From Bacteroidales bacterium (lineage in GTDB: Bacteria; Bacteroidota; Bacteroidia; Bacteroidales; UBA932), in assembly GCA_017471025.1 (NCBI GenBank), contig JAFUWX010000038.1:1-59955 (forward strand): DNA of 59,955 bases. The letters are read 5' to 3'. Both the position numbers and the translations under genes were made by a program. This document shows positions 1 through 59,955 of this stretch, piece by piece (positions within the stretch are counted from its first letter, which is position 1; the number at the start of each line of letters is the position of its first letter). The notes beneath the pieces were generated by a model. The model searched no databases, had not been told where the DNA came from, and worked only from the letters and a program-made list of their open reading frames with translations.

Positions 1-12
1 AAGCCCCAGGCG

Positions 13-381
13 CTATTTTAAGAAAACGAAGAAAACAGCCAGGATCAGGCAGATGAAGGCCGCGAAATGGTTCCATTGCAAGGCCTGCCCCCGGAAGACG
101 AACATGACGATGACCGTGAATACGGTCAGCGAGATAACCTCCTGAATCACTTTTAATTGCAGCAGGTTGAAAGGCCCGCCGTTCCCGATGAATCCGATCC
201 GGTTGGCCGGGACGGTAAGGCAATATTCGAAAAAGGCGATCCCCCAGGAGAACAGGATGATCAAGATGAGCGGCCAGCCGTCTGAAATCTTCATTTCCTG
301 CAGTTTCAGATGGCCATACCAGGCGAAGGTCATGAATACGTTGGACAATACCAACATCAGGATAGTTCCCAGTCCTTTCAT
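13..381 (-). CDS. DUF486 / DMT-superfamily small membrane protein
   Basis: This is a 122-residue hydrophobic protein with four predicted transmembrane helices (about residues 4-22, 36-54, 72-96 and 104-121). Its length, four-helix layout and motifs such as AWYGHLK near residue 20 and a Pro-Ala-Asn-Arg stretch near residue 60 match the DUF486 family of the drug/metabolite transporter superfamily. Members of this family are small inner-membrane proteins of unknown substrate. It is transcribed divergently from the nitroreductase gene, and a TATCTTTG -7 element lies just upstream on its own strand. The family call is firm; no substrate can be inferred. Confidence 0.85.
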   Translation of the reverse strand: MKGLGTILMLVLSNVFMTFAWYGHLKLQEMKISDGWPLILIILFSWGIAFFEYCLTVPANRIGFIGNGGPFNLLQLKVIQEVISLTVFTVIVMFVFRGQALQWNHFAAFICLILAVFFVFLK

Positions 382-400
382 GTCAAAGCATTTGAGCCTG

Positions 401-408
401 CAAAGATA
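401..408 (-). promoter_or_regulatory. -7 promoter element for the DUF486 gene
   Basis: Read on the - strand this is TATCTTTG, a perfect match to the Bacteroidetes -7 consensus TAnnTTTG, 20 bp before the start codon at 381. A TTG at the ideal -33 distance is not present, so this is a partial promoter. Confidence 0.5.
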
Positions 409-416
409 GAAAAAAC

Positions 417-446
417 TTGCAAAAAAATCGAAAAATGCTTACCTTG
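417..446 (+). promoter_or_regulatory. Promoter for the nitroreductase gene
   Basis: TTG at 417-419 is followed after 20 bp by TACCTTG at 440-446, close to the Bacteroidetes consensus TTG-N19/20-TAnnTTTG. It lies 37 bp before the chosen start at 484, which supports that start over longer in-frame extensions that would overlap the divergent gene. Confidence 0.5.
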
Positions 447-483
447 CAAAAACGAATTGTTTAACCGCATAATCTTTCCTGCG

Positions 484-1083
484 ATGAAAAAGAATCTTTT
501 CCACAGGCTCAGCGATATCAGCCGTATCCACCACAGGGCCGCCTTCCGCGACGTCCATCAGCGGATTACTCCGAAGTCTTCCTCTTTTCTGAAATTGGCC
601 GGCGAGCGTTATTCCTGCCGGGCTTTTACCGACCGGGCCGTGCCGGAAGAGGCCTTGGACCAGATTCTGGAGGCCGGGAAACTGGCCCCGACGGCCGTCG
701 ATAAGCAGCCGGTCCACATCTGGGCCGTACGCAGCCCCGAGGCCCTGGCCAAGCTGGGCGAGGCTACCCAGTATCTTTTCGGCGCGACGCTGGTCCTCGT
801 CGTCGGCTGCCAGCCGGATGAGGCGTGGGTACGCAAATATGACGGCAAGAACGGCGCCGAAGTCGATGCCGCCATCGTCGGGACCCACCTGATGCTGGAA
901 ATCGCCGATCTGGGTCTGGGAACGACCTGGGTAGGGTCATTCGATCCGGCCAAGGTCAAGGAGACCCTGAATATGGGCGACTATGAGCCCGTCGCATTGT
1001 TCCCGGTAGGCTATCCCGCCGGCGAACCTTCCCCGCGCCACAGCATCCGCAAGTCGCTCGACGAGCTGGTGACCCGGCTGTAG
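484..1083 (+). CDS. Nitroreductase-family protein
   Basis: This is a 199-residue flavin-dependent nitroreductase-like protein. The core begins near residue 38 with the typical RYSCRAFTDRAVPEE block (FMN-binding Arg residues and the first helix), followed by LEAGKLAPTAVDKQP, and ends with an FPVGYPAGEP block typical of the family. Members reduce nitro compounds, quinones or enones using NAD(P)H and FMN in the cytosol. The ATG at 484 was chosen because it follows a promoter-like element and because the upstream extension of the frame overlaps the divergent gene. The first 35 residues are an unusual basic N-terminal extension. The true substrate cannot be told from sequence. Confidence 0.85.
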   Translation: MKKNLFHRLSDISRIHHRAAFRDVHQRITPKSSSFLKLAGERYSCRAFTDRAVPEEALDQILEAGKLAPTAVDKQPVHIWAVRSPEALAKLGEATQYLFGATLVLVVGCQPDEAWVRKYDGKNGAEVDAAIVGTHLMLEIADLGLGTTWVGSFDPAKVKETLNMGDYEPVALFPVGYPAGEPSPRHSIRKSLDELVTRL

Positions 1084-1105
1084 CTTCTCGCGTCAGACAA
1101 GTTTC

Positions 1106-1225
1106 ATGGGGCTGGTCCAAAACTGATGGGCCGGCCCCATTCGTTCGTAGCCGCCTCGGCCTGAGCGGCAAAAGAACGCTCCCGACTTCGGGTCGGCCCC
1201 TTCGCGTGGGCCCGAACCGCGTTCT
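1106..1225. other. Structured GC-rich intergenic element
   Basis: This 248-bp gap holds several hairpins in a row. Arms at 1106-1118 and 1128-1140 pair imperfectly. GCCGC at 1150-1154 pairs with GCGGC at 1165-1169. AGAACGC at 1173-1179 pairs with GCGTTCT at 1219-1225 and encloses a CCGAC/GTCGG hairpin with a TTCGG loop. No T-run follows, so it is not a classical intrinsic terminator. No reading frame is convincing here. Confidence 0.45.
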
Positions 1226-1270
1226 ACGCGCATAGAAGCCATACTCCTAAAAATTAGTGATATAAAATGA

Positions 1271-1300
1271 TTCAACCATGAGAATTTTTTTGTAAATTTA
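1271..1300 (+). promoter_or_regulatory. Possible weak promoter for the GH13 gene
   Basis: TTC at 1271-1273, a 19-bp spacer and TAAATTTA at 1293-1300 resemble the Bacteroidetes promoter with one mismatch in each box. The surrounding A+T-rich patch, 30 bp before the GH13 start, supports a promoter here but the match is weak. Confidence 0.3.
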
Positions 1301-1331
1301 GGCCGATTTTCGAAAGAAAAAGACGTAGTAT

Positions 1332-2594
1332 ATGACCCGAAAACTGATAACCCTGCTGGCAACGGCCTTGCTGGCCCTTGCCTGTACGACAGAAAAAGCC
1401 CCGCATGCGGCGTGGACCTATGACGCCGTTCTGTATGAAGTCAATGTCCGCCAATTCTCCGAAGAAGGCGGTTTCCAGGCTGTAGAAGCCGCTTTGCCGC
1501 GGCTCAAGGAGCTGGGCGTCGATATCCTGTGGCTGATGCCGGTCTATCCCATCGGCGAAGCCGAGCGGAAGGGGAGCCTGGGCTCCTACTACGCCGTCAA
1601 GGACTATCAGGACGTCAATCCGCAGTTCGGCACGATGGCCGACTTCGAGAGCCTGCTCGCCGCTACCCATGCGCAGGGCATGAAGCTGATCCTGGACTGG
1701 GTGCCGAACCACACCGCTCCGGATCATCGCTGGATAACGGAACATCCTGATTATTATAAACTTGATTCGCTTGGCCGGCCCACTTTCGACGCCGACTGGA
1801 ACGATACCCGCACCCTGAATTATGCCAACCCGGCCGTACCCAAGGAAATGGACAAGGGCTTGCGTTTCTGGCTGAAAAAGGGCGTGGACGGCTTCCGCTG
1901 CGACATGGCCGGCATGGTGCCGACGACGTATTGGGAGTGGCAGATTCCCGCCATCCGCAAGGATTATCCGCAGTGCTTCTGGCTGGCTGAGGCGGAAGAT
2001 GCCGCCCTGTCCGACCCGGCGACGACCTTCGACGCCACCTATTCCTGGGAATTGCACCACCTGCTGAACGACGTGGCCCAGGGCAAGAAACCGGCGCAGG
2101 ATATCCGTGCCTATATCGAAAAAGACAAGACGAATACGCCTGCGACGGCCTTCCGGATGATGTTTACGACCAACCACGACGAGAACAGCTGGGCCGGAAC
2201 GGAATTCGAGCGGATGGGCCTGGCGAACCGCGTCATGGCCGTCCTTTGCTTCACCCTGCCCAAGGGCCTGCCCCTGATTTATACGGGACAGGAAATCGGC
2301 TGGGACCATCGCTTCCTGTTCTTCGAAAAGGACCCGGTGACGGATTGGACATCGAACACCTTTACCGCTTTCTATCAAGAACTTACGGCGCTTAAGCATG
2401 CCCATCCCGCCCTCGCGGCCGGCGAGCGGGGCGGTCAGGCCGAGTGGCTGGAGGGCTACCCGGAGGGTGTGCTGGCCTTCCGTCGCAGCAGCGGCGACGA
2501 TGCGGTGACCGTCATCGCCAACCTCACTCCGGATGCCCAGGCCCTGCCCGATGGACGGAGCCTTGAGCCGTGGGGCTATATTATTGAAAATTAA
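1332..2594 (+). CDS. GH13 alpha-amylase-family lipoprotein
   Basis: This is a 420-residue alpha-glucan-active enzyme of family GH13. The signal peptide ends in a lipobox with Cys18, so it is a lipoprotein, probably on the outer membrane. All four conserved GH13 regions are visible: DWVPNHT (122-128), GFRCD (187-191, with the nucleophile Asp191), an EAE stretch with the likely general acid Glu220, and TNHDEN (280-285, with the transition-state Asp283). At 420 residues it is compact, consisting of the TIM barrel and a short C-terminal beta domain. It is followed after 36 bp by the tandem fimbrillin/SusE-F lipoproteins, with no terminator between, so it probably heads that transcript. It would cut alpha-1,4 or alpha-1,6 glucans at the cell surface; exact specificity is not determined. 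Confidence 0.92.
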   Translation: MTRKLITLLATALLALACTTEKAPHAAWTYDAVLYEVNVRQFSEEGGFQAVEAALPRLKELGVDILWLMPVYPIGEAERKGSLGSYYAVKDYQDVNPQFGTMADFESLLAATHAQGMKLILDWVPNHTAPDHRWITEHPDYYKLDSLGRPTFDADWNDTRTLNYANPAVPKEMDKGLRFWLKKGVDGFRCDMAGMVPTTYWEWQIPAIRKDYPQCFWLAEAEDAALSDPATTFDATYSWELHHLLNDVAQGKKPAQDIRAYIEKDKTNTPATAFRMMFTTNHDENSWAGTEFERMGLANRVMAVLCFTLPKGLPLIYTGQEIGWDHRFLFFEKDPVTDWTSNTFTAFYQELTALKHAHPALAAGERGGQAEWLEGYPEGVLAFRRSSGDDAVTVIANLTPDAQALPDGRSLEPWGYIIEN

Positions 2595-2630
2595 TTATTT
2601 ATATAAGTTAAACTCAAAAAAACGAACACA

Positions 2631-3830
2631 ATGAAAAAAGTGATTTTTGCTGCGGCCATTGCCGCACTCGCGCTGGTCGGCTGCAACAAGGCCGAAGGCC
2701 CTGCCCAGACCGGGCTGCGTGAAGTGAAATTCTCCATGGAAAATTTCGCGACTTATACTGTGAAGGCGAATGCCATCACCGATGCCGAACCTGCCCAGGT
2801 AGGTATCTTTGCAGCAGACCTTGGCGCTGACAATATCGCCGCCACCGTCGGGGCCGGTACGCTGTCTCCCGCTACAAAGATTTATTGGGGTGCAGACCAG
2901 ACGGCAGCTTCCACGTTTGTCGCTTACTATCCGTATGCTGCCGGCCGCACGGTCGATGCCGCTGCATTCATCCCTCCGTACAATCAGAACAGCAACGAGG
3001 TGGATTTCAGCATGTACGACAACTTCCTCACGGCAGTGAAATCCGCCAGCCCGGCTGATGACAACGTTTCTTTTAAATTCACCCACCCGTTTGCCAAGCT
3101 CCGTCTGACGATTGACAACCAGTTGGGCGCCGATGTCGTGGACTATATCAAGATTTCCGGCGTTAAGCTCGCCTCGGCCATCGACATCAGCACCGGTACG
3201 ATTACGCTGGCTGCGGAAGCCACCGACCAGTATGCCCGCCCTGTCACGGCGAACGTCACCTATGAGCTCGTCCTTGTCCCTCAGACGGCTTCTCCTACGG
3301 TTGAGGTCCATACTGTTCAAGGCTCAGTCTATGTTTTCGCGATCAACAGCGCCTATACCTTCACGGCCGGTGCTGTGGGCGTAGCCACTCTCACGCTTAC
3401 CAATGCTTCTTCCGGTACGGCCGGCCTCACCGCTACCAATTTCGCACTCGACCTTACCGAAGCGGCCTGGACGGATGGTACTGCTGCTTCTTTTGCAGAC
3501 CCCGTTGCGACAGTCAGCGATAATTACTGGTATGTCATCGGCACGATCAACGGCTCTAACTGGGATATGGATTATCCGATGGTCATCCAGAGTGACGGTG
3601 CCTGGAAGATTACGCTTAACTATACCGAAGGCCAGGTCTTCAAGATCCGCCAGGCCAAGGCTTGGGACAACAATTATGGCCACAATGGAACGGCGACGCT
3701 TCCGCTTGGTGAGGATTATACCCCGACTAAGGGTGGGGAAGGCAATAACTTCCAGTTTGCTGCCACCGGTGTCTATGACATCTATTTCCATCCTTCCGAG
3801 CCGAAGATTTATGCTGCCGTTCACGAATAA
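2631..3830 (+). CDS. Fimbrillin-like / SusE-F fusion lipoprotein A (one module)
   Basis: This is a 399-residue lipoprotein with a signal peptide and lipobox LVGC (Cys18). Residues about 30-250 resemble the fimbrillin-like family (FimA/Mfa type, Pfam Mfa_like_1). They carry the family's features: a beta-rich core, a YYPYA segment and a HPFAKLRL stretch corresponding to the conserved H-x-L-x-K-L of fimbrillins. Residues about 295-399 form one SusE/SusF-type starch-binding module, starting at YWYVIGTINGSNWD and including the VFKIRQ strand. In known SusE/F proteins such modules bind starch at the cell surface. It is the first of five consecutive fusion genes. Domain calls are from recognition of family patterns; the fusion itself is seen directly. 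Confidence 0.8.
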   Translation: MKKVIFAAAIAALALVGCNKAEGPAQTGLREVKFSMENFATYTVKANAITDAEPAQVGIFAADLGADNIAATVGAGTLSPATKIYWGADQTAASTFVAYYPYAAGRTVDAAAFIPPYNQNSNEVDFSMYDNFLTAVKSASPADDNVSFKFTHPFAKLRLTIDNQLGADVVDYIKISGVKLASAIDISTGTITLAAEATDQYARPVTANVTYELVLVPQTASPTVEVHTVQGSVYVFAINSAYTFTAGAVGVATLTLTNASSGTAGLTATNFALDLTEAAWTDGTAASFADPVATVSDNYWYVIGTINGSNWDMDYPMVIQSDGAWKITLNYTEGQVFKIRQAKAWDNNYGHNGTATLPLGEDYTPTKGGEGNNFQFAATGVYDIYFHPSEPKIYAAVHE

Positions 3831-3851
3831 ACTATTATTTTGAAAGGAACC

Positions 3852-5087
3852 ATGAAAAAGATATTTGCAATCGCCCTCGGCGTACTCGCCCTGGCAGCCT
3901 GTAACCGCGAAGCTGCGCCGCAGCTCGCCCAGAAAGGCGACGTGGTGAAATTTACCACCCGGATGAACAATTATGTCGTCAAGGCAGGGGAGACCGCCCT
4001 GGAAGGCAAGACCGTCCAGATTATCGCCGGCACCCCGATCGAGGCCGTTTCCGCCGCCACCGTGGCCGGTGAGGCCCTGACCCTCACGACTCCTATGCAC
4101 TGGCTCAAGGACCAGACCGAAGCCACCACCTTCGCCGCCGTCTATCAGCGCGAAGGCGACACTCCGACGACCCTGTCCGTGCCCTATGCTATCGACAATG
4201 ACGACCTGGACTTCCATGGCAGCTATCTGACCGCCGTGGCCAAGGATGTCACCCCGGGCAATGAAGTCACCCTGAACTTCAAGCACCCCTTCGCCAAGCT
4301 GACCGTCAGCGTGACCAACAACCTCGAAGGCACCCCGGCCATCAGCGCCCTCACCTTCGACGGCCTGGTCATTGAAGGTACGATCGACCTGGCCGCCGAC
4401 GCCGTCGAGCTGACCGGCGACGCCACCACCGTGGCCCCTGTCGCCCAGAATGACGGCTCCTACCAGGCCATCCTCCTCCCGCAGACCGCCAAGCCCGTCC
4501 TGCGCATCACCGCCGGCGAGAAGAACTTCGCCTTCGCCCTGCCTGCCGCCGTGGCCTTCGAGGCCAACAAGGCTTACACCGTGGCCGTCGCCCTGACCGA
4601 GAGCACCCCTGTCATCGAGGATGGCGAAGAGGTCACCTTCGGCTTCACCGTAGCCGATTGGTCCGAGGCCGATGCTCCGCTCGCCTATGAAGATGTCACC
4701 GACGCATGGTATGTATCCGGTTGCGTCTATGCCGGCGCCACCGCTCCCGCAGCCGCCTGGGGTGAGGACATTCCGATGGTCAAGGGCACCGACGGCAAAT
4801 ACAGCGTCACCGTCACCTATGACGAGGCCCTCGCCGGCGAAGACGACTCCGCCAAGGGCTTCCTGGTCCACAAGGTCGGCTATACCGAGAAATACGGCGC
4901 ATGGGCCAATTCCCCGCGCGTGAACCTGTCCTGGGGCAGCTATGGCCTGACCGCTACGGACGGCGTCAACATCCTTCTCTGCACCGTCACCGGCGAGGCT
5001 CCGGACGATGTCTGGACCCCGTATGCCGGCACTGTGACCATCACCGTCAATCCGGCCGACGGCCAGATGACCTGGACCACTGAATAA
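3852..5087 (+). CDS. Fimbrillin-like / SusE-F fusion lipoprotein B (one module)
   Basis: This is a 411-residue lipoprotein. The start at 3852 was chosen over a TTG 12 bases upstream because an AAAGGA sequence precedes it and because the resulting N-terminus (MKKIFAIALG) matches the neighbouring paralogue exactly in style. Lipobox Cys17. Residues about 25-245 are a fimbrillin-like domain with the HPFAKLTV block. Residues about 270-411 form one SusE/F-like module starting at AWYVSGCVYAG, with an extended insertion. Its N-terminal domain is close to that of the next gene (shared ETALEGKTVQ segment). It lies 21 bp after gene A and 18 bp before gene C, consistent with co-transcription. Confidence 0.78.
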   Translation: MKKIFAIALGVLALAACNREAAPQLAQKGDVVKFTTRMNNYVVKAGETALEGKTVQIIAGTPIEAVSAATVAGEALTLTTPMHWLKDQTEATTFAAVYQREGDTPTTLSVPYAIDNDDLDFHGSYLTAVAKDVTPGNEVTLNFKHPFAKLTVSVTNNLEGTPAISALTFDGLVIEGTIDLAADAVELTGDATTVAPVAQNDGSYQAILLPQTAKPVLRITAGEKNFAFALPAAVAFEANKAYTVAVALTESTPVIEDGEEVTFGFTVADWSEADAPLAYEDVTDAWYVSGCVYAGATAPAAAWGEDIPMVKGTDGKYSVTVTYDEALAGEDDSAKGFLVHKVGYTEKYGAWANSPRVNLSWGSYGLTATDGVNILLCTVTGEAPDDVWTPYAGTVTITVNPADGQMTWTTE

Positions 5088-5105
5088 CCTATAACACGAA
5101 AAAGT

Positions 5106-6653
5106 ATGAAAAAGTTTTTTGCAATCGCATTGGGCGTCCTCGCTCTGGCATCCTGCGCCCGTGAGGCCGCTCCTGTCAAGGTGGAAGGCTCCCGCGAGGT
5201 GAAGTTTACCACCAACGTCAACACCTTCACCATGAAGGCGGGCGAAACCGCCCTCGAAGGCAAGACCGTCCAGGTGCTGGCCGGCTCTCCGCTCAACACC
5301 GGATCCGCCGCGACCGTGACCGGTACCACCCTGACCCTGACCAACAAGATGTATTGGCAGGACGGTCAGACCGCCAACACCACTTTCGTGGCTATCTATC
5401 CTGGTGAAAACCAGACGACTACCACCATTCCGAACTATCTCATCACCGACGATTTCGCCTACCATGCCAACTTCATGACCGCTACGGCCAAGGACGTGGC
5501 TCCGGAGACCACCGTCGCCCTGAACTTCAAGCACCCCTTCTCCAAGGTGGTCGTGAATGTGACCAACAACCTGACCGGCACCCCGGCCGTGACCGGTGTC
5601 GCGCTCGAAGGCGTTGTCATGAGCGCTGACCTCGACCTGGCCGCTGAGACCCTGACCCTGGGTAACGACAAGGTGAACGTGGGCGCAGCCGCGCAGGAAG
5701 ACGGCAGCTTTGCCGCCATCATCATGCCGCAGACCGTCCAGCCGGCCCTGGTCGTCACCGTCGGTGAGACCGCCTACCGCTTCGTCCTGGCCGAAGAATT
5801 CACCTTCGTCGCGAACAAGGCTTACACCGCCGCCGTCACCCTCGAAGACGGCACGACGCCCGTCGAAGAAGGTGGCGAGGTCGCTTTCAACGTGGACGTG
5901 ACCGACTGGGAGGATGCCTCCGAGGCCCTTCCGTACGTCGCCGAACAGGAGCAGCCGCTGCCTGTCACCGAGCTCTATCTGCTGGGTGAGGGCTGCGACG
6001 CAGGCTGGAGCATCGACGCCGCCCTGCCGCTGACCCAGGAAGGCAACGTGTTCTCCCTCACGACCAACCTGTATGCGAACAAGATTTTCCGCTTCCTGGC
6101 CCATAAGGAGTCGAATGCCTGGTTCCCCGCCGTCGTGAAGTCCAAAATCGATGGCAAGGCCGTCTATTGCGCCTCCCAGGAAGAATGGGATGCCAATTCC
6201 GCCGAGAATTATGACCACTTCACCGTGGCCGAAGACGGTGTGTATGACATCGCGGTGGATATCGCCGCCAAGACCGTCACGCTGACCCGCAAGGGCGACC
6301 TGCCGAAGGCCACCTGGTATGTCATCGGTGACGTCTATACGGATGACGAGACCGTTGTCGCATGGTCCACGGACTTCCCGATGACCGAGGTCGAGGGCGT
6401 CTGGACGATTACGATCAACGTCCGCAGCGAGTTCAAGCTCCGCGCCTACGCCGAGGGTACGGCCGACGCTGCCAAGTGGAACACCCAGCTGGGTATGTGG
6501 GCCTCCGACAGCAATACCTATATGGATGTAGCCAACACCTATGTCCTGGCCGATAATAGTACCGGCAAGGAGAACAAGAACATAGCTTTCGCCGAAGCCG
6601 GCCAGTACAAGCTCGAACTTAACGGCACCGAACTGGCTGCTACCAAACTCTAA
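5106..6653 (+). CDS. Fimbrillin-like / SusE-F fusion lipoprotein C (two modules)
   Basis: This is a 515-residue lipoprotein with lipobox Cys17 (ALASC). A fimbrillin-like domain spans about residues 25-250. Two SusE/F-type modules follow: one from TELYLLGEGCDAGW (about 288-400) and one from TWYVIGDVYT (about 402-515). The two-module C-terminal half, 5949-6653, is repeated without insertions or deletions in the next gene at 8229-8933, with only scattered substitutions. This points to recent duplication or gene conversion. It is predicted to sit on the outer membrane surface and bind alpha-glucan. No catalytic motif is seen. Confidence 0.8.
   Translation: MKKFFAIALGVLALASCAREAAPVKVEGSREVKFTTNVNTFTMKAGETALEGKTVQVLAGSPLNTGSAATVTGTTLTLTNKMYWQDGQTANTTFVAIYPGENQTTTTIPNYLITDDFAYHANFMTATAKDVAPETTVALNFKHPFSKVVVNVTNNLTGTPAVTGVALEGVVMSADLDLAAETLTLGNDKVNVGAAAQEDGSFAAIIMPQTVQPALVVTVGETAYRFVLAEEFTFVANKAYTAAVTLEDGTTPVEEGGEVAFNVDVTDWEDASEALPYVAEQEQPLPVTELYLLGEGCDAGWSIDAALPLTQEGNVFSLTTNLYANKIFRFLAHKESNAWFPAVVKSKIDGKAVYCASQEEWDANSAENYDHFTVAEDGVYDIAVDIAAKTVTLTRKGDLPKATWYVIGDVYTDDETVVAWSTDFPMTEVEGVWTITINVRSEFKLRAYAEGTADAAKWNTQLGMWASDSNTYMDVANTYVLADNSTGKENKNIAFAEAGQYKLELNGTELAATKL
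5949..6653 (+). repeat. Two-module coding repeat, copy 1
   Basis: This 705-bp block has the same length as, and is collinear with, 8229-8933 at an exact offset of 2280 bp. Differences are scattered single bases apart from the last about 30 bases, which diverge more. It encodes the last two SusE/F modules of gene C. Confidence 0.9.
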
Positions 6654-6665
6654 AATGCTTAGGTT

Positions 6666-8933
6666 ATGAAGAAAATATTTGCGATTTCGCTTGCCTTGCT
6701 CTCCCTCGCGACCGTTTCCTGCCGCCGCGGTGAGCTTGCGCCGCAGCGCCCGACGGACGCTGTCCAGTTCAGCGTAGCCATGAACACCTTCGACGTGAAG
6801 GCTACGGACAATGCTTTCGAGGCTGGTGATGCCGTCGGCATCTTCGCCGGCACGCCCATCGACGCCGCCAATGTGAAGGGCACCATTTCCGGGACGACCC
6901 TCACCCCTGAAACCGAAATCAAATGGGTGGAGAACCAGACGGCCAACACGAAGTTCGCGGCTTATCTGCCCTACGATGCCGCCCGCACTTCCGCGGCCTT
7001 CAACTTCGCCGTAAAGGCCGACCAGAGCGCCTATGCGGACTACCAGGCTTCCGACCTGCTGGCCTCCACCGTGACGGCCGCTCCGCGCACCACCGTGGCC
7101 TTTGCGATGAAGCATCAGCTGACCAAACTCATCGTCATCCCCACCTGTGAGGACGAAGCCGAGACGGTCACCGATGTCACCGTCCAGGAGCTCGTGACCG
7201 ATGCCTCCGTCGATCTGATGGCCGGAACGGTCGCAGCCGGTACCGCCAAGGGGACCGTCAAGGCCGGCGCCGCCGTGGAAGGCAATGGCGGACAGGGCTT
7301 TGCCGCAATCCTGGTTCCGCAGACCGTCCAGCTCAAGCTGACCGTCACGACCTCCGCCGGCCGCAGCGTCGAATACGCCCTGGCCGAGGCCAAGGCCCTC
7401 GCTTCCGGCAAGGCTTACAAGGCGGAAATCACCGTCAAGAAAGCCAGCGTGGAGCCCGGTCCTGAGACCCCCGTTGAATTCACGATCAGCATCATCGACT
7501 GGGAAGCCGGCGAAGACCTCAGCTTCGTCAACCCGGACGAAGAGGTCAACCCCAACGCCGGGAAGTGGTCTGTCATCGGCAAGCTGAACGGTACGGACTG
7601 GGACACCGACTTCTGGATGGAAGAGACCTCCGAAGGGGTCTGGGAAGTGGATATCACCTATGCCGAGGGCGACAGCTTCAAGCTCCGCCAGGATGGCAAA
7701 TGGTCCACGGAGACCGAGGCCCACGCCGAGGCCGGCATGCCGGCCGAAGCAGAGGGAACCGTTCCTGTCGATGGCACCGAATATGGGCTTTGGGGCACGG
7801 CCAACAAGGACATCACGCTCCCGGCCGCCGGCGAATACCACCTCAAGTTCGTCGTCGATGGTTATAAGTTCTATGTGACCTCCAACGCGGCCCCTGCCGG
7901 TCCCGAGGTGAACGAACTGTATCTGCTGGGCGAGGCGACCGACGCCGGTTGGAGCCTGGACGATATGCCTGCGCTGACCCGGTCCGGGAATACGTTCTCC
8001 ATCACTGCCAACCTCAAGGCGAACGCCAAGTTCCGCTTCCCCCTGCAGAAGGCGCCCAATACGTGGTGGCCTTGCCTGGTCCGGGGTGATACGGACGGTA
8101 CGGTCAAAATCGGTACCGGCGACGCCAACGATGCCGACCAGTTCACGGTGGCCGAGGACGGCTCCTACGAGATTGTCATCGACGTGGCGGCCATGACGAT
8201 CGCCATGACCCGTGTCGGCGACCGCGTGGAGCAGCCGCTGCCTGTCACCGAGCTCTATCTGCTGGGTGAGGGCTGCGACGCCGGCTGGAGCATCGACGCC
8301 GCCCTGCCGCTGACCCAGGAAGGCAACGTGTTCTCCCTCACGACCAACCTGTATGCGAACAAGATTTTCCGCTTCCTGGCCCAGAAGGAACCGAATGCCT
8401 GGTACCCTTCCGTCGTGAAGTCCAAAATCGATGGCAAGGCCGTCTATTGCGCCTCCCAGGAAGAATGGGATGCCAACTCCGCCGAGAATTATGACCACTT
8501 CACCGTGGCCGAAGACGGCGTGTATGACATCGCGGTGGATATCGTCGCCAAGACCGTCACGCTGACCCGCAGGGGCGACCTGCCGAAGGCCACCTGGTAT
8601 GTGATCGGCGACGTTTATACCGATGACGAGACCGTTGTCGCATGGTCCACGGACTTCCCGATGACCGAGGCCGAAGGTGTCTGGTCCATCACGATCAACG
8701 TCCGCAGCGAGTTCAAGCTCCGCGCCTACCCCGAAGGTACGGCCGACGATGCCAAGTGGAACACCCAGCTGGGCATGTGGGCTTCCGATACCAATACCTA
8801 CATGGATGTGGCTAATACCTATGTCCTGGCCGATAATAGTACCGGCAAGGAGAACAAGAACATAGCTTTCGCGGAAGCCGGTCAGTATAAACTCGAACTC
8901 AACGGTACTACCCTCTCGGCGACGAAACTGTAA
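6666..8933 (+). CDS. Fimbrillin-like / SusE-F fusion lipoprotein D (four modules)
   Basis: This is a 755-residue lipoprotein with lipobox Cys19 followed by two arginines. Residues about 30-260 give the clearest fimbrillin-like domain in the set: FEAGDAVGIFAGTPI near 55, a DQSAYADY segment near 120, then MKHQLTKLIV. Four SusE/F-type modules follow, from KWSVIGKLNG (about 300), NELYLLGEATDAGW (about 418), TELYLLGEGCDAGW (about 528) and TWYVIGDVYT (about 642). Module 2 is almost identical to module 2 of gene E. Modules 3 and 4 are almost identical to the pair in gene C. The gene therefore looks like a mosaic of neighbouring genes. It probably acts as a multivalent glycan-binding surface protein. 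Confidence 0.82.
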   Translation: MKKIFAISLALLSLATVSCRRGELAPQRPTDAVQFSVAMNTFDVKATDNAFEAGDAVGIFAGTPIDAANVKGTISGTTLTPETEIKWVENQTANTKFAAYLPYDAARTSAAFNFAVKADQSAYADYQASDLLASTVTAAPRTTVAFAMKHQLTKLIVIPTCEDEAETVTDVTVQELVTDASVDLMAGTVAAGTAKGTVKAGAAVEGNGGQGFAAILVPQTVQLKLTVTTSAGRSVEYALAEAKALASGKAYKAEITVKKASVEPGPETPVEFTISIIDWEAGEDLSFVNPDEEVNPNAGKWSVIGKLNGTDWDTDFWMEETSEGVWEVDITYAEGDSFKLRQDGKWSTETEAHAEAGMPAEAEGTVPVDGTEYGLWGTANKDITLPAAGEYHLKFVVDGYKFYVTSNAAPAGPEVNELYLLGEATDAGWSLDDMPALTRSGNTFSITANLKANAKFRFPLQKAPNTWWPCLVRGDTDGTVKIGTGDANDADQFTVAEDGSYEIVIDVAAMTIAMTRVGDRVEQPLPVTELYLLGEGCDAGWSIDAALPLTQEGNVFSLTTNLYANKIFRFLAQKEPNAWYPSVVKSKIDGKAVYCASQEEWDANSAENYDHFTVAEDGVYDIAVDIVAKTVTLTRRGDLPKATWYVIGDVYTDDETVVAWSTDFPMTEAEGVWSITINVRSEFKLRAYPEGTADDAKWNTQLGMWASDTNTYMDVANTYVLADNSTGKENKNIAFAEAGQYKLELNGTTLSATKL
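7917..8224 (+). repeat. Single-module coding repeat, copy 1
   Basis: This 308-bp block matches 10203-10510 at a constant offset of 2286 bp with about four base differences by eye. It encodes the second SusE/F module of gene D. Confidence 0.9.
8229..8933 (+). repeat. Two-module coding repeat, copy 2
   Basis: This is the second copy of the 705-bp block at 5949-6653. It encodes modules 3 and 4 of gene D. About 13 residues differ over 235, several of them in pairs close together. Confidence 0.9.
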
Positions 8934-8945
8934 GGAGCGCATTGT

Positions 8946-10865
8946 ATGAGAAAGTATTTAGCAATAGGCCTCGTATTCTTGTCGTTGGCGGCAGTCTCCT
9001 GCCGCCGCGGCAAGATGAATCCCGAGTACCTGCCGAAAGCGCAGGACGTGTCCTTCTCCGTGGAGATGAACACCTTCCGCACGGGCAGCAAAGCGACCGA
9101 CGCGGCCTTCGACAATGGCGATCTCCTCGGCATCTTCGCCGGCGCCCCCATCGGGCAGGCGAATGTGAAGGGAACCGTTTCCGGAACGGCCCTGACCCCG
9201 TCCAGTCCAATCCAGTGGCTGGCCGGACAGACTGAAGAGACCACCTTTGCCGCGTACTATCCGTATAGCGCTTCTGTCAGTGGGCAAAGTTTCTCCTTTG
9301 CCGTAAAGACCGACCAGTCCACCTACGCCTCCTACCTGGCCTCCGACCTGCGCGGGGCGGTGACGACGGCTGCGGCCGGCACGCCCGTGACCTTCAGCAT
9401 GCAGCACCTGCTGTCCAAGCTGGTGGTCGTCCCCACCTGCGAGGATGCCTCCGAGACGGTCACCGAGGTGACGGTCCGCGAGCTCGCCACCCAGGCGACG
9501 GCCGATTTGACCACCGCCTCCGTGGCGGTCGGTACGGCGAAGGCCGACGTGAAGATGGGAGCGGCTGAATCCGGTAACGGCGGGAAGGGCTTCGTGTCCA
9601 TCCTGGTGCCGCAGGCGGTGCAGCTGCAGCTGGCCGTGACCACCTCCAAAGGTCGGACGCTTCCTTTCAGCCTCACGGAGCCTGCGACACTCGCCTCGGG
9701 TACGGCTTACCTGGCCGAAATCACGGTGGCGGCGGGCTCCACACCAGTGCCGGCTACCCCGGCCGAATTCACGATCAGCATCATCGACTGGGGCAGCCCG
9801 GAAGACCTGACTTTCCTCGCCGATGATACCTATGATGAATTCACCCAAGGGAAGTGGTCCGTCATCGGAACGGTCAATGGAACCAACTGGGATTCAGATG
9901 TTTGGATGACGGAGACGGAGAGCGGCGTATGGGAGGTGGACATCACCTATCCGGCCGGCGGCGCCTTCAAGCTCCGTCAGGACGGCAAGTGGTCCACCGA
10001 GACGGAAACGCATAACGAAGCCGGCCAGCCCGGCGATGCGACCGGCCCGGTTCCCGGTGACGGCACGGAGTACAATCTCTGGGCTACCGACAACATCGAC
10101 ATCACCCTGCCTTCGGCCGGCGAGTATCACCTGAAATTTGTCGAGGAAGGCTATCTGTTCTATGCGACGCTGACCAGCGAGCCGGCGCCGTCCATCAGCG
10201 AGCTGTATCTGCTGGGCGAGGCGACCGACGCCGGTTGGAGCCTGGACGATATGCCTGCGCTGACCCGGTCCGGGAATACGTTCTCCATCACCGCCAACCT
10301 CAAGGCGAACGCCAAGTTCCGCTTCCCCCTCCAGAAGGCGCCCAATACGTGGTGGCCTTGCCTGGTCCGGGGTGATACGGACGGTACGGTCAAAATCGGG
10401 ACCGGCGACGCCAACGATGCCGACCAGTTCACGGTGGCCCAGGACGGCTCCTACGAGATTGTCATCGACGTGGCGGCCATGACGATCGCCATGACCCGTG
10501 TCGGCGACCGTATCGAGCAGCAGGTGGCCATTGACGAGCTGTATCTGCTGGGTGGCGCGACCGATACCGGCTGGGATTTGGACAAGATGCCTGCGTTGGA
10601 GAAATCCGGCCAAGTATTTACCATTACCGCCCACCTGAAAGCCGGTACATTGGAAAGCAATGAAGTTTTCCGTTTCCCGATGCAGAAGGTTGCGAACAAA
10701 TGGTGGCCTTGCCTGGTCAAGGGATCTTCCGAAGGGAAGGTGATGGTCGGCACCAGTGACGGGGATCAGTCCCGCCAGTTTACGGTCGATACCTCAGGAA
10801 CGTACCTGATTACGATAGATGTGGCTGCGATGACGATATCCATCGTCCTGCAGACGGCAGACTAA
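8946..10865 (+). CDS. Fimbrillin-like / SusE-F fusion lipoprotein E (three modules)
   Basis: This is a 639-residue lipoprotein with lipobox Cys19 followed by two arginines, as in gene D. The fimbrillin-like domain spans about residues 30-265 (FDNGDLLGIFAGAPI near 57, a DQSTYASY segment near 122, MQHLLSKLVV). Three SusE/F-type modules follow, from KWSVIGTVNG (about 303), SELYLLGEATDAGW (about 418) and DELYLLGGATDTGW (about 528). Module 2 is almost identical to module 2 of gene D. The gene ends 20 bp before a strong terminator that closes the first transcript of the locus. It is probably surface-exposed and glycan-binding, with no enzyme motif. Confidence 0.82.
   Translation: MRKYLAIGLVFLSLAAVSCRRGKMNPEYLPKAQDVSFSVEMNTFRTGSKATDAAFDNGDLLGIFAGAPIGQANVKGTVSGTALTPSSPIQWLAGQTEETTFAAYYPYSASVSGQSFSFAVKTDQSTYASYLASDLRGAVTTAAAGTPVTFSMQHLLSKLVVVPTCEDASETVTEVTVRELATQATADLTTASVAVGTAKADVKMGAAESGNGGKGFVSILVPQAVQLQLAVTTSKGRTLPFSLTEPATLASGTAYLAEITVAAGSTPVPATPAEFTISIIDWGSPEDLTFLADDTYDEFTQGKWSVIGTVNGTNWDSDVWMTETESGVWEVDITYPAGGAFKLRQDGKWSTETETHNEAGQPGDATGPVPGDGTEYNLWATDNIDITLPSAGEYHLKFVEEGYLFYATLTSEPAPSISELYLLGEATDAGWSLDDMPALTRSGNTFSITANLKANAKFRFPLQKAPNTWWPCLVRGDTDGTVKIGTGDANDADQFTVAQDGSYEIVIDVAAMTIAMTRVGDRIEQQVAIDELYLLGGATDTGWDLDKMPALEKSGQVFTITAHLKAGTLESNEVFRFPMQKVANKWWPCLVKGSSEGKVMVGTSDGDQSRQFTVDTSGTYLITIDVAAMTISIVLQTAD
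10203..10510 (+). repeat. Single-module coding repeat, copy 2
   Basis: This is the second copy of the 308-bp block at 7917-8224, encoding the second SusE/F module of gene E. Confidence 0.9.
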
Positions 10866-10885
10866 GGTTGTCTTGTAAAAGATTT

Positions 10886-10921
10886 CGCCGCGGGCCCCAG
10901 AAGGACCCGCGGCGATTTTTA
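10886..10921 (+). terminator. Intrinsic terminator after the fusion-gene array
   Basis: A perfect 9-bp stem, CGCCGCGGG at 10886-10894 and CCCGCGGCG at 10906-10914, is followed by ATTTTTAT. It separates the five fusion genes upstream from the SusE/F-SusC-SusD transcript downstream. Confidence 0.9.
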
Positions 10922-10931
10922 TCCTGATTCC

Positions 10932-10962
10932 TTGCTTATTTCATAATTTGTTTATATTTTTG
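10932..10962 (+). promoter_or_regulatory. Promoter of the SusE/F-SusCD operon
   Basis: TTG at 10932-10934, a 20-bp spacer and TATTTTTG at 10955-10962 form a perfect Bacteroidetes promoter. It leaves a leader of about 75-80 bases before the next start codon, so translation-level control is possible there. Confidence 0.8.
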
Positions 10963-11045
10963 TCGCAGTATGTATGAACATACTATTCCGTTTATTGGAC
11001 AAATAATAGGAAAATAAACACTAAGAACTTAAATATCACATGATT

Positions 11046-12545
11046 ATGAAAAGATTTGCTTTGTCTTTATTATTGGCCCTGGGCGCGCTCTCTGCGCTGA
11101 CAGGCTGCAAGAGCAATGACCCGGAGAAGAAGCCGGAGCCCAGCGCCGATCCTTCTGAGCAGGGCAAAACGCCCACTTCGCTGGCAGATGTCTCCACCAT
11201 TTATATTTATGGTAGTGCGACGGAAGCCGGCTGGGATCTTTCCCAGGCGATGGAATTCACCGACAATGGAGGCGGCCTGTATTCCTGGCAGGGCTATCTG
11301 GCCGCAGGAAGCCCGTTCCGTTTCCCGCTCCAGAAGACCGCCGAATGGCCTTGTCTGATGCTGGAAGAGGGCGAGGAAGGCCCCGAATTGATTTTCGGCA
11401 AGTCGGAAGAGGACCTGGTCGTCTATACCGTCACCCCGTCCGGCACCTATGACATCGTCATCGACGCCCGTGACGTGAACCATCCTTCGGTCAGCGTAGA
11501 TTTGGTCAGCATTGACCTTAATGAACTGGAAATCACCGAATTGTATATGCTCGGCGAAGCCTGCCCGACCGGTTGGGCCCTGAACATGATGGAGGCCTTC
11601 ACCAACAACGACGGCGTCTTCACCTGGGAAGGACCGCTCCAGGCTGGCAAACGTTTCCGCTTCCCGCTGCAGAAGATTCCCGATCCGCCGCAGTGGTGGC
11701 CTTGCCTGATGCTCGGGGAAAACGGCAAAGTCCTTTATGGCATGGGCGACGAGGATGAATCGAACGTCCCCGTCAAGGAAGACGGCGTGTATCTCCTGAC
11801 CATCGATACCCGCAACCGCGACAATATGACCTGGACCATCGAGCTGAAGTCCGCCGGTCTGCCCGACCCGGAAATCACCGAACTCTACCTGCTGGGCGAT
11901 GCCGCTCCCGGTGGATGGGCGCTGGATGCCGCGCCGGCATTTGAAAACAACGACGGCGTCTTCGTCTGGGAAGGCAAACTCCGCGCGTCTGGCGTGTTCC
12001 GCTTCAATACCACGAACCTGAATTTCTTCCCGGCCATCGTCAAAGATATCGCTACCGGCAAGCCGGTCTATGTCACCGATTGGGACGAGACCCTGTACGA
12101 GCAGTTCTCCGTGGACAAGGACGGCATTTATCAGCTTGTCGTCAATGCGAAGAAGTTCGATGACATCTCCGTTACCATTACCTATGTGGGCGATACGCCG
12201 GTGTCGGAATATCCCATCGAAGAACTGTACCTGTTGGGCGATGCCACCGATGCCGGCTGGTCCATCGATGCCATGCCGGCCTTCGCCGGGGACAAGGGTG
12301 TCTTCACCCTGACGGCCAACCTCAAGGCCACCGGCGGATTCCGCTTCCTGACCCAGAAGGTCGGCGGCATGTTCTTCCCCGCCATCGCCAAGGAAAAAGC
12401 CACCGGAAAGGCGGTCTATGTGGATAATGGCCAATGGGATGATACTGTCTATGAGCACTTTACGGTCGCGACGGAAGGCACCTACGAAATCGTCGTCACG
12501 GCCAAGAAACTCGATGACATTACCGTCACGATAACCCAGAAATAA
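11046..12545 (+). CDS. SusE/SusF-like starch-binding lipoprotein F (four modules, no fimbrillin domain)
   Basis: This is a 499-residue lipoprotein from the start at 11046 (an in-frame ATG also lies at 11040). Lipobox LTGC, Cys21, then a Pro/Glu/Ser-rich linker to about residue 45. Four SusE/F-type modules follow, each opening with the pattern LYxLGxAxxxGW: about 48-165, 166-278, 279-385 and 386-499. Unlike its neighbours it has no fimbrillin-like domain, so it looks like a canonical SusF-type surface glycan-binding protein. It is the first gene after the 10932 promoter and precedes the small peptide gene and fusion G. Confidence 0.85.
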   Translation: MKRFALSLLLALGALSALTGCKSNDPEKKPEPSADPSEQGKTPTSLADVSTIYIYGSATEAGWDLSQAMEFTDNGGGLYSWQGYLAAGSPFRFPLQKTAEWPCLMLEEGEEGPELIFGKSEEDLVVYTVTPSGTYDIVIDARDVNHPSVSVDLVSIDLNELEITELYMLGEACPTGWALNMMEAFTNNDGVFTWEGPLQAGKRFRFPLQKIPDPPQWWPCLMLGENGKVLYGMGDEDESNVPVKEDGVYLLTIDTRNRDNMTWTIELKSAGLPDPEITELYLLGDAAPGGWALDAAPAFENNDGVFVWEGKLRASGVFRFNTTNLNFFPAIVKDIATGKPVYVTDWDETLYEQFSVDKDGIYQLVVNAKKFDDISVTITYVGDTPVSEYPIEELYLLGDATDAGWSIDAMPAFAGDKGVFTLTANLKATGGFRFLTQKVGGMFFPAIAKEKATGKAVYVDNGQWDDTVYEHFTVATEGTYEIVVTAKKLDDITVTITQK

Positions 12546-12556
12546 CACCAAAGACT

Positions 12557-12703
12557 ATGAAATACACGTATTTAGCTCCTGAGGTGGAGCTGCAGACCAT
12601 CCGTATTGAAGATGGGATACTTGCCTTTTCGAAAGGAAAAGGCGGAGCCAATGCGTCGGCCATGAGCCAGGACGACGATTTGTTTGATGATTGGGACTTT
12701 TAA
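12557..12703 (+). CDS. 48-residue acidic peptide, function unknown
   Basis: This is a short open frame of 48 codons placed between two SusE/F genes, 11 bp after the first and 13 bp before the second, in the same direction. The peptide opens with MKYTYLAPEVELQTIRIEDG, continues with ILAFSKGKGG and a small-residue stretch, and ends in a very acidic tail (DDDLFDDWDF). It has no transmembrane helix, signal peptide or cysteine. Short proteins of similar layout (a Pro-Glu-hydrophobic start, a Gly-rich middle and an Asp/Trp-rich end) are, to my recollection, often seen near fimbrillin-like genes in Bacteroidales, but I know no function. Its tight spacing argues that it is real and co-transcribed. 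Confidence 0.6.
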   Translation: MKYTYLAPEVELQTIRIEDGILAFSKGKGGANASAMSQDDDLFDDWDF

Positions 12704-12716
12704 GCGATTGTATAGT

Positions 12717-14762
12717 ATGAAAAAGATATTTGCCTATATCGCCACTGTCGCTATTTTCGCGGCATGTGCCAAAGAAAGCCCCGTTACCCAGGAGCGCCCT
12801 ATTACCCGCCCCCACAGTTCTGGGACCGAGATGATTCTGCACGCCAGCATCCCTCCGATGACGGACGCCACGAAAGCCAATGCCATCGGCTCGTTTACAT
12901 GGGCCGACGGTGACAAGATTGCCATCCCCGTCGAGGGCGGTTATGTCGATTTTACCTTCAGTGAAGCGGACGACGCATTCAAATACACGCTGACCGGCAG
13001 TGAATCTTTCATTGACGGAACCGCCTATTATCCCGCCAATTCGAAGCCCGGCGGAGACTATTCCACCGCGTTTGCCAGTCCCGAAGCGGCCAAGGCCGGC
13101 TTCAAGATGGAGGCTCCCTTTACCGTCGGAAGTGAAGACATCACTTTCACCCACAAGAGCGCCATCATCAAGCTCCACTTCACAGGCGTTCCCACTACGG
13201 CAACGGGCGTCAGGGTGCTGGAAGAGGAAACGGAGATTGCAACCATTGCCCTCAGCAACCCTTCTGCCGATCTGGAGGTGTATGTCCCCATTACACCGAA
13301 TGGCAGCAAGAAATATCGTTTCGCATTGATGCAGTATAACACCGCCCTCAGGGAGGTCGGCAAATCTTCCGTGGCCCTGACCGCGGGTACGTACTACACC
13401 TCCAAGGACATCGCATTCGCCATTTCGGAGCTCTATCTCCTGGGCGGAGCGACGGACAATGGCTGGAGCCTGGAGACCATGCCGCAGTTGACGAAAGAGG
13501 GGAATGTGTTTTCCATCAAAGCGAACCTGACGGCGTATAACAGTGACAACAACAACAGATTCCGCTTCCCCCTGCAGCGAGTAGGCGGTACATGGTGGCC
13601 ATGCCTGGTCAAGGGCGATGCGGACGGGACGGTCAAAATCGGAGACTCCGATTACTATGACGGGGATCATTTCACCGTCAGTGAAGATGGCTACTATCAG
13701 ATAACGATAGATGTCAGTGCCATGACATACACCATCACCCGCCTGGGTAGCAAGCGCTATGAGATTACCGAACTCTATCTCAACGGTGACGCCTGCGATA
13801 CGGGTTGGAATGCCTCAGGCGTAGCTCCGCTGACCCAAGCCGGGAACGTCTTCTCCACTTCCGCCAACCTGTATGCCGGAAAGACCTTCCGTCTCAATAC
13901 CCAAAAAGTGGATTGGTGGCCTGCTATCGTCAAGGATAAAGCTACCGGCGAGCCGGTTTACTGCGCATCGCAGGGTGTATGGGACAACCACAGTACTGTC
14001 TGGGAGCATTTCTCTGTGGCGGAAGACGGTTTCTACGAGATTGTCTTCGATGCTGATGCATGGACCCTGACGCTGACGCGGAAAAATGATATTGCCTTGA
14101 ATGTATCGGATTTGTATCTCATCGGCGACGCGACGGACATCGGCTGGTCCATTACCGATATGCCCCAGTTTACGAAGAATGGCTATGAGTTCACCCTGAC
14201 CGCCCATCTGAAGACCAAGGGCATCTTCCGCTTCCTGACCCAGAAAGAGGCAGGCGTCTGGTACCCTGCCCTGGTGAAGGGTGGAACCACCGGGACCGTT
14301 AAGTATGCTGCGGCAGATGCTACTAACGACGAGCACTTTACGGTGGATAAGGACGGCATTTATCTTATTACGGTCAATACCGGGACAAGAACCTATTCCA
14401 TCACGCTTCAGGAAGAGGTCAATTGGTATGTCGTAGGCAATGTCTATGCTACCGATCCGACGCAAACCGGATGGGACAAAGCGTATGCGGTTCCGATGAC
14501 GGAAACCTCTCCGGGTATCTGGGAAGTGACTGTCAATATTACCGGCGAGTTCAAATTGAGCTGCCACTCCGCTTCTACGGATCTTTGGACCTATGGTAAC
14601 CTGGGCTTGTGGGCAGCCGGCTCTCTCTCTACGGAAATATCCTATGGATTGTTGAGCAACGGCGAAAATATAGGCATACAGACACCGGGACGTTACGCCC
14701 TGAAACTGGAACCGGCCAACACCCAATACGCCAACCTGCTCACCGGTAACAAAATAGATTAA
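12717..14762 (+). CDS. Fimbrillin-like / SusE-F fusion lipoprotein G (four modules)
   Basis: This is a 681-residue lipoprotein. The start at 12717 gives a normal signal peptide with lipobox Cys17, whereas upstream in-frame starts would overlap the small peptide gene. Residues about 35-235 form a fimbrillin-like domain (FTWADGDKIAIPVEGG near 55, then a THKSAIIKLHF block near 138). Four SusE/F-type modules follow, from SELYLLGGATDNGW (about 238), TELYLNGDACDTGW (about 347), SDLYLIGDATDIGW (about 462) and NWYVVGNVYA (about 565). It lies 18 bp before the SusC gene and is the only fusion directly linked to SusCD. It is probably the outer-surface glycan-binding partner of this SusCD pair. Confidence 0.82.
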   Translation: MKKIFAYIATVAIFAACAKESPVTQERPITRPHSSGTEMILHASIPPMTDATKANAIGSFTWADGDKIAIPVEGGYVDFTFSEADDAFKYTLTGSESFIDGTAYYPANSKPGGDYSTAFASPEAAKAGFKMEAPFTVGSEDITFTHKSAIIKLHFTGVPTTATGVRVLEEETEIATIALSNPSADLEVYVPITPNGSKKYRFALMQYNTALREVGKSSVALTAGTYYTSKDIAFAISELYLLGGATDNGWSLETMPQLTKEGNVFSIKANLTAYNSDNNNRFRFPLQRVGGTWWPCLVKGDADGTVKIGDSDYYDGDHFTVSEDGYYQITIDVSAMTYTITRLGSKRYEITELYLNGDACDTGWNASGVAPLTQAGNVFSTSANLYAGKTFRLNTQKVDWWPAIVKDKATGEPVYCASQGVWDNHSTVWEHFSVAEDGFYEIVFDADAWTLTLTRKNDIALNVSDLYLIGDATDIGWSITDMPQFTKNGYEFTLTAHLKTKGIFRFLTQKEAGVWYPALVKGGTTGTVKYAAADATNDEHFTVDKDGIYLITVNTGTRTYSITLQEEVNWYVVGNVYATDPTQTGWDKAYAVPMTETSPGIWEVTVNITGEFKLSCHSASTDLWTYGNLGLWAAGSLSTEISYGLLSNGENIGIQTPGRYALKLEPANTQYANLLTGNKID

Positions 14763-14780
14763 ACGTTAATTGAATATCGA

Positions 14781-17696
14781 ATGTTCCTGAAATCTAAACT
14801 TTTGTCCGCTGTGGCGGCAGTGCTGACGGCACTGCCCGCCATGGCGCAGACAAGGGAAATCAGGGGAACGGTCACAGACAGCGACGGCCTTCCGGTGATT
14901 GCAGCCGGGGTACAGGTCGTCGAGGCCCCGAAAGCGGTGACGGTGACCGGTCCGGACGGCAAGTATGTCCTGGCGCTCTCCGCCGAGCAGGCGAAGGTGG
15001 CCAGGACTATCGAATTTTCCTGCCTCGGGATGAAGTCCGTGACGCTGCCCGTCCCCGTATCGGGGCGGCTGGACGCCGTCCTCGCTCCTGATGCCGAGTC
15101 CCTGCAGGATATCGTGGTGATCGGCTATGGCGCCGTCCGGAAGAAAGACCTCACCGGATCCGTCGTCAACATCACCCAGAAGCAGTTCAACAAGGGTGTC
15201 GTCACCTCCGCGACCGATATGATCGCCGGACAGGTGGCGGGCCTGGTCGTGACCAAGGCGGGCGGCGACCCCACGACGGAAGCCACCCTGCGCCTGCGCG
15301 GAACGACCTCCCTGCTGGGCGGCAACGGGCCGCTGGTCGTCATCGACGGCGTCCCGGGTGCGTCCATGAACCTGGTTTCCCCGGAGGATATTGCCTCCAT
15401 CTCCGTGCTGAAAGATGCCTCTGCCGCAGCCATTTACGGCGCCCGCTCGGCCAACGGCGTGATTATCATCACGACGAAAAAGGGCGAGGAAGGCAAGGCG
15501 ACCGTATCCTATAACGGCTATTTCGCCGTCGAGAAGGCGGAAAAGCTGTTGGACATGATGACGGCCGAAGACTGGCGGGCCTATGTCGCGGAAAACAACA
15601 TCACCAGCGCCATCGACTATGGCGCCAGCACCGACTGGCAGAAGGTGGTCACGCGGCTGGGAAGCTCGCAAAGCCATGGCGTCAGCCTTACCGGCGGCTC
15701 GGGCAAGAGCCAGTATCGGGCCAGCGTCACCTATCTGAACCGCAAGGGTATCATGAAGGAAAACGACCTGCAGCGCTTCAACGCGGACGTCTCCTTCGTC
15801 CAGAAAGCCATCGACGACAGGCTCACGGTGAACTTCTCCTTCATGGGCTCCTACGAAGACTGGAAAGACCTCTCCTACAACGGCGACATCTGGAGTTATG
15901 TCTATAACCTCAACCCGACGGTCCCCGTTTACAACCCGGACGGCAGCTATTTCCAGCTCTTCACCTACATGAATTACAACCCGCTTTCCGAAATCGAGCA
16001 GGTCCACATGGACAAGAGCCGCCACTACAGCCAGGGCCGCCTGGCGGTGGACTTCAAGATCCTGCCCTGGCTCTCGGCCGGCGTGAGCGGCGCCCTGTCC
16101 CGGAACAACTTCATCTCCGGCTACTACACCCCGTCCACGACGGAAACGGGCTTCGCTACCTCCGGACTCGGAAACCGGACGACCAGCGTCTCTAACATGC
16201 GGCTGCTGGAAGCCAATATCACGGTCGACAAAGATATCGATAAGCACCATATCGGCGCCATTCTGGGCTATTCCTGGCAGCAGTATGTCGATGAAAACTT
16301 CCAGGGCACCAACCGGGAATTCACCACCGACGCCTTCGCCTACAACAACCTCAGCACGGGCAACGACCTGCAGGACGGCGACGTGGGCAGCTACAAATCC
16401 TCCTCGAAGCTGATTTCCTTCTACGGCCGGGTCAATTACGACTATGCCGGCCGCTATCTGTTCACCGGTACGCTCCGGAGCGACGGCTCCTCGAAGTTCG
16501 GCAAGAACAACCGCTGGGGCCTCTTCCCGTCGGCTTCCGTGGCCTGGCGCATCTCCTCCGAGCCCTTCATGAAGGGCCTTTCCTGGCTGGACGACCTCAA
16601 GCTGCGGGTCTCCTACGGCGTGACCGGCAACCAGGATATCGGCAACTACCGCACCCTGGCGATTTACGGTCCCTGGGGCTATTATTTCAACAACGGCAAG
16701 TTCTATCCGCAGTATGCCCCGACGCAGAACCCCAATCCCAACCTCCGCTGGGAGAAGACCGCCCAGCTGGATATCGGCCTGGACTACAGCTTCTTCGACG
16801 GCCGGTTGCGCGGTGCCATCGAGTATTACGCCAAGCGGACGACGGACCTGCTGTATGACTATGACGTCCCGGTGCCGCCCTATCAGTACAGCGTCATGAC
16901 GTCCAACGTGGGCGAGGTGTCCAACAAAGGCTTCGAACTCACCATCGCGGGTACGCCGGTCATGACCCGGGACTTCCGCTGGGACGCCAGCTTCAACTTC
17001 GCCCGCAACAGCAACGTCCTCGTGAGCCTCTCGAATGAGCAGTTCCAGCGCGACAAGGTCTATCTGGGCAGCTATTCCATCCGCGGCCTGGCCGAGACCA
17101 CCATCATCCTGGAGGAAGGTCTTCCGCTGGGCACGTTCTACGGCGCGAAATGCCTCGGTGTCGATGAGGACGGCATCCTCCTGTATGAAGATGTCAACGG
17201 CGACGGCAAGTTCGTCTATGCGGACGACCGGACCTACATCGGCTGCGCCCAGCCGGACTTCACCGCCAACTTCAGCAGCCAGTTCAGCTACAAGAACTTC
17301 TTCGCTTCCTTCCTGCTGCGGGGCGTGTTCGGAAACGACGTCATCAACGGTACGTCGCTGTATCTGAGCGATATCAGTCGCTATCCCGGCGAGAACGTGC
17401 TGCGCTCGGCCCTCAAAAAGACCGCCCAGACGATGGTCTATTCTTCCTATTATGTGGAAGACGGCAGTTTCCTGAGGCTGGACAATATCCAGATCGGATA
17501 CAATTTCACCTTCAAGCCGTCCGTCCCCATCCGGAGCCTGCGCCTGTCGCTCACCGCGAACAACCTCTTCAACATCACCCGTTATACCGGTATCGACCCC
17601 GAGGTCAGCCAGAGCGGCCTGGTGTTCGGTATCGACGCACGGGACTATTATCCCAAGACCCGTTCCGTTTCCCTGGGCATGAGTGTATCTTTTTAA
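14781..17696 (+). CDS. SusC-like TonB-dependent outer-membrane transporter (alpha-glucan locus)
   Basis: This is a 971-residue SusC/RagA-family porin. A signal peptide (to about residue 22, ending AMAQ) is followed by a carboxypeptidase-regulatory-like domain (about 25-105). The conserved DIVVIGYGAVRKKDLTGSV block (about 112-130) opens the plug domain, which holds KDASAAAIYGARSANGVI near 213-230. The remainder is the beta-barrel, ending in an aromatic Phe as usual for outer-membrane proteins. With the SusD-like lid encoded 12 bp downstream it imports oligosaccharides across the outer membrane, powered by TonB. Neighbouring GH13 and GH66 enzymes suggest alpha-glucan oligosaccharides as cargo. 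Confidence 0.96.
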   Translation: MFLKSKLLSAVAAVLTALPAMAQTREIRGTVTDSDGLPVIAAGVQVVEAPKAVTVTGPDGKYVLALSAEQAKVARTIEFSCLGMKSVTLPVPVSGRLDAVLAPDAESLQDIVVIGYGAVRKKDLTGSVVNITQKQFNKGVVTSATDMIAGQVAGLVVTKAGGDPTTEATLRLRGTTSLLGGNGPLVVIDGVPGASMNLVSPEDIASISVLKDASAAAIYGARSANGVIIITTKKGEEGKATVSYNGYFAVEKAEKLLDMMTAEDWRAYVAENNITSAIDYGASTDWQKVVTRLGSSQSHGVSLTGGSGKSQYRASVTYLNRKGIMKENDLQRFNADVSFVQKAIDDRLTVNFSFMGSYEDWKDLSYNGDIWSYVYNLNPTVPVYNPDGSYFQLFTYMNYNPLSEIEQVHMDKSRHYSQGRLAVDFKILPWLSAGVSGALSRNNFISGYYTPSTTETGFATSGLGNRTTSVSNMRLLEANITVDKDIDKHHIGAILGYSWQQYVDENFQGTNREFTTDAFAYNNLSTGNDLQDGDVGSYKSSSKLISFYGRVNYDYAGRYLFTGTLRSDGSSKFGKNNRWGLFPSASVAWRISSEPFMKGLSWLDDLKLRVSYGVTGNQDIGNYRTLAIYGPWGYYFNNGKFYPQYAPTQNPNPNLRWEKTAQLDIGLDYSFFDGRLRGAIEYYAKRTTDLLYDYDVPVPPYQYSVMTSNVGEVSNKGFELTIAGTPVMTRDFRWDASFNFARNSNVLVSLSNEQFQRDKVYLGSYSIRGLAETTIILEEGLPLGTFYGAKCLGVDEDGILLYEDVNGDGKFVYADDRTYIGCAQPDFTANFSSQFSYKNFFASFLLRGVFGNDVINGTSLYLSDISRYPGENVLRSALKKTAQTMVYSSYYVEDGSFLRLDNIQIGYNFTFKPSVPIRSLRLSLTANNLFNITRYTGIDPEVSQSGLVFGIDARDYYPKTRSVSLGMSVSF

Positions 17697-17708
17697 AGGA
17701 CGCGCAAG

Positions 17709-19202
17709 ATGAAAAAGTATTTGATTTTCACGGTATTGGCCGTCATGACGGCCTGTACGAATCTGGATGAGGAACTGTATAGCGTCATTTCCCAGGACAA
17801 CTTCGGCAAGACGGCCGCCGAAATCAATTCCCTGATCGGACCGGCCTACGGTTCCATCTGCGAATATGTCGATGGCTATTACTGGTATGGCATGTGCTCG
17901 GGCGACGACTACATCATCCCGTCCCGGGGTTATGACTGGAACCATGGCGGGGTGTTCCGCCGGATCCATGAGCATGAGTTCAACGCCCTGGAGGCCGATT
18001 CCTACTATAACTTCTGGCGTTTCAACGCCGTCACCAACATCAACAAGGTGCTGGAGATGATCGAGGATGTGGAGCTCAGCGACAAGCCCCGGGCCATCGC
18101 CGAACTGCGGAGCCTGCGGGCCTGGTGGTATTTCTTCATGCTGGACCGGATCGGTCCCGTGCCCATCGTCACCAAGTTCGACGACACCATTCCCACCAAC
18201 AAAGGCCTGACCCGCAAGGATGTCTATGACTTCACGGTGTCGGAACTGGAAGAGGTGGTGGAAAGCCTCAGCGAGGACGTCACCCCGGAGATGTACGGCA
18301 AATTCAACAAATGGGCGGGATATACCCTCCTGGCCAAGCTGTACATCAATGCGGAGATCTATACCGGGGAACCGCAGTGGCAGAAGGCCCTGGATGCCTG
18401 CAACAAGGTGATAGAAAGCGGCGCCTATATCCTGGAGCCGGACAACGATACCAACTTCAAAGTGGAATGCGAGAACTCGCGGGAGAACATCTTCGTCATT
18501 CCCTACGACTATGAACACTTCATCTGTTATTTCATCCCCTACCAGATGTCCCTGCACTACAACCAGGTGGATCAGTTCGACATCCGGTTCGACGGGGGCT
18601 GCTGGAACGGTCCGTGCTTCACGGAATCCTTCATGAAGTCCTACGACCCCAAGGACAAGCGCCTGGGCTGGTTCCTCTACGGACAGCAATACAGCAAGAA
18701 GGGCGAACCGCTCACGGACCGCAAAGGCAACCCGTTGAATTTCACTTTCGAAATCGCGGATTATGCCAACGCCACCGAGGTGGAAGGCGCCCGCATCTTC
18801 AAGTGGGAGCTGGAGAAAGGCAGTTACAACCACCTGAACAACGATTTTGCCGTGTTCCGCTATGTGGATGTGCTCCTGATGAAGGCGGAATGCCTGCTGC
18901 GCCTGGGCGACGAGAAGGGCGCCCGGGATATCGTGAACGAATGCCGCGAACGCAACTTCGCCCCGTATGACGCGTCCGTCCAGATCAAGACCCTGACCCT
19001 GGACGAACTGCTGGCGGAGCGGGGCCGCGAGCTGGTCCTGGAGGGCTGGCGGCGCAACGACCTCATCCGTTTCGGCAAGTTCACCGAGCCCTTCGACTTC
19101 AAGAACACCCAAGACAATGCGGACGGCCATACGCTACTGTTCCCCATCCCGCAGATCGTCATCGACAGCAACCCCGGCATTGTGCAGAACCCTGGATATT
19201 GA
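17709..19202 (+). CDS. SusD/RagB-like surface lipoprotein (alpha-glucan locus)
   Basis: This is a 497-residue SusD-family protein with a lipobox at Cys16 (MTAC). It shows the usual layout: an alpha-helical TPR-type N-terminal half (about 20-290) and a C-terminal half ending with the typical ALLLERGRELxxEGxRRxDLIRFGKF-like stretch near residues 435-460. It caps the partner SusC barrel and captures oligosaccharides. Its stop codon is one base before the start of the cupin isomerase gene, which ties sugar uptake to intracellular processing in one transcript. Confidence 0.95.
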   Translation: MKKYLIFTVLAVMTACTNLDEELYSVISQDNFGKTAAEINSLIGPAYGSICEYVDGYYWYGMCSGDDYIIPSRGYDWNHGGVFRRIHEHEFNALEADSYYNFWRFNAVTNINKVLEMIEDVELSDKPRAIAELRSLRAWWYFFMLDRIGPVPIVTKFDDTIPTNKGLTRKDVYDFTVSELEEVVESLSEDVTPEMYGKFNKWAGYTLLAKLYINAEIYTGEPQWQKALDACNKVIESGAYILEPDNDTNFKVECENSRENIFVIPYDYEHFICYFIPYQMSLHYNQVDQFDIRFDGGCWNGPCFTESFMKSYDPKDKRLGWFLYGQQYSKKGEPLTDRKGNPLNFTFEIADYANATEVEGARIFKWELEKGSYNHLNNDFAVFRYVDVLLMKAECLLRLGDEKGARDIVNECRERNFAPYDASVQIKTLTLDELLAERGRELVLEGWRRNDLIRFGKFTEPFDFKNTQDNADGHTLLFPIPQIVIDSNPGIVQNPGY

Positions 19203-19203
19203 T

Positions 19204-19758
19204 ATGGAAAAAGGTATTGTAACGTCTCCCTACACCTTTACGGGAGACACGATCGGAGGCGAAGGCCTGAAAACGGGCGTCCGCACCCTGGCCGACCTCC
19301 AAGGAATCTTTGCGGACGAAGCCGCCTACCAGGCGATGGACAAGGACACCCTGGCCTACCGGGTGGAATCCATCGAGCCGGACCCGCAAGGGACGCCGGG
19401 CGGCCTGTATATGGGCATCACCTACCTGGCCCCCGGCAAGGTCGGGAAAGAGTATTTCATGACCAAGGGCCACTTCCACCTGAACCCGGAAAGCACCGAG
19501 TTCTACTGGGGGGTCAAGGGCGAAGGCATGCTTATCCTGATGGATGAAGACCGCCACGTGTGGGCCGAAAAGATGGTCCCGGGCAGCCTGCATTACATCC
19601 GTCCGCGGGTGGCGCACCGGGTGGCCAACACCGGGGACGAGACCCTCGTTTTCGCCGCCAGCTGGCCTTCCGACGCCGGGCACGATTATGGTACGATCGC
19701 CCGGGAAGGATTTGCCAAACGTTTGTTGGAGATAAACGGAAAACCGGAATTGGTATGA
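19204..19758 (+). CDS. Cupin-type phosphoglucose isomerase
   Basis: This is a 184-residue protein. The start at 19204 is one base after the SusD stop; upstream in-frame starts lie inside SusD. It closely resembles the archaeal cupin-type glucose-6-phosphate isomerase: metal ligands in TKGHFHLNPEST (two His, then a Glu) and in the AHR segment, and a DAGHDYGTIAREGF block near the C-terminus. The enzyme interconverts glucose 6-phosphate and fructose 6-phosphate in the cytosol. It overlaps the ROK kinase gene by four bases (ATGA). A second, longer cupin isomerase is encoded at 23319, so the locus carries two members of the family. Confidence 0.9.
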   Translation: MEKGIVTSPYTFTGDTIGGEGLKTGVRTLADLQGIFADEAAYQAMDKDTLAYRVESIEPDPQGTPGGLYMGITYLAPGKVGKEYFMTKGHFHLNPESTEFYWGVKGEGMLILMDEDRHVWAEKMVPGSLHYIRPRVAHRVANTGDETLVFAASWPSDAGHDYGTIAREGFAKRLLEINGKPELV

Positions 19759-20681
19759 GCAGTTATCTGGGAATAGACCTGGGCGGCACCATCGTCAAGC
19801 TGGGTCTCGTCCGCGGTGGAAAAGTCTTGGCGACAGAACGTGTCGCAGCGGATTCGCAGGCCGGGCTGGGCAGGATGCTCGGCCCTGTCGGTGAGGCGGC
19901 TGACCGCCTGCTGGCGGGGGTGAATGACCTCGCCGGCGTGGCGCTGGCCTTCCCGGGCATCGTGGATTTCCCGGCCCGGCGGGCGGCATCGACCAACGCC
20001 AAGTACAACGACGCCCCCGACATCGACGTGGAAGGCTGGGTCCGGGACAGGTACCAGGTGCCTTTTGTCATGGACAACGACGCCCGGATGGCGCTGATCG
20101 GCGAATGGACCTGCGGGGCCGGCCGGGGCACCTCCCACATGGTGATGATGACCATCGGCACGGGCATCGGCACGGGCGTGGTGATTGACGGCCGTCCGCT
20201 GTACGGGCGCAACGGCTGCGCCGGCTCGCTGGGTGGACACCTCGTCGTGGATTACCGCGGCCGCCGCTGCACCTGCGGCAATGTCGGCTGCGTGGAGGCC
20301 CACTCCGCGTCTTTCTTCCTGCCGCAGATCGTAGGGGAGGATACGGCCTTGTCCGAGGCTTTCCGCACGGACAGCGCCAACTATAACTACAAGACCCTCT
20401 TCGACAAATACCGCGCGGGCGACCCGGACGCCACCCGCGTCGTGCGGGGCTGCATGGACGTCTGGGCGGCCGGCATCGTGAACTATATCCACGCCTACGA
20501 CCCGGAAAAGGTGGTCATCGGCGGCGGCATCATGCGCAGTGCCGACATCATCCTGCCTTACCTGCGCGAAAAGGTATATTCCCTGGCCTGGTGCCCGATT
20601 TCCAAACCGGAAATCGTCGCATCCGAGCGGGGTGATGATGCCGCGCTGCTGGCGGCCGAGTATTATTTTAAGCATGCATAG
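19755..20681 (+). CDS. ROK-family sugar kinase
   Basis: This is a 308-residue cytosolic sugar kinase of the ROK family. It shows the N-terminal phosphate-binding DLGGTIVKLG motif, the GTGIGTGVVIDG motif near residue 140, and the ROK zinc-binding cluster CTCGNVGC near residue 175 followed by the conserved Glu. The catalytic Asp is likely in the DNDARM segment near residue 112. The start at 19755 overlaps the upstream stop by four bases. With phosphoglucose isomerases on both sides, the most likely substrate is glucose from alpha-glucan breakdown, though ROK kinases also act on mannose, fructose, allose and N-acetyl sugars. Confidence 0.9.
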   Translation: MSSYLGIDLGGTIVKLGLVRGGKVLATERVAADSQAGLGRMLGPVGEAADRLLAGVNDLAGVALAFPGIVDFPARRAASTNAKYNDAPDIDVEGWVRDRYQVPFVMDNDARMALIGEWTCGAGRGTSHMVMMTIGTGIGTGVVIDGRPLYGRNGCAGSLGGHLVVDYRGRRCTCGNVGCVEAHSASFFLPQIVGEDTALSEAFRTDSANYNYKTLFDKYRAGDPDATRVVRGCMDVWAAGIVNYIHAYDPEKVVIGGGIMRSADIILPYLREKVYSLAWCPISKPEIVASERGDDAALLAAEYYFKHA

Positions 20682-21549
20682 GATTATCCATATCGGCTTA
20701 TGCCTGTCGCTGATCCTGGCCGGGTCTTGCGCGTGTAAGAGCGACAAGGCCCCGCAGCCTGCCGTGCCGGTCGAAAAGGCCTACGAACTGTCCGTCATGT
20801 CCTTCAACGTCCGTTACCTGCAAGGCGATGCCGGCACGGCGAACAGCTGGGACCACCGCAAGGCGGGCGTCATGGCCATGCTGCGGGACAAAAAGCCCAT
20901 GGTCATCGGCACCCAGGAGGGCTATGTCGCGCAAATCAAAGACATTCTCAAGGAAGCGCCTGCCTACGGGGCATACTATGTCCCCCGGGACGGGGAAAAT
21001 GTCGATAACGAGACCAACGGGATCCTGTACCTGAAAGATTCCATTGCCGTGACCTATGACAGGGGCACCTTCTGGCTCAGCGAAACACCCGCGAAGCGTT
21101 CCATGGGCTGGGATGCGGCCTGCTCGCGGATTTGCAGCTGGATGAAATTGTATGTAAAAAGCAGCCGCCAGGCCTTCTATGTGTTCAACACCCACCTCGA
21201 CCATGTCGGCGAAGTGGCGCGGGCAGAAGGGCTGAAACTGATCTGGTCCCGGATCCGGGAAATCAACACCGAGGGCCTTCCCGTCTTTCTGACGGGCGAT
21301 TTCAATACCACGATCGAAGACGGGATTTTTAAGGAAATCCCTTACCCTTCGGCCCGCCTGGCCGCCCCGGTCACGGACCAGACCCCGTCATACAACGGTT
21401 TCGGGAAAGGATCCGCCGCCATAGACCACATCTTCTTTGACGGCATGCAGGCGGAAGTGTTTGAAACGGTGGACGGCAAGTACGGCGAGACGGACTACAT
21501 CTCCGACCATTACCCCGTCATGTGTACATTCTCTTATACGGTTAAATAA
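20674..21549 (+). CDS. Endonuclease/exonuclease/phosphatase-fold lipoprotein
   Basis: This is a 291-residue protein with a signal peptide and lipobox (SCAC region, residues 18-21). The core has the endonuclease/exonuclease/phosphatase fold: MSFNVRY near 42, TQEG near 83, NTHLDHVG near 171, TGDFN near 209 and a final SDHYPVM with the catalytic His. In Bacteroidetes sugar loci such secreted proteins are presumed phosphodiesterases or phosphatases of unknown substrate. The gene overlaps the ROK kinase by eight bases and is followed after six bases by the phosphomannose isomerase-like gene, so it is translationally embedded in the operon. Confidence 0.85.
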   Translation: MHRIIHIGLCLSLILAGSCACKSDKAPQPAVPVEKAYELSVMSFNVRYLQGDAGTANSWDHRKAGVMAMLRDKKPMVIGTQEGYVAQIKDILKEAPAYGAYYVPRDGENVDNETNGILYLKDSIAVTYDRGTFWLSETPAKRSMGWDAACSRICSWMKLYVKSSRQAFYVFNTHLDHVGEVARAEGLKLIWSRIREINTEGLPVFLTGDFNTTIEDGIFKEIPYPSARLAAPVTDQTPSYNGFGKGSAAIDHIFFDGMQAEVFETVDGKYGETDYISDHYPVMCTFSYTVK

Positions 21550-21555
21550 TTGAAA

Positions 21556-23322
21556 ATGAATAAATATCTGGCAAAAGACCTTAAGCCGAATTATGATAAA
21601 TACCCGGTCGTGGAAGTGCCGGGATACGAGGAGGCCTGTGTGGCCGGATGGCCGGCTGTCATGTCGGCGCTGGCCCAGGCGGTCAGAGCGGAAAAAGACG
21701 GTCTGCTGGTGCTGGAATGCTACCAGGGCGTCCATGACGCCGAGGTGCTGAAAGCCCTGGGCGAGGCCTTCCCCGAAGCGGCGCTGTACCTGAGTGCGGA
21801 TGCGATGAAGTCGGAAAAGGAGCTCTGGGATATCCTGGGGCCGGACATCACGGACGACGAGATCTTCGGCTACCTCACCCGGCAGACCATCGGCGTCTAT
21901 TTCGACCCGGACAAACTCGCCCGGATGCGGGAGAAAATCGGGCAGGATACGCACCGGCTCCGCATCGTCTATGGCGTCGGCGCGTCCTATATCGTCTCCG
22001 GCGGCGTGCTGGTCTATCTGGACATGGCCCGCTGGGAAATCCAGATGCGCTTCCGCCGCAGCGAAGTCTCCAACGTGGGCTTCCGCAACAGCGACAAACG
22101 TGCCGGATTGCAGTATAAACAGGCTTTCTTCGTGGACTGGCGGGTGCTGGACCGTTGGAAGAAACAGCTGTGGAAACGGATGGACTTCATTCTGGACACG
22201 AATGTCCCCGGCTCGCCGAAGATGATTCCCGCCGAGGCCTTCTTCGCGGGGCTCGCCGAGGCGGCCCGCCGGCCTTTCCGCGTGGTCCCGTACTTCGACC
22301 CTGGGGTCTGGGGCGGACAATGGATGAAAGAGGTCTGCGACCTGGACAAGGACAAGGTCAATTTCGCCTGGTGCTTCGACTGCGTGCCGGAAGAGAACAG
22401 CCTGTTCCTCCAGTTCGGGCCGCATCGCGTGGAGATTCCGTCCATCGACCTGGTGTTCACCCATCCGGTGGAGCTGCTCGGCCCCAACGTCTATGGCCGC
22501 TTCGGGGATGAGTTCCCGATCCGCTTCGACTTCCTGGACACCATGGGAGGCGGCAACCTCAGCCTCCAGGTGCATCCTTTGATCGAATATATCCAGGAAA
22601 AGTTCGGCATGCATTACACCCAGGAGGAAAGCTACTATATCCTGGATGCCACCCCCGAGGCCAGCGTCTATCTGGGCGTCAAGTCCGGCATCGACCCGGA
22701 CGAGATGATCGCCGACCTTCGGCGCGCGCAGCAGACAGGCTCCTTCGACGCTTCCCGCTATGTGGGGAACTACCCGGTCAAGAAACACGACCATGTGCTG
22801 ATCCCTCCGGGCACGATCCACTGCTCCGGCGCCGGCAGCATGGTGCTGGAAATCAGCGCCACGCCCTATATCTTCACCTTCAAGCTGTGGGACTGGGGCC
22901 GGGTGGGCCTGGACGGCCGCCCGAGGCCGATCAATGTGGAGCACGGCAAGAACGTCATCCAGTGGGAACGCGATGAAAACTGGGTCAAGCGCGAAGGTAT
23001 CAACGACATCACGCCCATCGCCGAGGGCGAGGGCTGGCGGGAAGAGAAAACCGGCCTGCATGAGCGCGAATTCATCGAGACGCGCCGTCACTGGTTCACC
23101 GGGAAGGTCCACTTCCAGACCCAGGGCTCCGTCCAGGTGATGAACCTGGTCGAGGGCAGGGAAGCGCTGGTGGAAAGCCCGACCGGGGCCTTCCGGCCCT
23201 ATGTCGTCCACTATGCGGAGACCTTCATCATCCCCGCGGCCGTCGGTGAATATACCATACGCCCCTACGGCGAAAGCGAAGGACAGGAAATAGCCACGAT
23301 CAAAGCTTCGATACGCAAATGA
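21556..23322 (+). CDS. Enlarged class I mannose-6-phosphate isomerase homologue
   Basis: This is a 588-residue protein. The C-terminal half (about residue 310 onward) is a class I phosphomannose isomerase: likely metal ligands Gln338 and His340 in SLQVHPL, Glu357/358 in the EESYY segment and His422 in PPGTIHCSGAG. The first about 230-300 residues are an extra domain that short phosphomannose isomerases of about 315 residues lack. It contains the GVGASYIVSGGVLVYLDMAR and YKQAFFVDWRVLDRWKK segments, which faintly recall a nucleotide-kinase-like fold but show no P-loop. The ATG at 21556 was chosen over an upstream TTG. The gene overlaps the next by four bases. It probably acts on a hexose phosphate; the role of the N-terminal part is unknown. 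Confidence 0.8.
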   Translation: MNKYLAKDLKPNYDKYPVVEVPGYEEACVAGWPAVMSALAQAVRAEKDGLLVLECYQGVHDAEVLKALGEAFPEAALYLSADAMKSEKELWDILGPDITDDEIFGYLTRQTIGVYFDPDKLARMREKIGQDTHRLRIVYGVGASYIVSGGVLVYLDMARWEIQMRFRRSEVSNVGFRNSDKRAGLQYKQAFFVDWRVLDRWKKQLWKRMDFILDTNVPGSPKMIPAEAFFAGLAEAARRPFRVVPYFDPGVWGGQWMKEVCDLDKDKVNFAWCFDCVPEENSLFLQFGPHRVEIPSIDLVFTHPVELLGPNVYGRFGDEFPIRFDFLDTMGGGNLSLQVHPLIEYIQEKFGMHYTQEESYYILDATPEASVYLGVKSGIDPDEMIADLRRAQQTGSFDASRYVGNYPVKKHDHVLIPPGTIHCSGAGSMVLEISATPYIFTFKLWDWGRVGLDGRPRPINVEHGKNVIQWERDENWVKREGINDITPIAEGEGWREEKTGLHEREFIETRRHWFTGKVHFQTQGSVQVMNLVEGREALVESPTGAFRPYVVHYAETFIIPAAVGEYTIRPYGESEGQEIATIKASIRK

Positions 23323-24107
23323 AAAGATACGAATACGATCCCGGTTTCGATATCCGTCCCACCCCGGACGGTATGGGTTTTGTCTATGGTGAAGGCGTCT
23401 TCGGCCCCGCGGTGGAAAACCGCAGCCTGGATGCCATACGGGGCAGTCTGATGGACCCGCAGTGCCAGGGCCCGCAAACGGTCTATGCCATTGCGATGGA
23501 CGTGGGAAAGGTGGCGCACAAGCCCCTGCTGGAGAAGCTGCATCTGCTCTATGGCGCCGTCGCCTATGCGCAGGGACGTCTCGGCCGGGAGCCCGTGCGC
23601 AGCCAGGGCCATATCCATGCCATTTCCGCCTTCAGCGCCCAATCGACGCCCGAAGTCTATGAAATCTGGTCCGGAAAGGCGGCCATCTATATGCAGGAAT
23701 ATGCCGAAGATAATCCGGGACGCTGTTTTGCCGTCTATGCCGGTCCGGGCGACGTCGTCATCGTCCCGCCCTATTGGGCCCATGCGACGGTCAGTCTCTC
23801 CCAGGAAGGCGACGAGCCGATGACCTTCGGCGCCTGGTGTGTCCGGGACTATGGCTTCGACTACAAGGGCGTGCGGGCCCACGGCGGCATCGCCTGGTTC
23901 CCCGTCTATGGCCCCGACGGCACCCTGACGTGGCAGAAAAACCCCGCCTACGGCCCCTGTGAGCTCGTTTGCAAGACCCCGGCCGACCATCCCGAGCTGG
24001 GTATCGTGAAGGGTGAGCCCATCTATACGACCTTCGAGAAGGACCCGAAGACCTTCGCCTATGTCGTGGACCCGTCCCTGCGGGATTGGAAAAATTATAT
24101 CCCTTGA
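23319..24107 (+). CDS. Second cupin-type phosphoglucose isomerase-like protein
   Basis: This is a 262-residue cupin protein of the glucose-6-phosphate isomerase family. It has the metal-binding RSQGHIHAIS segment, a following Glu in TPEVYEIW, and GPGDVVIVPPYWAHATVSL with the last His. It is about 80 residues longer than the cupin isomerase at 19204 and only distantly similar, so it is not a recent duplicate. A different hexose phosphate substrate is possible. It overlaps the upstream gene by four bases and ends 54 bp before the six-hairpin glycosidase-like gene. Confidence 0.82.
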   Translation: MKRYEYDPGFDIRPTPDGMGFVYGEGVFGPAVENRSLDAIRGSLMDPQCQGPQTVYAIAMDVGKVAHKPLLEKLHLLYGAVAYAQGRLGREPVRSQGHIHAISAFSAQSTPEVYEIWSGKAAIYMQEYAEDNPGRCFAVYAGPGDVVIVPPYWAHATVSLSQEGDEPMTFGAWCVRDYGFDYKGVRAHGGIAWFPVYGPDGTLTWQKNPAYGPCELVCKTPADHPELGIVKGEPIYTTFEKDPKTFAYVVDPSLRDWKNYIP

Positions 24108-24161
24108 CAGGGCATGAAGGTTGTTGCAATAAGGTAGCTATTTTCGAAACGACGAAAGCGT

Positions 24162-26696
24162 ATGAAAAAGATCATGACAGTGATGATGGCCCTGCTGCTG
24201 GGCTGGGGCGCCCGGGCTGAAGAAGCGACCTGGCTGCTCCATAACCGGCTCACGGGCACCTATCTGTGCGAAAACGGAGACATGACCCCTTCTCCGGAGG
24301 CCGAAAACGCCCGGTGGACCGTTACGGCCGACGGCGCATCGGTCCGGATTCGGGCGCAGCACTCCGGCCAGCCGCTGCTGGGGCTGGATACCGCTTGGTC
24401 CTATGGCGGATTCGATTTCGCGACCAAGGAAAATGCCGGCTGGTACACCTTGTCCCCCTCAGGCGGCGGCCACCTGCTGCTCTCGGACGGGAAAGCCGCC
24501 CTGGGCCAGTCCGACCGCAACACGGATTTCTCCGCCCACTGGACCTTCGTCCGGGTGGATTCCGAGCGCATCCCCTACGCCATCTCCGCCGACGGGGTCG
24601 TCGAATCCTCCTTCCTCGGGCAGCGGAAAGCCCAGGCTCTGTCACCCACTGAAATCACCTCGGACTATCATGGTCCCCGCACCTGGAAGCTGACGAAGGA
24701 TATCTCGGCCCTGCCGCAGTTCTCGGCCCGGGGCAACTCCTTGCTCCCGGCCCTGTACAACATGGCCCTGGAGGAATCCCTGCTGGATATCCGCCCGCAG
24801 GACGGCACCTTCATGGCCGGCATGCTCTGGCCTGACACCTGGACCCGGGACGTCGTCTATAGCATCTACTTTGCCTATTCCTGGCTCTTCCCGGAGATAT
24901 CGCGCAAAACGCTTGAAAAACAGACGCTTAAGAATCCTTCTGAAGCCCTCCAGGACACCGGAAGCGGCGGCTCCTATCCCGTCTCCACCGACAGGGTGGT
25001 CTGGGCGATCGCGGCCTGGGAATACTATCTCGCGACCGGCGACAAGCAGTGGCTGGAGCAAGTCTATGAGGGCCTGGGCAATACGGCCCGCAAGGACCTG
25101 CACATCGCCTATGACGGCGGGGTGCATCTTTTCAAAGGCGAGACCTGCTCGATGGACTGGCGCACCCACACCTATCCGAACTGGTTTACCAATGCCATCA
25201 TCGGCGAATCCTATTCCAGCGGCACCAACGCCCTGCACCTGTTCCTCTATACCTTCCTCTCCCGGGCCTCCGTCATCTTGGGGAAGCCCCAGGAAGAAAT
25301 CGACCTCTGGAGCGGCGTGGAAGCCGAGTTGCGGCAAGGCATCAACGCGATGTTCTGGGATGAAGAAGCCGGCCTGTACAAGTGCTGGGCCTATCCCGCC
25401 TTCACCGGCTACCAGGTCTCCGACAAGGTAGGCTGCATGTCCAACGGACTGGCCGCCATGCTCGGCGTGGCCGATACCGCACAGACTGCCCGGCTGGTGG
25501 CGGCGTATCCGCTCTATGCCTACGGGGCATCCGTCCTGTATCCTTCGAAACCGGAAGGCTATGCCTACCACAACAAGTCCGTCTGGCCGGTCTGGCAGAC
25601 CCCGCTGATGTATGCGGCCAAGCGCAGCGGCAACTACGCGGTCACCGACCATCTCATCGGCTCGGCCGTCCGGGCCGGCGCCCTCTTCCTCACCCACAAG
25701 GAAAACATGACCTACGACACCGGCTATGACCGGAATACGGCGCTGAATTCCGACCGGCAGCTCTGGTCCGTCGCCTCCTACCTGAGCATCGTCTATCGCA
25801 TTTTCTTCGGCATGGAAATGTCCGAGGCGGGCCTTGCCTTCAAGCCCTATGTCCCCGAGATGGCCGGCGGCGAGATCTCCCTGACCGGATTCAAGTACCG
25901 CAGGGCCGTCCTGGATATCTCCATCCAGGGTTGTGGCGACAAGGTGGTCTCCCTCAAGGTCAACGGCCGCAAGAAGAAGGCCGGGTACATCCTGCCCGCC
26001 TCCGCCCGGGGCCGCTATCGCATCGAAATGGTCGTGGAAAATAGCGGAGCACGCGGCCAGGCCCGCATTGTCCCGGCAGGCCCCGGCCAGTGCTGGGCCC
26101 CCGTGGAGCCGGTGATCCGCCTGGAGCAGAACCTCGTCCATTGGACGGTCGTTCCCGGATGCACCTATGCCCTGGTGGGGAAGGACCTTCGCCGGGACAA
26201 CATCCATACCCCCTATGACATCAGCTCCCTCCCGGACGGGTACTACAGCGTGGTGGCGACAGGCCCCGGCGGCTTTGCCTCCGATCTGTCCAATCCTGTG
26301 CTAAAGACTTCCTGGACAAGCACTTACGTGGTGGATGTCAAGGACATGGGCGTCACCCACCAGGACTTCTCCGCGACCTTCGAGGTCCCGGCCAACGGGG
26401 ACTACCTCCTCTGGTTCGAAGGCGCCAACGGCAACGGCCCGCACGAAGTCTATTGCGCCATCCGTTCCCTCTTCATCGACGGGCGGGATGCCGCTACGGC
26501 CATCCTGACGGCCGAAGGCGACTGGAACCTCAATACCCTCAGCAACCATATCGCCCTCAAAGGGCTTTCCGCGGGGCGGCATACGCTGACGGTTAAGCTC
26601 AACCCGGAGGGGAAGGGCTTCGACGACAACATGTCCCATGGGAAAACGGACAGAAACGATTGGCATATCCGAAAAATCATCATAGCAAAAATATGA
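24162..26696 (+). CDS. Six-hairpin glycosidase-like secreted protein
   Basis: This is an 844-residue exported protein with a signal peptide cleaved near ARA-E (residue 20) and no lipobox. Residues about 25-130 (LLHNRLTGTYL, then a SGQPLLG segment) resemble a ricin-type lectin-like domain. Residues about 180-590 look like an (alpha/alpha)6 barrel of the glucosidase/debranching type, with MLWPDTWTRDVVYSIYF near 222-238 and a WTMDWRTHTYPNW-like stretch near 330. The last about 160 residues are beta-rich and resemble a carbohydrate-binding module. Context suggests an exo-acting alpha-glucosidase or debranching activity on dextran fragments. I cannot assign a numbered glycoside hydrolase family. 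It overlaps the dextranase gene by four bases. Confidence 0.6.
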   Translation: MKKIMTVMMALLLGWGARAEEATWLLHNRLTGTYLCENGDMTPSPEAENARWTVTADGASVRIRAQHSGQPLLGLDTAWSYGGFDFATKENAGWYTLSPSGGGHLLLSDGKAALGQSDRNTDFSAHWTFVRVDSERIPYAISADGVVESSFLGQRKAQALSPTEITSDYHGPRTWKLTKDISALPQFSARGNSLLPALYNMALEESLLDIRPQDGTFMAGMLWPDTWTRDVVYSIYFAYSWLFPEISRKTLEKQTLKNPSEALQDTGSGGSYPVSTDRVVWAIAAWEYYLATGDKQWLEQVYEGLGNTARKDLHIAYDGGVHLFKGETCSMDWRTHTYPNWFTNAIIGESYSSGTNALHLFLYTFLSRASVILGKPQEEIDLWSGVEAELRQGINAMFWDEEAGLYKCWAYPAFTGYQVSDKVGCMSNGLAAMLGVADTAQTARLVAAYPLYAYGASVLYPSKPEGYAYHNKSVWPVWQTPLMYAAKRSGNYAVTDHLIGSAVRAGALFLTHKENMTYDTGYDRNTALNSDRQLWSVASYLSIVYRIFFGMEMSEAGLAFKPYVPEMAGGEISLTGFKYRRAVLDISIQGCGDKVVSLKVNGRKKKAGYILPASARGRYRIEMVVENSGARGQARIVPAGPGQCWAPVEPVIRLEQNLVHWTVVPGCTYALVGKDLRRDNIHTPYDISSLPDGYYSVVATGPGGFASDLSNPVLKTSWTSTYVVDVKDMGVTHQDFSATFEVPANGDYLLWFEGANGNGPHEVYCAIRSLFIDGRDAATAILTAEGDWNLNTLSNHIALKGLSAGRHTLTVKLNPEGKGFDDNMSHGKTDRNDWHIRKIIIAKI

Positions 26697-28459
26697 AATT
26701 CAAATACTTATCATTCCTTCTTCTGCTGGCGGGCGCTGCCTGCTGCCACAACGGTAACCTTGTCGAACCCGAAGATAACTCCGCCTCCCTGGCGGAGCAG
26801 CTGCCTGTCGCCACCGATTTCCGTGAAATCTCCTTCAGCAGCGACAAGGCCCGTTATGCCCCGGGCGATGTCGTGACCTTCCGCGCTTCCTCCGATCGCG
26901 CGGATGTGGGCGTGCGGTACTGGCACCTGGGCGATATCGTCCAGGAAGGCAAGCTCGAAAGCACCGCTACCTGGACCTGGACGCCTCCGTCCACCGACTT
27001 CCAGGGCTATTATGCGGAACTCGTCGCCAAGGACGCGGACGGGAAGCTGCGCTCCCTGGGGACTTGTGCGGTCGATGTGTCCAGCACCTGGACGAAATTC
27101 CCCCGCTATGGCTATCTGAGCCGCTTCGGCGCCGATGCCCCGGCCGGCAAGCGGGCGCAGGTGATGTTGAACCTGAACCGTCACCATATCAACGGCCTGC
27201 AATATTACGAATGGGCCTACGACCACCATCACCCCCTGGCCGGCACGCCGGAAAACCCGATGGAAGAGTGGGACAAGTATATGCTGGGCACCACCTGCCG
27301 CAAGGACGTCATCCAGGACTATATCCGTTCCGGCCACCTGTACAACATGGCCTCGATGTTCTATAACCTGAACAACGGTGCTTTCGAGTGGTATGCCCAA
27401 GATGGATGCCAGGAGACCTGGTTTACCTTCAAGGACAAGAACCACAGCGTGAAGGATATGCATGACCTCGCCGTGCCGCCTTTCCGCAGCGACCTGCTGC
27501 TTACCGACCCCAATATCCAGGCCTGGAACGACTATCTCGCCCGGCAGACGGACGACGTCTATCAGGTGTATGACTTCGACGGCTTCCACATCGACCAGCT
27601 CGGGAACCGGGGGACCATCTATGACTACAACGGCGACCAGGTCTATCTGCCCACGGGCTATGCCAAGATGATTCAGACGATGAAGAAGGCCCAGCCCGGG
27701 AAATACTTGGCTTTCAATGCGGTAAGCGGATACGGGCAGAAGGAGATCGCCAGTGCGCCGGTGGATTTCCTCTACAACGAGGTGTGGGAGTTCCACTTCA
27801 AGGACCTGAAAAACACCCTGGACGACAACAAGCGGATAGACCCGACCCGGAATACGGTCATCGCGGCCTATATCCATGACCAGAACGAGGGTTATTTCAA
27901 TACCCCGGCCGTCCTGATGCTGGATGCGACGCTGTTCGCCCTGGGCGCTTCGCACATCGAGCTGGGCGAGAAGCTGATCTGCCATATCTACTGGCCTTCC
28001 TGCAAGATGGAGATGAAGCCCGAGTTGGAGAAGGCGCTGGTGGAATACTATGATTTCCTGACCGGTTACGAGAACCTGCTGCGCGACGGCGGCAAGGAAA
28101 GCAAGCTGGCCGTCACATCGTCGGATGTGCCGGTGGAATACTGGGGCCCGACGCAGGGCAAGGTGAATGTCTATGGAAAGCTTGTCGAGGGCAAGACTGT
28201 GGCCCATCTTTTGAATTTCAAGGATGCCGTCCACATGAACTGGCGGGATAACGGCCGCAACCAGGCCGAACCGAAGGAGATCAAGGGATTCCGGGTGACC
28301 ATTCCGACCGTAAAGGCGGTGAAGAAGGTCTGGGTCGCTTCGCCCGACTATGAGGGCGGTGCGCCGCGCGAGCTGGCCTATACCCTTTCTCCGGACGGGG
28401 CCTCCGTCACCGTGACGGTCCCGTATCTCAAGTATTGGACGATGATTGTTGTTGAATAA
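26693..28459 (+). CDS. GH66 endo-dextranase lipoprotein
   Basis: This is a 588-residue lipoprotein (Cys17/18) of glycoside hydrolase family 66, whose known members are dextranases and cycloisomaltooligosaccharide glucanotransferases acting on alpha-1,6-glucan. An Ig-like N-terminal domain (about 40-130) precedes the barrel with the family block LNRHHINGLQYYEWAYDHHH (about 161-180). The likely nucleophile is Asp301 in DGFHIDQLG and the likely acid/base is Glu363 in LYNEVWE. The roughly 60-residue spacing fits the family. The start at 26693 (ATGA overlap with the upstream gene) gives a proper signal peptide. This is the strongest substrate clue for the locus: dextran or another alpha-1,6-linked glucan, cut at the cell surface. 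Confidence 0.9.
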   Translation: MKFKYLSFLLLLAGAACCHNGNLVEPEDNSASLAEQLPVATDFREISFSSDKARYAPGDVVTFRASSDRADVGVRYWHLGDIVQEGKLESTATWTWTPPSTDFQGYYAELVAKDADGKLRSLGTCAVDVSSTWTKFPRYGYLSRFGADAPAGKRAQVMLNLNRHHINGLQYYEWAYDHHHPLAGTPENPMEEWDKYMLGTTCRKDVIQDYIRSGHLYNMASMFYNLNNGAFEWYAQDGCQETWFTFKDKNHSVKDMHDLAVPPFRSDLLLTDPNIQAWNDYLARQTDDVYQVYDFDGFHIDQLGNRGTIYDYNGDQVYLPTGYAKMIQTMKKAQPGKYLAFNAVSGYGQKEIASAPVDFLYNEVWEFHFKDLKNTLDDNKRIDPTRNTVIAAYIHDQNEGYFNTPAVLMLDATLFALGASHIELGEKLICHIYWPSCKMEMKPELEKALVEYYDFLTGYENLLRDGGKESKLAVTSSDVPVEYWGPTQGKVNVYGKLVEGKTVAHLLNFKDAVHMNWRDNGRNQAEPKEIKGFRVTIPTVKAVKKVWVASPDYEGGAPRELAYTLSPDGASVTVTVPYLKYWTMIVVE

Positions 28460-28469
28460 AATGCATACC

Positions 28470-28871
28470 ATGAAAAAATACCTGATTCTGTTGACGGCGA
28501 TGCTCCTGTCGGTATGCGGCTGCAAGAAGGCCGCGTTGCCGGCCGTCACCCTTTCTTCCGACCAGTCCGAGGTGAGCGTCACCTCCTATAGCAGCGCCAT
28601 TCTGTTCACCTTGTCCTGGGAGCTGAGCGGCGGCAGTGCCGCCATCGGCCAGACCTACGTGCAGTTCTGCACGGACAAGGAATTCGTATCGCCCTATGTC
28701 CTCAAGTCCTCGGGCAATTCTTTCGTCGTCACCGGCAAGGATCTCAAGAAGATCCAGGAGACTTTCGGCGTGCTGGAGGATTATGAGCTGATTGTCAGGT
28801 TGTTGGTGGAAGGGGAGAATGTCCCGTCCGTGTATTCGAACAAGGTGAGAATTAACGTTGATATTCCTTAG
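28470..28871 (+). CDS. Small SusE N-terminal-domain-like lipoprotein
   Basis: This is a 133-residue lipoprotein with Cys18 as the likely acylation site (VCGC). After the lipobox there is a single Ig/fibronectin-like domain with a LFTLSWELSGG strand, which resembles the N-terminal domain of SusE. No starch-binding module follows, so it is either a stand-alone adaptor or a shortened SusE. An in-frame ATG at 28461 is an alternative start. It sits between the dextranase and the regulator gene. Confidence 0.6.
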   Translation: MKKYLILLTAMLLSVCGCKKAALPAVTLSSDQSEVSVTSYSSAILFTLSWELSGGSAAIGQTYVQFCTDKEFVSPYVLKSSGNSFVVTGKDLKKIQETFGVLEDYELIVRLLVEGENVPSVYSNKVRINVDIP

Positions 28872-28873
28872 TT

Positions 28874-29596
28874 ATGGTCCTGAATCGGAAAAGCAATACC
28901 CCCCTGCATACGCAGGCGGAGCAGGTTCTGCGGAAGCTGATTGAATCTGATGAGTACAAGTCCGGCAAGCTGCTGCCGAAGGAGGTGGACCTGTCGCGGC
29001 AGCTCCATATTTCGCGCAATACCCTGCGGCAGGCGACGACGAAGCTGGTGAACGAGGGGCTGCTGGAGCGGAAGAAGGGCGTGGGCACGAAGGTGGCGCG
29101 CCGGGGCATCAGCGTGGGTGTCAAGAACTGGCTGAGTTTCTCGCAGGAGATGAAGATGCTGGGCATCGAGGTGAAGAATTATGAGCTGCATATTTCCTAC
29201 AAGGGGGCGACGCCTGAGATTGCATCCTTCTTCGGTATCAACGAGGGGGACCGCTGCCTGGTGCTGGAGCGGTTGCGGGGCAACAAGGACAATCCTTTTG
29301 TCTATTTCATTTCTTATTTCAACCCGGCCCTGGGGCTGACGGGGGAGGAGAATTATGTGAAGCCGCTCTATGAGATGCTGGAGCATGACAAGGGGATTGT
29401 CGTGAAGACGTCCAAGGAGGAGATTTCGGCGCGGCTCGCGGGCGAAGCCATCGCTGCGAAGCTCGAAATGTCTCCGACCGACCCTATCCTTATCCGCAAG
29501 CGTTTCGTCTATGACACCGAGGGCGTCCCGGTAGAATACAATCAAGGGTACTACCGGTCTGACAGCTTCACCTACACGATAGAAGCTACACGATAG
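28874..29596 (+). CDS. GntR-family regulator with UTRA ligand domain
   Basis: This is a 240-residue transcription factor. Residues about 8-75 form the GntR winged helix (DLSRQLHISRNTLRQATTKL with the recognition helix, then the ERKKGVGTKVA wing). Residues about 95-235 match the UTRA small-molecule-binding domain of the HutC subfamily. It starts two bases after the preceding stop codon and is the last gene of the + strand locus. It is likely to control the locus in response to a sugar phosphate or oligosaccharide. This contrasts with the hybrid two-component, SusR or anti-sigma/ECF regulators usual in glycan-utilisation loci. Confidence 0.92.
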   Translation: MVLNRKSNTPLHTQAEQVLRKLIESDEYKSGKLLPKEVDLSRQLHISRNTLRQATTKLVNEGLLERKKGVGTKVARRGISVGVKNWLSFSQEMKMLGIEVKNYELHISYKGATPEIASFFGINEGDRCLVLERLRGNKDNPFVYFISYFNPALGLTGEENYVKPLYEMLEHDKGIVVKTSKEEISARLAGEAIAAKLEMSPTDPILIRKRFVYDTEGVPVEYNQGYYRSDSFTYTIEATR

Positions 29597-29603
29597 CCAT
29601 TCC

Positions 29604-29728
29604 GAAAAATCAGCTACCTCGTTTCAAAACCTTCCGCTTCGCTCCATCCCTCCCAAACAAGTTTGGGCCCCTCCCTCTAATGTGGCCGAGGGTGGCCACA
29701 GGTTTTGAAATGAGGTAGCTGATTTTTC
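29604..29728. repeat. Long inverted repeat between convergent loci
   Basis: Arms of 29 bp at 29604-29632 and 29700-29728 are reverse complements with one mismatch. The 67-bp interior holds two smaller dyads: CCCAAAC with GTTTGGG at 29653-29668, and GTGGCC with GGCCAC near 29682-29699. One end has a T-run in each direction, so it could terminate transcription from both convergent loci. The long arms and nested dyads also suit a small non-autonomous mobile or repetitive element. Confidence 0.75.
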
Positions 29729-29741
29729 TTCATTCCAGCCT

Positions 29742-30632
29742 TTAATTCATCTTATAGACTTCGTAATAGAGCTCGTAGGAACTGCGCCACATGTTGTCGT
29801 AGAAGCCGTTCTGGGCGGGCTCGCTGCCGGCGGAAGGCAGGGCGAAGCGGAAGAGCCGGTCTTCGCCGCGCTCGCCGAAATACATCGTGGAGGTGACGTT
29901 CCCCACCGTGATTTTCATCTGGCCCGTCGTCAGGTCCAGCTCCCAGGGGTTGGTGCCGGGCGGGAGGAGGTAGCGCAGCCGCGGGTCCATGTCCAGCGGC
30001 GCTTCTTTGCTGTAGGGGGAGAAGACGCCCCAGAAGTGGCCGTATTCCCCGTCCGCGCCGGCCGTATGGGTGATTTCGCCGGTCAGCTTGTTGTTTTTCA
30101 CCCCTTCGTTCATCGTGATGATGATGCGGTCGTCATACTCGGCCTTGCCGAAATCGCCGAATTCCGCCCCGCTGAGCTGGGTCTCCCAGGCGCCGTCTCC
30201 GCAGTTCGCCAGCCGCTGGTTGCAGCAGAGCTTGACGTCGATAATGCGCCAGGTCCCGACATAGAAGGCGTCGTAGGGCTTGAGGTAGATCCACCAGTCC
30301 ATCTGTTTGCCGCTTCCGGAGGTCACGGTCAGCTTGGCCCGGCGTTCGGGATTGGAGAAATTCAGGATGCCCCCGGCGGTCACGCTGGCCGTGGCCCCGT
30401 AGGAGACCACGACGCCGGTCACCTCCACGCGGCTGTAGTCGAAGCCGTCCGACTCCAGGACGAAGAGGGTGGCGGAGGCGCCGCTCCGGCCCCGCTCGAT
30501 GACGGCCGTTCCCATCTGCCCTTTGATCTGGATTTCCAGCAGGGACATGTCATTGTAGGCCAGGGGACTGTCTATGGCCTTGGAACAGGCCGCGGCCGCA
30601 AGGATCAACAAAATGAATGTCAGGCGTTTCAT
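29742..30632 (-). CDS. Surface lipoprotein, DUF5018-like N-terminal domain
   Basis: This is a 296-residue lipoprotein. The start at 30632 gives a signal peptide ending AAAAC (Cys16); the longer frame would overlap the SusD start region. Residues about 25-115 form a beta domain (SLLEIQIKGQMGTAVIE, then a SYGATASV segment) that resembles the DUF5018-type Ig-like domain found in SusD-associated lipoproteins. The remaining about 180 residues are not recognised. It is the last gene of the - strand locus, five bases after the SusD stop, and is probably a surface glycan-binding protein. Confidence 0.6.
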   Translation of the reverse strand: MKRLTFILLILAAAACSKAIDSPLAYNDMSLLEIQIKGQMGTAVIERGRSGASATLFVLESDGFDYSRVEVTGVVVSYGATASVTAGGILNFSNPERRAKLTVTSGSGKQMDWWIYLKPYDAFYVGTWRIIDVKLCCNQRLANCGDGAWETQLSGAEFGDFGKAEYDDRIIITMNEGVKNNKLTGEITHTAGADGEYGHFWGVFSPYSKEAPLDMDPRLRYLLPPGTNPWELDLTTGQMKITVGNVTSTMYFGERGEDRLFRFALPSAGSEPAQNGFYDNMWRSSYELYYEVYKMN

Positions 30633-30636
30633 GGGA

Positions 30637-32139
30637 TTAAAAGCGATTGTTGTTCTCTTCATCTACATTCGGGTTGAGGTCGATTTCCCGCTGGGGGACA
30701 GGGTAGAAGGCGGCGTCCTCTTCGGACAGCTTGGAGGCCTCCCGGACGGTGGACGTGACCGTGCCGGTGCGCCGCAGGTCGAAGAGCCGGTTCCCTTCGA
30801 AGGCCAGCTCCAGGGCCCTTTCCTTGATGACTTCCTTGCGGAAGGTTTCCAGGTCCAGCCCGGGGGCCAGGTCGGGGATGCCGGCGCGGCCGCGGATTTT
30901 GTTCACGATGGGATACCCCTCGTCGGGGCCGGCGGCTTCCGCCAGCACCAGGGCGATGTCGGAGTAGCGCAGCAGGTAGGGACGGGCGCTGGTACGCTCC
31001 CCGATGAAGTCGGCATCCACGTATTTCGCGCTGTAGTATTTCGCCCCGGAAGGCAGGGTGATGGGGCTGCCGTACTGGTCATAGAACTGTCTGTGAATCA
31101 GTTCTGTGCGGCGTTTGTCCGTGGACAGGAAGCTCTCTACGAAGCTGTCCTCCGCGATAAACACGCCCCAGCCGTTGCCGTTGGCTTTCTGCAGGCGGCC
31201 GTCGCCGTATTTGAGGTAGATCGGCACGGCGCTGTTGTTCGGCAGGAACTGCAACGGGATCTTCGTGTACATGCCCTCATGCGTGCCGCTGCGGTCCGTC
31301 GCCATGATAAAGATATGCTCGGGCCCGTCCGGGGCCGTGACGTCGTAGATGTGCAGCAGGTCGTCATCAAAGCCATAGACGGCGGGGTCGCTGGCCATCA
31401 CTTTGCGGGCCTGTTCGGCGGCCAGGGCATAATAGGCGTCGGGATCATAGCTGAGCGAGCGGTACCCCGGCGCGTTGTAATGCCTGCCGGAGGCGACGGT
31501 CAGGTAGGCTTTCGCCAGCAGGGCCTGGGCCGCCACCTTGTCCGCGCGGCCGAACACCTTGTTGACCTCCAGCAGGTCTTCAGCCTGTTTCAGGTCCTTG
31601 AAAACGACCTCCCAGATGGCCTCGGTGCTCTCGGCCAGCTGGGGCGTAGTCTGGTCCAGCGTCACGATGGCCGACAGGCTGAGGGGTACGCGGCCGAAGG
31701 TGCGGACCAGGTTGAAATAGTTCCAGGCCCGCAGGAAAAGCGCCTCGCCGAGGATCCGGTCCCGCGCCGCGTCGGAAATCGGGCAGTCCGCGATCCGGTC
31801 GATCACCGTGTTGGCCCGGTTGATGCCGATGTAGCAGTATTTGAAATAATACCAGGTGAGCTCCGTGTTGGCGCTGAAGGTCCAGTTGTCCAGCAGGTGG
31901 ATGTCGCCCGGCTCGTCGCTTTTGGCATACATCGTCTCGGTCGGAATGTCTCCGATATACCAGATGCCGCGCAGATACTCCAGGTAGTTCAGGGCGTTGT
32001 AGGCATACATGAGCCCGGATTCGGCATCGGCTTCGGTCTGGTAGAAATTGCCGGTGGAATAGAATCCGTACGGCTGCTCGGCCAGGGAGCAGCCCCCGGC
32101 CAGCAGGATGGTCAATATAAGGGATAATCTCGTTTTCAT
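30637..32139 (-). CDS. SusD/RagB-like surface lipoprotein (mannan-type locus)
   Basis: This is a 500-residue SusD-family lipoprotein with lipobox AGGC (Cys17). It has the helical TPR-type N-terminal half with the RAxNYFxLVRTFG-like segment near 138-150 and a C-terminal KERALELAFEGNRLFDLRRTG block near 445-465, both hallmarks of the family. The gene lies four bases after the SusC stop on the same strand. It forms the lid of the neighbouring transporter. Genes upstream for GH26 and GH2 enzymes suggest a beta-mannan-derived oligosaccharide as ligand. Confidence 0.95.
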   Translation of the reverse strand: MKTRLSLILTILLAGGCSLAEQPYGFYSTGNFYQTEADAESGLMYAYNALNYLEYLRGIWYIGDIPTETMYAKSDEPGDIHLLDNWTFSANTELTWYYFKYCYIGINRANTVIDRIADCPISDAARDRILGEALFLRAWNYFNLVRTFGRVPLSLSAIVTLDQTTPQLAESTEAIWEVVFKDLKQAEDLLEVNKVFGRADKVAAQALLAKAYLTVASGRHYNAPGYRSLSYDPDAYYALAAEQARKVMASDPAVYGFDDDLLHIYDVTAPDGPEHIFIMATDRSGTHEGMYTKIPLQFLPNNSAVPIYLKYGDGRLQKANGNGWGVFIAEDSFVESFLSTDKRRTELIHRQFYDQYGSPITLPSGAKYYSAKYVDADFIGERTSARPYLLRYSDIALVLAEAAGPDEGYPIVNKIRGRAGIPDLAPGLDLETFRKEVIKERALELAFEGNRLFDLRRTGTVTSTVREASKLSEEDAAFYPVPQREIDLNPNVDEENNNRF

Positions 32140-32143
32140 GGCC

Positions 32144-35100
32144 TCAGAAGGTTAGTTCAATACCCAGGGAGAATCTCCGGAATTTGGGATAGCCGCCCCA
32201 ATAGATGCCGTCCAGCCCGACTTCGGGGTCATAGCCGTCAAAGCGGGTGAAGGTGTACAGGTTGTCGATGGTGAAGTAGGCGCGGGCCTGCTTGAACCAG
32301 CGTTTTCCGATATCCAGGGTGTAGCCCAGGTTGATGTTCTGGATGCGCAGGTAGGAGCCGTCCTGGATGAAATAGTCGGACAGCAGGTACTGCCGGGCGT
32401 TGTTCAGCCGGGGGAAGCGGTCCGAGGGGTTGTCCGGGGTCCAGCGGCGGGCCTTGACCCGCGGGCTGAAGGTGTAGCCGTTGTACAGGACGTCGGCGCC
32501 ATAGACCCCGTACAGGAATACGGACAGGTCCAGGCCCTTCCAGCGGGCGGACAGGTTCAGCGAGCCGGTGAAGTCCGGGTTCGGGTCGCCGATGATACAG
32601 CGGTCGGCCCCGGTCAGCTCATAGTCGTCGTCCAGGTCGAGGTATTTCAGCTCGCCGCTCTGGTCCAGCTGGCCGGCGGCATCGATGAAGCCCGGGTCGG
32701 CCCCTTCCTGGATGATGCCTTTTACCCGGTAGCCGTAGAAGACGTTCATGGGCTTGCCAATGGCCAGGATATTGGCGTTCTGGTTGAACATGCCGATGGC
32801 CGGCCCGGTCACTTCATAGTACATCCCCGTGCGCGCGTCCCGCGAGAGGCCGCTGGAGATGGCGTCACCCAGGCTGAGCACCCGGTTGCGGTTCAGCGAG
32901 AAGACCAGGTCCGCGCCCAGGTGGAAGTCCCGCGTGGAGATGATGTCCGCGCCCAGTTCCGCTTCGAACCCGGTATTCAGCACGCTGCCGTCGTTGACCC
33001 AGATCTTGTCATAGCTGGAGGTCAGCGGCAGGTATTTTTCCCGGAGCAGGTCCGTGGTCACCTTGTAATACCAGTCCACCGTCAGCCGCAGGCGGCTGTC
33101 CAACACCTTGATATCCAAGCCGATGTCGGCCTGGGAGGTGCTTTCCCACTTGAGGTCGGGGTTCGAGATGCCGCCCCAGACCATGTAGCGGTCGTTGGCT
33201 CCGGTCCGGCCTACCTCATAGCCCGGTCCGATGACGGTCTTCCAGGAGCCGCCGTTCCAGAATTTCTCCATGCCGTAGCGGTCCAGGGTCTGGTAGGAAT
33301 TGATGCCCTGGTTGCCCGATACCCCGTAGCTGGCGCGCAGCTTCAGCTCGTTGAGCCAGGTGGCGCCCTGCAGGAAATCCTCCTTGTGGACCTTCCAGCT
33401 GACGGCCCCGGAGGGGAAGAAGCCCCATTTGTTGTTGGTGCCGAATTTCGTGGAGCCGTCCGCCCGCATCGTCAGGGTGAACAAGTACTTGTCCATCAGG
33501 GCGTAATTGGCCCGGCCATAGAAGGACAGCAGCTTGCTCAGGTAATAGCCGTCGTTGTAAATCTGCCGCAGCTCGGGGTCGCCGGCGTTCATGTTCTCGT
33601 TGCGCAGCACATCGTTGACGAAGCCCCGGGCCGTCGTGTAGAGGCCGCGTTTTTCCTCGCGGTCGAAGGAATGGCCGGCCATCAGGGTGAGGTCGTGCCG
33701 GTCTTCCCACTTGCGGGACCAGGTCAGGTAGGTTTCGCTCAGGATATCCTGGTACTTGTCCATGTTGACCTTGGCGATGCCGCCGTTGTCGAAGGCGTCC
33801 TGCGAGGTCGTGGAGGCCTCGTAGATATCCTGGACGGAGGAATTGTAGCGGTAGTCGATCTGGGTGTGGAACTTCAGCCCTTCCACGATGGTCCAGTCCA
33901 GGGCACCCGACTGGGCGATGTCCCGGCCCTTGCTCTGGTCGTAATAGTCTTCCAGGCGCACCAGCGGGTGGCTGAAATCCGTGGCGGAAGCCCGGTAATA
34001 GCTCCCGTCCTCGTTATAGACCGGCCACAGGGGGTTGCGCCCGTATTCCAGGCCGTCCATCTTGTTGCGGGTGGTGGCGGACAGTACGCCGTAGGTCGAT
34101 ACGGTAAGGTTGTCCAGCAACTTGTAGCTGAAGCCCAGGTTGAGGTTCAGTTTCCGGTAGGCGTCTTTTTTATACAGGCCCTCGTCGTCGTAATAATTGA
34201 CGTTCAGGTTGAAGGAAGCCTTGCTGGAGGCGCTGTTGACGGCCAGCGTGGTGCTGTTGACCACGGGCGTCCGCAGGCACAGATCGACCCAGTCCGTGTG
34301 GGCCCACTGCCCGTTTTGGATTTCCAGCAGGGAAGGGTAATAGACCCCGCCCAGCGTCTGGCCGATGTACAGGGGCGTCAGGCCGCCGTTCGTCTGCTCT
34401 TCGTTGGCTACCTGGGCCATCAGCATGGGGTCGTACCAGATGTCCAGCTTGTCGGACAGGGTGCTGATGACGGTCTGGTGGCGCAACGTCGCGGTGGTGA
34501 CGCCTTCCTTGGCGTCCCGGGTCGTGACGAGGATGACCCCGTTGGCGCCGCGGGAGCCGTAAATGGCTGAGGCTGAGGCGTCTTTGAGGATTTCGATGGA
34601 GGCGATGTCGGCCGTGTTGATGGAGGTCAGGCTGCCGGCCTCACCCATGGGGAAGCCGTTCACCACGATCAGCGGGGTGTTCGATCCGTTGATGGAGGAA
34701 TTGCCCCGGATGCGGATGGTGGCCGTCGCACCCGGATCCTGCGAGGTGTTCATGACCTGGAGTCCGGCCGCCCGTCCTTGGAGCAGGCCGTCCACCGAAC
34801 TGGAGGTGATGTCCGAGAGCGGACCCATCTTGACGGAGGCGACGGAGCCGGTCAGGTCGCTTTTGCTGACGGCGCCGTAACCGATGACCACGACGTCATC
34901 CAGCATCTGCACGTCGGGGGCCAGGATGACGGTATAGCTGTCCTGCGCGGCCGTCACCGTCAGCGTCGTGTCGGTGAAACCGAGGAAGGATACGGTCAGG
35001 ACGGTTCCCGCATCCGCACGGAGGGCGAAACGCCCCTGTTCGTCCGTGGTCGTGAACTGCTTGCCGTCGGCGGAAAAGACCGCCGCTCCGGCCACGGGCT

Positions 35101-35200
35101 GTCCCGAGGGGTCCGTGACGGTGCCGCTGATGCCGCGGGTCTGCGCCCAGAGCGGCAGCACAGTGGTCAGCACAAGCAAAAAGGTGAGTATTCTTTTCAT
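32144..35200 (-). CDS. SusC-like TonB-dependent outer-membrane transporter (mannan-type locus)
   Basis: This is a 1018-residue SusC-family porin. The start at 35200 (MKRILTFLLVLTTVLPLWAQ) gives a standard signal peptide and overlaps the upstream stop by four bases; the longer frame is an artefact. A carboxypeptidase-regulatory-like domain (about 24-100) is followed by DDVVVIGYGAVSKSDLTGSV (about 109-128), the plug with a KDASASAIYGSRGANGVI block, and the barrel, which ends in Phe. It imports oligosaccharides together with the SusD-like protein encoded next. Confidence 0.95.
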   Translation of the reverse strand: MKRILTFLLVLTTVLPLWAQTRGISGTVTDPSGQPVAGAAVFSADGKQFTTTDEQGRFALRADAGTVLTVSFLGFTDTTLTVTAAQDSYTVILAPDVQMLDDVVVIGYGAVSKSDLTGSVASVKMGPLSDITSSSVDGLLQGRAAGLQVMNTSQDPGATATIRIRGNSSINGSNTPLIVVNGFPMGEAGSLTSINTADIASIEILKDASASAIYGSRGANGVILVTTRDAKEGVTTATLRHQTVISTLSDKLDIWYDPMLMAQVANEEQTNGGLTPLYIGQTLGGVYYPSLLEIQNGQWAHTDWVDLCLRTPVVNSTTLAVNSASSKASFNLNVNYYDDEGLYKKDAYRKLNLNLGFSYKLLDNLTVSTYGVLSATTRNKMDGLEYGRNPLWPVYNEDGSYYRASATDFSHPLVRLEDYYDQSKGRDIAQSGALDWTIVEGLKFHTQIDYRYNSSVQDIYEASTTSQDAFDNGGIAKVNMDKYQDILSETYLTWSRKWEDRHDLTLMAGHSFDREEKRGLYTTARGFVNDVLRNENMNAGDPELRQIYNDGYYLSKLLSFYGRANYALMDKYLFTLTMRADGSTKFGTNNKWGFFPSGAVSWKVHKEDFLQGATWLNELKLRASYGVSGNQGINSYQTLDRYGMEKFWNGGSWKTVIGPGYEVGRTGANDRYMVWGGISNPDLKWESTSQADIGLDIKVLDSRLRLTVDWYYKVTTDLLREKYLPLTSSYDKIWVNDGSVLNTGFEAELGADIISTRDFHLGADLVFSLNRNRVLSLGDAISSGLSRDARTGMYYEVTGPAIGMFNQNANILAIGKPMNVFYGYRVKGIIQEGADPGFIDAAGQLDQSGELKYLDLDDDYELTGADRCIIGDPNPDFTGSLNLSARWKGLDLSVFLYGVYGADVLYNGYTFSPRVKARRWTPDNPSDRFPRLNNARQYLLSDYFIQDGSYLRIQNINLGYTLDIGKRWFKQARAYFTIDNLYTFTRFDGYDPEVGLDGIYWGGYPKFRRFSLGIELTF

Positions 35201-36471
35201 AAAGAATGGATATAATCGTACAAACAGCTGTATGTGGCAGCGCTCCAGCCCAGCATTTCGGGCGTCTGGTATTCTTCGCCCGGGCTGCTGAAGCCCTGCA
35301 CCGCATCGTATTTCTCCCAGATTTTGCCGGTCATCTTGAACGAGCGGCACACCAGGTCGATGTATTTCCGGGCCAGGCGGCGGGCCTGTTCTTTGTGGCC
35401 GTAGCGGTCCAGGCCGAACACGGCCATGAAGGTGGTCGGGGGCCAGGTGTTCGGATAAGACCATTGATAGGCATATGGATAAGGCTTATCTTCGCAGACC
35501 GCCAGGCCGTAGGGGAATTCCAGCCGGCCCAGGGCCTCCGCCACGCCGTCGGCCTGCCCTTGGGAGGCCATGCCGGTAAACAGCGGCGTGAAGATGGCGG
35601 CCGACAGCACGTCGGAGCGCCGGCCCTTCACCCAGTCATAGTCGTAATAGCAGTTTCCGTCCCAGAGGAGGGTGTCCATCCGCGCTTTGCGCGCCTGTGC
35701 AGCCTCCTCCCAGGGCCCCGGGTCCAGGCCCAGCGTCCGGGAAAAATCCGCCATATTCCTCTCGAAGGCATACAGCAGGGCGTTCAGATCCACCGGGCAG
35801 AAATCTTCGCAGCGCCGGTCGAAACGGGGATTGAAGTCCCAGCCGGATTCGGCCTCCGCCGTGAATTGGCGGCCCAGCGCATCATGTTCCTGCTGGTCTT
35901 CCCAGGTGAATTCGGCGGCGAGCCGCTGACCGCCCGTGACGACGAATTCGTCGATCAGCCACTGCGGGGCGTCCTGGCCGCTGTAGCGGTTGAGCCCGCA
36001 AGGGGTCATGCGGCGGGTCATCCAGAAGTCATATTCCTTGCGGAGCGTTTCGTAAGCGCCTTGCAGCCAGAGGGTATCGCGGGTGCGGTTGAAAACCGAA
36101 GCGACCATCAGGCTCAGGAAGGGCGGTTGGGAACGGGACAGGTACCAGGTGCGGCTTCCGTTCGGAACGAAGCCGTAGCGGTCCACCAGGGCGAGCAGGT
36201 TGGTGGTATTGCCCTTCGCCAGCTCCGTCAGACCGTCCGCCAGCAGGCCTTCGTTGGTGAAATAGGTATCCCAATAATACATTTCCTGGAACATGCCTTC
36301 CGGGGAAGGCACCGTGTAGGGGCAGGGGAGGCCGATCAGTGTCCCGTCGTCCTCCGGATTCACCCGGACCGTCCGCTCCCAGGACGTGCGGATATAGTCC
36401 CGCACCCGCTCCGGCGTCGGATCGGCGCAGGCGGTGACCAGCAGGGCGGCAAGCAGCAGGACTCTTCTCAT
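35197..36471 (-). CDS. GH37 trehalase-like lipoprotein
   Basis: This is a 424-residue lipoprotein (Cys15) with an (alpha/alpha)6 fold of the GH37 trehalase family. Both trehalase signatures are recognisable: GMFQEMYYWDTYF (59-71) and QWSYPNTWPP (336-345). The acid Asp lies in AESGWDFNPR (Asp212) and the base Glu in the GEEYQTPEMLGWS segment (Glu399/400). At 424 residues it is shorter than bacterial periplasmic trehalases (about 540). Being a lipoprotein inside a GH26/GH2 SusCD operon makes true trehalose hydrolysis uncertain; it may remove alpha-linked side groups or act on another alpha-glucoside. It overlaps GH26 and SusC genes by four bases each. Confidence 0.8.
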   Translation of the reverse strand: MRRVLLLAALLVTACADPTPERVRDYIRTSWERTVRVNPEDDGTLIGLPCPYTVPSPEGMFQEMYYWDTYFTNEGLLADGLTELAKGNTTNLLALVDRYGFVPNGSRTWYLSRSQPPFLSLMVASVFNRTRDTLWLQGAYETLRKEYDFWMTRRMTPCGLNRYSGQDAPQWLIDEFVVTGGQRLAAEFTWEDQQEHDALGRQFTAEAESGWDFNPRFDRRCEDFCPVDLNALLYAFERNMADFSRTLGLDPGPWEEAAQARKARMDTLLWDGNCYYDYDWVKGRRSDVLSAAIFTPLFTGMASQGQADGVAEALGRLEFPYGLAVCEDKPYPYAYQWSYPNTWPPTTFMAVFGLDRYGHKEQARRLARKYIDLVCRSFKMTGKIWEKYDAVQGFSSPGEEYQTPEMLGWSAATYSCLYDYIHSL

Positions 36472-37667
36472 CGGGCGTACATGTTGGGCAGGTCAGACTC
36501 GAACAGGATGTCCGGCCGGGCCGCGAAAGCACGGAAGTCTTCTTCGGAATAACAGCCCCGGAAGGCGTTGAAATAGTGCCCGCCGTTACGCGGCAGGTCC
36601 CCGTTGCGCCACACCAGGGCAAAGGCGACCCGCTGCCCCTCCAGGATATGGTAGAGCATTTCGGTCCACCATTTCTTGTTGTAGTAAGCGGATTCTTCGG
36701 GATTGTTGTTCTCCAGGCCGGTCTCCGTCAGGGCGAACATTTTCTGCTTGCTCCGGGCGATGACGTTTCCCAGGCGGACCAGCTGCAGGCCTTTGTGGCC
36801 ATAGTTGGCCCCGTCCCTGTCATAGGCGTCCAGCCCCAGGATATCCACATACTCGTCCCCGGGCCAGTATTCCAGGTAGTCCGTCCGCGAGGAGATGTGC
36901 GTCATGTCCGGCGAATAGGCCCAGATGAGGTTGTGCAGGCCTTTTTCATCGCGCAGGTACTGCACGGTGAACTGCCACAGGGCGACGAATTCTTCCTGGG
37001 TGGCATTGCCTTTGCCCCACCAGAAACCGCCTCCGGTATGCTCATGCCAAGGCCTGAAAATGATGGGGATCAGCTCCCCGCCGTCCGTGGTCAGGCTGCT
37101 GATGAAGGCGGCGGCCCGGTCCAGGTAACCCTTGAATTTCGCGTGGTAGTCCCCGCCCGGCAGGATGGCATAGACGGCGCGGGTCACATCCCAGGAATTG
37201 CCGTCCGAGACCGGATTGTGGCAGTGCCAGGACAGGGTGTTGACGGCGCCCCGCCGGAAGGCGGCCTGGATATGCGTACGGATGTCGTCGAAATCCTCTC
37301 CGTCGATATTCAGCTCGTCATCGACCTCGATGCCGCTCATCTCCCAGCCGCAGACGGCCGGGTGCGAACCGGTGATGAACTTCGTGTCCGAATCGGCGGC
37401 GCTGCCGTCGGTGTCGAACCATTTGGTCCCGCCGTCCAGGCCGTACAGCGTGGGGATCTGCGCCCCGAACAGGGTGCCTTTGTCCATCAGGTCCCACAGG
37501 TTCTGGTGGAGGTTGCGGGTCAGCAGGGTCGCCTGCCCGTCAATGAGCGGGCCCAGCGTAAGGGGCGCTGCCGGTTTGGGATCCTCCTCGGGCGCCTTCC
37601 CGTTGCAGGAGAGCAGGGGAAGGAGGCTGAGCAGGCAGGGCAGCAGGCATTTCATGCGATATCTCAT
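36468..37667 (-). CDS. GH26 beta-mannanase-like lipoprotein
   Basis: This is a 399-residue lipoprotein (lipobox LLSC, Cys21; a second ATG 12 bases inside is possible). It belongs to family GH26: the acid/base Glu209 lies in FRPWHEHTGGGFWWG and the nucleophile Glu315 lies in FALTETG, the two hallmark strands. Family members are mainly endo-beta-1,4-mannanases, with some beta-1,3-xylanases and lichenases. The GH2 enzyme encoded directly upstream fits a mannan pathway. It is predicted to cut polysaccharide at the outer membrane surface. Confidence 0.92.
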   Translation of the reverse strand: MRYRMKCLLPCLLSLLPLLSCNGKAPEEDPKPAAPLTLGPLIDGQATLLTRNLHQNLWDLMDKGTLFGAQIPTLYGLDGGTKWFDTDGSAADSDTKFITGSHPAVCGWEMSGIEVDDELNIDGEDFDDIRTHIQAAFRRGAVNTLSWHCHNPVSDGNSWDVTRAVYAILPGGDYHAKFKGYLDRAAAFISSLTTDGGELIPIIFRPWHEHTGGGFWWGKGNATQEEFVALWQFTVQYLRDEKGLHNLIWAYSPDMTHISSRTDYLEYWPGDEYVDILGLDAYDRDGANYGHKGLQLVRLGNVIARSKQKMFALTETGLENNNPEESAYYNKKWWTEMLYHILEGQRVAFALVWRNGDLPRNGGHYFNAFRGCYSEEDFRAFAARPDILFESDLPNMYAR

Positions 37668-37676
37668 ACCAATCTG

Positions 37677-40600
37677 TCAGAGGGTTTCGAAATCGAGGTG
37701 GTCGAGTTCCCCGGCGACAACCGTCACCAGGCGGGACTCGCCGCCCATCAGGTGGAAATAATTGTCTGAGTAGCAGGCGGGAAGGGCGCGTTCTCCCGTT
37801 TTCGTGCGGGCCGTCAGGTGGACCATCATGGCCGGGGTGTCGGAGAGGTTCCGGACCCGGACCACCACCCGGCCGTCTTCGCGGCTGAGGATGGACAGCT
37901 TCACCTTGGGCTTGGGCAAGGTCAGCAGGGCCTGGAAGTTGTCGGTCTCCCGCCCCTGGACATAGAAGTTTTCCGACAGGACCTCTTCTCCGCCCAGCAG
38001 GGTCAGGCGATAGAACCAGACCGGGGCGTCCTGGGTTTCCAGGGTCATGCAGGATACGGTGCTGTCTTCTTCGGAGTCAAGCGCGAAGGCCTGGGTATCC
38101 AGTACTTTGCCATACATGTCCAGGATTTCGGCCCGGGCGGTCAGGCCCCTGCGGGCGCCGGCGGAGACGTTCACGACCTCCACCTGCCGCGAGACCGGAT
38201 TCCATTGGATATGGAGGGGTTCGCAGGCCTTTCTGGCCCCGAAGAAGGAGGCGGTCGGGTCGAACCAGTAGTCGTAGGTGCTCCACACCAGGGAAGGCCA
38301 GGCGCTGTGGCTCATCCACAACAGCAGTCCCCGGCGCTGGGCGCTCCGTCCCTCGAACATGGCCCGGTAGCCGTCGTAATTGATCCATTGGGCCCACTGG
38401 CAGAAGGTCCGGGCATCCGGCGCAGGGCCGAACATCCGCTCCACGGCGGCGTTGAAGACCCCGGCCCGCTGGGCGCTCTGCAGGGTCCAGTCGTGCTCGG
38501 CCCAGAGTTGTCCCTGGGGCCAGGCCTGCTCGGGCGGCATCATGCGGATGAGGCTCTCGTAGTTCATCATGTTGGGCATGCCCCGCTCGCTGTGGATGCG
38601 GTCCTGCCCCTTGGCCGTGAAGAAGGTCACGGCATCCTCCCGCCAGTATCCGCCCTCGCCGCTGACCAGCCCGCGCGAGGAATGCGGGATATACAGGATA
38701 TCGGGCGTCAGGGCCCGGATGGAATCCCGCAGCGCGGCGTCGATGGCCGCGGGCGGCATGCCTTCGTTGCGTCCGCAATACAGGGCGATGCAGGGATGGT
38801 TCCGGATGCGGCGGAGATAATCTCCGGCATTGTCCAGGAACATGGCTTCGTCCAAGGGGTCGGGGCCGTCGCCGGGATTGGCCAGCCAGAAATCCTGCCA
38901 GACCATGATGCCATGCCGGTCGCAGGCCTCGTAGAAGGCTTCGTCGCCGGTCTGGCCCACCCAGTTGCGGATCATGGTGAAATGCTGCTGGCGGTGGTAG
39001 CCGACGGCGATGTCGTAATCCCGGGCGGTATAGCGGAGATTGGCCTCGGAGAAGCCCCAGTTGCCGCCCCGGGCGACCAGCCGGCGTCCGTTGATATAGC
39101 CCGTCAGGCGTCCGTCCGCGGTGTCATAAGTCATTTCGCGGATGCCCACCCGGAAGGCCGTGCTGTCATGGCCTTCGACCTGCATCCGGGCGTCATACAG
39201 ATAGGGCTCTCCGTATCCGTTGGGCCACCACAGGCGGGGCTGCTCCATCACCAGGGTCGTATCCACCTGGCGTTTTTCGCCGGGCGCTAGCGAGACGGTC
39301 CGGCTGAAGTCCAGCTCCCCGATCCGGCCGGTCCAGCGTATAGCTGCCGGCGAGGAGTCGGTATTTTGCAGCGTGGCACCGACTGCCAGGACGGCGCGGG
39401 TGGTGTCTCCGCCGGGGAAGTGCGTCCGTACATAGGGGTCCCGCAGCAGCACGGTGCCGCTGCGCTCCAGACGGACGTAGTTCCAGATGCCGATGTTCCG
39501 GCCGGCGAGCGAAGGCATCCAGTCCCAGCCGATGGAGGCCAGGAAGGTCGGGCTGTCGTAGCCGCTGATCCCGCCGTTGTAGGCATTACGCTCGCGGGTG
39601 TTGCCCCGGCCCACGCCGGGATGTTCCAGGGGATGGATCCGGACCTGGACGATGTTCTCGTCCCGGAGGATATCCGTCACGTCGAAACGCTTGCGGGTAA
39701 AGGCCCCGTCGATGCGCCCGAGCGCCTGTCCGTTCATGGAAATATCTGCCTTCCAATTGATTCCGTCAAAGACGAGCCATACTTTATCCCCGCTGCCGGC
39801 AGGCGCCGGCAAGGAACCCCGGTAGATGAAATCGTGCCGGAAATAGGCATGCGAGATGGATTGGTTCCAGTCGGCGTAATAGGGGTCCGGCACGGCGCCG
39901 GCGTCGATGTAGGAGGAGAGGACCGTTCCGGGGACCCGGGCCGGCATCCAGGCCTGCGGGTCGTCGGCCAGGTCGGCGCGCACGAGGGTCCAGTCCGCAC
40001 TGCGCGGCTGGAGGTTATTGCGTCCCCAGACCTGGATTTCTCCGATGGCGGGGCGGGCTCCCTCCGCTGCGGCATCGACGGATACCTTGACATAGCGTCC
40101 CCGCGCCCGGCGGAAGCGCAGCGTGTCCTGGCCGTCCAGGGAAGCCACTTCCCGCCATTTCCGGCCGTCCCGCGAGACCAGCAGGGCACCGGAGACGGGT
40201 CGGGTCAGCCATTGGACGACGGCTTTGTCGAAGGTGGATTCCGCCCCCAGGTCTATGCTGATCCATTCCTGCTGCGTTCCTTCAGCCACCCATGCGCTTT
40301 GAACCGGGGCTGCGCCCAGGCAGTACCGGCGCTCTCCGTCCAGTACGAGGCCGAAGTCGCCGATGTCCCAGAAGGCTACGTCCGGGGCGTCGATTTCCAG
40401 CCTGTATCCCCGGTTGCTGCGGACGCCGCCCAAGTCAGCTTCCAGGATGAAATCCAACCAGTACGGGTCCAGTTCGGGGCTGCCCGTACCCTGGCGGGAA
40501 TAGACCTTCTGCCAGTTCTCCCCGTCTTCGCTGGTGTACATGTCCAGCCGGTAGGGCGCCCCACAGGCCGTTTCCTTGAAGTGGGGTTTGGCCTTGAGCC

Positions 40601-40928
40601 GCATCCTTTCGGCGGCCATGGGCCGGGCGAAGACGGCGCTGTAGGCAAAGCTGCCGCTGTCTATTTGCACCAGGCTCCAGTCCGCCAGGTCATGCAGCCA
40701 TTCGACTTTCTTCTTGGAAAAAGGCTTGCCGTCCAGGGTGAAGACATCGTATGTCGGGACCTGCTCGCAGCGGAGCCCGTCCGTAACCATCTGAGCCGTA
40801 AGGTCATAGTTGACGGCGGAGGATTGGAGGGCGGCCCGGTGGAGGGCGATGTTGCGGTATTCTGATCCGCCGTTGCAGGCCAGGATCCCCGGCAGAAGGC
40901 AGGAAAGGAGGATGATCCTTGGGCGCAT
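37677..40928 (-). CDS. GH2 beta-mannosidase-like lipoprotein with discoidin domains
   Basis: This is a 1083-residue lipoprotein (Cys18). Two F5/8-type C (discoidin, CBM32-like) domains occupy about residues 25-190 and 205-305. The GH2 part follows: a sugar-binding domain (about 310-480), an Ig-like domain and a TIM barrel with acid/base Glu722 in CGRNEG and nucleophile Glu781 in HSERGMP. The sequence GWDWMPSLAGRNIGIW resembles the beta-mannosidase/exo-beta-glucosaminidase branch of GH2 rather than beta-galactosidases. It starts three bases after the SusE-like gene ends. It probably removes terminal mannose or a related sugar from oligosaccharides made by the GH26 enzyme. Confidence 0.87.
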   Translation of the reverse strand: MRPRIILLSCLLPGILACNGGSEYRNIALHRAALQSSAVNYDLTAQMVTDGLRCEQVPTYDVFTLDGKPFSKKKVEWLHDLADWSLVQIDSGSFAYSAVFARPMAAERMRLKAKPHFKETACGAPYRLDMYTSEDGENWQKVYSRQGTGSPELDPYWLDFILEADLGGVRSNRGYRLEIDAPDVAFWDIGDFGLVLDGERRYCLGAAPVQSAWVAEGTQQEWISIDLGAESTFDKAVVQWLTRPVSGALLVSRDGRKWREVASLDGQDTLRFRRARGRYVKVSVDAAAEGARPAIGEIQVWGRNNLQPRSADWTLVRADLADDPQAWMPARVPGTVLSSYIDAGAVPDPYYADWNQSISHAYFRHDFIYRGSLPAPAGSGDKVWLVFDGINWKADISMNGQALGRIDGAFTRKRFDVTDILRDENIVQVRIHPLEHPGVGRGNTRERNAYNGGISGYDSPTFLASIGWDWMPSLAGRNIGIWNYVRLERSGTVLLRDPYVRTHFPGGDTTRAVLAVGATLQNTDSSPAAIRWTGRIGELDFSRTVSLAPGEKRQVDTTLVMEQPRLWWPNGYGEPYLYDARMQVEGHDSTAFRVGIREMTYDTADGRLTGYINGRRLVARGGNWGFSEANLRYTARDYDIAVGYHRQQHFTMIRNWVGQTGDEAFYEACDRHGIMVWQDFWLANPGDGPDPLDEAMFLDNAGDYLRRIRNHPCIALYCGRNEGMPPAAIDAALRDSIRALTPDILYIPHSSRGLVSGEGGYWREDAVTFFTAKGQDRIHSERGMPNMMNYESLIRMMPPEQAWPQGQLWAEHDWTLQSAQRAGVFNAAVERMFGPAPDARTFCQWAQWINYDGYRAMFEGRSAQRRGLLLWMSHSAWPSLVWSTYDYWFDPTASFFGARKACEPLHIQWNPVSRQVEVVNVSAGARRGLTARAEILDMYGKVLDTQAFALDSEEDSTVSCMTLETQDAPVWFYRLTLLGGEEVLSENFYVQGRETDNFQALLTLPKPKVKLSILSREDGRVVVRVRNLSDTPAMMVHLTARTKTGERALPACYSDNYFHLMGGESRLVTVVAGELDHLDFETL

Positions 40929-40931
40929 GGC

Positions 40932-42866
40932 TTATGGCTTTTCCAGGGTGACGGTGTTGTTGTTGAGGTCCAGGGTCACTTTGTATTCCCCGTCCTGCCA
41001 GTCGGAGAAGCCGTTCCCCGGCGAGAAGCTGCTGTCGTTGTCCGGGTCCCAGGTGCGGCGCGTCACGGTCCAGTAGTTGTCGGCGGCCGTGTCGCGGACG
41101 TATTCGGTCCAGTCCCGTTTCTCGAATTTGAAATAGCACCACTGGTTCAGCCAGATGGTGCCGGGGCTGACATATACGCCGGCAACGTCGGTGGGGACCA
41201 GGGCGTTCTTGTCGTCGAAACTCCAGTCCGCCACCCCGTTCTCAAAGCCGCCGCCATACAGGTAGAAGGCGGTTTCCGGGTCGATGGGGGAATTGTTGAT
41301 CAGCTCGACCTTCAGGGTGTTCCGGTCGAATTTCACCGTATAATATCCGTCGCTGAAGCCGCTGATGCCGTCTCCGGGGACGAAGTTGCAGTCGTTGTCC
41401 GGGTCTTTGGTGCGCGGGGCGGCCGTCCAGTAGTCGTCGGCGGAAGCGTCGCGGACGAACTCGGTCCAATCCTGCATCTCCAGCTTGAAATAGCACCACT
41501 GGTTCAGGTAGATCTCGCTTTCGCTGACGTAGGTGCCGTCTCCCTGCGGAATCAGGGCCAGGGCACGGTCGAAGGTCCATTCCGCATATTTCTCGAAGCC
41601 GCCGCCGAAGACATAGATGGCCGTGGCCGGGTCATAGTCTCCGCCGGGCTGCTCGGGGCCGTCCTTGGGCGTGAGCGTCAGGACCATCGTGGCGAAGTCG
41701 GCCGTGATGTCGTAATAGCCGTTCTCGTATCCGAGCAGGCCGGGATAGAACTGCGGTACCTCCGAATCGCCGACGAGCTGCATGGTAATCTTGTCTTTCG
41801 TGGCATCGTCACCCTGGGCGAAATACGGGGAATAGACCCCTTCGCCGATGAAAATCTTGAAGCCGCTGTCGCCGTTGTCGCCCCAATAGCAGAGGACATC
41901 CTTGATTTCATAGACTTTCTCACCGACCTTTTCCATCGGGCCGTCGAAGCTCCAGTGCCAGGGGAAGCAGTCGCCCTGGGGATAGACGAACTCGCCCAGT
42001 TCCACGTCATAGGTGATATCGCCAGTGCGCTCCATCGTCATCATCAGCTCCTTCGGGTCGAAGGTGATCGTGTAAACGCCATTGCCATAGCCGTTTCTGG
42101 CCGGCTGGAAGAGGTTGGCCGTGCCGTCGTCCTCGGTGTAAAGCTTGGCTTTGCCGAAGGTGTCGGAGCTCAGGTCGGGGCCGAAGAAGGCGTCGCTCGA
42201 CCCGTCGTTGGCGAAGTAGAATTTGAATCCGGTGTCGCCGATGGTGACATTGATCTGCACGCCCTCAGCCCTGTACAGGTCGCCGAATTTGGGCATGGGG
42301 AGTCCCTTGCTGACATCCCAACCGGCCTGTGTGGCGCTGCCTGCGATGTACAGGACATCCGGGATGACGATCTCCTCCTTGTAGGTGCTGACCTTGACTT
42401 TCACGATGTTGGAGACGACGGTCTCGATGTCCGAAGAAGCGGCCTTGGCATAGACGGAGAACTGCAACTCGGTCTGGGCGCCTTCCGGGACGTCCAGCGA
42501 TGCAGCCAGGGCATTGAGCTCCCGGCCCGTGAAGCCATATTCCAGTCCTTTCCCGGCCGGATAGGTGACCGGTTTGGCGTATAAGTCTTTGGAAGCCAGG
42601 TTGGCATATACGGTATAGGAGACCTCGGCCGTCTTGCCCTGCGGCACGGCGTCGGTCCAGGAGAGGGTCAGCGAAGTGACTTCCAGTTCGGCCTGGTCGA
42701 TGGTGACCTCGGCGGGGCTGGCCGTCAGCTGCGGCGCGGTGAGGACGACGGCCTCGCCCGAGGGCGTGGGGTCCTGGCTGTTTTCCGGTGCCGGATTGAC
42801 CTTGTTGCAAGAGAGAAAACCTGCTGCCGCTGCGGCTATCAGGATGGTGAAGAAACGCTTACTCAT
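40932..42866 (-). CDS. SusE/SusF-like surface glycan-binding lipoprotein (mannan-type locus)
   Basis: This is a 644-residue lipoprotein with Cys20. Residues about 40-165 are the SusE-type N-terminal fibronectin-like domain (SLTLSWTDAV strand). Four binding modules follow: about 172-285 (LYIAGSATQAGWDVSKG), 295-405, 413-530 (IYVFGGGFEKYAEWTFD) and 531-644 (FYLYGGGFENGVADWSFD). The last two modules are clearly related to each other (both have LNQWCYFK and a WTEFVRD/WTEYVRD stretch), so they arose by internal duplication. It is the first gene of the operon, directly behind a strong promoter. SusE-like genes normally follow susD, so this order is unusual. Confidence 0.82.
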   Translation of the reverse strand: MSKRFFTILIAAAAAGFLSCNKVNPAPENSQDPTPSGEAVVLTAPQLTASPAEVTIDQAELEVTSLTLSWTDAVPQGKTAEVSYTVYANLASKDLYAKPVTYPAGKGLEYGFTGRELNALAASLDVPEGAQTELQFSVYAKAASSDIETVVSNIVKVKVSTYKEEIVIPDVLYIAGSATQAGWDVSKGLPMPKFGDLYRAEGVQINVTIGDTGFKFYFANDGSSDAFFGPDLSSDTFGKAKLYTEDDGTANLFQPARNGYGNGVYTITFDPKELMMTMERTGDITYDVELGEFVYPQGDCFPWHWSFDGPMEKVGEKVYEIKDVLCYWGDNGDSGFKIFIGEGVYSPYFAQGDDATKDKITMQLVGDSEVPQFYPGLLGYENGYYDITADFATMVLTLTPKDGPEQPGGDYDPATAIYVFGGGFEKYAEWTFDRALALIPQGDGTYVSESEIYLNQWCYFKLEMQDWTEFVRDASADDYWTAAPRTKDPDNDCNFVPGDGISGFSDGYYTVKFDRNTLKVELINNSPIDPETAFYLYGGGFENGVADWSFDDKNALVPTDVAGVYVSPGTIWLNQWCYFKFEKRDWTEYVRDTAADNYWTVTRRTWDPDNDSSFSPGNGFSDWQDGEYKVTLDLNNNTVTLEKP

Positions 42867-42887
42867 AGTTTAACAGTTATTTACCGT

Positions 42888-42918
42888 CAAAGGTATGAAA
42901 TTAAAAAATGTAAACCAA
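42888..42918 (-). promoter_or_regulatory. Promoter of the mannan-type locus
   Basis: On the - strand, TTG (42918-42916), a 20-bp spacer and TACCTTTG (42895-42888) match the Bacteroidetes promoter exactly, 21 bp before the SusE-like start codon. No internal terminator is seen down to 29742, so all seven genes may form one transcript. Confidence 0.85.
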
Positions 42919-42987
42919 TAGCGGAAAACAAATTGACCATAAATAAACGAATAGCCGCCGGCCGTTCCGGATGTGCGGATATTTTCG

Positions 42988-42995
42988 TAACTTTG
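42988..42995 (+). promoter_or_regulatory. -7 element for the fucose-isomerase-fold gene
   Basis: TAACTTTG matches TAnnTTTG perfectly, 23 bp before the start at 43019. The expected TTG is replaced by TTC at 42965-42967 (20-bp spacer). It is divergent from the mannan-type locus promoter. Confidence 0.55.
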
Positions 42996-43018
42996 CCTTT
43001 CTGAATAGAACAACGGAC

Positions 43019-44221
43019 ATGATAGCCATCTACACGCTTACATCCGCCCTGCACAATGAAGAGGCAGTGGCAGCGGTGACCCAGGAATTCCTCGGGAGCC
43101 TCGGGTTGGATTATACCCTGAAAGGGGCTGATTACAAGGATTATGGCGATGCCGACCTGAACCTGATCTATGTGCGGACCGGGGGCACGGAAGGGGTGTT
43201 CAAGCCCATGCTGGCCGATTTGCTCGCCCGCAGCCCGCAGCCGTTCTACCTGCTGACTTCCGGCAAGAGCAACTCCCTGGCCGCCTCGATGGAAATCCTC
43301 TCCTTCCTGCGCCAGCAGGGTATCCCGGGGGAGATCCTCCACGGCAAACCGGCTTATATCCGGGAACGCGTCCAGCTGCTGGAAACCTTGGAAATGGCGC
43401 GTAAGTCCCTGCGCGGTAAGCGTTTCGGCGTGATCGGCAAGCCCTCGGACTGGCTGATTGCCAGCCAGGCGGACACCTACGCCCTGTCCAGCCGCCTCGG
43501 CCTGACCATCAGGGAGATCCCGATGAAAGAACTGCTGGAGGAAATCGAGCGTCTGCCGGAGGACCCGGTGATGGCGCGCGTCACCTGCGGGACGCCCCTG
43601 TTTGACGCGGCCGAGCCCGTCAAAGCCGCGGCGCCGGGCGCCTACCGCATTTACCAGGCCCTTCAGGTGCTGGTGGGCCGTTATCAGCTCAGCGGCCTGA
43701 CCCTGCGCTGCTTCGACTTGCTCGGCGCGGTGCAGAATACCGGCTGCCTCGCCCTGGCGAAACTCAACGAAGAAGGCATTGTGGCCACCTGCGAAGGCGA
43801 TATCCCGGCGATGCTGACGATGGCCATCGCCCAGGCCCTGACCGGCGTCACCGGCTTCCAGGCCAATCCTTCCCGCATCGACCCGGACACCGGCGAAGTC
43901 CTGTTCGCCCATTGTACCGTGCCGCTCAACATGGTCACCCGCTATGCCTTCGATACCCATTATGAATCGGGCATCGGCGTGGGCATCCGCGGCCATGTCC
44001 AGGAAGGCCCTGTGACGGTGTTCAAGGTGGCCGGCGACCTCTCGCGGCACTTTGCCGCGGAAGGAACCCTGCTGCGCAACCTCGCCCAGCCCGACCTCTG
44101 CCGGACGCAGGTGGTCCTCCATCTGGACGATGTCAGCTACTTCCTCACGAACCCGATCGGCAACCATCATATCATTGTTCCCGGACATTGCAAGAAGCTG
44201 ATTGACGCGCTGTTGGCATAG
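43019..44221 (+). CDS. L-fucose/L-arabinose isomerase-fold protein
   Basis: This is a 400-residue protein. The start at 43019 follows a good -7 element; the longer frame reaches back into the promoter. The N-terminal half is a Rossmann-like sugar isomerase domain (VRTGGTEGVFKP near 58; GKRFGVIGKPSDWL near 139). The C-terminal part has NTGCLALAKLNEEGIVATCEGDIPAM and FAHCTVPLNM segments typical of the fucose/arabinose isomerase C-terminal family. It lacks a neighbouring fucose kinase or aldolase, so the substrate is unclear; a related aldose/ketose isomerase or a non-canonical member is possible. Confidence 0.75.
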   Translation: MIAIYTLTSALHNEEAVAAVTQEFLGSLGLDYTLKGADYKDYGDADLNLIYVRTGGTEGVFKPMLADLLARSPQPFYLLTSGKSNSLAASMEILSFLRQQGIPGEILHGKPAYIRERVQLLETLEMARKSLRGKRFGVIGKPSDWLIASQADTYALSSRLGLTIREIPMKELLEEIERLPEDPVMARVTCGTPLFDAAEPVKAAAPGAYRIYQALQVLVGRYQLSGLTLRCFDLLGAVQNTGCLALAKLNEEGIVATCEGDIPAMLTMAIAQALTGVTGFQANPSRIDPDTGEVLFAHCTVPLNMVTRYAFDTHYESGIGVGIRGHVQEGPVTVFKVAGDLSRHFAAEGTLLRNLAQPDLCRTQVVLHLDDVSYFLTNPIGNHHIIVPGHCKKLIDALLA

Positions 44222-44307
44222 AAACAACTTGTCTTTTTGCCAGCGGAACACAGGCTGGCGAGATTCTTGCAGAGACAAGGCGGGCTTTGCCCGAAAAGAA
44301 GCATATT

Positions 44308-44925
44308 ATGAAAAAATGGATGACTTTTTTCGCCGCGATGCTGGTGGCCCTGACCGGGGTTTCCGCCCAGGATGCGGCCCTCGCCAAGATAGCCAAGGCG
44401 AATGCAGAATTGAAGAATGTGGAATGCGCCTTCGAGCGCACGCGTACCCTGCCTGCTACGGGCAAGGTGATCAAGGATAAGGGACAGTTGTCTTACACGG
44501 CACCCGGCCAGCTGGCCATGGTGTATGACAACCCCAAGGAGATGCTGGTCATCAACGGCGACCAGCTGTACCTGCGCCGGGCCGGCAAGCCTTCGAAGTT
44601 CGATACCAGCAAGAACGCCCTGATGCGGGGCTTGCGCAATATGCTCGTGGACTGCATCCAGGGCAACGCCCGCAAGGTCGCCCAGGAGAACAATGCGGAT
44701 ATTTCCGTAAAGGAAGTAGCTGATTATTATCATATTACGCTGACTGCACGCGAAGAGGGCGTGAAGGGTTTTTCCAAGATTTCCCTGAGCTACCGCAAAT
44801 CCGACCTGCTGCTGGTGCGGATGGAGACCATCGAATTCGCCGGCGTTGCCGAGATCTATTCGATGAGCGACTTCAAGAAGGTGCCCTCGATAGCGGCATC
44901 GCGTTTCGAAATCCCCAAGAAATAG
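44308..44925 (+). CDS. LolA-like periplasmic lipoprotein carrier
   Basis: This is a 205-residue exported protein with a signal peptide (residues 1-20, ending VSAQ). The mature part matches the LolA-like family of outer-membrane lipoprotein carriers in Bacteroidetes: KGQLSYTAPGQLAMVYDNPKEMLVINGDQLYL is the first half of the open beta-barrel. LolA chaperones lipoproteins from the inner to the outer membrane; the many lipoproteins in this window need such a system. The 86-bp gap before it holds a GCCAG/CTGGC hairpin without a T-run. It ends three bases before the M20 peptidase gene. Confidence 0.8.
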   Translation: MKKWMTFFAAMLVALTGVSAQDAALAKIAKANAELKNVECAFERTRTLPATGKVIKDKGQLSYTAPGQLAMVYDNPKEMLVINGDQLYLRRAGKPSKFDTSKNALMRGLRNMLVDCIQGNARKVAQENNADISVKEVADYYHITLTAREEGVKGFSKISLSYRKSDLLLVRMETIEFAGVAEIYSMSDFKKVPSIAASRFEIPKK

Positions 44926-44928
44926 CCG

Positions 44929-45957
44929 ATGGACACGACCCTGCTGCGCGATATCCTCGGGATGGACTCGACTTCGGGCCGGGAACGGGCTGTGGCCGAG
45001 CATCTTGCGGTGGCGCTGCAGACCCCTGGCAACCGCGTCCAGACCTTCGAGGTAGGGGACGGCTCGCTCAATGTGCTGGCCAGCTGGGGAGAGCCGAAGC
45101 TGTATTTCTGCACGCATTGCGACACGGTGCCGCCCTACATCCCGCCGGTTTTCGAGCCGGTGGCGCCGGGGACCGTCCTGCCGGACGGCAGCCGGACGGC
45201 CGGGGAGGATATCCTGATCCGGGGGCGCGGCGCCTGCGATGCGAAAGGCCAGGTCGCGGCTATGTTCGAGGCTTGTAAACAGCTGGAAGCCAGCGGGAAA
45301 ACGGATTTCGCCCTGTTGATACTCGCCGGCGAGGAGACCGGTTCCTTCGGCGCCAAGGCCTATACGCGGGACTGCCCCGGCGGCGATATCGTGGTGGTCG
45401 GCGAACCGACGGACGGCAAAATGGTCTCCGCCTCCAAAGGCACCCAGTCCTTTTCCGTGACCCTGCGGGGACGCGCCTGCCATTCGGGCTATCCGGCCCT
45501 CGGGGAGAGCGCGGTGGAGCGCTTCGTCGATTTCTGCAACTGGCTGCGCGCCCTGGATTTTCCGCTGGACCCCGAACTGGGCGAAACCACCTGGAACATC
45601 GGCCAGCTGCGCAGCGACAATCCCCAGAACATCCTCAGCCCGGAAGTCTCCTTCCGCTTGTATTTCCGGACGACCTTCGCCTCGGAGGCGATTGTGAAAG
45701 CCCTGCCCTTCCCAGATGCGGAGGTGGTCGCACATGGCGGAGACAGCCCCATGCATTACCTGACCGTGCCCGGCCTGCCCCAGACCACCGTGGCTTTCGG
45801 CAGCGACGCCCCCCAGCTGAAACGCTTCGCCCGTCGCGCGCTCTGTGGCCCGGGCAGCATCACGGTGGCCCATACCGACCGGGAATTCGTACTGCTCTCC
45901 CAACTGGAAGCCGCCGCCGCGCAATATGTCCGTATCTATGATGACTTAACGATATGA
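44929..45957 (+). CDS. dapE: M20-family deacylase, probably succinyl-diaminopimelate desuccinylase
   Basis: This is a 342-residue zinc-dependent M20 peptidase-family enzyme. Metal ligands are visible in FCTHCDTVPP (His), RGACDAKGQ (bridging Asp), the catalytic GEETGSFG (Glu-Glu), and VAHTDREF (last His). Family members include DapE, ArgE and acetyl-lysine deacetylase. The gene is directly fused, by ATGA overlap, to lysC and lies in a run of dap genes that includes the succinyltransferase dapD. DapE in the succinylase branch of lysine synthesis is therefore the best reading. An N-acetyl-ornithine deacetylase-like role is the main alternative. Confidence 0.75.
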   Translation: MDTTLLRDILGMDSTSGRERAVAEHLAVALQTPGNRVQTFEVGDGSLNVLASWGEPKLYFCTHCDTVPPYIPPVFEPVAPGTVLPDGSRTAGEDILIRGRGACDAKGQVAAMFEACKQLEASGKTDFALLILAGEETGSFGAKAYTRDCPGGDIVVVGEPTDGKMVSASKGTQSFSVTLRGRACHSGYPALGESAVERFVDFCNWLRALDFPLDPELGETTWNIGQLRSDNPQNILSPEVSFRLYFRTTFASEAIVKALPFPDAEVVAHGGDSPMHYLTVPGLPQTTVAFGSDAPQLKRFARRALCGPGSITVAHTDREFVLLSQLEAAAAQYVRIYDDLTI

Positions 45958-47048
45958 TTGTCATGAAATTCGGCGGCACATCCGTGCAGGATGCCGCTGC
46001 CATACGTCGGGTGATTGACATCGTCCGGGGACGGCTTCCTGACAGGCCGCTCGTCGTCGTTTCCGCCCTGGCCCGGGTGACCCGCCTGCTGGTGGAGATC
46101 GCCGGCGCGCAGGACCCTTCCGAGGCGATGGAAGCGCTTCGCGCCCGTCACTGCCAGGTATGCCGGGACCTGCTGCATGGCCCGCTGCTGGATGAGACCC
46201 TGGCACGCGTGGAGGCCCTGTGCCAAAGCATAGAAGGCCTGCATGACCAGCCCGCCGTCATCTCCGTCGGAGAGCTGCTGTCCTCCACCATCGTCAGCGC
46301 CGCCTTCAACCAGGCCGGCATTCCCTGCCGCTGGGCCGATGCGCGCGAAATGGTGCATGTGACGGGCGACAGGATGAGCGGACGACCCGACCTGGACCGC
46401 ATCGAGGCTGATGTGCGCCGCGTGGTGGGTAGCTCAAGTGAACTAACTGTAACACAGGGATTTATCGCCAGCACGGAAGACGGGCTCCCGGCCGTGCTGG
46501 GCTTCGAGGGCTCGGATTATTCCGCCGCGATCTTCGGCATGTCCCTGGGGGCGGAACGGGTGGAAATCTGGACCGATGTCGATGGCATCCGGACGGCGGA
46601 CCCGCGCTATGTGCCCGAGACCTGCCGCATCATCCGCGTCTCCTATGACGAGGCGGCCGAAATGGCCCGGCTCGGCGCCCGCGTGCTGCATCCGATGACG
46701 ATTTATCCCGCCAGGACCCGCCAGATCCCGATCCTGGTGCTGAATACCGCCAACCCTTCCTGTCCCGGTTCCCGCGTGGAGCAGGACTCCGCGGACGGCC
46801 CCAAGTGCGTCGCGCTGCTGACGGACCAGGACGGCCGGGAAATCGGTTCCCGTGCCCTGGCCGGGGAGCAGGCAGGCATGTCGCTGGTCTCCCTGATCGG
46901 CCGGAATCTCGGCGACGAAGAGCGCCGGGTGATGGAAGCCGTAACGGGCGCGGCGGTGTCCGTAGCCCCGCTCAGCCTGAGCGCACCGGTCGATGCCGCC
47001 CGGGCCCGCGAAATGGTAACAGAGATTCATAACCGCATATTCCTATGA
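45954..47048 (+). CDS. lysC: Aspartate kinase with shortened regulatory region
   Basis: This is a 364-residue aspartokinase, catalysing the first step of the aspartate pathway (lysine, threonine, methionine, diaminopimelate). The kinase domain is clear: KFGGTSVQD at the start, SVGELLSS near 102, GFEGSDYSAAIFG near 183, and WTDVDGIRTADPR near 203. After about residue 265 only about 100 residues remain, whereas the usual two ACT domains need about 150. The SLVSLIGRN strand fits the second ACT domain; the first appears missing. Feedback control by lysine or threonine may be altered. It overlaps dapE and dapB genes by four bases each. Confidence 0.9.
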   Translation: MIVMKFGGTSVQDAAAIRRVIDIVRGRLPDRPLVVVSALARVTRLLVEIAGAQDPSEAMEALRARHCQVCRDLLHGPLLDETLARVEALCQSIEGLHDQPAVISVGELLSSTIVSAAFNQAGIPCRWADAREMVHVTGDRMSGRPDLDRIEADVRRVVGSSSELTVTQGFIASTEDGLPAVLGFEGSDYSAAIFGMSLGAERVEIWTDVDGIRTADPRYVPETCRIIRVSYDEAAEMARLGARVLHPMTIYPARTRQIPILVLNTANPSCPGSRVEQDSADGPKCVALLTDQDGREIGSRALAGEQAGMSLVSLIGRNLGDEERRVMEAVTGAAVSVAPLSLSAPVDAARAREMVTEIHNRIFL

Positions 47049-47719
47049 TACAAGTCGTGATTTCCGGATATGGCCGCATGGGCCATATGATTGAGCAGAC
47101 GCTCCTTCGGCAAGGCATTCCCTGCGTGGGGTGCAGCGAAGATATCGCTTCCTTCGACCCGGCCATCGCCCGCGAAAGCGTGTGCATTGACTTCACGGTG
47201 CCGGATGCCTTCCGGGCCAATTATCCGGTGCTGGCCGCCCGCTTCAAGGCGGTCGTCGTCGGGACCACGGGCTGGGACGATATCCGTGACGAGGTGTTCG
47301 CCTGTTTCGAGAAGGCCGGTACACCGCTCATCTGGGCCTCCAATTTCTCGGTGGGCGTGAATGTCTTCACGGCGGCGGTGAGCCTGGTAGCCAAGTATTT
47401 GGCCAAGTCGGGCGGCTATGCGCCCTATGTGACGGAAAAGCACCATTGCCACAAACTGGACGCACCCTCGGGTACGGCCAAGACCCTGGCCGCCGCCATC
47501 CGGCAGGCCATGCCCGGGCCCGTGGATATCGGTTCCGTCCGCGTCGGCGAACTGGCCGGGACCCATACGGTGGGCTTTGAAGGCGCTTTCGACCGGATTA
47601 CCCTGGAGCATGAGGCCTTTACCCGGCAGGGCTTTGCCGAAGGTGCGGTGCTGGCCGCGCGGATGACCGAAGGCCTGACAGGCGTCCATGAATTCCGGGA
47701 ATTATTTTTTGCCGAATGA
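47045..47719 (+). CDS. dapB: 4-hydroxy-tetrahydrodipicolinate reductase
   Basis: This is a 224-residue DapB, which reduces hydroxy-tetrahydrodipicolinate with NAD(P)H. Visible motifs: the N-terminal dinucleotide-binding SGYGRMGHMI, GTTGWDD near 74, SNFSVGVNV near 98, and the signature EKHHCHKLDAPSGTA (about 130-144) with catalytic His and Lys. It is compact relative to the E. coli enzyme (273 residues), as in other Bacteroidetes. Its start overlaps the lysC stop by four bases. Confidence 0.96.
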   Translation: MIQVVISGYGRMGHMIEQTLLRQGIPCVGCSEDIASFDPAIARESVCIDFTVPDAFRANYPVLAARFKAVVVGTTGWDDIRDEVFACFEKAGTPLIWASNFSVGVNVFTAAVSLVAKYLAKSGGYAPYVTEKHHCHKLDAPSGTAKTLAAAIRQAMPGPVDIGSVRVGELAGTHTVGFEGAFDRITLEHEAFTRQGFAEGAVLAARMTEGLTGVHEFRELFFAE

Positions 47720-47738
47720 AAGATAATCCGTATCTTTC
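47709..47738 (+). promoter_or_regulatory. Possible internal promoter before dapA
   Basis: TTG at 47709-47711, a 19-bp spacer and TATCTTTC at 47731-47738 match the Bacteroidetes promoter with one mismatch, 15 bp before the dapA start. It could give dapA-dapD-dapF a separate level of expression. Confidence 0.4.
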
Positions 47739-47753
47739 GGAAAACATCTGCGT

Positions 47754-48617
47754 ATGGTACTGAAAGGTTGCGGCACGGCCCTGGTGACGCCGTTCCGGGA
47801 TGGAAAAGTGGATTGGGAGGCGCTGGAGCGCCTGGTACGCCGGCAAGTCCAGGCCGGTGTGGATTTCCTGGTCCCGCTGGGATCGACGGCCGAGACGCCT
47901 TGTCTGGAAGACGAGGAGAAGGTGGACGTCCTGCGCCTGGTCAAGTCCCTTTCCGGCGGCAAGCCGGTCGTGGCGGGCTGCGGCACCAATTCCCTAACGG
48001 CGACCCTGCGCAACATCCGGCTGCTGTCGTCCCTGGGCCCCGATGCCTTCCTGGTGGTGGTCCCATATTACAACAAGCCTACGCAGGAAGGTATGTATCA
48101 ATACTTTAAGGCTGTATCCGAAGCGACGGACATCCCCATCGTCCTGTACAATGTACCTGGCCGTACGGGAGCGGACCTGCTGCCGGCCACGGCCCTGCGC
48201 CTGGCGCAGCTTCCCGGCATCATCGCCGTGAAGGAAGCCTCCGGGAACATCCCCCATATCCGGGAAATCCTGGCCGGCCGGCCGGACGGCTTCGCCGTGC
48301 TGAGCGGCAACGACGACCAGACCCTGGAGTTGATGCAGGCCGGCGCGGACGGGGTCATCAGCGTGGCGTCGAACCTGGCGCCCCAGCGGATGAAAGCCCT
48401 GACGGATGCCGCCCTCTCCGGCGAATGGGACCAGGCCCGCAGTCTGGATGCTGCCCTGAAGCCGCTGTATGAGGCCTGCTTCGTGGAGAGCAACCCGATT
48501 CCGGTGAAGGCCGGACTGTCCCTTCAGGGCTATTGTACGGCCGAGATGCGCCTCCCGCTGACGCCGGCGGTGGAGGGCACTTTCGAAATCTTAAGGCGTG
48601 TATTGGAAACGGAATAA
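47754..48617 (+). CDS. dapA: 4-hydroxy-tetrahydrodipicolinate synthase
   Basis: This is a 287-residue class I aldolase that condenses pyruvate with aspartate semialdehyde. Family landmarks are all present: GCGTALVTPF at the N-terminus, GSTAETPCL (about 43-51), VVPYYNKPTQEG with the catalytic Tyr, YNVPGRTG (about 131-138) and IAVKEASGN with the Schiff-base Lys near 160. It lies in the run lysC-dapB-dapA-dapD-dapF. Confidence 0.97.
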   Translation: MVLKGCGTALVTPFRDGKVDWEALERLVRRQVQAGVDFLVPLGSTAETPCLEDEEKVDVLRLVKSLSGGKPVVAGCGTNSLTATLRNIRLLSSLGPDAFLVVVPYYNKPTQEGMYQYFKAVSEATDIPIVLYNVPGRTGADLLPATALRLAQLPGIIAVKEASGNIPHIREILAGRPDGFAVLSGNDDQTLELMQAGADGVISVASNLAPQRMKALTDAALSGEWDQARSLDAALKPLYEACFVESNPIPVKAGLSLQGYCTAEMRLPLTPAVEGTFEILRRVLETE

Positions 48618-48621
48618 CGAT

Positions 48622-49389
48622 ATGACTGAACTCGAAAAGTTTTACGACGTCGTCGAGCGTCTGGAAAAAGGCACCTTGCGCGTGGCCGAGAAAGAGAACG
48701 GCGCATGGAAGGTGAATACCTGGGTGAAAGAAGTGATTCTCAGCGGTTTCCGTCTGGGCGCGCTGACCGATATGTCGCAGGGGGCTTTCTCCTTCTTCGA
48801 CAAAGATACCGTGCCGCCCCGCCGTTTTACGGCCGAGGACGGAATCCGTATCGTCCCGGGCGGCAGTTCAGTCCGGCGGGGTGCCTTCCTGGCCCCCTCC
48901 GTCATCGTGATGCCGCCGGCCTATGTCAACATCGGCGCCTACGTGGATGAGGGGAGCATGGTGGATTCCCATGTGACCATCGGTTCCTGCGCCCAGGTCG
49001 GCAAGCATGTCCATGTGTCGGCCGCCACCCAGATCGGCGGTGTGCTGGAGCCGGTCGGCGCCCTGCCGACCATCGTCGAGGACAATTGTTTCGTCGGCGG
49101 CAACTGCGGCATCTATGAAGGAACGCTGCTGCAGGAAGGCTGCGTCATCGCCTCGGGCGTCATCATTACCCGTTCGACGCCGGTCTTTGACGCCACGACG
49201 GGCGAATATATCCGTCCGGTCGATGGGCGTATCATCATTCCGCGCGGCGCGGTGGTCGTCTCCGGCAGCCGCCCTGTATCCAAGGGTCCTGCCGCGGAGG
49301 CCGGCATCCACCTCTACTGCCCGGTGATTGTCAAATACCGCGACGAGAAGACCTCCGCCTCCGTCGCCCTGGGCGATTATCTGCGATGA
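48622..49389 (+). CDS. dapD: Tetrahydrodipicolinate N-succinyltransferase
   Basis: This is a 255-residue DapD. The start at 48622 follows the dapA stop by four bases. The middle and C-terminal parts are a left-handed beta-helix of hexapeptide repeats (VNIGAYVDEGSMVDSHVTIG near 101-120, QVGKHVHVSAATQIGG, CFVGGNCGIYEG). It uses succinyl-CoA to acylate tetrahydrodipicolinate and so commits this organism to the succinylase route, for which the M20 enzyme upstream would be the deacylase. The aminotransferase step (dapC) is not in the window. Confidence 0.95.
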   Translation: MTELEKFYDVVERLEKGTLRVAEKENGAWKVNTWVKEVILSGFRLGALTDMSQGAFSFFDKDTVPPRRFTAEDGIRIVPGGSSVRRGAFLAPSVIVMPPAYVNIGAYVDEGSMVDSHVTIGSCAQVGKHVHVSAATQIGGVLEPVGALPTIVEDNCFVGGNCGIYEGTLLQEGCVIASGVIITRSTPVFDATTGEYIRPVDGRIIIPRGAVVVSGSRPVSKGPAAEAGIHLYCPVIVKYRDEKTSASVALGDYLR

Positions 49390-50180
49390 TTTTCCAGAAG
49401 TATCACGGCGCCGGCAACGACTTTCTGATTGCCGACAACCGGGAGGGTTCCCTACAGTTGAGCCCCGCCCGGATCGAGCGGCTCTGCAACCGTCGTACAG
49501 GCATCGGCGCAGACGGGGTCATCCTCCTGGAGCCCTCCGCGCTGGCCGCTTACCGGATGGTCTATTTCAACAGCGACGGCTCCGGCGGCATGATGTGCGG
49601 CAACGGCGGCCGTTGCCTGGCGGCCTTTGCGGACTCCCTGGGCTACAAGGACTTACGCTTCGAGGCGGCGGACGGCCTGCATGATGCGACCATCCTTTCC
49701 CGCCGGGAAGGGGAGGTGATTGTGCGCCTGGGCATGCGCGATGTCACGCAGGTGGAGCGCCTGGACGCAGATACGTTTTTCCTGGATACCGGCACCCGTC
49801 ATTATGTCCGTTTCGTCGGGGATCCCGACGCGGTCGATGTAGTCGCGGAAGGCCGCACAGTCCGCTATGACCCTCGCTTCGCGCCCCTGGGGACCAATGC
49901 GAATTTCGTCGGAAGGCGGGGCGGGCAGATTGTCGTGCGGACCTATGAGAAAGGCGTAGAAGATGAAACGCTCGCCTGCGGAACGGGGCTTGTCGCCTCG
50001 GCGCTGGCGGCGTATCTGCATGGTGAAGCCCCGCAGGAGCGGGAGGGGGACAGGGTGGCCTACGGGCTGCGGGCCCGGATTGCCGGGCTGACGGTGGATT
50101 TCCGTGTCAGCGGCGAAGGCTTTGCCGATATCTACCTGACCGGCCCGGCGACCTGCGTCGGCACCGTGATTGTCGAATAG
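49386..50180 (+). CDS. dapF: Diaminopimelate epimerase
   Basis: This is a 264-residue DapF, interconverting LL- and meso-diaminopimelate. N-terminal FxKYHGAGNDFL-like start (MIFQKYHGAGNDFLIAD), first active-site Cys in MMCGNGGRCL (about 72-81) and second in ETLACGTGLVAS (about 195-206). It overlaps dapD by four bases, and closes the lysine/peptidoglycan precursor cluster. Confidence 0.97.
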   Translation: MIFQKYHGAGNDFLIADNREGSLQLSPARIERLCNRRTGIGADGVILLEPSALAAYRMVYFNSDGSGGMMCGNGGRCLAAFADSLGYKDLRFEAADGLHDATILSRREGEVIVRLGMRDVTQVERLDADTFFLDTGTRHYVRFVGDPDAVDVVAEGRTVRYDPRFAPLGTNANFVGRRGGQIVVRTYEKGVEDETLACGTGLVASALAAYLHGEAPQEREGDRVAYGLRARIAGLTVDFRVSGEGFADIYLTGPATCVGTVIVE

Positions 50181-50214
50181 TCCAGTACATGTACCTTAAC
50201 AAATCCATATCCCT

Positions 50215-50883
50215 ATGAACAACCAAGACTATAAAAATGCAGCGCTCGATGCGCTTCGCGGGAAATGGGCGCCTGCCGTCCTGTTGATGCTCCTGTATCT
50301 GGTCATTTACTTCGTGATTGCCGGGCCGGTGCAGTACTTTGCTCAGACGCTTGACCCTGCATCGCCGTCACCGATGCTGCTCTGGGCAGCCCTCGGTACG
50401 TTCCTGGGCGGTATCTTCTTGATTACCCCTCTCGGCGTAGGCGTGCAGAACGCTTTCCTGGGCCTGGTGCGGAGCGGCGACGACAACCTTACCCGGAACG
50501 CCTTCCGGCTGGGCTTTGCCCAGGGTTACGGGCGGACGCTCCTGACCCAGCTGCTGCGGGGTATCTTTATCTATCTGTGGTCCCTGTTGCTGTTTATTCC
50601 GGGCCTCATCATGAACTATGCCTATGCGATGGTGCCGTATCTGCTGAAGGATCAGCCGGAGCTCAGCCCGATGGAAGTCATCCGGACCAGCCGCAAGATG
50701 ATGAAGGGGCACAAGTTCGACCTCTTCTACCTGCATCTGAGTTTTATCGGGTGGGCCCTTCTCTGCGTGTTTACGCTTGGTATCGGATATCTGTGGCTGA
50801 TGCCGTATATCGCCAGCGCCGAGTGCGCCTTCTATGAGGATGTCCGCAGCCAGTACCTGGGAGCTACCGCTGCGTCAGAATAA
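50215..50883 (+). CDS. DUF975-family integral membrane protein
   Basis: This is a 222-residue protein with about five hydrophobic helices (about 18-38, 60-85, 110-140, 170-195). The N-terminal NNQDYKNAALDALRGKWAPAV segment and the MVPYLLKDQPELSPMEVIRTSRKMMKGHKFDLFYL segment (about 138-172) match DUF975, an inner-membrane family of unknown function. It ends in a convergent 9-bp overlap with rimM on the other strand. Confidence 0.85.
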   Translation: MNNQDYKNAALDALRGKWAPAVLLMLLYLVIYFVIAGPVQYFAQTLDPASPSPMLLWAALGTFLGGIFLITPLGVGVQNAFLGLVRSGDDNLTRNAFRLGFAQGYGRTLLTQLLRGIFIYLWSLLLFIPGLIMNYAYAMVPYLLKDQPELSPMEVIRTSRKMMKGHKFDLFYLHLSFIGWALLCVFTLGIGYLWLMPYIASAECAFYEDVRSQYLGATAASE

Positions 50884-51387
50884 GCCTTCGGGAATACGCA
50901 TGCGGAGGATTTTCCGCGATTCGTCCAGATCCAGAATCAGATCTTCGTGAAGGGGCAGCATCGTCTGCCCCTTTTCTGTATGGATATACAGACAGGGATT
51001 CCCCGGGATGTCCTCATAGTCCTCGACCGTGCCGAGAGCCTGTCCGTTTTCATCCGCCAGGGTCCATCCCAACAACGCCTCAGGCCCTTTGGCCTCTTCC
51101 GGCTCAAACAGGTCGGCCGGGGCATAGACCGCCTGTCCGACCATCTCCTCGGCATCCTCGTAGCTATCGACGCCCTCTAACTTGACCAGGGCCTTGACCG
51201 GCCCCTTCGGGGTGACCTGTTCCAAATAAAAGGGGACCGGCAGTCCATCAAACATGATGAACACCGGTCCGTTTTCCAGCATATCTTCCGGGTCAACCTG
51301 CGGAAAGCTCATAAGCAGCTCTCCCCGGGTCCCGTTGGATTTGAGAACCTTGGCAATCTGCAGCAGATTGTCCGGGTCCGGGTGCAT
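50875..51387 (-). CDS. rimM: Ribosome maturation factor RimM
   Basis: This is a 170-residue RimM, needed for 16S rRNA 3'-domain maturation through binding of S19. The N-terminal beta-barrel (LLQIAKVLKSNGTRGELL near 7-24) and the PRC-like C-terminal barrel (LLGWTLADENGQALGTVEDY near 104-123, then GQTMLPLHEDLI) are recognisable. Its start overlaps the rpsP stop by one base, the usual rpsP-rimM pairing in bacteria. Confidence 0.94.
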   Translation of the reverse strand: MHPDPDNLLQIAKVLKSNGTRGELLMSFPQVDPEDMLENGPVFIMFDGLPVPFYLEQVTPKGPVKALVKLEGVDSYEDAEEMVGQAVYAPADLFEPEEAKGPEALLGWTLADENGQALGTVEDYEDIPGNPCLYIHTEKGQTMLPLHEDLILDLDESRKILRMRIPEGLF

Positions 51388-51920
51388 TAAGCCTCCGTAT
51401 TCTCGACGTTCTCAACCTGCTCTGCAGCCTCTGCGGCAGCCGTGCGGGCGGCCTCCTCAGCTTCTGCACGCTTCTTGGCGAGTGCCTCGGCTCTTTCCGT
51501 ATTGACCTTTACCTCGGCCTCTTTGGCAGCACGGGCCTTCTCGGCGGCAGCCTTGCTCAGGCCGGCCTTCTTGGCCTCGATCTTGGCGTCCCGCTGGGCC
51601 TTCCAATCCGCGAACTTGCGGTCGGCCTGTTCCTGGGTCAGCGCACCCTTGGCGATACCGGCCTCGAGGTGGTTGCGAAGGAGGATTCCCTCATAGGAGA
51701 GAATGCGGCGTGCCGTCAGCGTAGGCTGGGCACCGACCTTGAGCCATGCAAGAGCCCTTTCGTCGTTGAGGATGATGGTGGCAGGATTGGTGTTGGGGTT
51801 GTAGGAGCCAAGCTGCTCGATGAAACGACCGTCGCGGGGTGCGCGGGAGTCAGCCACAACAATGTGGAAGAATGCGAAATTCTTCTTACCGTGGCGCTGG
51901 AGTCTGATTTTAACAGCCAT
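51387..51920 (-). CDS. rpsP: 30S ribosomal protein bS16
   Basis: This is bS16, 177 residues. The first about 85 residues are the conserved core ([20 protein letters not shown], then [12 protein letters not shown]). The remaining about 90 residues form an Ala/Glu/Lys-rich, probably helical tail; long tails on this protein are common in Bacteroidetes. The gene lies behind a perfect promoter at 51980-52010. Confidence 0.97.
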
Positions 51921-51979
51921 TGTGAATCTGTTTTGATTGTGAATAAATTACCCTTTTGCTTTTTTCTCGAAAAAGCGTG

Positions 51980-52010
51980 CAAAGATACGAAATCTTTTCC
52001 GTACGGCCAA
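51980..52010 (-). promoter_or_regulatory. Promoter of rpsP-rimM
   Basis: On the - strand TTG (52010-52008), 20-bp spacer and TATCTTTG (51987-51980) match the Bacteroidetes consensus exactly, leaving a leader of about 55 bases before rpsP. Confidence 0.85.
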
Positions 52011-52047
52011 AGATTTTGCGCGACTTATTTATTTTTTCGAATTTTTT

Positions 52048-52078
52048 TTGGTTATTCACAAAAAGATGCTTACCTTTG
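52048..52078 (+). promoter_or_regulatory. Promoter of the tRNA-Leu gene
   Basis: TTG at 52048-52050, a 20-bp spacer and TACCTTTG at 52071-52078 give a perfect Bacteroidetes promoter 19 bp before the tRNA. Confidence 0.85.
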
Positions 52079-52097
52079 CAATCCCAAAGTAGGAAAT

Positions 52098-52180
52098 GCG
52101 GTTGTGGTGAAATGGTAGACACGCTACTTTGAGGGGGTAGTGAGCGTTGGCTCATGGGAGTTCGAGTCTCCCCAACCGCA
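52098..52180 (+). tRNA. tRNA-Leu (anticodon GAG)
   Basis: The 83-base sequence folds as a class II tRNA with a long variable arm. Acceptor strands GCGGTTG (52098-52104) and CAACCGC (52173-52179) pair fully, and A52180 is the discriminator. The anticodon loop is TTGAGGG, giving GAG at 52131-52133, closed by a CTACT/GGTAG stem. The T-loop contains TTCGAGT. CCA is not encoded. It lies at the left edge of a low-G+C accessory segment. Confidence 0.95.
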
Positions 52181-52185
52181 CAAAG

Positions 52186-52217
52186 GGATCGCTTCGGAAA
52201 GAGGCGGTCCTTTTTCG
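52186..52217 (+). terminator. Terminator after tRNA-Leu
   Basis: A 10-bp stem (GGATCGCTTC with GAGGCGGTCC, including G-T pairs) with a GGAAA loop is followed by TTTTTCG. Confidence 0.8.
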
Positions 52218-52459
52218 TTTCCGTAAGTGGCTGATATTCGCCCCAATAGCTTGGAAACAGCGTTCAGTTTTTTTGTTCGATAATTCTTGATTTCGGAGAT
52301 TTTACGCTAAAGTTCGGAAGATTCACGCTAAAGGCGGAAAGGACATCCTCTCCCACATCATACTTGCATAAAAGGCCTCATACTTCTCATGCATTATCCT
52401 TTTTGGGGTTGCCAGAACCTATATGAATTCAACGGTCAAAGCTATGGCCGGGTATTCCA
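52218..52459. other. Non-coding accessory segment with a 21-bp tandem repeat
   Basis: This low-G+C stretch between the tRNA terminator and the GH11 gene holds no supported gene. It contains two tandem 21-bp units, 52292-52312 and 52313-52333, that share TTCGGA and ACGCTAAAG with about four differences between. Read on the - strand the repeat is open for about 22 codons (FSVNLPNFSVKSPKSRII, then a stop), which could be the tail of a decayed gene. Confidence 0.45.
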
Positions 52460-53485
52460 TCAGATTTTTCCGTCGCTCAGGTATAAATAATCGCAGTCCA
52501 GCGAGCCGGATCCGCCGCCGACTTCAATATAGTACATAAGTTGGCGCATATCAACACCCATTTTCATTCCAAGACTTTCCCATTTTCTAAAATGAGCGGA
52601 GACGTCGATATGGCCGCTTTGGCGCGCAATACTGCGGACCGAAAAATACTGAAGGAACGTTTGCATGTCACCTAAGACGGATGGCGCATTGAACCTCTTA
52701 TTCTCGTATATGGTGTAAGTAACGCCGTCAACAACAAATTCGCCTTTTTTCTGACCGAGCAAAGCGGTCCCTGGTTTGCTAAACCAGTCGTCGACAATAA
52801 AGAATTCGACGAGAGGATTCAGCGCCCATCCGTGAATGCCAAGGAAACTATATCCGCCGGCGGAGCCTGTCTTACTGTGCCTGAAATAGAAGTCGTACTG
52901 CATATCCTGATATTTCACGGGATTGCCATAATCATATCCGACGCTGGCCACTAAATCATTAGTCCCGCTCCAGACGGCTTTGAATGTGCCGTTGTCGTAA
53001 TATGTCATAGAATTATTCCCGCCTTGATAAAAGAGGTAACCCGTCCAGGCACTTCCAACCTCGAAGAAAACTTCACCATTATTCTCCCCTTGGACTGTTT
53101 TGCCGTTGCCGACGTGCCCCATCTCGTCCTTGGCGGGGTCGCGGTCGTTCACGCTGACTGCGACCTTGTCGGAGACACTGCCCGCCGTTGCCGAGATCTC
53201 GCACTTTCCACTTCCGGTTGCAAGAACGTAACCATCGGCATTCACCTTTGCGACTGCGAGGTCCGATGAACTCCATACGACAGTCCCTGCATCGGCATCA
53301 TCAGGTGTAATCTCGACATTGAGCGCAAATTTTTCTCCAACCAACACCGCCGATTTGGGCGCACCCTTGATGGCAATGCTTATTTCCGCAGACTCAGGCT
53401 CGCCGGCGGGCTGATCTTTCTTATTGCAGCTCGTCGCAACCAATGTCATGGCCGCCATGACAATCAATACAATTCTTCTGTTCAT
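52460..53485 (-). CDS. GH11 xylanase-like lipoprotein with Ig-like (Big_2) domain
   Basis: This is a 341-residue lipoprotein (Cys20). Residues about 33-113 are a bacterial Ig-like Big_2 domain (VVWSSSDLAVAKVNADGYVLA). Residues about 135-338 match glycoside hydrolase family 11, a beta-jelly-roll family of endo-beta-1,4-xylanases: the FLGIHGWALNPLVEFFIVDDW strand with nucleophile Glu227, RFNAPSVLGDMQTFLQYFSVR (the family's N-x-PSI...TFxQYWSVR strand), and YYIEVGGGSGS with acid/base Glu321. Usual Tyr/Trp positions are partly changed, so specificity may differ. It has lower G+C than its surroundings and lies next to a tRNA and a phage-gene remnant, which suggests acquisition by transfer. Confidence 0.85.
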   Translation of the reverse strand: MNRRIVLIVMAAMTLVATSCNKKDQPAGEPESAEISIAIKGAPKSAVLVGEKFALNVEITPDDADAGTVVWSSSDLAVAKVNADGYVLATGSGKCEISATAGSVSDKVAVSVNDRDPAKDEMGHVGNGKTVQGENNGEVFFEVGSAWTGYLFYQGGNNSMTYYDNGTFKAVWSGTNDLVASVGYDYGNPVKYQDMQYDFYFRHSKTGSAGGYSFLGIHGWALNPLVEFFIVDDWFSKPGTALLGQKKGEFVVDGVTYTIYENKRFNAPSVLGDMQTFLQYFSVRSIARQSGHIDVSAHFRKWESLGMKMGVDMRQLMYYIEVGGGSGSLDCDYLYLSDGKI

Positions 53486-53505
53486 AATTTCTGTTTCTTA
53501 CCCTG

Positions 53506-53513
53506 CAAAGTTA
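53506..53513 (-). promoter_or_regulatory. -7 element for the GH11 gene
   Basis: On the - strand this is TAACTTTG, a perfect TAnnTTTG, 21 bp before the start codon. No TTG is found at the expected -33 distance. Confidence 0.45.
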
Positions 53514-53533
53514 GCACTTTTCGCGTACATTTC

Positions 53534-53869
53534 GTGTTAGCCGGGAAATTCTTTTCTACTCACTCAATTCGATTACCCTTGAGGGCGTTTTTTCCATGGG
53601 AATTGACGGAAGGAGGGCCTCAAAAGATGCGTTGTGCTAATATGCAGGGGATGTTCCGCATCCTTCAACCCCCCTCTTTAGTATCCCTCAAAGGACTCAC
53701 GGAAGAGTGGAAACGTGCCGGCATCGCCAAAGAAGGTGCCGAGGTGGCTAAAGCGGCCCGCAAAGAGGTAGAGAAACGGCTTGGTCGGAGTGTAGTTTCA
53801 CCAGAGAAAGCTATCGACCATATTCAGTCCCCAGAAGAACTTCCATTTTCCAAACCAGACGAACAATAG
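53534..53869 (+). pseudogene. Remnant of a BRO/DinD-type phage gene
   Basis: This open frame has no credible start or N-terminal domain. From about 53680 on it encodes LKGLTEEWKRAGIAKEGAEV and then an ARKEVEKRLGRSVVSPEKA stretch. That pattern (a Gly-rich then basic helix ending in GxSVVS) is typical of the C-terminal end of BRO-family/DinD-like proteins of phages and integrative elements. The N-terminal BRO or antirepressor domain is absent, so this looks like a 3' fragment left by deletion or recombination. It is followed immediately by the first 72-bp direct repeat. Confidence 0.5.
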
Positions 53870-53871
53870 TG

Positions 53872-53943
53872 CTGTAAACCAAACAGATACACCTCAATCA
53901 AATCCTCGAAATTGGTTCGATAATTGTCCCATTGCCCGCACAA
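53872..53943 (+). repeat. 72-bp direct repeat, copy 1
   Basis: This block recurs at 55154-55225 with two mismatches, and the last 59 bp are identical. The two copies flank the Fic gene. Each copy ends at CCGCACAA and is directly followed by an intrinsic terminator. Confidence 0.92.
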
Positions 53944-53971
53944 GCCGGCCTCTTCGAGGGCCGGTTTTTTT
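53944..53971 (+). terminator. Terminator after the BRO remnant
   Basis: A GC-rich stem (GCCGGCCTC with GAGGGCCGG, one bulged base, TTC loop) is followed by seven T residues. Confidence 0.8.
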
Positions 53972-53981
53972 GATAGAAATT

Positions 53982-54011
53982 TTGCAATCTGTCAAATTTT
54001 TGCTATTTTTG
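53982..54011 (+). promoter_or_regulatory. Promoter of the Fic gene
   Basis: TTG at 53982-53984, a 19-bp spacer and TATTTTTG at 54004-54011 match the Bacteroidetes consensus, 24 bp before the start codon. Confidence 0.75.
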
Positions 54012-54035
54012 ACAATTGAAAAGAAAACTGTCAAA
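53990..54035. promoter_or_regulatory. Candidate operator with three TGTCAAA motifs
   Basis: TGTCAAA at 53990-53996, its reverse complement TTTGACA at 54008-54014, and a third TGTCAAA at 54029-54035 immediately before the ATG. The first two form a dyad that covers the spacer and the -7 box, so a bound protein would block transcription. The winged-helix end of the Fic protein is one candidate repressor. Confidence 0.5.
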
Positions 54036-55148
54036 ATGGAAGCATACGATAGACATACTCCTTACAACCAACTTCCGCCCCTTCCTCCTGAAACGTCATT
54101 ATATCTGGATGAGGAAGTCGGGGCCAAACTGGTGCAAGCAAGCAGACGGCTGGCCGAGTTAAAAGGCTTGGCGGCCACGCTCCCCAACCAGACCATCTTC
54201 GTCAATACCATTGCCTTGCGGGAAGCAAAGGCCAGTAGTGCCATTGAGAATATATTTACCACGGACGATGAACTCTATCGTAGACTATCCTACCAGGAAG
54301 ATGACTACTTGGAGGGGCCGGCCAAGGAGATTCTACACTATAGGGAGGCTCTCTGGAAAGGTTTCCAGGACATCAAAAAAGAGAAAAACCTAAGCGTCGA
54401 AACAGTCGTTGACATCTTCCATCAAGTCAAACAGACGCACGAAGGAATTCGTCCATATCAGGCAGAAATTGTAATCAAAAAGAGAGGTTGGGGGTCCTTA
54501 ATTGCGGAAACCGTCTATACTCCCCCTAGAGGAAAAGGAGTCGTTGAAAAAAAGATGGCCGAGTGGATTGACTTCCTGAACGACGATTCTGCCTTCCCCA
54601 TTGACCCGCTCCTCAAAATGGCAATGGCTCACTATCAGTTTGAAGCCATCCATCCATTCCGGGACGGCAACGGCAGGACAGGCCGAATCCTATGCATTAT
54701 CTATTTGATTCAAAAGGGGCTCCTGGATCTGCCCATCCTCTATCTGAGCGCCTATATTCTCCAGAACAAGGATGCATACTATTATGCACTTAATAGCGTG
54801 ACTGGCCTCAGGAACTGGAAGGCATGGATTCTTTATATGCTTGAGGCCGTTTCCCAGACATCGGAATACACCATTGAAAAGATAAACCGTATCCGCTCTT
54901 TGATGGAAAAGACGGAAAGACTCATCCGGGAGAACAAACTTCCACTGGCCAGACTCAACCTTTCCAAGCTGTTTGAACAGCCCTATATCCGTTCTAAGAA
55001 CCTTATGTCAGATACAATTAAGAGTGTCAATACGGCCAAAAAGTACCTTAATCAGTTGGAAGGCCTCGGTCTTCTTACAAAAGAGAGAATCGGCAAAGAG
55101 TATATATGGTTCAACACCGAACTGATGGCTATTTTGTCGGATCAATGA
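54036..55148 (+). CDS. Fic-family AMPylase-like protein
   Basis: This is a 370-residue Fic protein. The start at 54036 follows the promoter and operator-like motifs; longer frames run through the promoter. The N-terminal part has the Fic_N layout with inhibitory motif SSAIEN (67-72, of the S/T-x-x-x-E-G/N type), so it is a class II, self-inhibited member. The Fic core HPFRDGNGRTGR (206-217) is intact, with catalytic His206. The C-terminal about 90 residues look like a winged helix. Family members transfer AMP, or another nucleotide moiety, to target hydroxyls. It is flanked by 72-bp direct repeats in a low-G+C island. Confidence 0.93.
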   Translation: MEAYDRHTPYNQLPPLPPETSLYLDEEVGAKLVQASRRLAELKGLAATLPNQTIFVNTIALREAKASSAIENIFTTDDELYRRLSYQEDDYLEGPAKEILHYREALWKGFQDIKKEKNLSVETVVDIFHQVKQTHEGIRPYQAEIVIKKRGWGSLIAETVYTPPRGKGVVEKKMAEWIDFLNDDSAFPIDPLLKMAMAHYQFEAIHPFRDGNGRTGRILCIIYLIQKGLLDLPILYLSAYILQNKDAYYYALNSVTGLRNWKAWILYMLEAVSQTSEYTIEKINRIRSLMEKTERLIRENKLPLARLNLSKLFEQPYIRSKNLMSDTIKSVNTAKKYLNQLEGLGLLTKERIGKEYIWFNTELMAILSDQ

Positions 55149-55153
55149 TTAAC

Positions 55154-55225
55154 CTGTAATCCAAATAGATACACCTCAATCAAATCCTCGAAATTGGTTC
55201 GATAATTGTCCCATTGCCCGCACAA
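55154..55225 (+). repeat. 72-bp direct repeat, copy 2
   Basis: This is the second copy of 53872-53943 and lies five bases after the Fic stop codon. Its end, CCGCACAAAGGGA at 55218-55230, also matches the end of the tRNA-Leu gene and its flank at 52176-52188. Confidence 0.92.
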
Positions 55226-55229
55226 AGGG

Positions 55230-55260
55230 ACCGGCCGAAGAGAAATCTTCGGCCGGTTTC
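55230..55260. terminator. Terminator between Fic and def
   Basis: A perfect 12-bp stem (ACCGGCCGAAGA at 55230-55241 with its complement at 55246-55257) with a GAAA loop lies between two convergent genes, so it may serve both. Confidence 0.85.
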
Positions 55261-55270
55261 CTATATATAT

Positions 55271-55825
55271 TTATTTGATTTTCGTATTGTAACGGGCCTG
55301 GACCTTCCCTTTGCTGATGTTCTGCAACTTCTTCAACAGCATCTTCTTACGGATCGGGGCGACATGGTCGGTGAAGACGTCCCCTTCCAGGTGCGATAGC
55401 TCATGCTGCACCATCCGGGCGGCGAATTTGTCGAAGGTCTCCGTGACCTGCTGGAAATTCTCGTCGTAGTAGGTCACCGTGACGGAAGCGGGACGGCGCA
55501 CGTCCGCATACACGCCGGGGATGCTGAGGCAGCCTTCGTTGTATTCGCACTGCTTGTCGCTCGTGGCGGTGATGACCGGGTTGATGAGCGTGCGGCGGAA
55601 ATCCTTGAGGTAGTCGTAGGTCTCCGTCAGTTCGGTGCCGTCCACGATGACGACCCGGCTGCTGACGCCGATCTGGGGCGCTGCCAGGCCGCAGCCGTCG
55701 GCATGGGCGAGGGTATCTTTCAGGTCCTGGACCAGGGCCAGGATGCCTTCTTTGTCATTGAGGTCCACCGGCTGCGCCTTCTTGCGCAGGACCTCGGAAC
55801 CATACAGGTAAATGGGTTGAATCAT
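55271..55825 (-). CDS. def: Peptide deformylase
   Basis: This is a 184-residue deformylase that removes the N-formyl group from new proteins. All three motifs are visible: GLAAPQIG (about 45-52), EGCLSIPG (about 96-103, with the metal-binding Cys) and QHELSHLEG (about 139-147, with the two metal His and catalytic Glu). It lies 41 bp after ruvX on the same strand. Confidence 0.97.
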   Translation of the reverse strand: MIQPIYLYGSEVLRKKAQPVDLNDKEGILALVQDLKDTLAHADGCGLAAPQIGVSSRVVIVDGTELTETYDYLKDFRRTLINPVITATSDKQCEYNEGCLSIPGVYADVRRPASVTVTYYDENFQQVTETFDKFAARMVQHELSHLEGDVFTDHVAPIRKKMLLKKLQNISKGKVQARYNTKIK

Positions 55826-55866
55826 CTTGTCTATGCTATGTGGCAGGCCGGAGCCTGCGCTTGTTC

Positions 55867-56352
55867 TTATTTCCTCCGGCCCGGCTTGCGGGACCGGCTT
55901 TCGGGGATGGCGTCCTGCGGTACTGCAAAAGACGGACCTCCCGACATGCGGTCCAGATAGCCCTGGAGGATGATGGCGGCGCTGATCCGGTCCACGGAAG
56001 CCTTGTCGCGCCGGTCGGAGGCCTTCATCCCGCCGTCGATCATCGCCCGGTGCGCGAGCACGGAGGTGAATCGCTCGTCTTCCAGGGTGACTGGGATGTC
56101 CGGAAAGGCTTTGGCCAGTTGCTTCAGGAAGACCTCCACGTCGGCGGCCGCTTCGGACGGCGCTCCGCTCAGATTTCGCGGATATCCGACCACAAATCGA
56201 ATTATCCGCTCGCCCTGAGCATAATTTTTGATATAATCTATTAACTTTGCAGAATGGACGGTCTCCAGGGGAGATGCGAAGATGCCGAGCGGGTCGCTGA
56301 CCGCGACGCCGGTGCGTTTTCTTCCGTAATCTATGCCGATGATCCTGTCCAT
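55867..56352 (-). CDS. ruvX: Holliday junction resolvase-like RuvX (YqgF)
   Basis: This is a 161-residue RNase H-fold protein of the YqgF/RuvX family. The start at 56352 gives MDRIIGIDYGRKRTGVAVSD, the conserved first strand with the metal-binding Asp. FVVGYPRNLSG and LEDERFTSVLAHR follow, and KASVDRISAAIILQGYL carries the last catalytic Asp. YqgF is implicated in 16S rRNA 3'-end processing and/or DNA junction resolution. The C-terminal about 20 residues are a basic Arg/Lys tail. Confidence 0.95.
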   Translation of the reverse strand: MDRIIGIDYGRKRTGVAVSDPLGIFASPLETVHSAKLIDYIKNYAQGERIIRFVVGYPRNLSGAPSEAAADVEVFLKQLAKAFPDIPVTLEDERFTSVLAHRAMIDGGMKASDRRDKASVDRISAAIILQGYLDRMSGGPSFAVPQDAIPESRSRKPGRRK

Positions 56353-56361
56353 TTCAACCTG

Positions 56362-56392
56362 CAAAGTTAACAAATTGTATGGCAAGAAACAA
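56362..56392 (-). promoter_or_regulatory. Promoter of ruvX-def
   Basis: On the - strand TTG (56392-56390), 20-bp spacer and TAACTTTG (56369-56362) match the Bacteroidetes promoter exactly. The -33 box lies inside the coding start of the divergent M23 gene, whose own start is only 27 bases from that of ruvX. Confidence 0.8.
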
Positions 56393-57239
56393 TAGACAGA
56401 CCAAAGAACCCCGGACGAACCGATACAGGCTGGCGCTTGTGGACGATACCACCCACGAGCACATCTGGACCCTGCGGTTTACCCGGTGGACCTTTTTTCT
56501 GACGCTCCTTTCCATCATCACGGTGCTGCTGGCCGGCGCCATGTCCCTGGTCGCCTTTACCCCGCTACGGACCTTCATCCCGGGCTATCCCGATGCCCAC
56601 ACCCGCCGGGCGGCCATGCAGAATGCCATCACGATCGATTCCCTGGAGCATGTCATCACCCGTTGGGAGTTCTACTCGGAGAACCTGCGCCGCGTCATGG
56701 AAGGGGAGGATCCCGTCCGCATAGACAGTGTCATCCGCAGCCATGCCGAGGCGGAGATAAACCCCCTGAGCCATGATTACCTGATCCAGCAGGATTCCCT
56801 GCTGCGTCAGACGGTCCGCGAGGCCGAGCAGTTCGGCCTTTCCGGCGCCCAGGTGCGCCGCCTGCCCATCGAAGGGATGCATTTCTTCGTGCCGATGAAA
56901 GGCGTCGTGTCGCGCGGCTTTGAGGCCGTCGTCCATCCCTATATCGACGTGACGGCGCCGCAGGGCTCCGTGGTCATGGCGGTGCTGGACGGTACGGTGG
57001 TCCAGGCCGGCTGGAGCGATGCGTATGGCTATACCGTGGTCATCCAGCATGCCGACGACATCCTGTCCGTCTATCGGCACAACCAGAAACTGCTCAAGAA
57101 GGAAGGCGACAAAGTGACCGCCGGCTCCTCCATCGCCCTGGTCGGCAACGCCGGGACCCAGGCGCAGGACAGCCATCTGCACTTTGAATTATGGTACCGG
57201 GGCGAGGCGGTGGATCCGGTCAAGTATATTGCGTTTTAA
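56379..57239 (+). CDS. M23-family (LytM) metallopeptidase, membrane anchored
   Basis: This is a 286-residue protein with a cytoplasmic N-terminus, one transmembrane helix (about 37-60), a helical linker (about 75-155) and a C-terminal LytM/M23 domain (about 165-286). Zinc ligands His186 and Asp190 (HPYID) and His268 in SHLHFELW, plus catalytic-type His266 and His234, are all present, so the domain is probably active on peptidoglycan. Linker and topology resemble the divisome/elongasome-associated M23 proteins of Bacteroidetes. It overlaps dxr by one base. A TAACTTTG at 56242-56249 inside ruvX, in an A+T-rich patch, may be part of its promoter. Confidence 0.9.
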   Translation: MARNNRQTKEPRTNRYRLALVDDTTHEHIWTLRFTRWTFFLTLLSIITVLLAGAMSLVAFTPLRTFIPGYPDAHTRRAAMQNAITIDSLEHVITRWEFYSENLRRVMEGEDPVRIDSVIRSHAEAEINPLSHDYLIQQDSLLRQTVREAEQFGLSGAQVRRLPIEGMHFFVPMKGVVSRGFEAVVHPYIDVTAPQGSVVMAVLDGTVVQAGWSDAYGYTVVIQHADDILSVYRHNQKLLKKEGDKVTAGSSIALVGNAGTQAQDSHLHFELWYRGEAVDPVKYIAF

Positions 57240-58384
57240 TGGAGAAGAGAAAGATAGCGATATTGGGCTCGACCGGTTCCATCGGCCGGCAGGCCCTGGA
57301 CGTGGTGCGTCAGCATCCGGACCGCTTTGAAGTGGAGTTGCTGACGGCCAATACCCAAGCCGAGCTGCTGGTGCAGCAGGCCAAGGAATTCGATGCGAAC
57401 GCGGTGGTGATATGCCGGGAAGACAAATACCAGGAAGTAGCTGACGCCCTGACGGATACGAAAGTCTTTGCGGGTATGGACTCCGTCTGCGACCTGGTCC
57501 GTTCGGACAATGTCGATCTCGTACTGACGGCGATGGTGGGCTTCAGCGGCCTGCGTCCGACCCTGGCCGCGATCGAGGCGGGAAAGCCCATCGCCCTGGC
57601 CAACAAGGAGACCCTCGTGGCCGGCGGGTCCGTCGTCATGGACCTGGCCCGTCGCAAGCAGGTGCCCATCCTTCCGGTGGATTCCGAGCACTCGGCCATT
57701 TTCCAATGCCTGATGGCCGCGGCCGGCAACCGCTTGAAAAAGATCCATCTGACCGCCTCGGGCGGGCCGTTCCGGACCTGGACCCGGGAACAGATCGCCT
57801 CGGCGACCTGCGCGCAGGCACTGCAGCATCCCCAGTGGAACATGGGCGCGAAAATCACCATTGATTCCGCGACGATGATGAACAAGGGCTTCGAGATGAT
57901 CGAGGCGCGCTGGCTCTTCGACACGGCGCCGGACGATATCCGCATCGTCGTGCATCCGCAGTCCGTCATCCACTCGATGGTGGAATTCGAAGACGGGGCC
58001 GTCCTGGCCCAGATGGGCTGTCCGGACATGCGCGAACCCATCCAGTTCGCCATGGCCTTCCCGGACCGCCTGACGCTGAACAACCGCAAGCTGGACTTCC
58101 CGGCCTTGGGCAGTCTGACCTTCGAAGAACCTGATTTTGAGAAGTTTCCCTGCCTGCAGCTGGCCTTTGACGCCATCCGGCGCGGGGGAAACGTGCCCTG
58201 CGCCATGAATGCGGCCAATGAAGCCGCCGTCGCCGCCTATCTGGCCGGCCGGATCGGCTTCTACGACATCGCCCGTCTCGTGGAGGAGGCGATGGACGAG
58301 GTCTCCTTCCTCGCCCATCCTTCCGTCGAGGATATCCTCGCCACGCACGAAGAAACCTTTGCCAAAGCCCGGGAGAAAGTATGA
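57239..58384 (+). CDS. dxr: 1-deoxy-D-xylulose 5-phosphate reductoisomerase
   Basis: This is a 381-residue DXR, the second enzyme of the non-mevalonate isoprenoid route. NADPH-binding GSTGSIGRQALDV (about 9-21), ANKETLVAGG (about 120), metal-binding DSEHSAIFQ (about 145-153) and TASGGPFR (about 175) are diagnostic. The start at 57239 overlaps the upstream stop by one base, and its stop overlaps rseP (ATGA). Confidence 0.97.
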   Translation: MEKRKIAILGSTGSIGRQALDVVRQHPDRFEVELLTANTQAELLVQQAKEFDANAVVICREDKYQEVADALTDTKVFAGMDSVCDLVRSDNVDLVLTAMVGFSGLRPTLAAIEAGKPIALANKETLVAGGSVVMDLARRKQVPILPVDSEHSAIFQCLMAAAGNRLKKIHLTASGGPFRTWTREQIASATCAQALQHPQWNMGAKITIDSATMMNKGFEMIEARWLFDTAPDDIRIVVHPQSVIHSMVEFEDGAVLAQMGCPDMREPIQFAMAFPDRLTLNNRKLDFPALGSLTFEEPDFEKFPCLQLAFDAIRRGGNVPCAMNAANEAAVAAYLAGRIGFYDIARLVEEAMDEVSFLAHPSVEDILATHEETFAKAREKV

Positions 58385-59721
58385 TCGTCCTTGTCAAAAC
58401 CTTGCAGGTGATCCTGGCGCTCGCGGTGTTGATCCTTTTCCACGAGCTGGGGCATTTCACCTTCGCCAAACTCTTCGGTATCCGGGTCGATAAGTTCTTC
58501 CTGTTCTTCGATGTGAACGGCTTCAAACTCCTGAGTACCAAGGAGGGATGGTTCTCCAAACTGTTCCCCGGACTGAAGAAATATGAGACGGAATACGGGA
58601 TCGGCTGGCTGCCTTTCGGCGGTTATTGCAAGATCAACGGCATGGTCGATGAGTCCATGGATACGGACTTCCTCCAGCATGAGCCGCAGCCCTGGGAATT
58701 CCGCAGCAAGCCGGCCTGGCAGCGTCTGCTGGTGATGTCCGGCGGCGTGCTGTTCAATTTCATCCTGGCCATTTTCTTCTTCATCATCATCCTGGGCGTA
58801 TGGGGCGAAACCTACCTCAGCAATGAAGACAATGCTATCTATGTCAATGAGTTGTCCTACGATATGGGCTTCCGGACCGGGGACCGCATCCTGTTGCTGG
58901 ACGATTATGCCCCCGAGAATTTCTCCATGCTCGCGGCCGACATCGTCCGCCGGCAGGTCCGTAAGGTGATCCTCCTGCGCGGGGCGGATACCGTGTCCGT
59001 CTATATCGACCAGGCTCGGACCGGGGATATCCTCCAGCATCCGGACATGTTCTCCGTGGCCGTGCCCTTCGTCGTGGATTCCATTCCGCAGATTTCCCCC
59101 AATTACGAAGCCGGCTTCCGCCATGGCGACCGTTTCATCGCCGTGAACGGCCGGCCCCTGACCTATGTCCAGGAATCGCATGAGGCCGTGGAAGGGCTGC
59201 GGGACCAGGCCGTCCCCGTCACCGTCGTGCGCGGAGCGGATACCCTCGCGATGGATATGCGGCTGGACACCCTCGGACGGGCGCTGATCTATGCCCAGAT
59301 TCCGGGGATACGGACCCGTCGCTACAATGCCCTGACGGCCATTCCGGCCGGTTTCCGGATGGCCTGGACCTCCGTGTCGGACTACCTGAAGGACCTGCGG
59401 ATGGTGGCTACGCCCAGCACGGGGGCCTACAAGTCCGTGGGCAGTTTCATCGCCATCGGACAGGCTTTCCCGGGCTATTGGGACTGGTACCGTTTCCTGT
59501 ATCTGCTGGCCATCCTGTCCATCATGCTCGGCGTGATGAACCTGCTGCCGATCCCGGCCCTGGACGGCGGCCATATCGTCTTCACGCTGTATGAGATGAT
59601 TACGGGCCGCAAGCCCGGGGAGAAGTTCCTGATGGTGGCCCAGATGATCGGGCTGGTGCTGATTTTCGGCCTGATGTTCCTGGCCTGCGGGAACGACCTG
59701 ATGCGGCTCCTGCGTCCTTAG
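58381..59721 (+). CDS. rseP: Site-2 protease RseP
   Basis: This is a 446-residue intramembrane zinc metalloprotease. HELGH (21-25) in the first transmembrane helix is the zinc-binding catalytic motif. A long insertion in the first part (about residues 38-95) precedes the second helix; PDZ-like periplasmic regions span about 150-310. The LLPIPALDGGHI motif near 385-396 supplies the third metal ligand. RseP cuts transmembrane anti-sigma factors and signal-peptide remnants. dxr-rseP is a common gene pair in bacteria. Confidence 0.96.
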   Translation: MIVLVKTLQVILALAVLILFHELGHFTFAKLFGIRVDKFFLFFDVNGFKLLSTKEGWFSKLFPGLKKYETEYGIGWLPFGGYCKINGMVDESMDTDFLQHEPQPWEFRSKPAWQRLLVMSGGVLFNFILAIFFFIIILGVWGETYLSNEDNAIYVNELSYDMGFRTGDRILLLDDYAPENFSMLAADIVRRQVRKVILLRGADTVSVYIDQARTGDILQHPDMFSVAVPFVVDSIPQISPNYEAGFRHGDRFIAVNGRPLTYVQESHEAVEGLRDQAVPVTVVRGADTLAMDMRLDTLGRALIYAQIPGIRTRRYNALTAIPAGFRMAWTSVSDYLKDLRMVATPSTGAYKSVGSFIAIGQAFPGYWDWYRFLYLLAILSIMLGVMNLLPIPALDGGHIVFTLYEMITGRKPGEKFLMVAQMIGLVLIFGLMFLACGNDLMRLLRP

Positions 59722-59955
59722 GCGCATAATTTGCAGTGATTTACACGATATAATTCCGATTGTACAATACTTCGGTAAATTTTAATGTTTAGGAGCCGCA
59801 AGGCGGCAGGCTACACGAAAACATACAGTTTAACAACAAAAGTTCATTGAAAACACTGTCAATAACGACCGCTCAGAAGGCTGCTGAGAGTGGGTGCAAA
59901 TGCTCCGAAAAAGATGCGTAAATTGCTGAAAATAAAGCAGAAAAGTATTGCATAA
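59722..59955. other. Terminal region without a supported gene
   Basis: The last 234 bases are A+T-rich. They contain a short GCCGC/GCGGC hairpin near 59794-59806 and no frame with a recognisable product. A 13-codon frame ending at the window edge is too short to support. Confidence 0.5.

Follow-up and report, generated by a model that had tools for sequence, protein, structure and literature searches.

Tandem fimbrillin lipoproteins with SusE/F-type modules in a dextran-type locus of a Bacteroidales bacterium: candidate type V tip-pilin-like adhesins

Genes for DUF3575 and DUF3868 proteins are associated with type V pilus loci. In Bacteroides thetaiotaomicron, such accessory genes are listed in a table of PMC10434189. 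A 2025 review describes type V pili as composed of a tip pilin with a C-terminal ligand-binding domain, a stalk and an anchor, and states that a surface clostripain cuts the pilins at the N-terminus and that very little is known about the ligands of these fimbriae (PMC12632263). On the glycan side, the closest described system is the B. thetaiotaomicron dextran PUL (BT3087–BT3090) with its binding protein BT3088 (SGBPdex). We analyzed a 59,955-nucleotide stretch of a Bacteroidales genome (contig JAFUWX010000038.1; hereafter the window) containing an array of six tandem lipoproteins, A–E and G, each with an N-terminal fimbrillin domain followed by one to four carbohydrate-type modules. On the sequence evidence, we consider that there is about an even chance that these six are type V tip-pilin-like adhesins for a dextran-type alpha-glucan.

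Layout of the locus and its modules

All genes given here with both end coordinates lie on the forward strand. The first is a GH13 alpha-amylase-type lipoprotein gene (1332..2594; Pfam Alpha-amylase, 1.6e-40), which opens a GH13-A–E block. It is followed by gene A (2631..3830; fimbrillin at residues ~20–288, Mfa_like_1 7.6e-25, and one module of a second type, B, at 297–398), gene B (3852..5087; fimbrillin, Mfa_like_1 2.2e-22, and one B module), gene C (5106..6653; fimbrillin, Mfa_like_1 2.5e-24, then one SusE/F-type or “a” module and one B module, SusF_SusE 8.9e-07), gene D (6666..8933; fimbrillin, Mfa_like_1 6.8e-34, then B-a-a-B) and gene E (8946..10865; fimbrillin, Mfa_like_1 4.9e-31, then B-a-a). 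A terminator-like hairpin with a T-run after E (10885..10920, forward strand; inverted repeat 10885–10897/10903–10915, read from the sequence) separates the A–E unit from gene F and SusCD. Gene F (11046..12545; SusF_SusE 1.9e-33) encodes a SusE/F-type lipoprotein with four a modules and no fimbrillin, and gene G (12717..14762; SusF_SusE 9.8e-26) combines a divergent fimbrillin-like N-terminus with a-a-a-B. The starts of A to G were set at the lipoprotein Met, and the lipobox pattern was used in choosing ORF starts. The fusions, lipoboxes and tandem layout reported in a preliminary description, with their coordinates, are borne out by Pfam, our HMMs and the sequence itself. The Bacteroides-type promoter pattern gave three exact matches in the window, none close to the array.

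Downstream lie a SusC-type transporter (14781..17696; Pfam; best solved match 8AA4, PDB search 3.5e-120), a SusD-type lipoprotein (17709..19202; SusD_RagB 1.7e-27, with PDB matches) and a GH66 enzyme of the dextranase family (26660..28459; Glyco_hydro_66 2.8e-173). The 8AA4 sequence is common to the dextran entries 9SJE and 9SM2. A ROK-family kinase gene is located at 19752..20681, and cupin glucose-6-phosphate isomerase genes lie at 19204 and 23319. The 844-residue protein at 24162 had no match in a PDB search.

The preliminary description had counted about 19 modules including the four of F, and our HMMs gave the same total for A–G, made up of 12 a and 7 B modules. Its assignment of one to four SusE/SusF-type modules to each protein thus stands for the number and for the 12 a modules; the 7 B modules are only distant kin of the a modules (hhalign 78%). 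PF16411 matches C, D, E, F and G, its match in C spanning an a plus a B module; it misses the B modules of A and B, which bear the second type only. Identification of the B module as CBM26 was rejected: the SusG-like GH13 and one fusion do match CBM26, but at positions not covered by the B-module matches. Judged from sequence, the array proteins bear a C-terminal domain of the predicted ligand-binding type, namely SusE/F-type modules, and the aromatic residues in the modules are conserved.

The best solved match of the modules is BT3088 (6.1e-10 for the C-terminal modules of D, 1.8e-22 for F), and the locus has the composition of a dextran PUL, that is, GH66 with SusC, SusD and a SusE/F-type protein. 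Because the modules match BT3088, the dextran SGBP, and the SusC matches a dextran SusC best, the ligand of the array is probably dextran. The starch or alpha-glucan proposed earlier agrees with modules of a glucan-binding type; starch itself fits less well than dextran, given the BT3088 match and GH66.

Fimbrillin domains and the putative maturation site

A profile search with PF13149 (Mfa_like_1), suggested in the preliminary description, recognized five of the six fimbrillin domains, those of A–E (6.8e-34 to 2.2e-22), and that of G was reached through profile–profile comparison only. The G N-terminus had no Pfam fimbrillin match and no significant phmmer match in the set of proteins compared. 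Aligned with eight relatives after removal of the signal peptides, it matched the fimbrillin profile in hhalign at 97.3% (1.9e-11, 196 columns; reversed control, 0.2%). Fimbrillin alignment profiles also matched the solved chains 3UFI, 4K4K and 3SY6; such a profile was needed, since the fimbrillin half of D as a single sequence matched nothing in the PDB. The G-type N-termini gave no meaningful PDB match, and an NCBIfam search with nine proteins named none of them, returning sub-threshold matches only. A SusE-type N-terminal domain was not found: a profile built from the N-termini of nine SusE/F proteins of other families, which we take to be Ig-type, scored 0.5% against the fimbrillin profile in hhalign. 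The lipobox Cys was aligned in all 82 complete domains, including those of A–E, and was read from the sequence in G.

The position of the putative cleavage site was defined by alignment to 4K4K and by the account of FimA and Mfa1 in PMC5954841. The residue there is basic in all six proteins (A K45, B K44, C K44, D K45, E K49 and G K53; those of A, B, C, E and G were read by eye). This column is basic in 80 of the 82 complete domains (fusions, 47/47; stand-alone fimbrillins, 13/13; others, 20/22) and is the sixth most conserved of 254 columns. In two of the 47 fusions, L036 and L042, the alignment picks a Lys slightly ahead of the probable site, which follows within a few residues; in the 45 clearly aligned fusions, K or R was always present. 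After the first strand, the sequence is mostly Lys-Ala or Lys-Ser. Outside the genus, ten proteins from seven genomes were read by eye, and all ten have a basic residue at the site, as does 4K4K. With respect to a cleavable leader, a point raised earlier, the protease-site residue thus appears to be kept. The conserved basic residue could have another reason for being kept. Nine aligned stand-alone fimbrillins end 9–17 residues past the last conserved Trp (~13 in 4K4K) and thus show no obvious long donor strand, which counts against the tip-pilin reading.

Relatives and variation of the array

Fimbrillin–module fusions, whose occurrence in other genomes the preliminary description proposed to search for, were present in 22 distinct loci. 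In eight of these, from eight other genomes, DUF3575 and OmpA/DUF3868-like genes directly follow the fimbrillin genes, in keeping with the pilus connection suggested earlier. Pfam confirmed DUF3575 in all five proteins tested, and DUF3868 matched two of seven, both below the Pfam cut-off. The closest homologue outside the two sister arrays (48% identical) belongs to a locus with these accessory genes, and three loci hold a SusG-like GH13, two fusions, a stand-alone fimbrillin, DUF3575 and the OmpA/DUF3868-like gene in one string. Of the 14 loci without accessory genes, only four have <1.5 kb of sequence downstream, and in the other ten the absence is not explained by the sequence breaking off. 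Among the genomes sampled, the pairing of fimbrillin with the B module occurred only in this genus. Absence of the array from genome G115 was considered and rejected: the GH13-A–E block is present there (contig C29), inverted on the far side of GH66.

The array's contig contains no further PF13149 match and no DUF3575 gene, and the stretches of the sister arrays examined likewise hold neither a further fimbrillin nor a DUF3575 gene. Elsewhere in the same genome, contig C17 carries fimbrillin-like genes in tandem together with a DUF5119 gene and one that bears DUF3575, and contig C27 encodes a fimbrillin–Fib_succ_major protein. This genome also has a fimbrillin-free dextran-type PUL (L014) and a single C11 protease, judged from its sequence to be a lipoprotein of 427 residues. 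The array SusC is only 30–36% identical to the SusCs of canonical GH66 PULs in the genus, one of which occurs in this genome too.

Comparison with the sister genome shows module and gene replacement alongside purifying selection. Among 20 array domains tested, the dN/dS ratio was 0.06–0.23 in 15, 0.40 for the a module of C, and 0.53 and 0.49 for the two central modules of D; that of the A fimbrillin was 0.33 with a dS near 1.9, and the A module was not computable. Most array domains are therefore under purifying selection, and together with the domain E-values this indicates that the array is not a chance product. Gene A and its positional counterpart share 40% identity, the fimbrillin of A having been replaced; the sister locus lacks gene G; and the two central modules of D have been replaced. 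The first a module of D has 98.4% DNA identity with that of E, and the second has 96.8% with that of C.

Possible functions and comparison with known systems

As tip-pilin-like adhesins, the six proteins would each be exported as a lipoprotein, as their lipoboxes suggest, and a surface clostripain-type protease may cut them at the basic residue. The cut would remove the lipid-bearing first strand and open a groove, which the C-terminal strand of a stalk or adaptor pilin would enter. The fused protein, without a free C-terminal strand, would cap the fibre and present one to four glucan-binding modules at its end, and captured dextran could be cleaved by GH66/GH13 and taken in through SusCD. Because no further fimbrillin gene lies on the array's contig, stalk and anchor would be supplied from elsewhere in the genome, the C17 cluster being a candidate. 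Uncut molecules may act as ordinary lipid-anchored binding proteins, and the array may have diversified by duplication, gene conversion and cassette swapping. Since the module chain takes up the end of the protein from which a polymerising pilin would donate its strand, the polymerised or brush-like appendage imagined in the preliminary description is not supported; the arrangement fits chain-capping tip subunits. We regard a self-polymerising or brush-like glycan-capturing fibre made of array subunits as improbable: the tandem array and the fimbrillin domains with their site residue agree with it, but in place of a donor strand the C-terminus consists of globular modules in a row, and a stalk-type gene was not found in the array.

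A close rival, which we rate as a real possibility, short of probable, holds that these are ordinary surface glycan-binding lipoproteins in which the fimbrillin replaces an Ig-like N-terminal spacer or SusC-docking domain and is never cut or assembled, protein number and length being tuned to keep large dextran near SusCD. It is close because the window's contig has no further fimbrillin or DUF3575 gene, and this search for pilus-type genes beside the array counts in its favor, as do the PUL context with SusC, SusD, GH13 and GH66, the fimbrillin-free F with the same module type and the fimbrillin-free L014. Published work is in line with it: the levan utilisome SGBP has an Ig-like, lipidated N-terminal domain and touches SusC (PMC7618045), and BT3088 counts most for large dextran (PMC10936149). 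However, neither the conservation of a basic residue where cleavage would occur nor the pilus-type neighborhood of homologues in eight genomes would be expected of a mere spacer. The divergence of gene A, the missing G and the replaced modules of D could also point to a diversifying surface decoy, with antigenic or phage-escape variation as the main role and glucan binding secondary. We consider this the least credible reading, since purifying selection acts on most domains, the modules keep their aromatic residues, and the replaced parts of D are binding modules and not the fimbrillin, although the A fimbrillin has been replaced too.

More tentatively, the tip-pilin reading might extend to a glycan-foraging type V pilus, in which PUL-made tip subunits with dextran- or starch-binding modules reel in or hold the polymer for SusCD, some loci encoding the SusG-type amylase, stand-alone fimbrillin, DUF3575 and OmpA/DUF3868-like proteins as one gene string. 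Our results suggest that pilus-type parts are used by some gut-type bacteria of this kind to catch food polymers. If so, pili and polysaccharide uptake, two hallmark surface systems of Bacteroidota, would be linked, and cassette exchange would be another route to tip adhesin diversity. With BT3088-like modules on tip-like proteins and a dextranase-family enzyme alongside, ligand and function are directly testable.

Like type V tip pilins, the array proteins have a lipoprotein signal, an Mfa_like_1-type domain, a basic residue at the putative maturation site and a predicted C-terminal binding domain, and some of their homologues adjoin DUF3575 genes. Unlike them, they carry SusE/F-type module chains inside a dextran-type PUL, with no stalk or anchor found alongside in the window, and number five or six per locus, which to our knowledge is unusual. 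With BT3088, SusE and SusF they have in common SusE/F-type modules borne by lipoproteins of a SusCD locus, but they have a fimbrillin N-terminus, several paralogues instead of one and an extra module type. The locus itself resembles the B. thetaiotaomicron dextran PUL in its GH66, its SusC closest to the dextran SusC, its SusD and its SusE/F lipoprotein, and differs from it in the added GH13-A–E block.

Domain composition of the array

Between the GH13 gene and the SusC/SusD pair, seven lipoprotein genes (A–G, window 2631..14762) lie in tandem. Pfam searches identified Mfa_like_1 (PF13149) in A–E (6.8e-34 to 2.2e-22) and SusF_SusE in C–G. Our own HMMs for two module types, the SusE/F-type a module and the distantly related B module, placed 19 modules behind the N-terminal fimbrillin domain (fim) or, in F, without it: fim-B in genes A and B, fim-a-B in C, fim-B-a-a-B in D, fim-B-a-a in E, a-a-a-a in F and fim-a-a-a-B in G. 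The fusions in A–E and the total of about 19 modules given in the preliminary description were thus borne out. For the fusion claimed in G, the modules were found with both SusF_SusE and our HMMs, but the N-terminus had no Pfam fimbrillin match and was recognized only by profile comparison. In this comparison, the G N-terminus aligned with eight relatives, signal peptides removed, matched the fimbrillin profile over 196 columns (97.3% probability, E 1.9e-11), against 0.2% for the reversed control, 31% for the a-module profile (an 18-column stretch only), 1.8% for the B-module profile and 0.1% for the SusE/F-protein N-terminal profile. Solved chains matched were 3UFI, 4K4K and 3SY6 for the fimbrillin profile, and 3UFI, 4K4K and 4EPS for that of stand-alone fimbrillins. 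An early Trp is kept in 12/12 a modules and an aromatic pair in 11/12 and 12/12, and two Trp columns are each kept in 7/7 B modules.

Two further open frames were observed. Between F and G, an ORF of 48 residues (12557-12703, + strand), with an acidic, Trp-containing tail at its end, resembles small peptides that occur beside Bacteroidota surface operons. A 1872-codon frame antisense to A–D (3324-8942, − strand) is most likely explained by codon composition.

Locus, probable ligand and evolution

Downstream of the array are SusC, SusD, two cupin-type glucose-6-phosphate isomerases, a ROK kinase, an 844-residue protein, a GH66 enzyme and a GntR regulator. A hairpin and T-run lie 3' of E, so GH13-A-E and F-G-SusCD look like two separate units. 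The best solved match of SusC in the PDB was 8AA4 (3.5e-120; next match, 2.6e-95), whose sequence is also present in 9SJE and 9SM2, entries containing the dextran SGBP; the top matches of SusD were 3JYS and SusD itself, followed by the 9SJJ/9SJE group. BT3088 (SGBPdex in the PDB) was matched by modules of D (6.1e-10) and F (1.8e-22). From the SusC and module matches to dextran-system entries, we infer that dextran is the likeliest ligand. The 844-residue protein (24162-26696), which adjoins GH66, matched six-hairpin glycosidase families weakly, below threshold, had no PDB match, and is possibly a new or distant glycosidase.

In genome G115, the GH13-array block lies in reverse orientation beyond GH66 and several of its genes are interrupted, so the block seems to move as one. 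The sister genome RUG14188 (L021) contains A–F in unchanged order and no G at the corresponding place. Compared with this genome, dN/dS was 0.06–0.23 for B, C, E, F, and the fimbrillin domain and outer modules of D, except for one C module (0.40), and 0.05, 0.03 and 0.08 for SusC, SusD and GH13. Gene A was 40% identical to its counterpart, with dS saturated. The central modules of D were 56% and 47% identical to their sister counterparts, and within the window had 98.4% and 96.8% DNA identity to modules of E and C. The array thus shows selection for function together with apparent gene conversion and cassette replacement.

Distribution of the domain pairing

At 1e-12, the fimbrillin-B profile matched 114 of 250 genomes of the genus; with up to seven candidates scored per genome, the match spanned both domains in at least 22, own genome included, counted among the matches listed. 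In the order (393 genomes), the profile at 1e-15 matched 7 of the 390 genomes outside the genus, and none of the 390 had a match spanning both domains (up to four candidates scored). A fimbrillin domain was found with our HMM in 0 of 20 SusE/F regions; these were chosen for long frames and came from 19 genomes, out of 161 with a match in the order. In one region, a match was confined to the first 31 residues. In the genomes sampled, the pairing of fimbrillin with the B module, which the preliminary description had suggested looking for in other Bacteroidales, was thus seen only within the genus, and a literature search found no paper on the domain pairing.

GH66 was above the cut-off in 23 of the 250 genus genomes. 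SusC, SusD, a fimbrillin-free SusE/F protein and GH66 occurred together in 18 of 25 GH66 loci examined, including L014 of the own genome (G000:C27:80000-92000), a second, canonical dextran-type PUL without fimbrillin. In seven of the 25 (L035, L036, L037, L039, L042, L044 and L047), a nearby a-module protein has an N-terminus that aligns with that of G, so G-like fusions recur alongside dextran PULs within the genus.

Other fimbrillin genes were also seen. L011 (G000:C102), where a BACON lipoprotein precedes the fimbrillin genes, and L062–L069 contain further tandem fimbrillin lipoprotein arrays (about 390–1480 aa), with C-terminal parts largely without family assignment. In the own genome, fimbrillin is joined to Fib_succ_major (L015, 5504-7114) and to LRR/DUF285 repeats (L016, 4548-7436); these are further tip-like fusions.

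Pilus-type features and comparison with type V pili

DUF3868 and DUF3575 genes are markers of pilus operons. Our HMMs placed fusions in 24 loci, 22 of them distinct (L022 equals L020 and L024 equals L021; L018, L036 and L042 fell below the stricter cut used here), and DUF3575 and OmpA/DUF3868-like genes directly followed the fimbrillin genes in 9 of the 24 (8 of the 22, in 8 genomes). DUF3575 was confirmed by Pfam in 5/5 tested; for the second gene, DUF3868 was matched below the cut-off in 2/7, with otherwise weak OmpA matches. In L052, L053 and L055, two fusions follow a SusG-like GH13 and are succeeded in the same row by a stand-alone fimbrillin, DUF3575 and the OmpA/DUF3868-like gene. Both accessory genes were lacking in 14 distinct loci: four had <1.5 kb of downstream sequence, and in ten, including the window and the sister-genome array, they were absent from the stretch examined. 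L018 also had neither, even within 5 kb more. Among 71 loci without fusions, DUF3575-type accessory genes occurred only in L017 and in L098 and L099, which were sampled because of DUF3575. The pilus-like cluster L017 (G000:C17:42000-52000) comprises five lipoprotein genes in tandem that bear TKA (PF13149 passed by 1/3 tested), together with one gene carrying DUF3575 and another for a DUF5119 protein. In one B. theta table, genes for DUF3868 and DUF3575 are listed close to one of Mfa1 type (PMC10434189).

The FimA groove is described as filled by the first strand until Rgp cleavage (PMC5954841), and in Bacteroides the protease is described as a surface clostripain (PMC12632263); a single C11 gene is present in the own genome, encoding, by sequence, a 427-residue lipoprotein. 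We aligned 82 complete fimbrillin domains from the collected loci, leaving out duplicates L022, L024 and L025. The column of D position 45, the presumed maturation cleavage site, had Lys in 77 domains, Arg in 3 and Met in 2, both of them from L019, and ranked 6th of 254 in conservation, these being related sequences found with a profile that includes the site residue. The site was basic in 47/47 fusions (45/45 clearly aligned, as the aligned Lys of L036 and L042 is not likely the site), 13/13 stand-alone fimbrillins (three look cut or interrupted) and 20/22 other domains, and, judged by eye, in 10/10 proteins from 7 genomes outside the genus. TRA occupies this position in 4K4K in a significant alignment, and in 3UFI in a sub-threshold stretch only.

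A polymerised appendage built of these subunits, a possibility raised in the preliminary description, is unlikely. That they are spacer-type glycan-binding proteins is a close but somewhat less probable rival to the tip-pilin reading; no stalk gene was found beside the array in the window. In favor of A–E and G being type V tip-pilin-like adhesins, to which we give about an even chance, the array proteins resemble type V tip pilins in domain order, lipobox and site residue, and their relatives lie in pilus-like gene strings.
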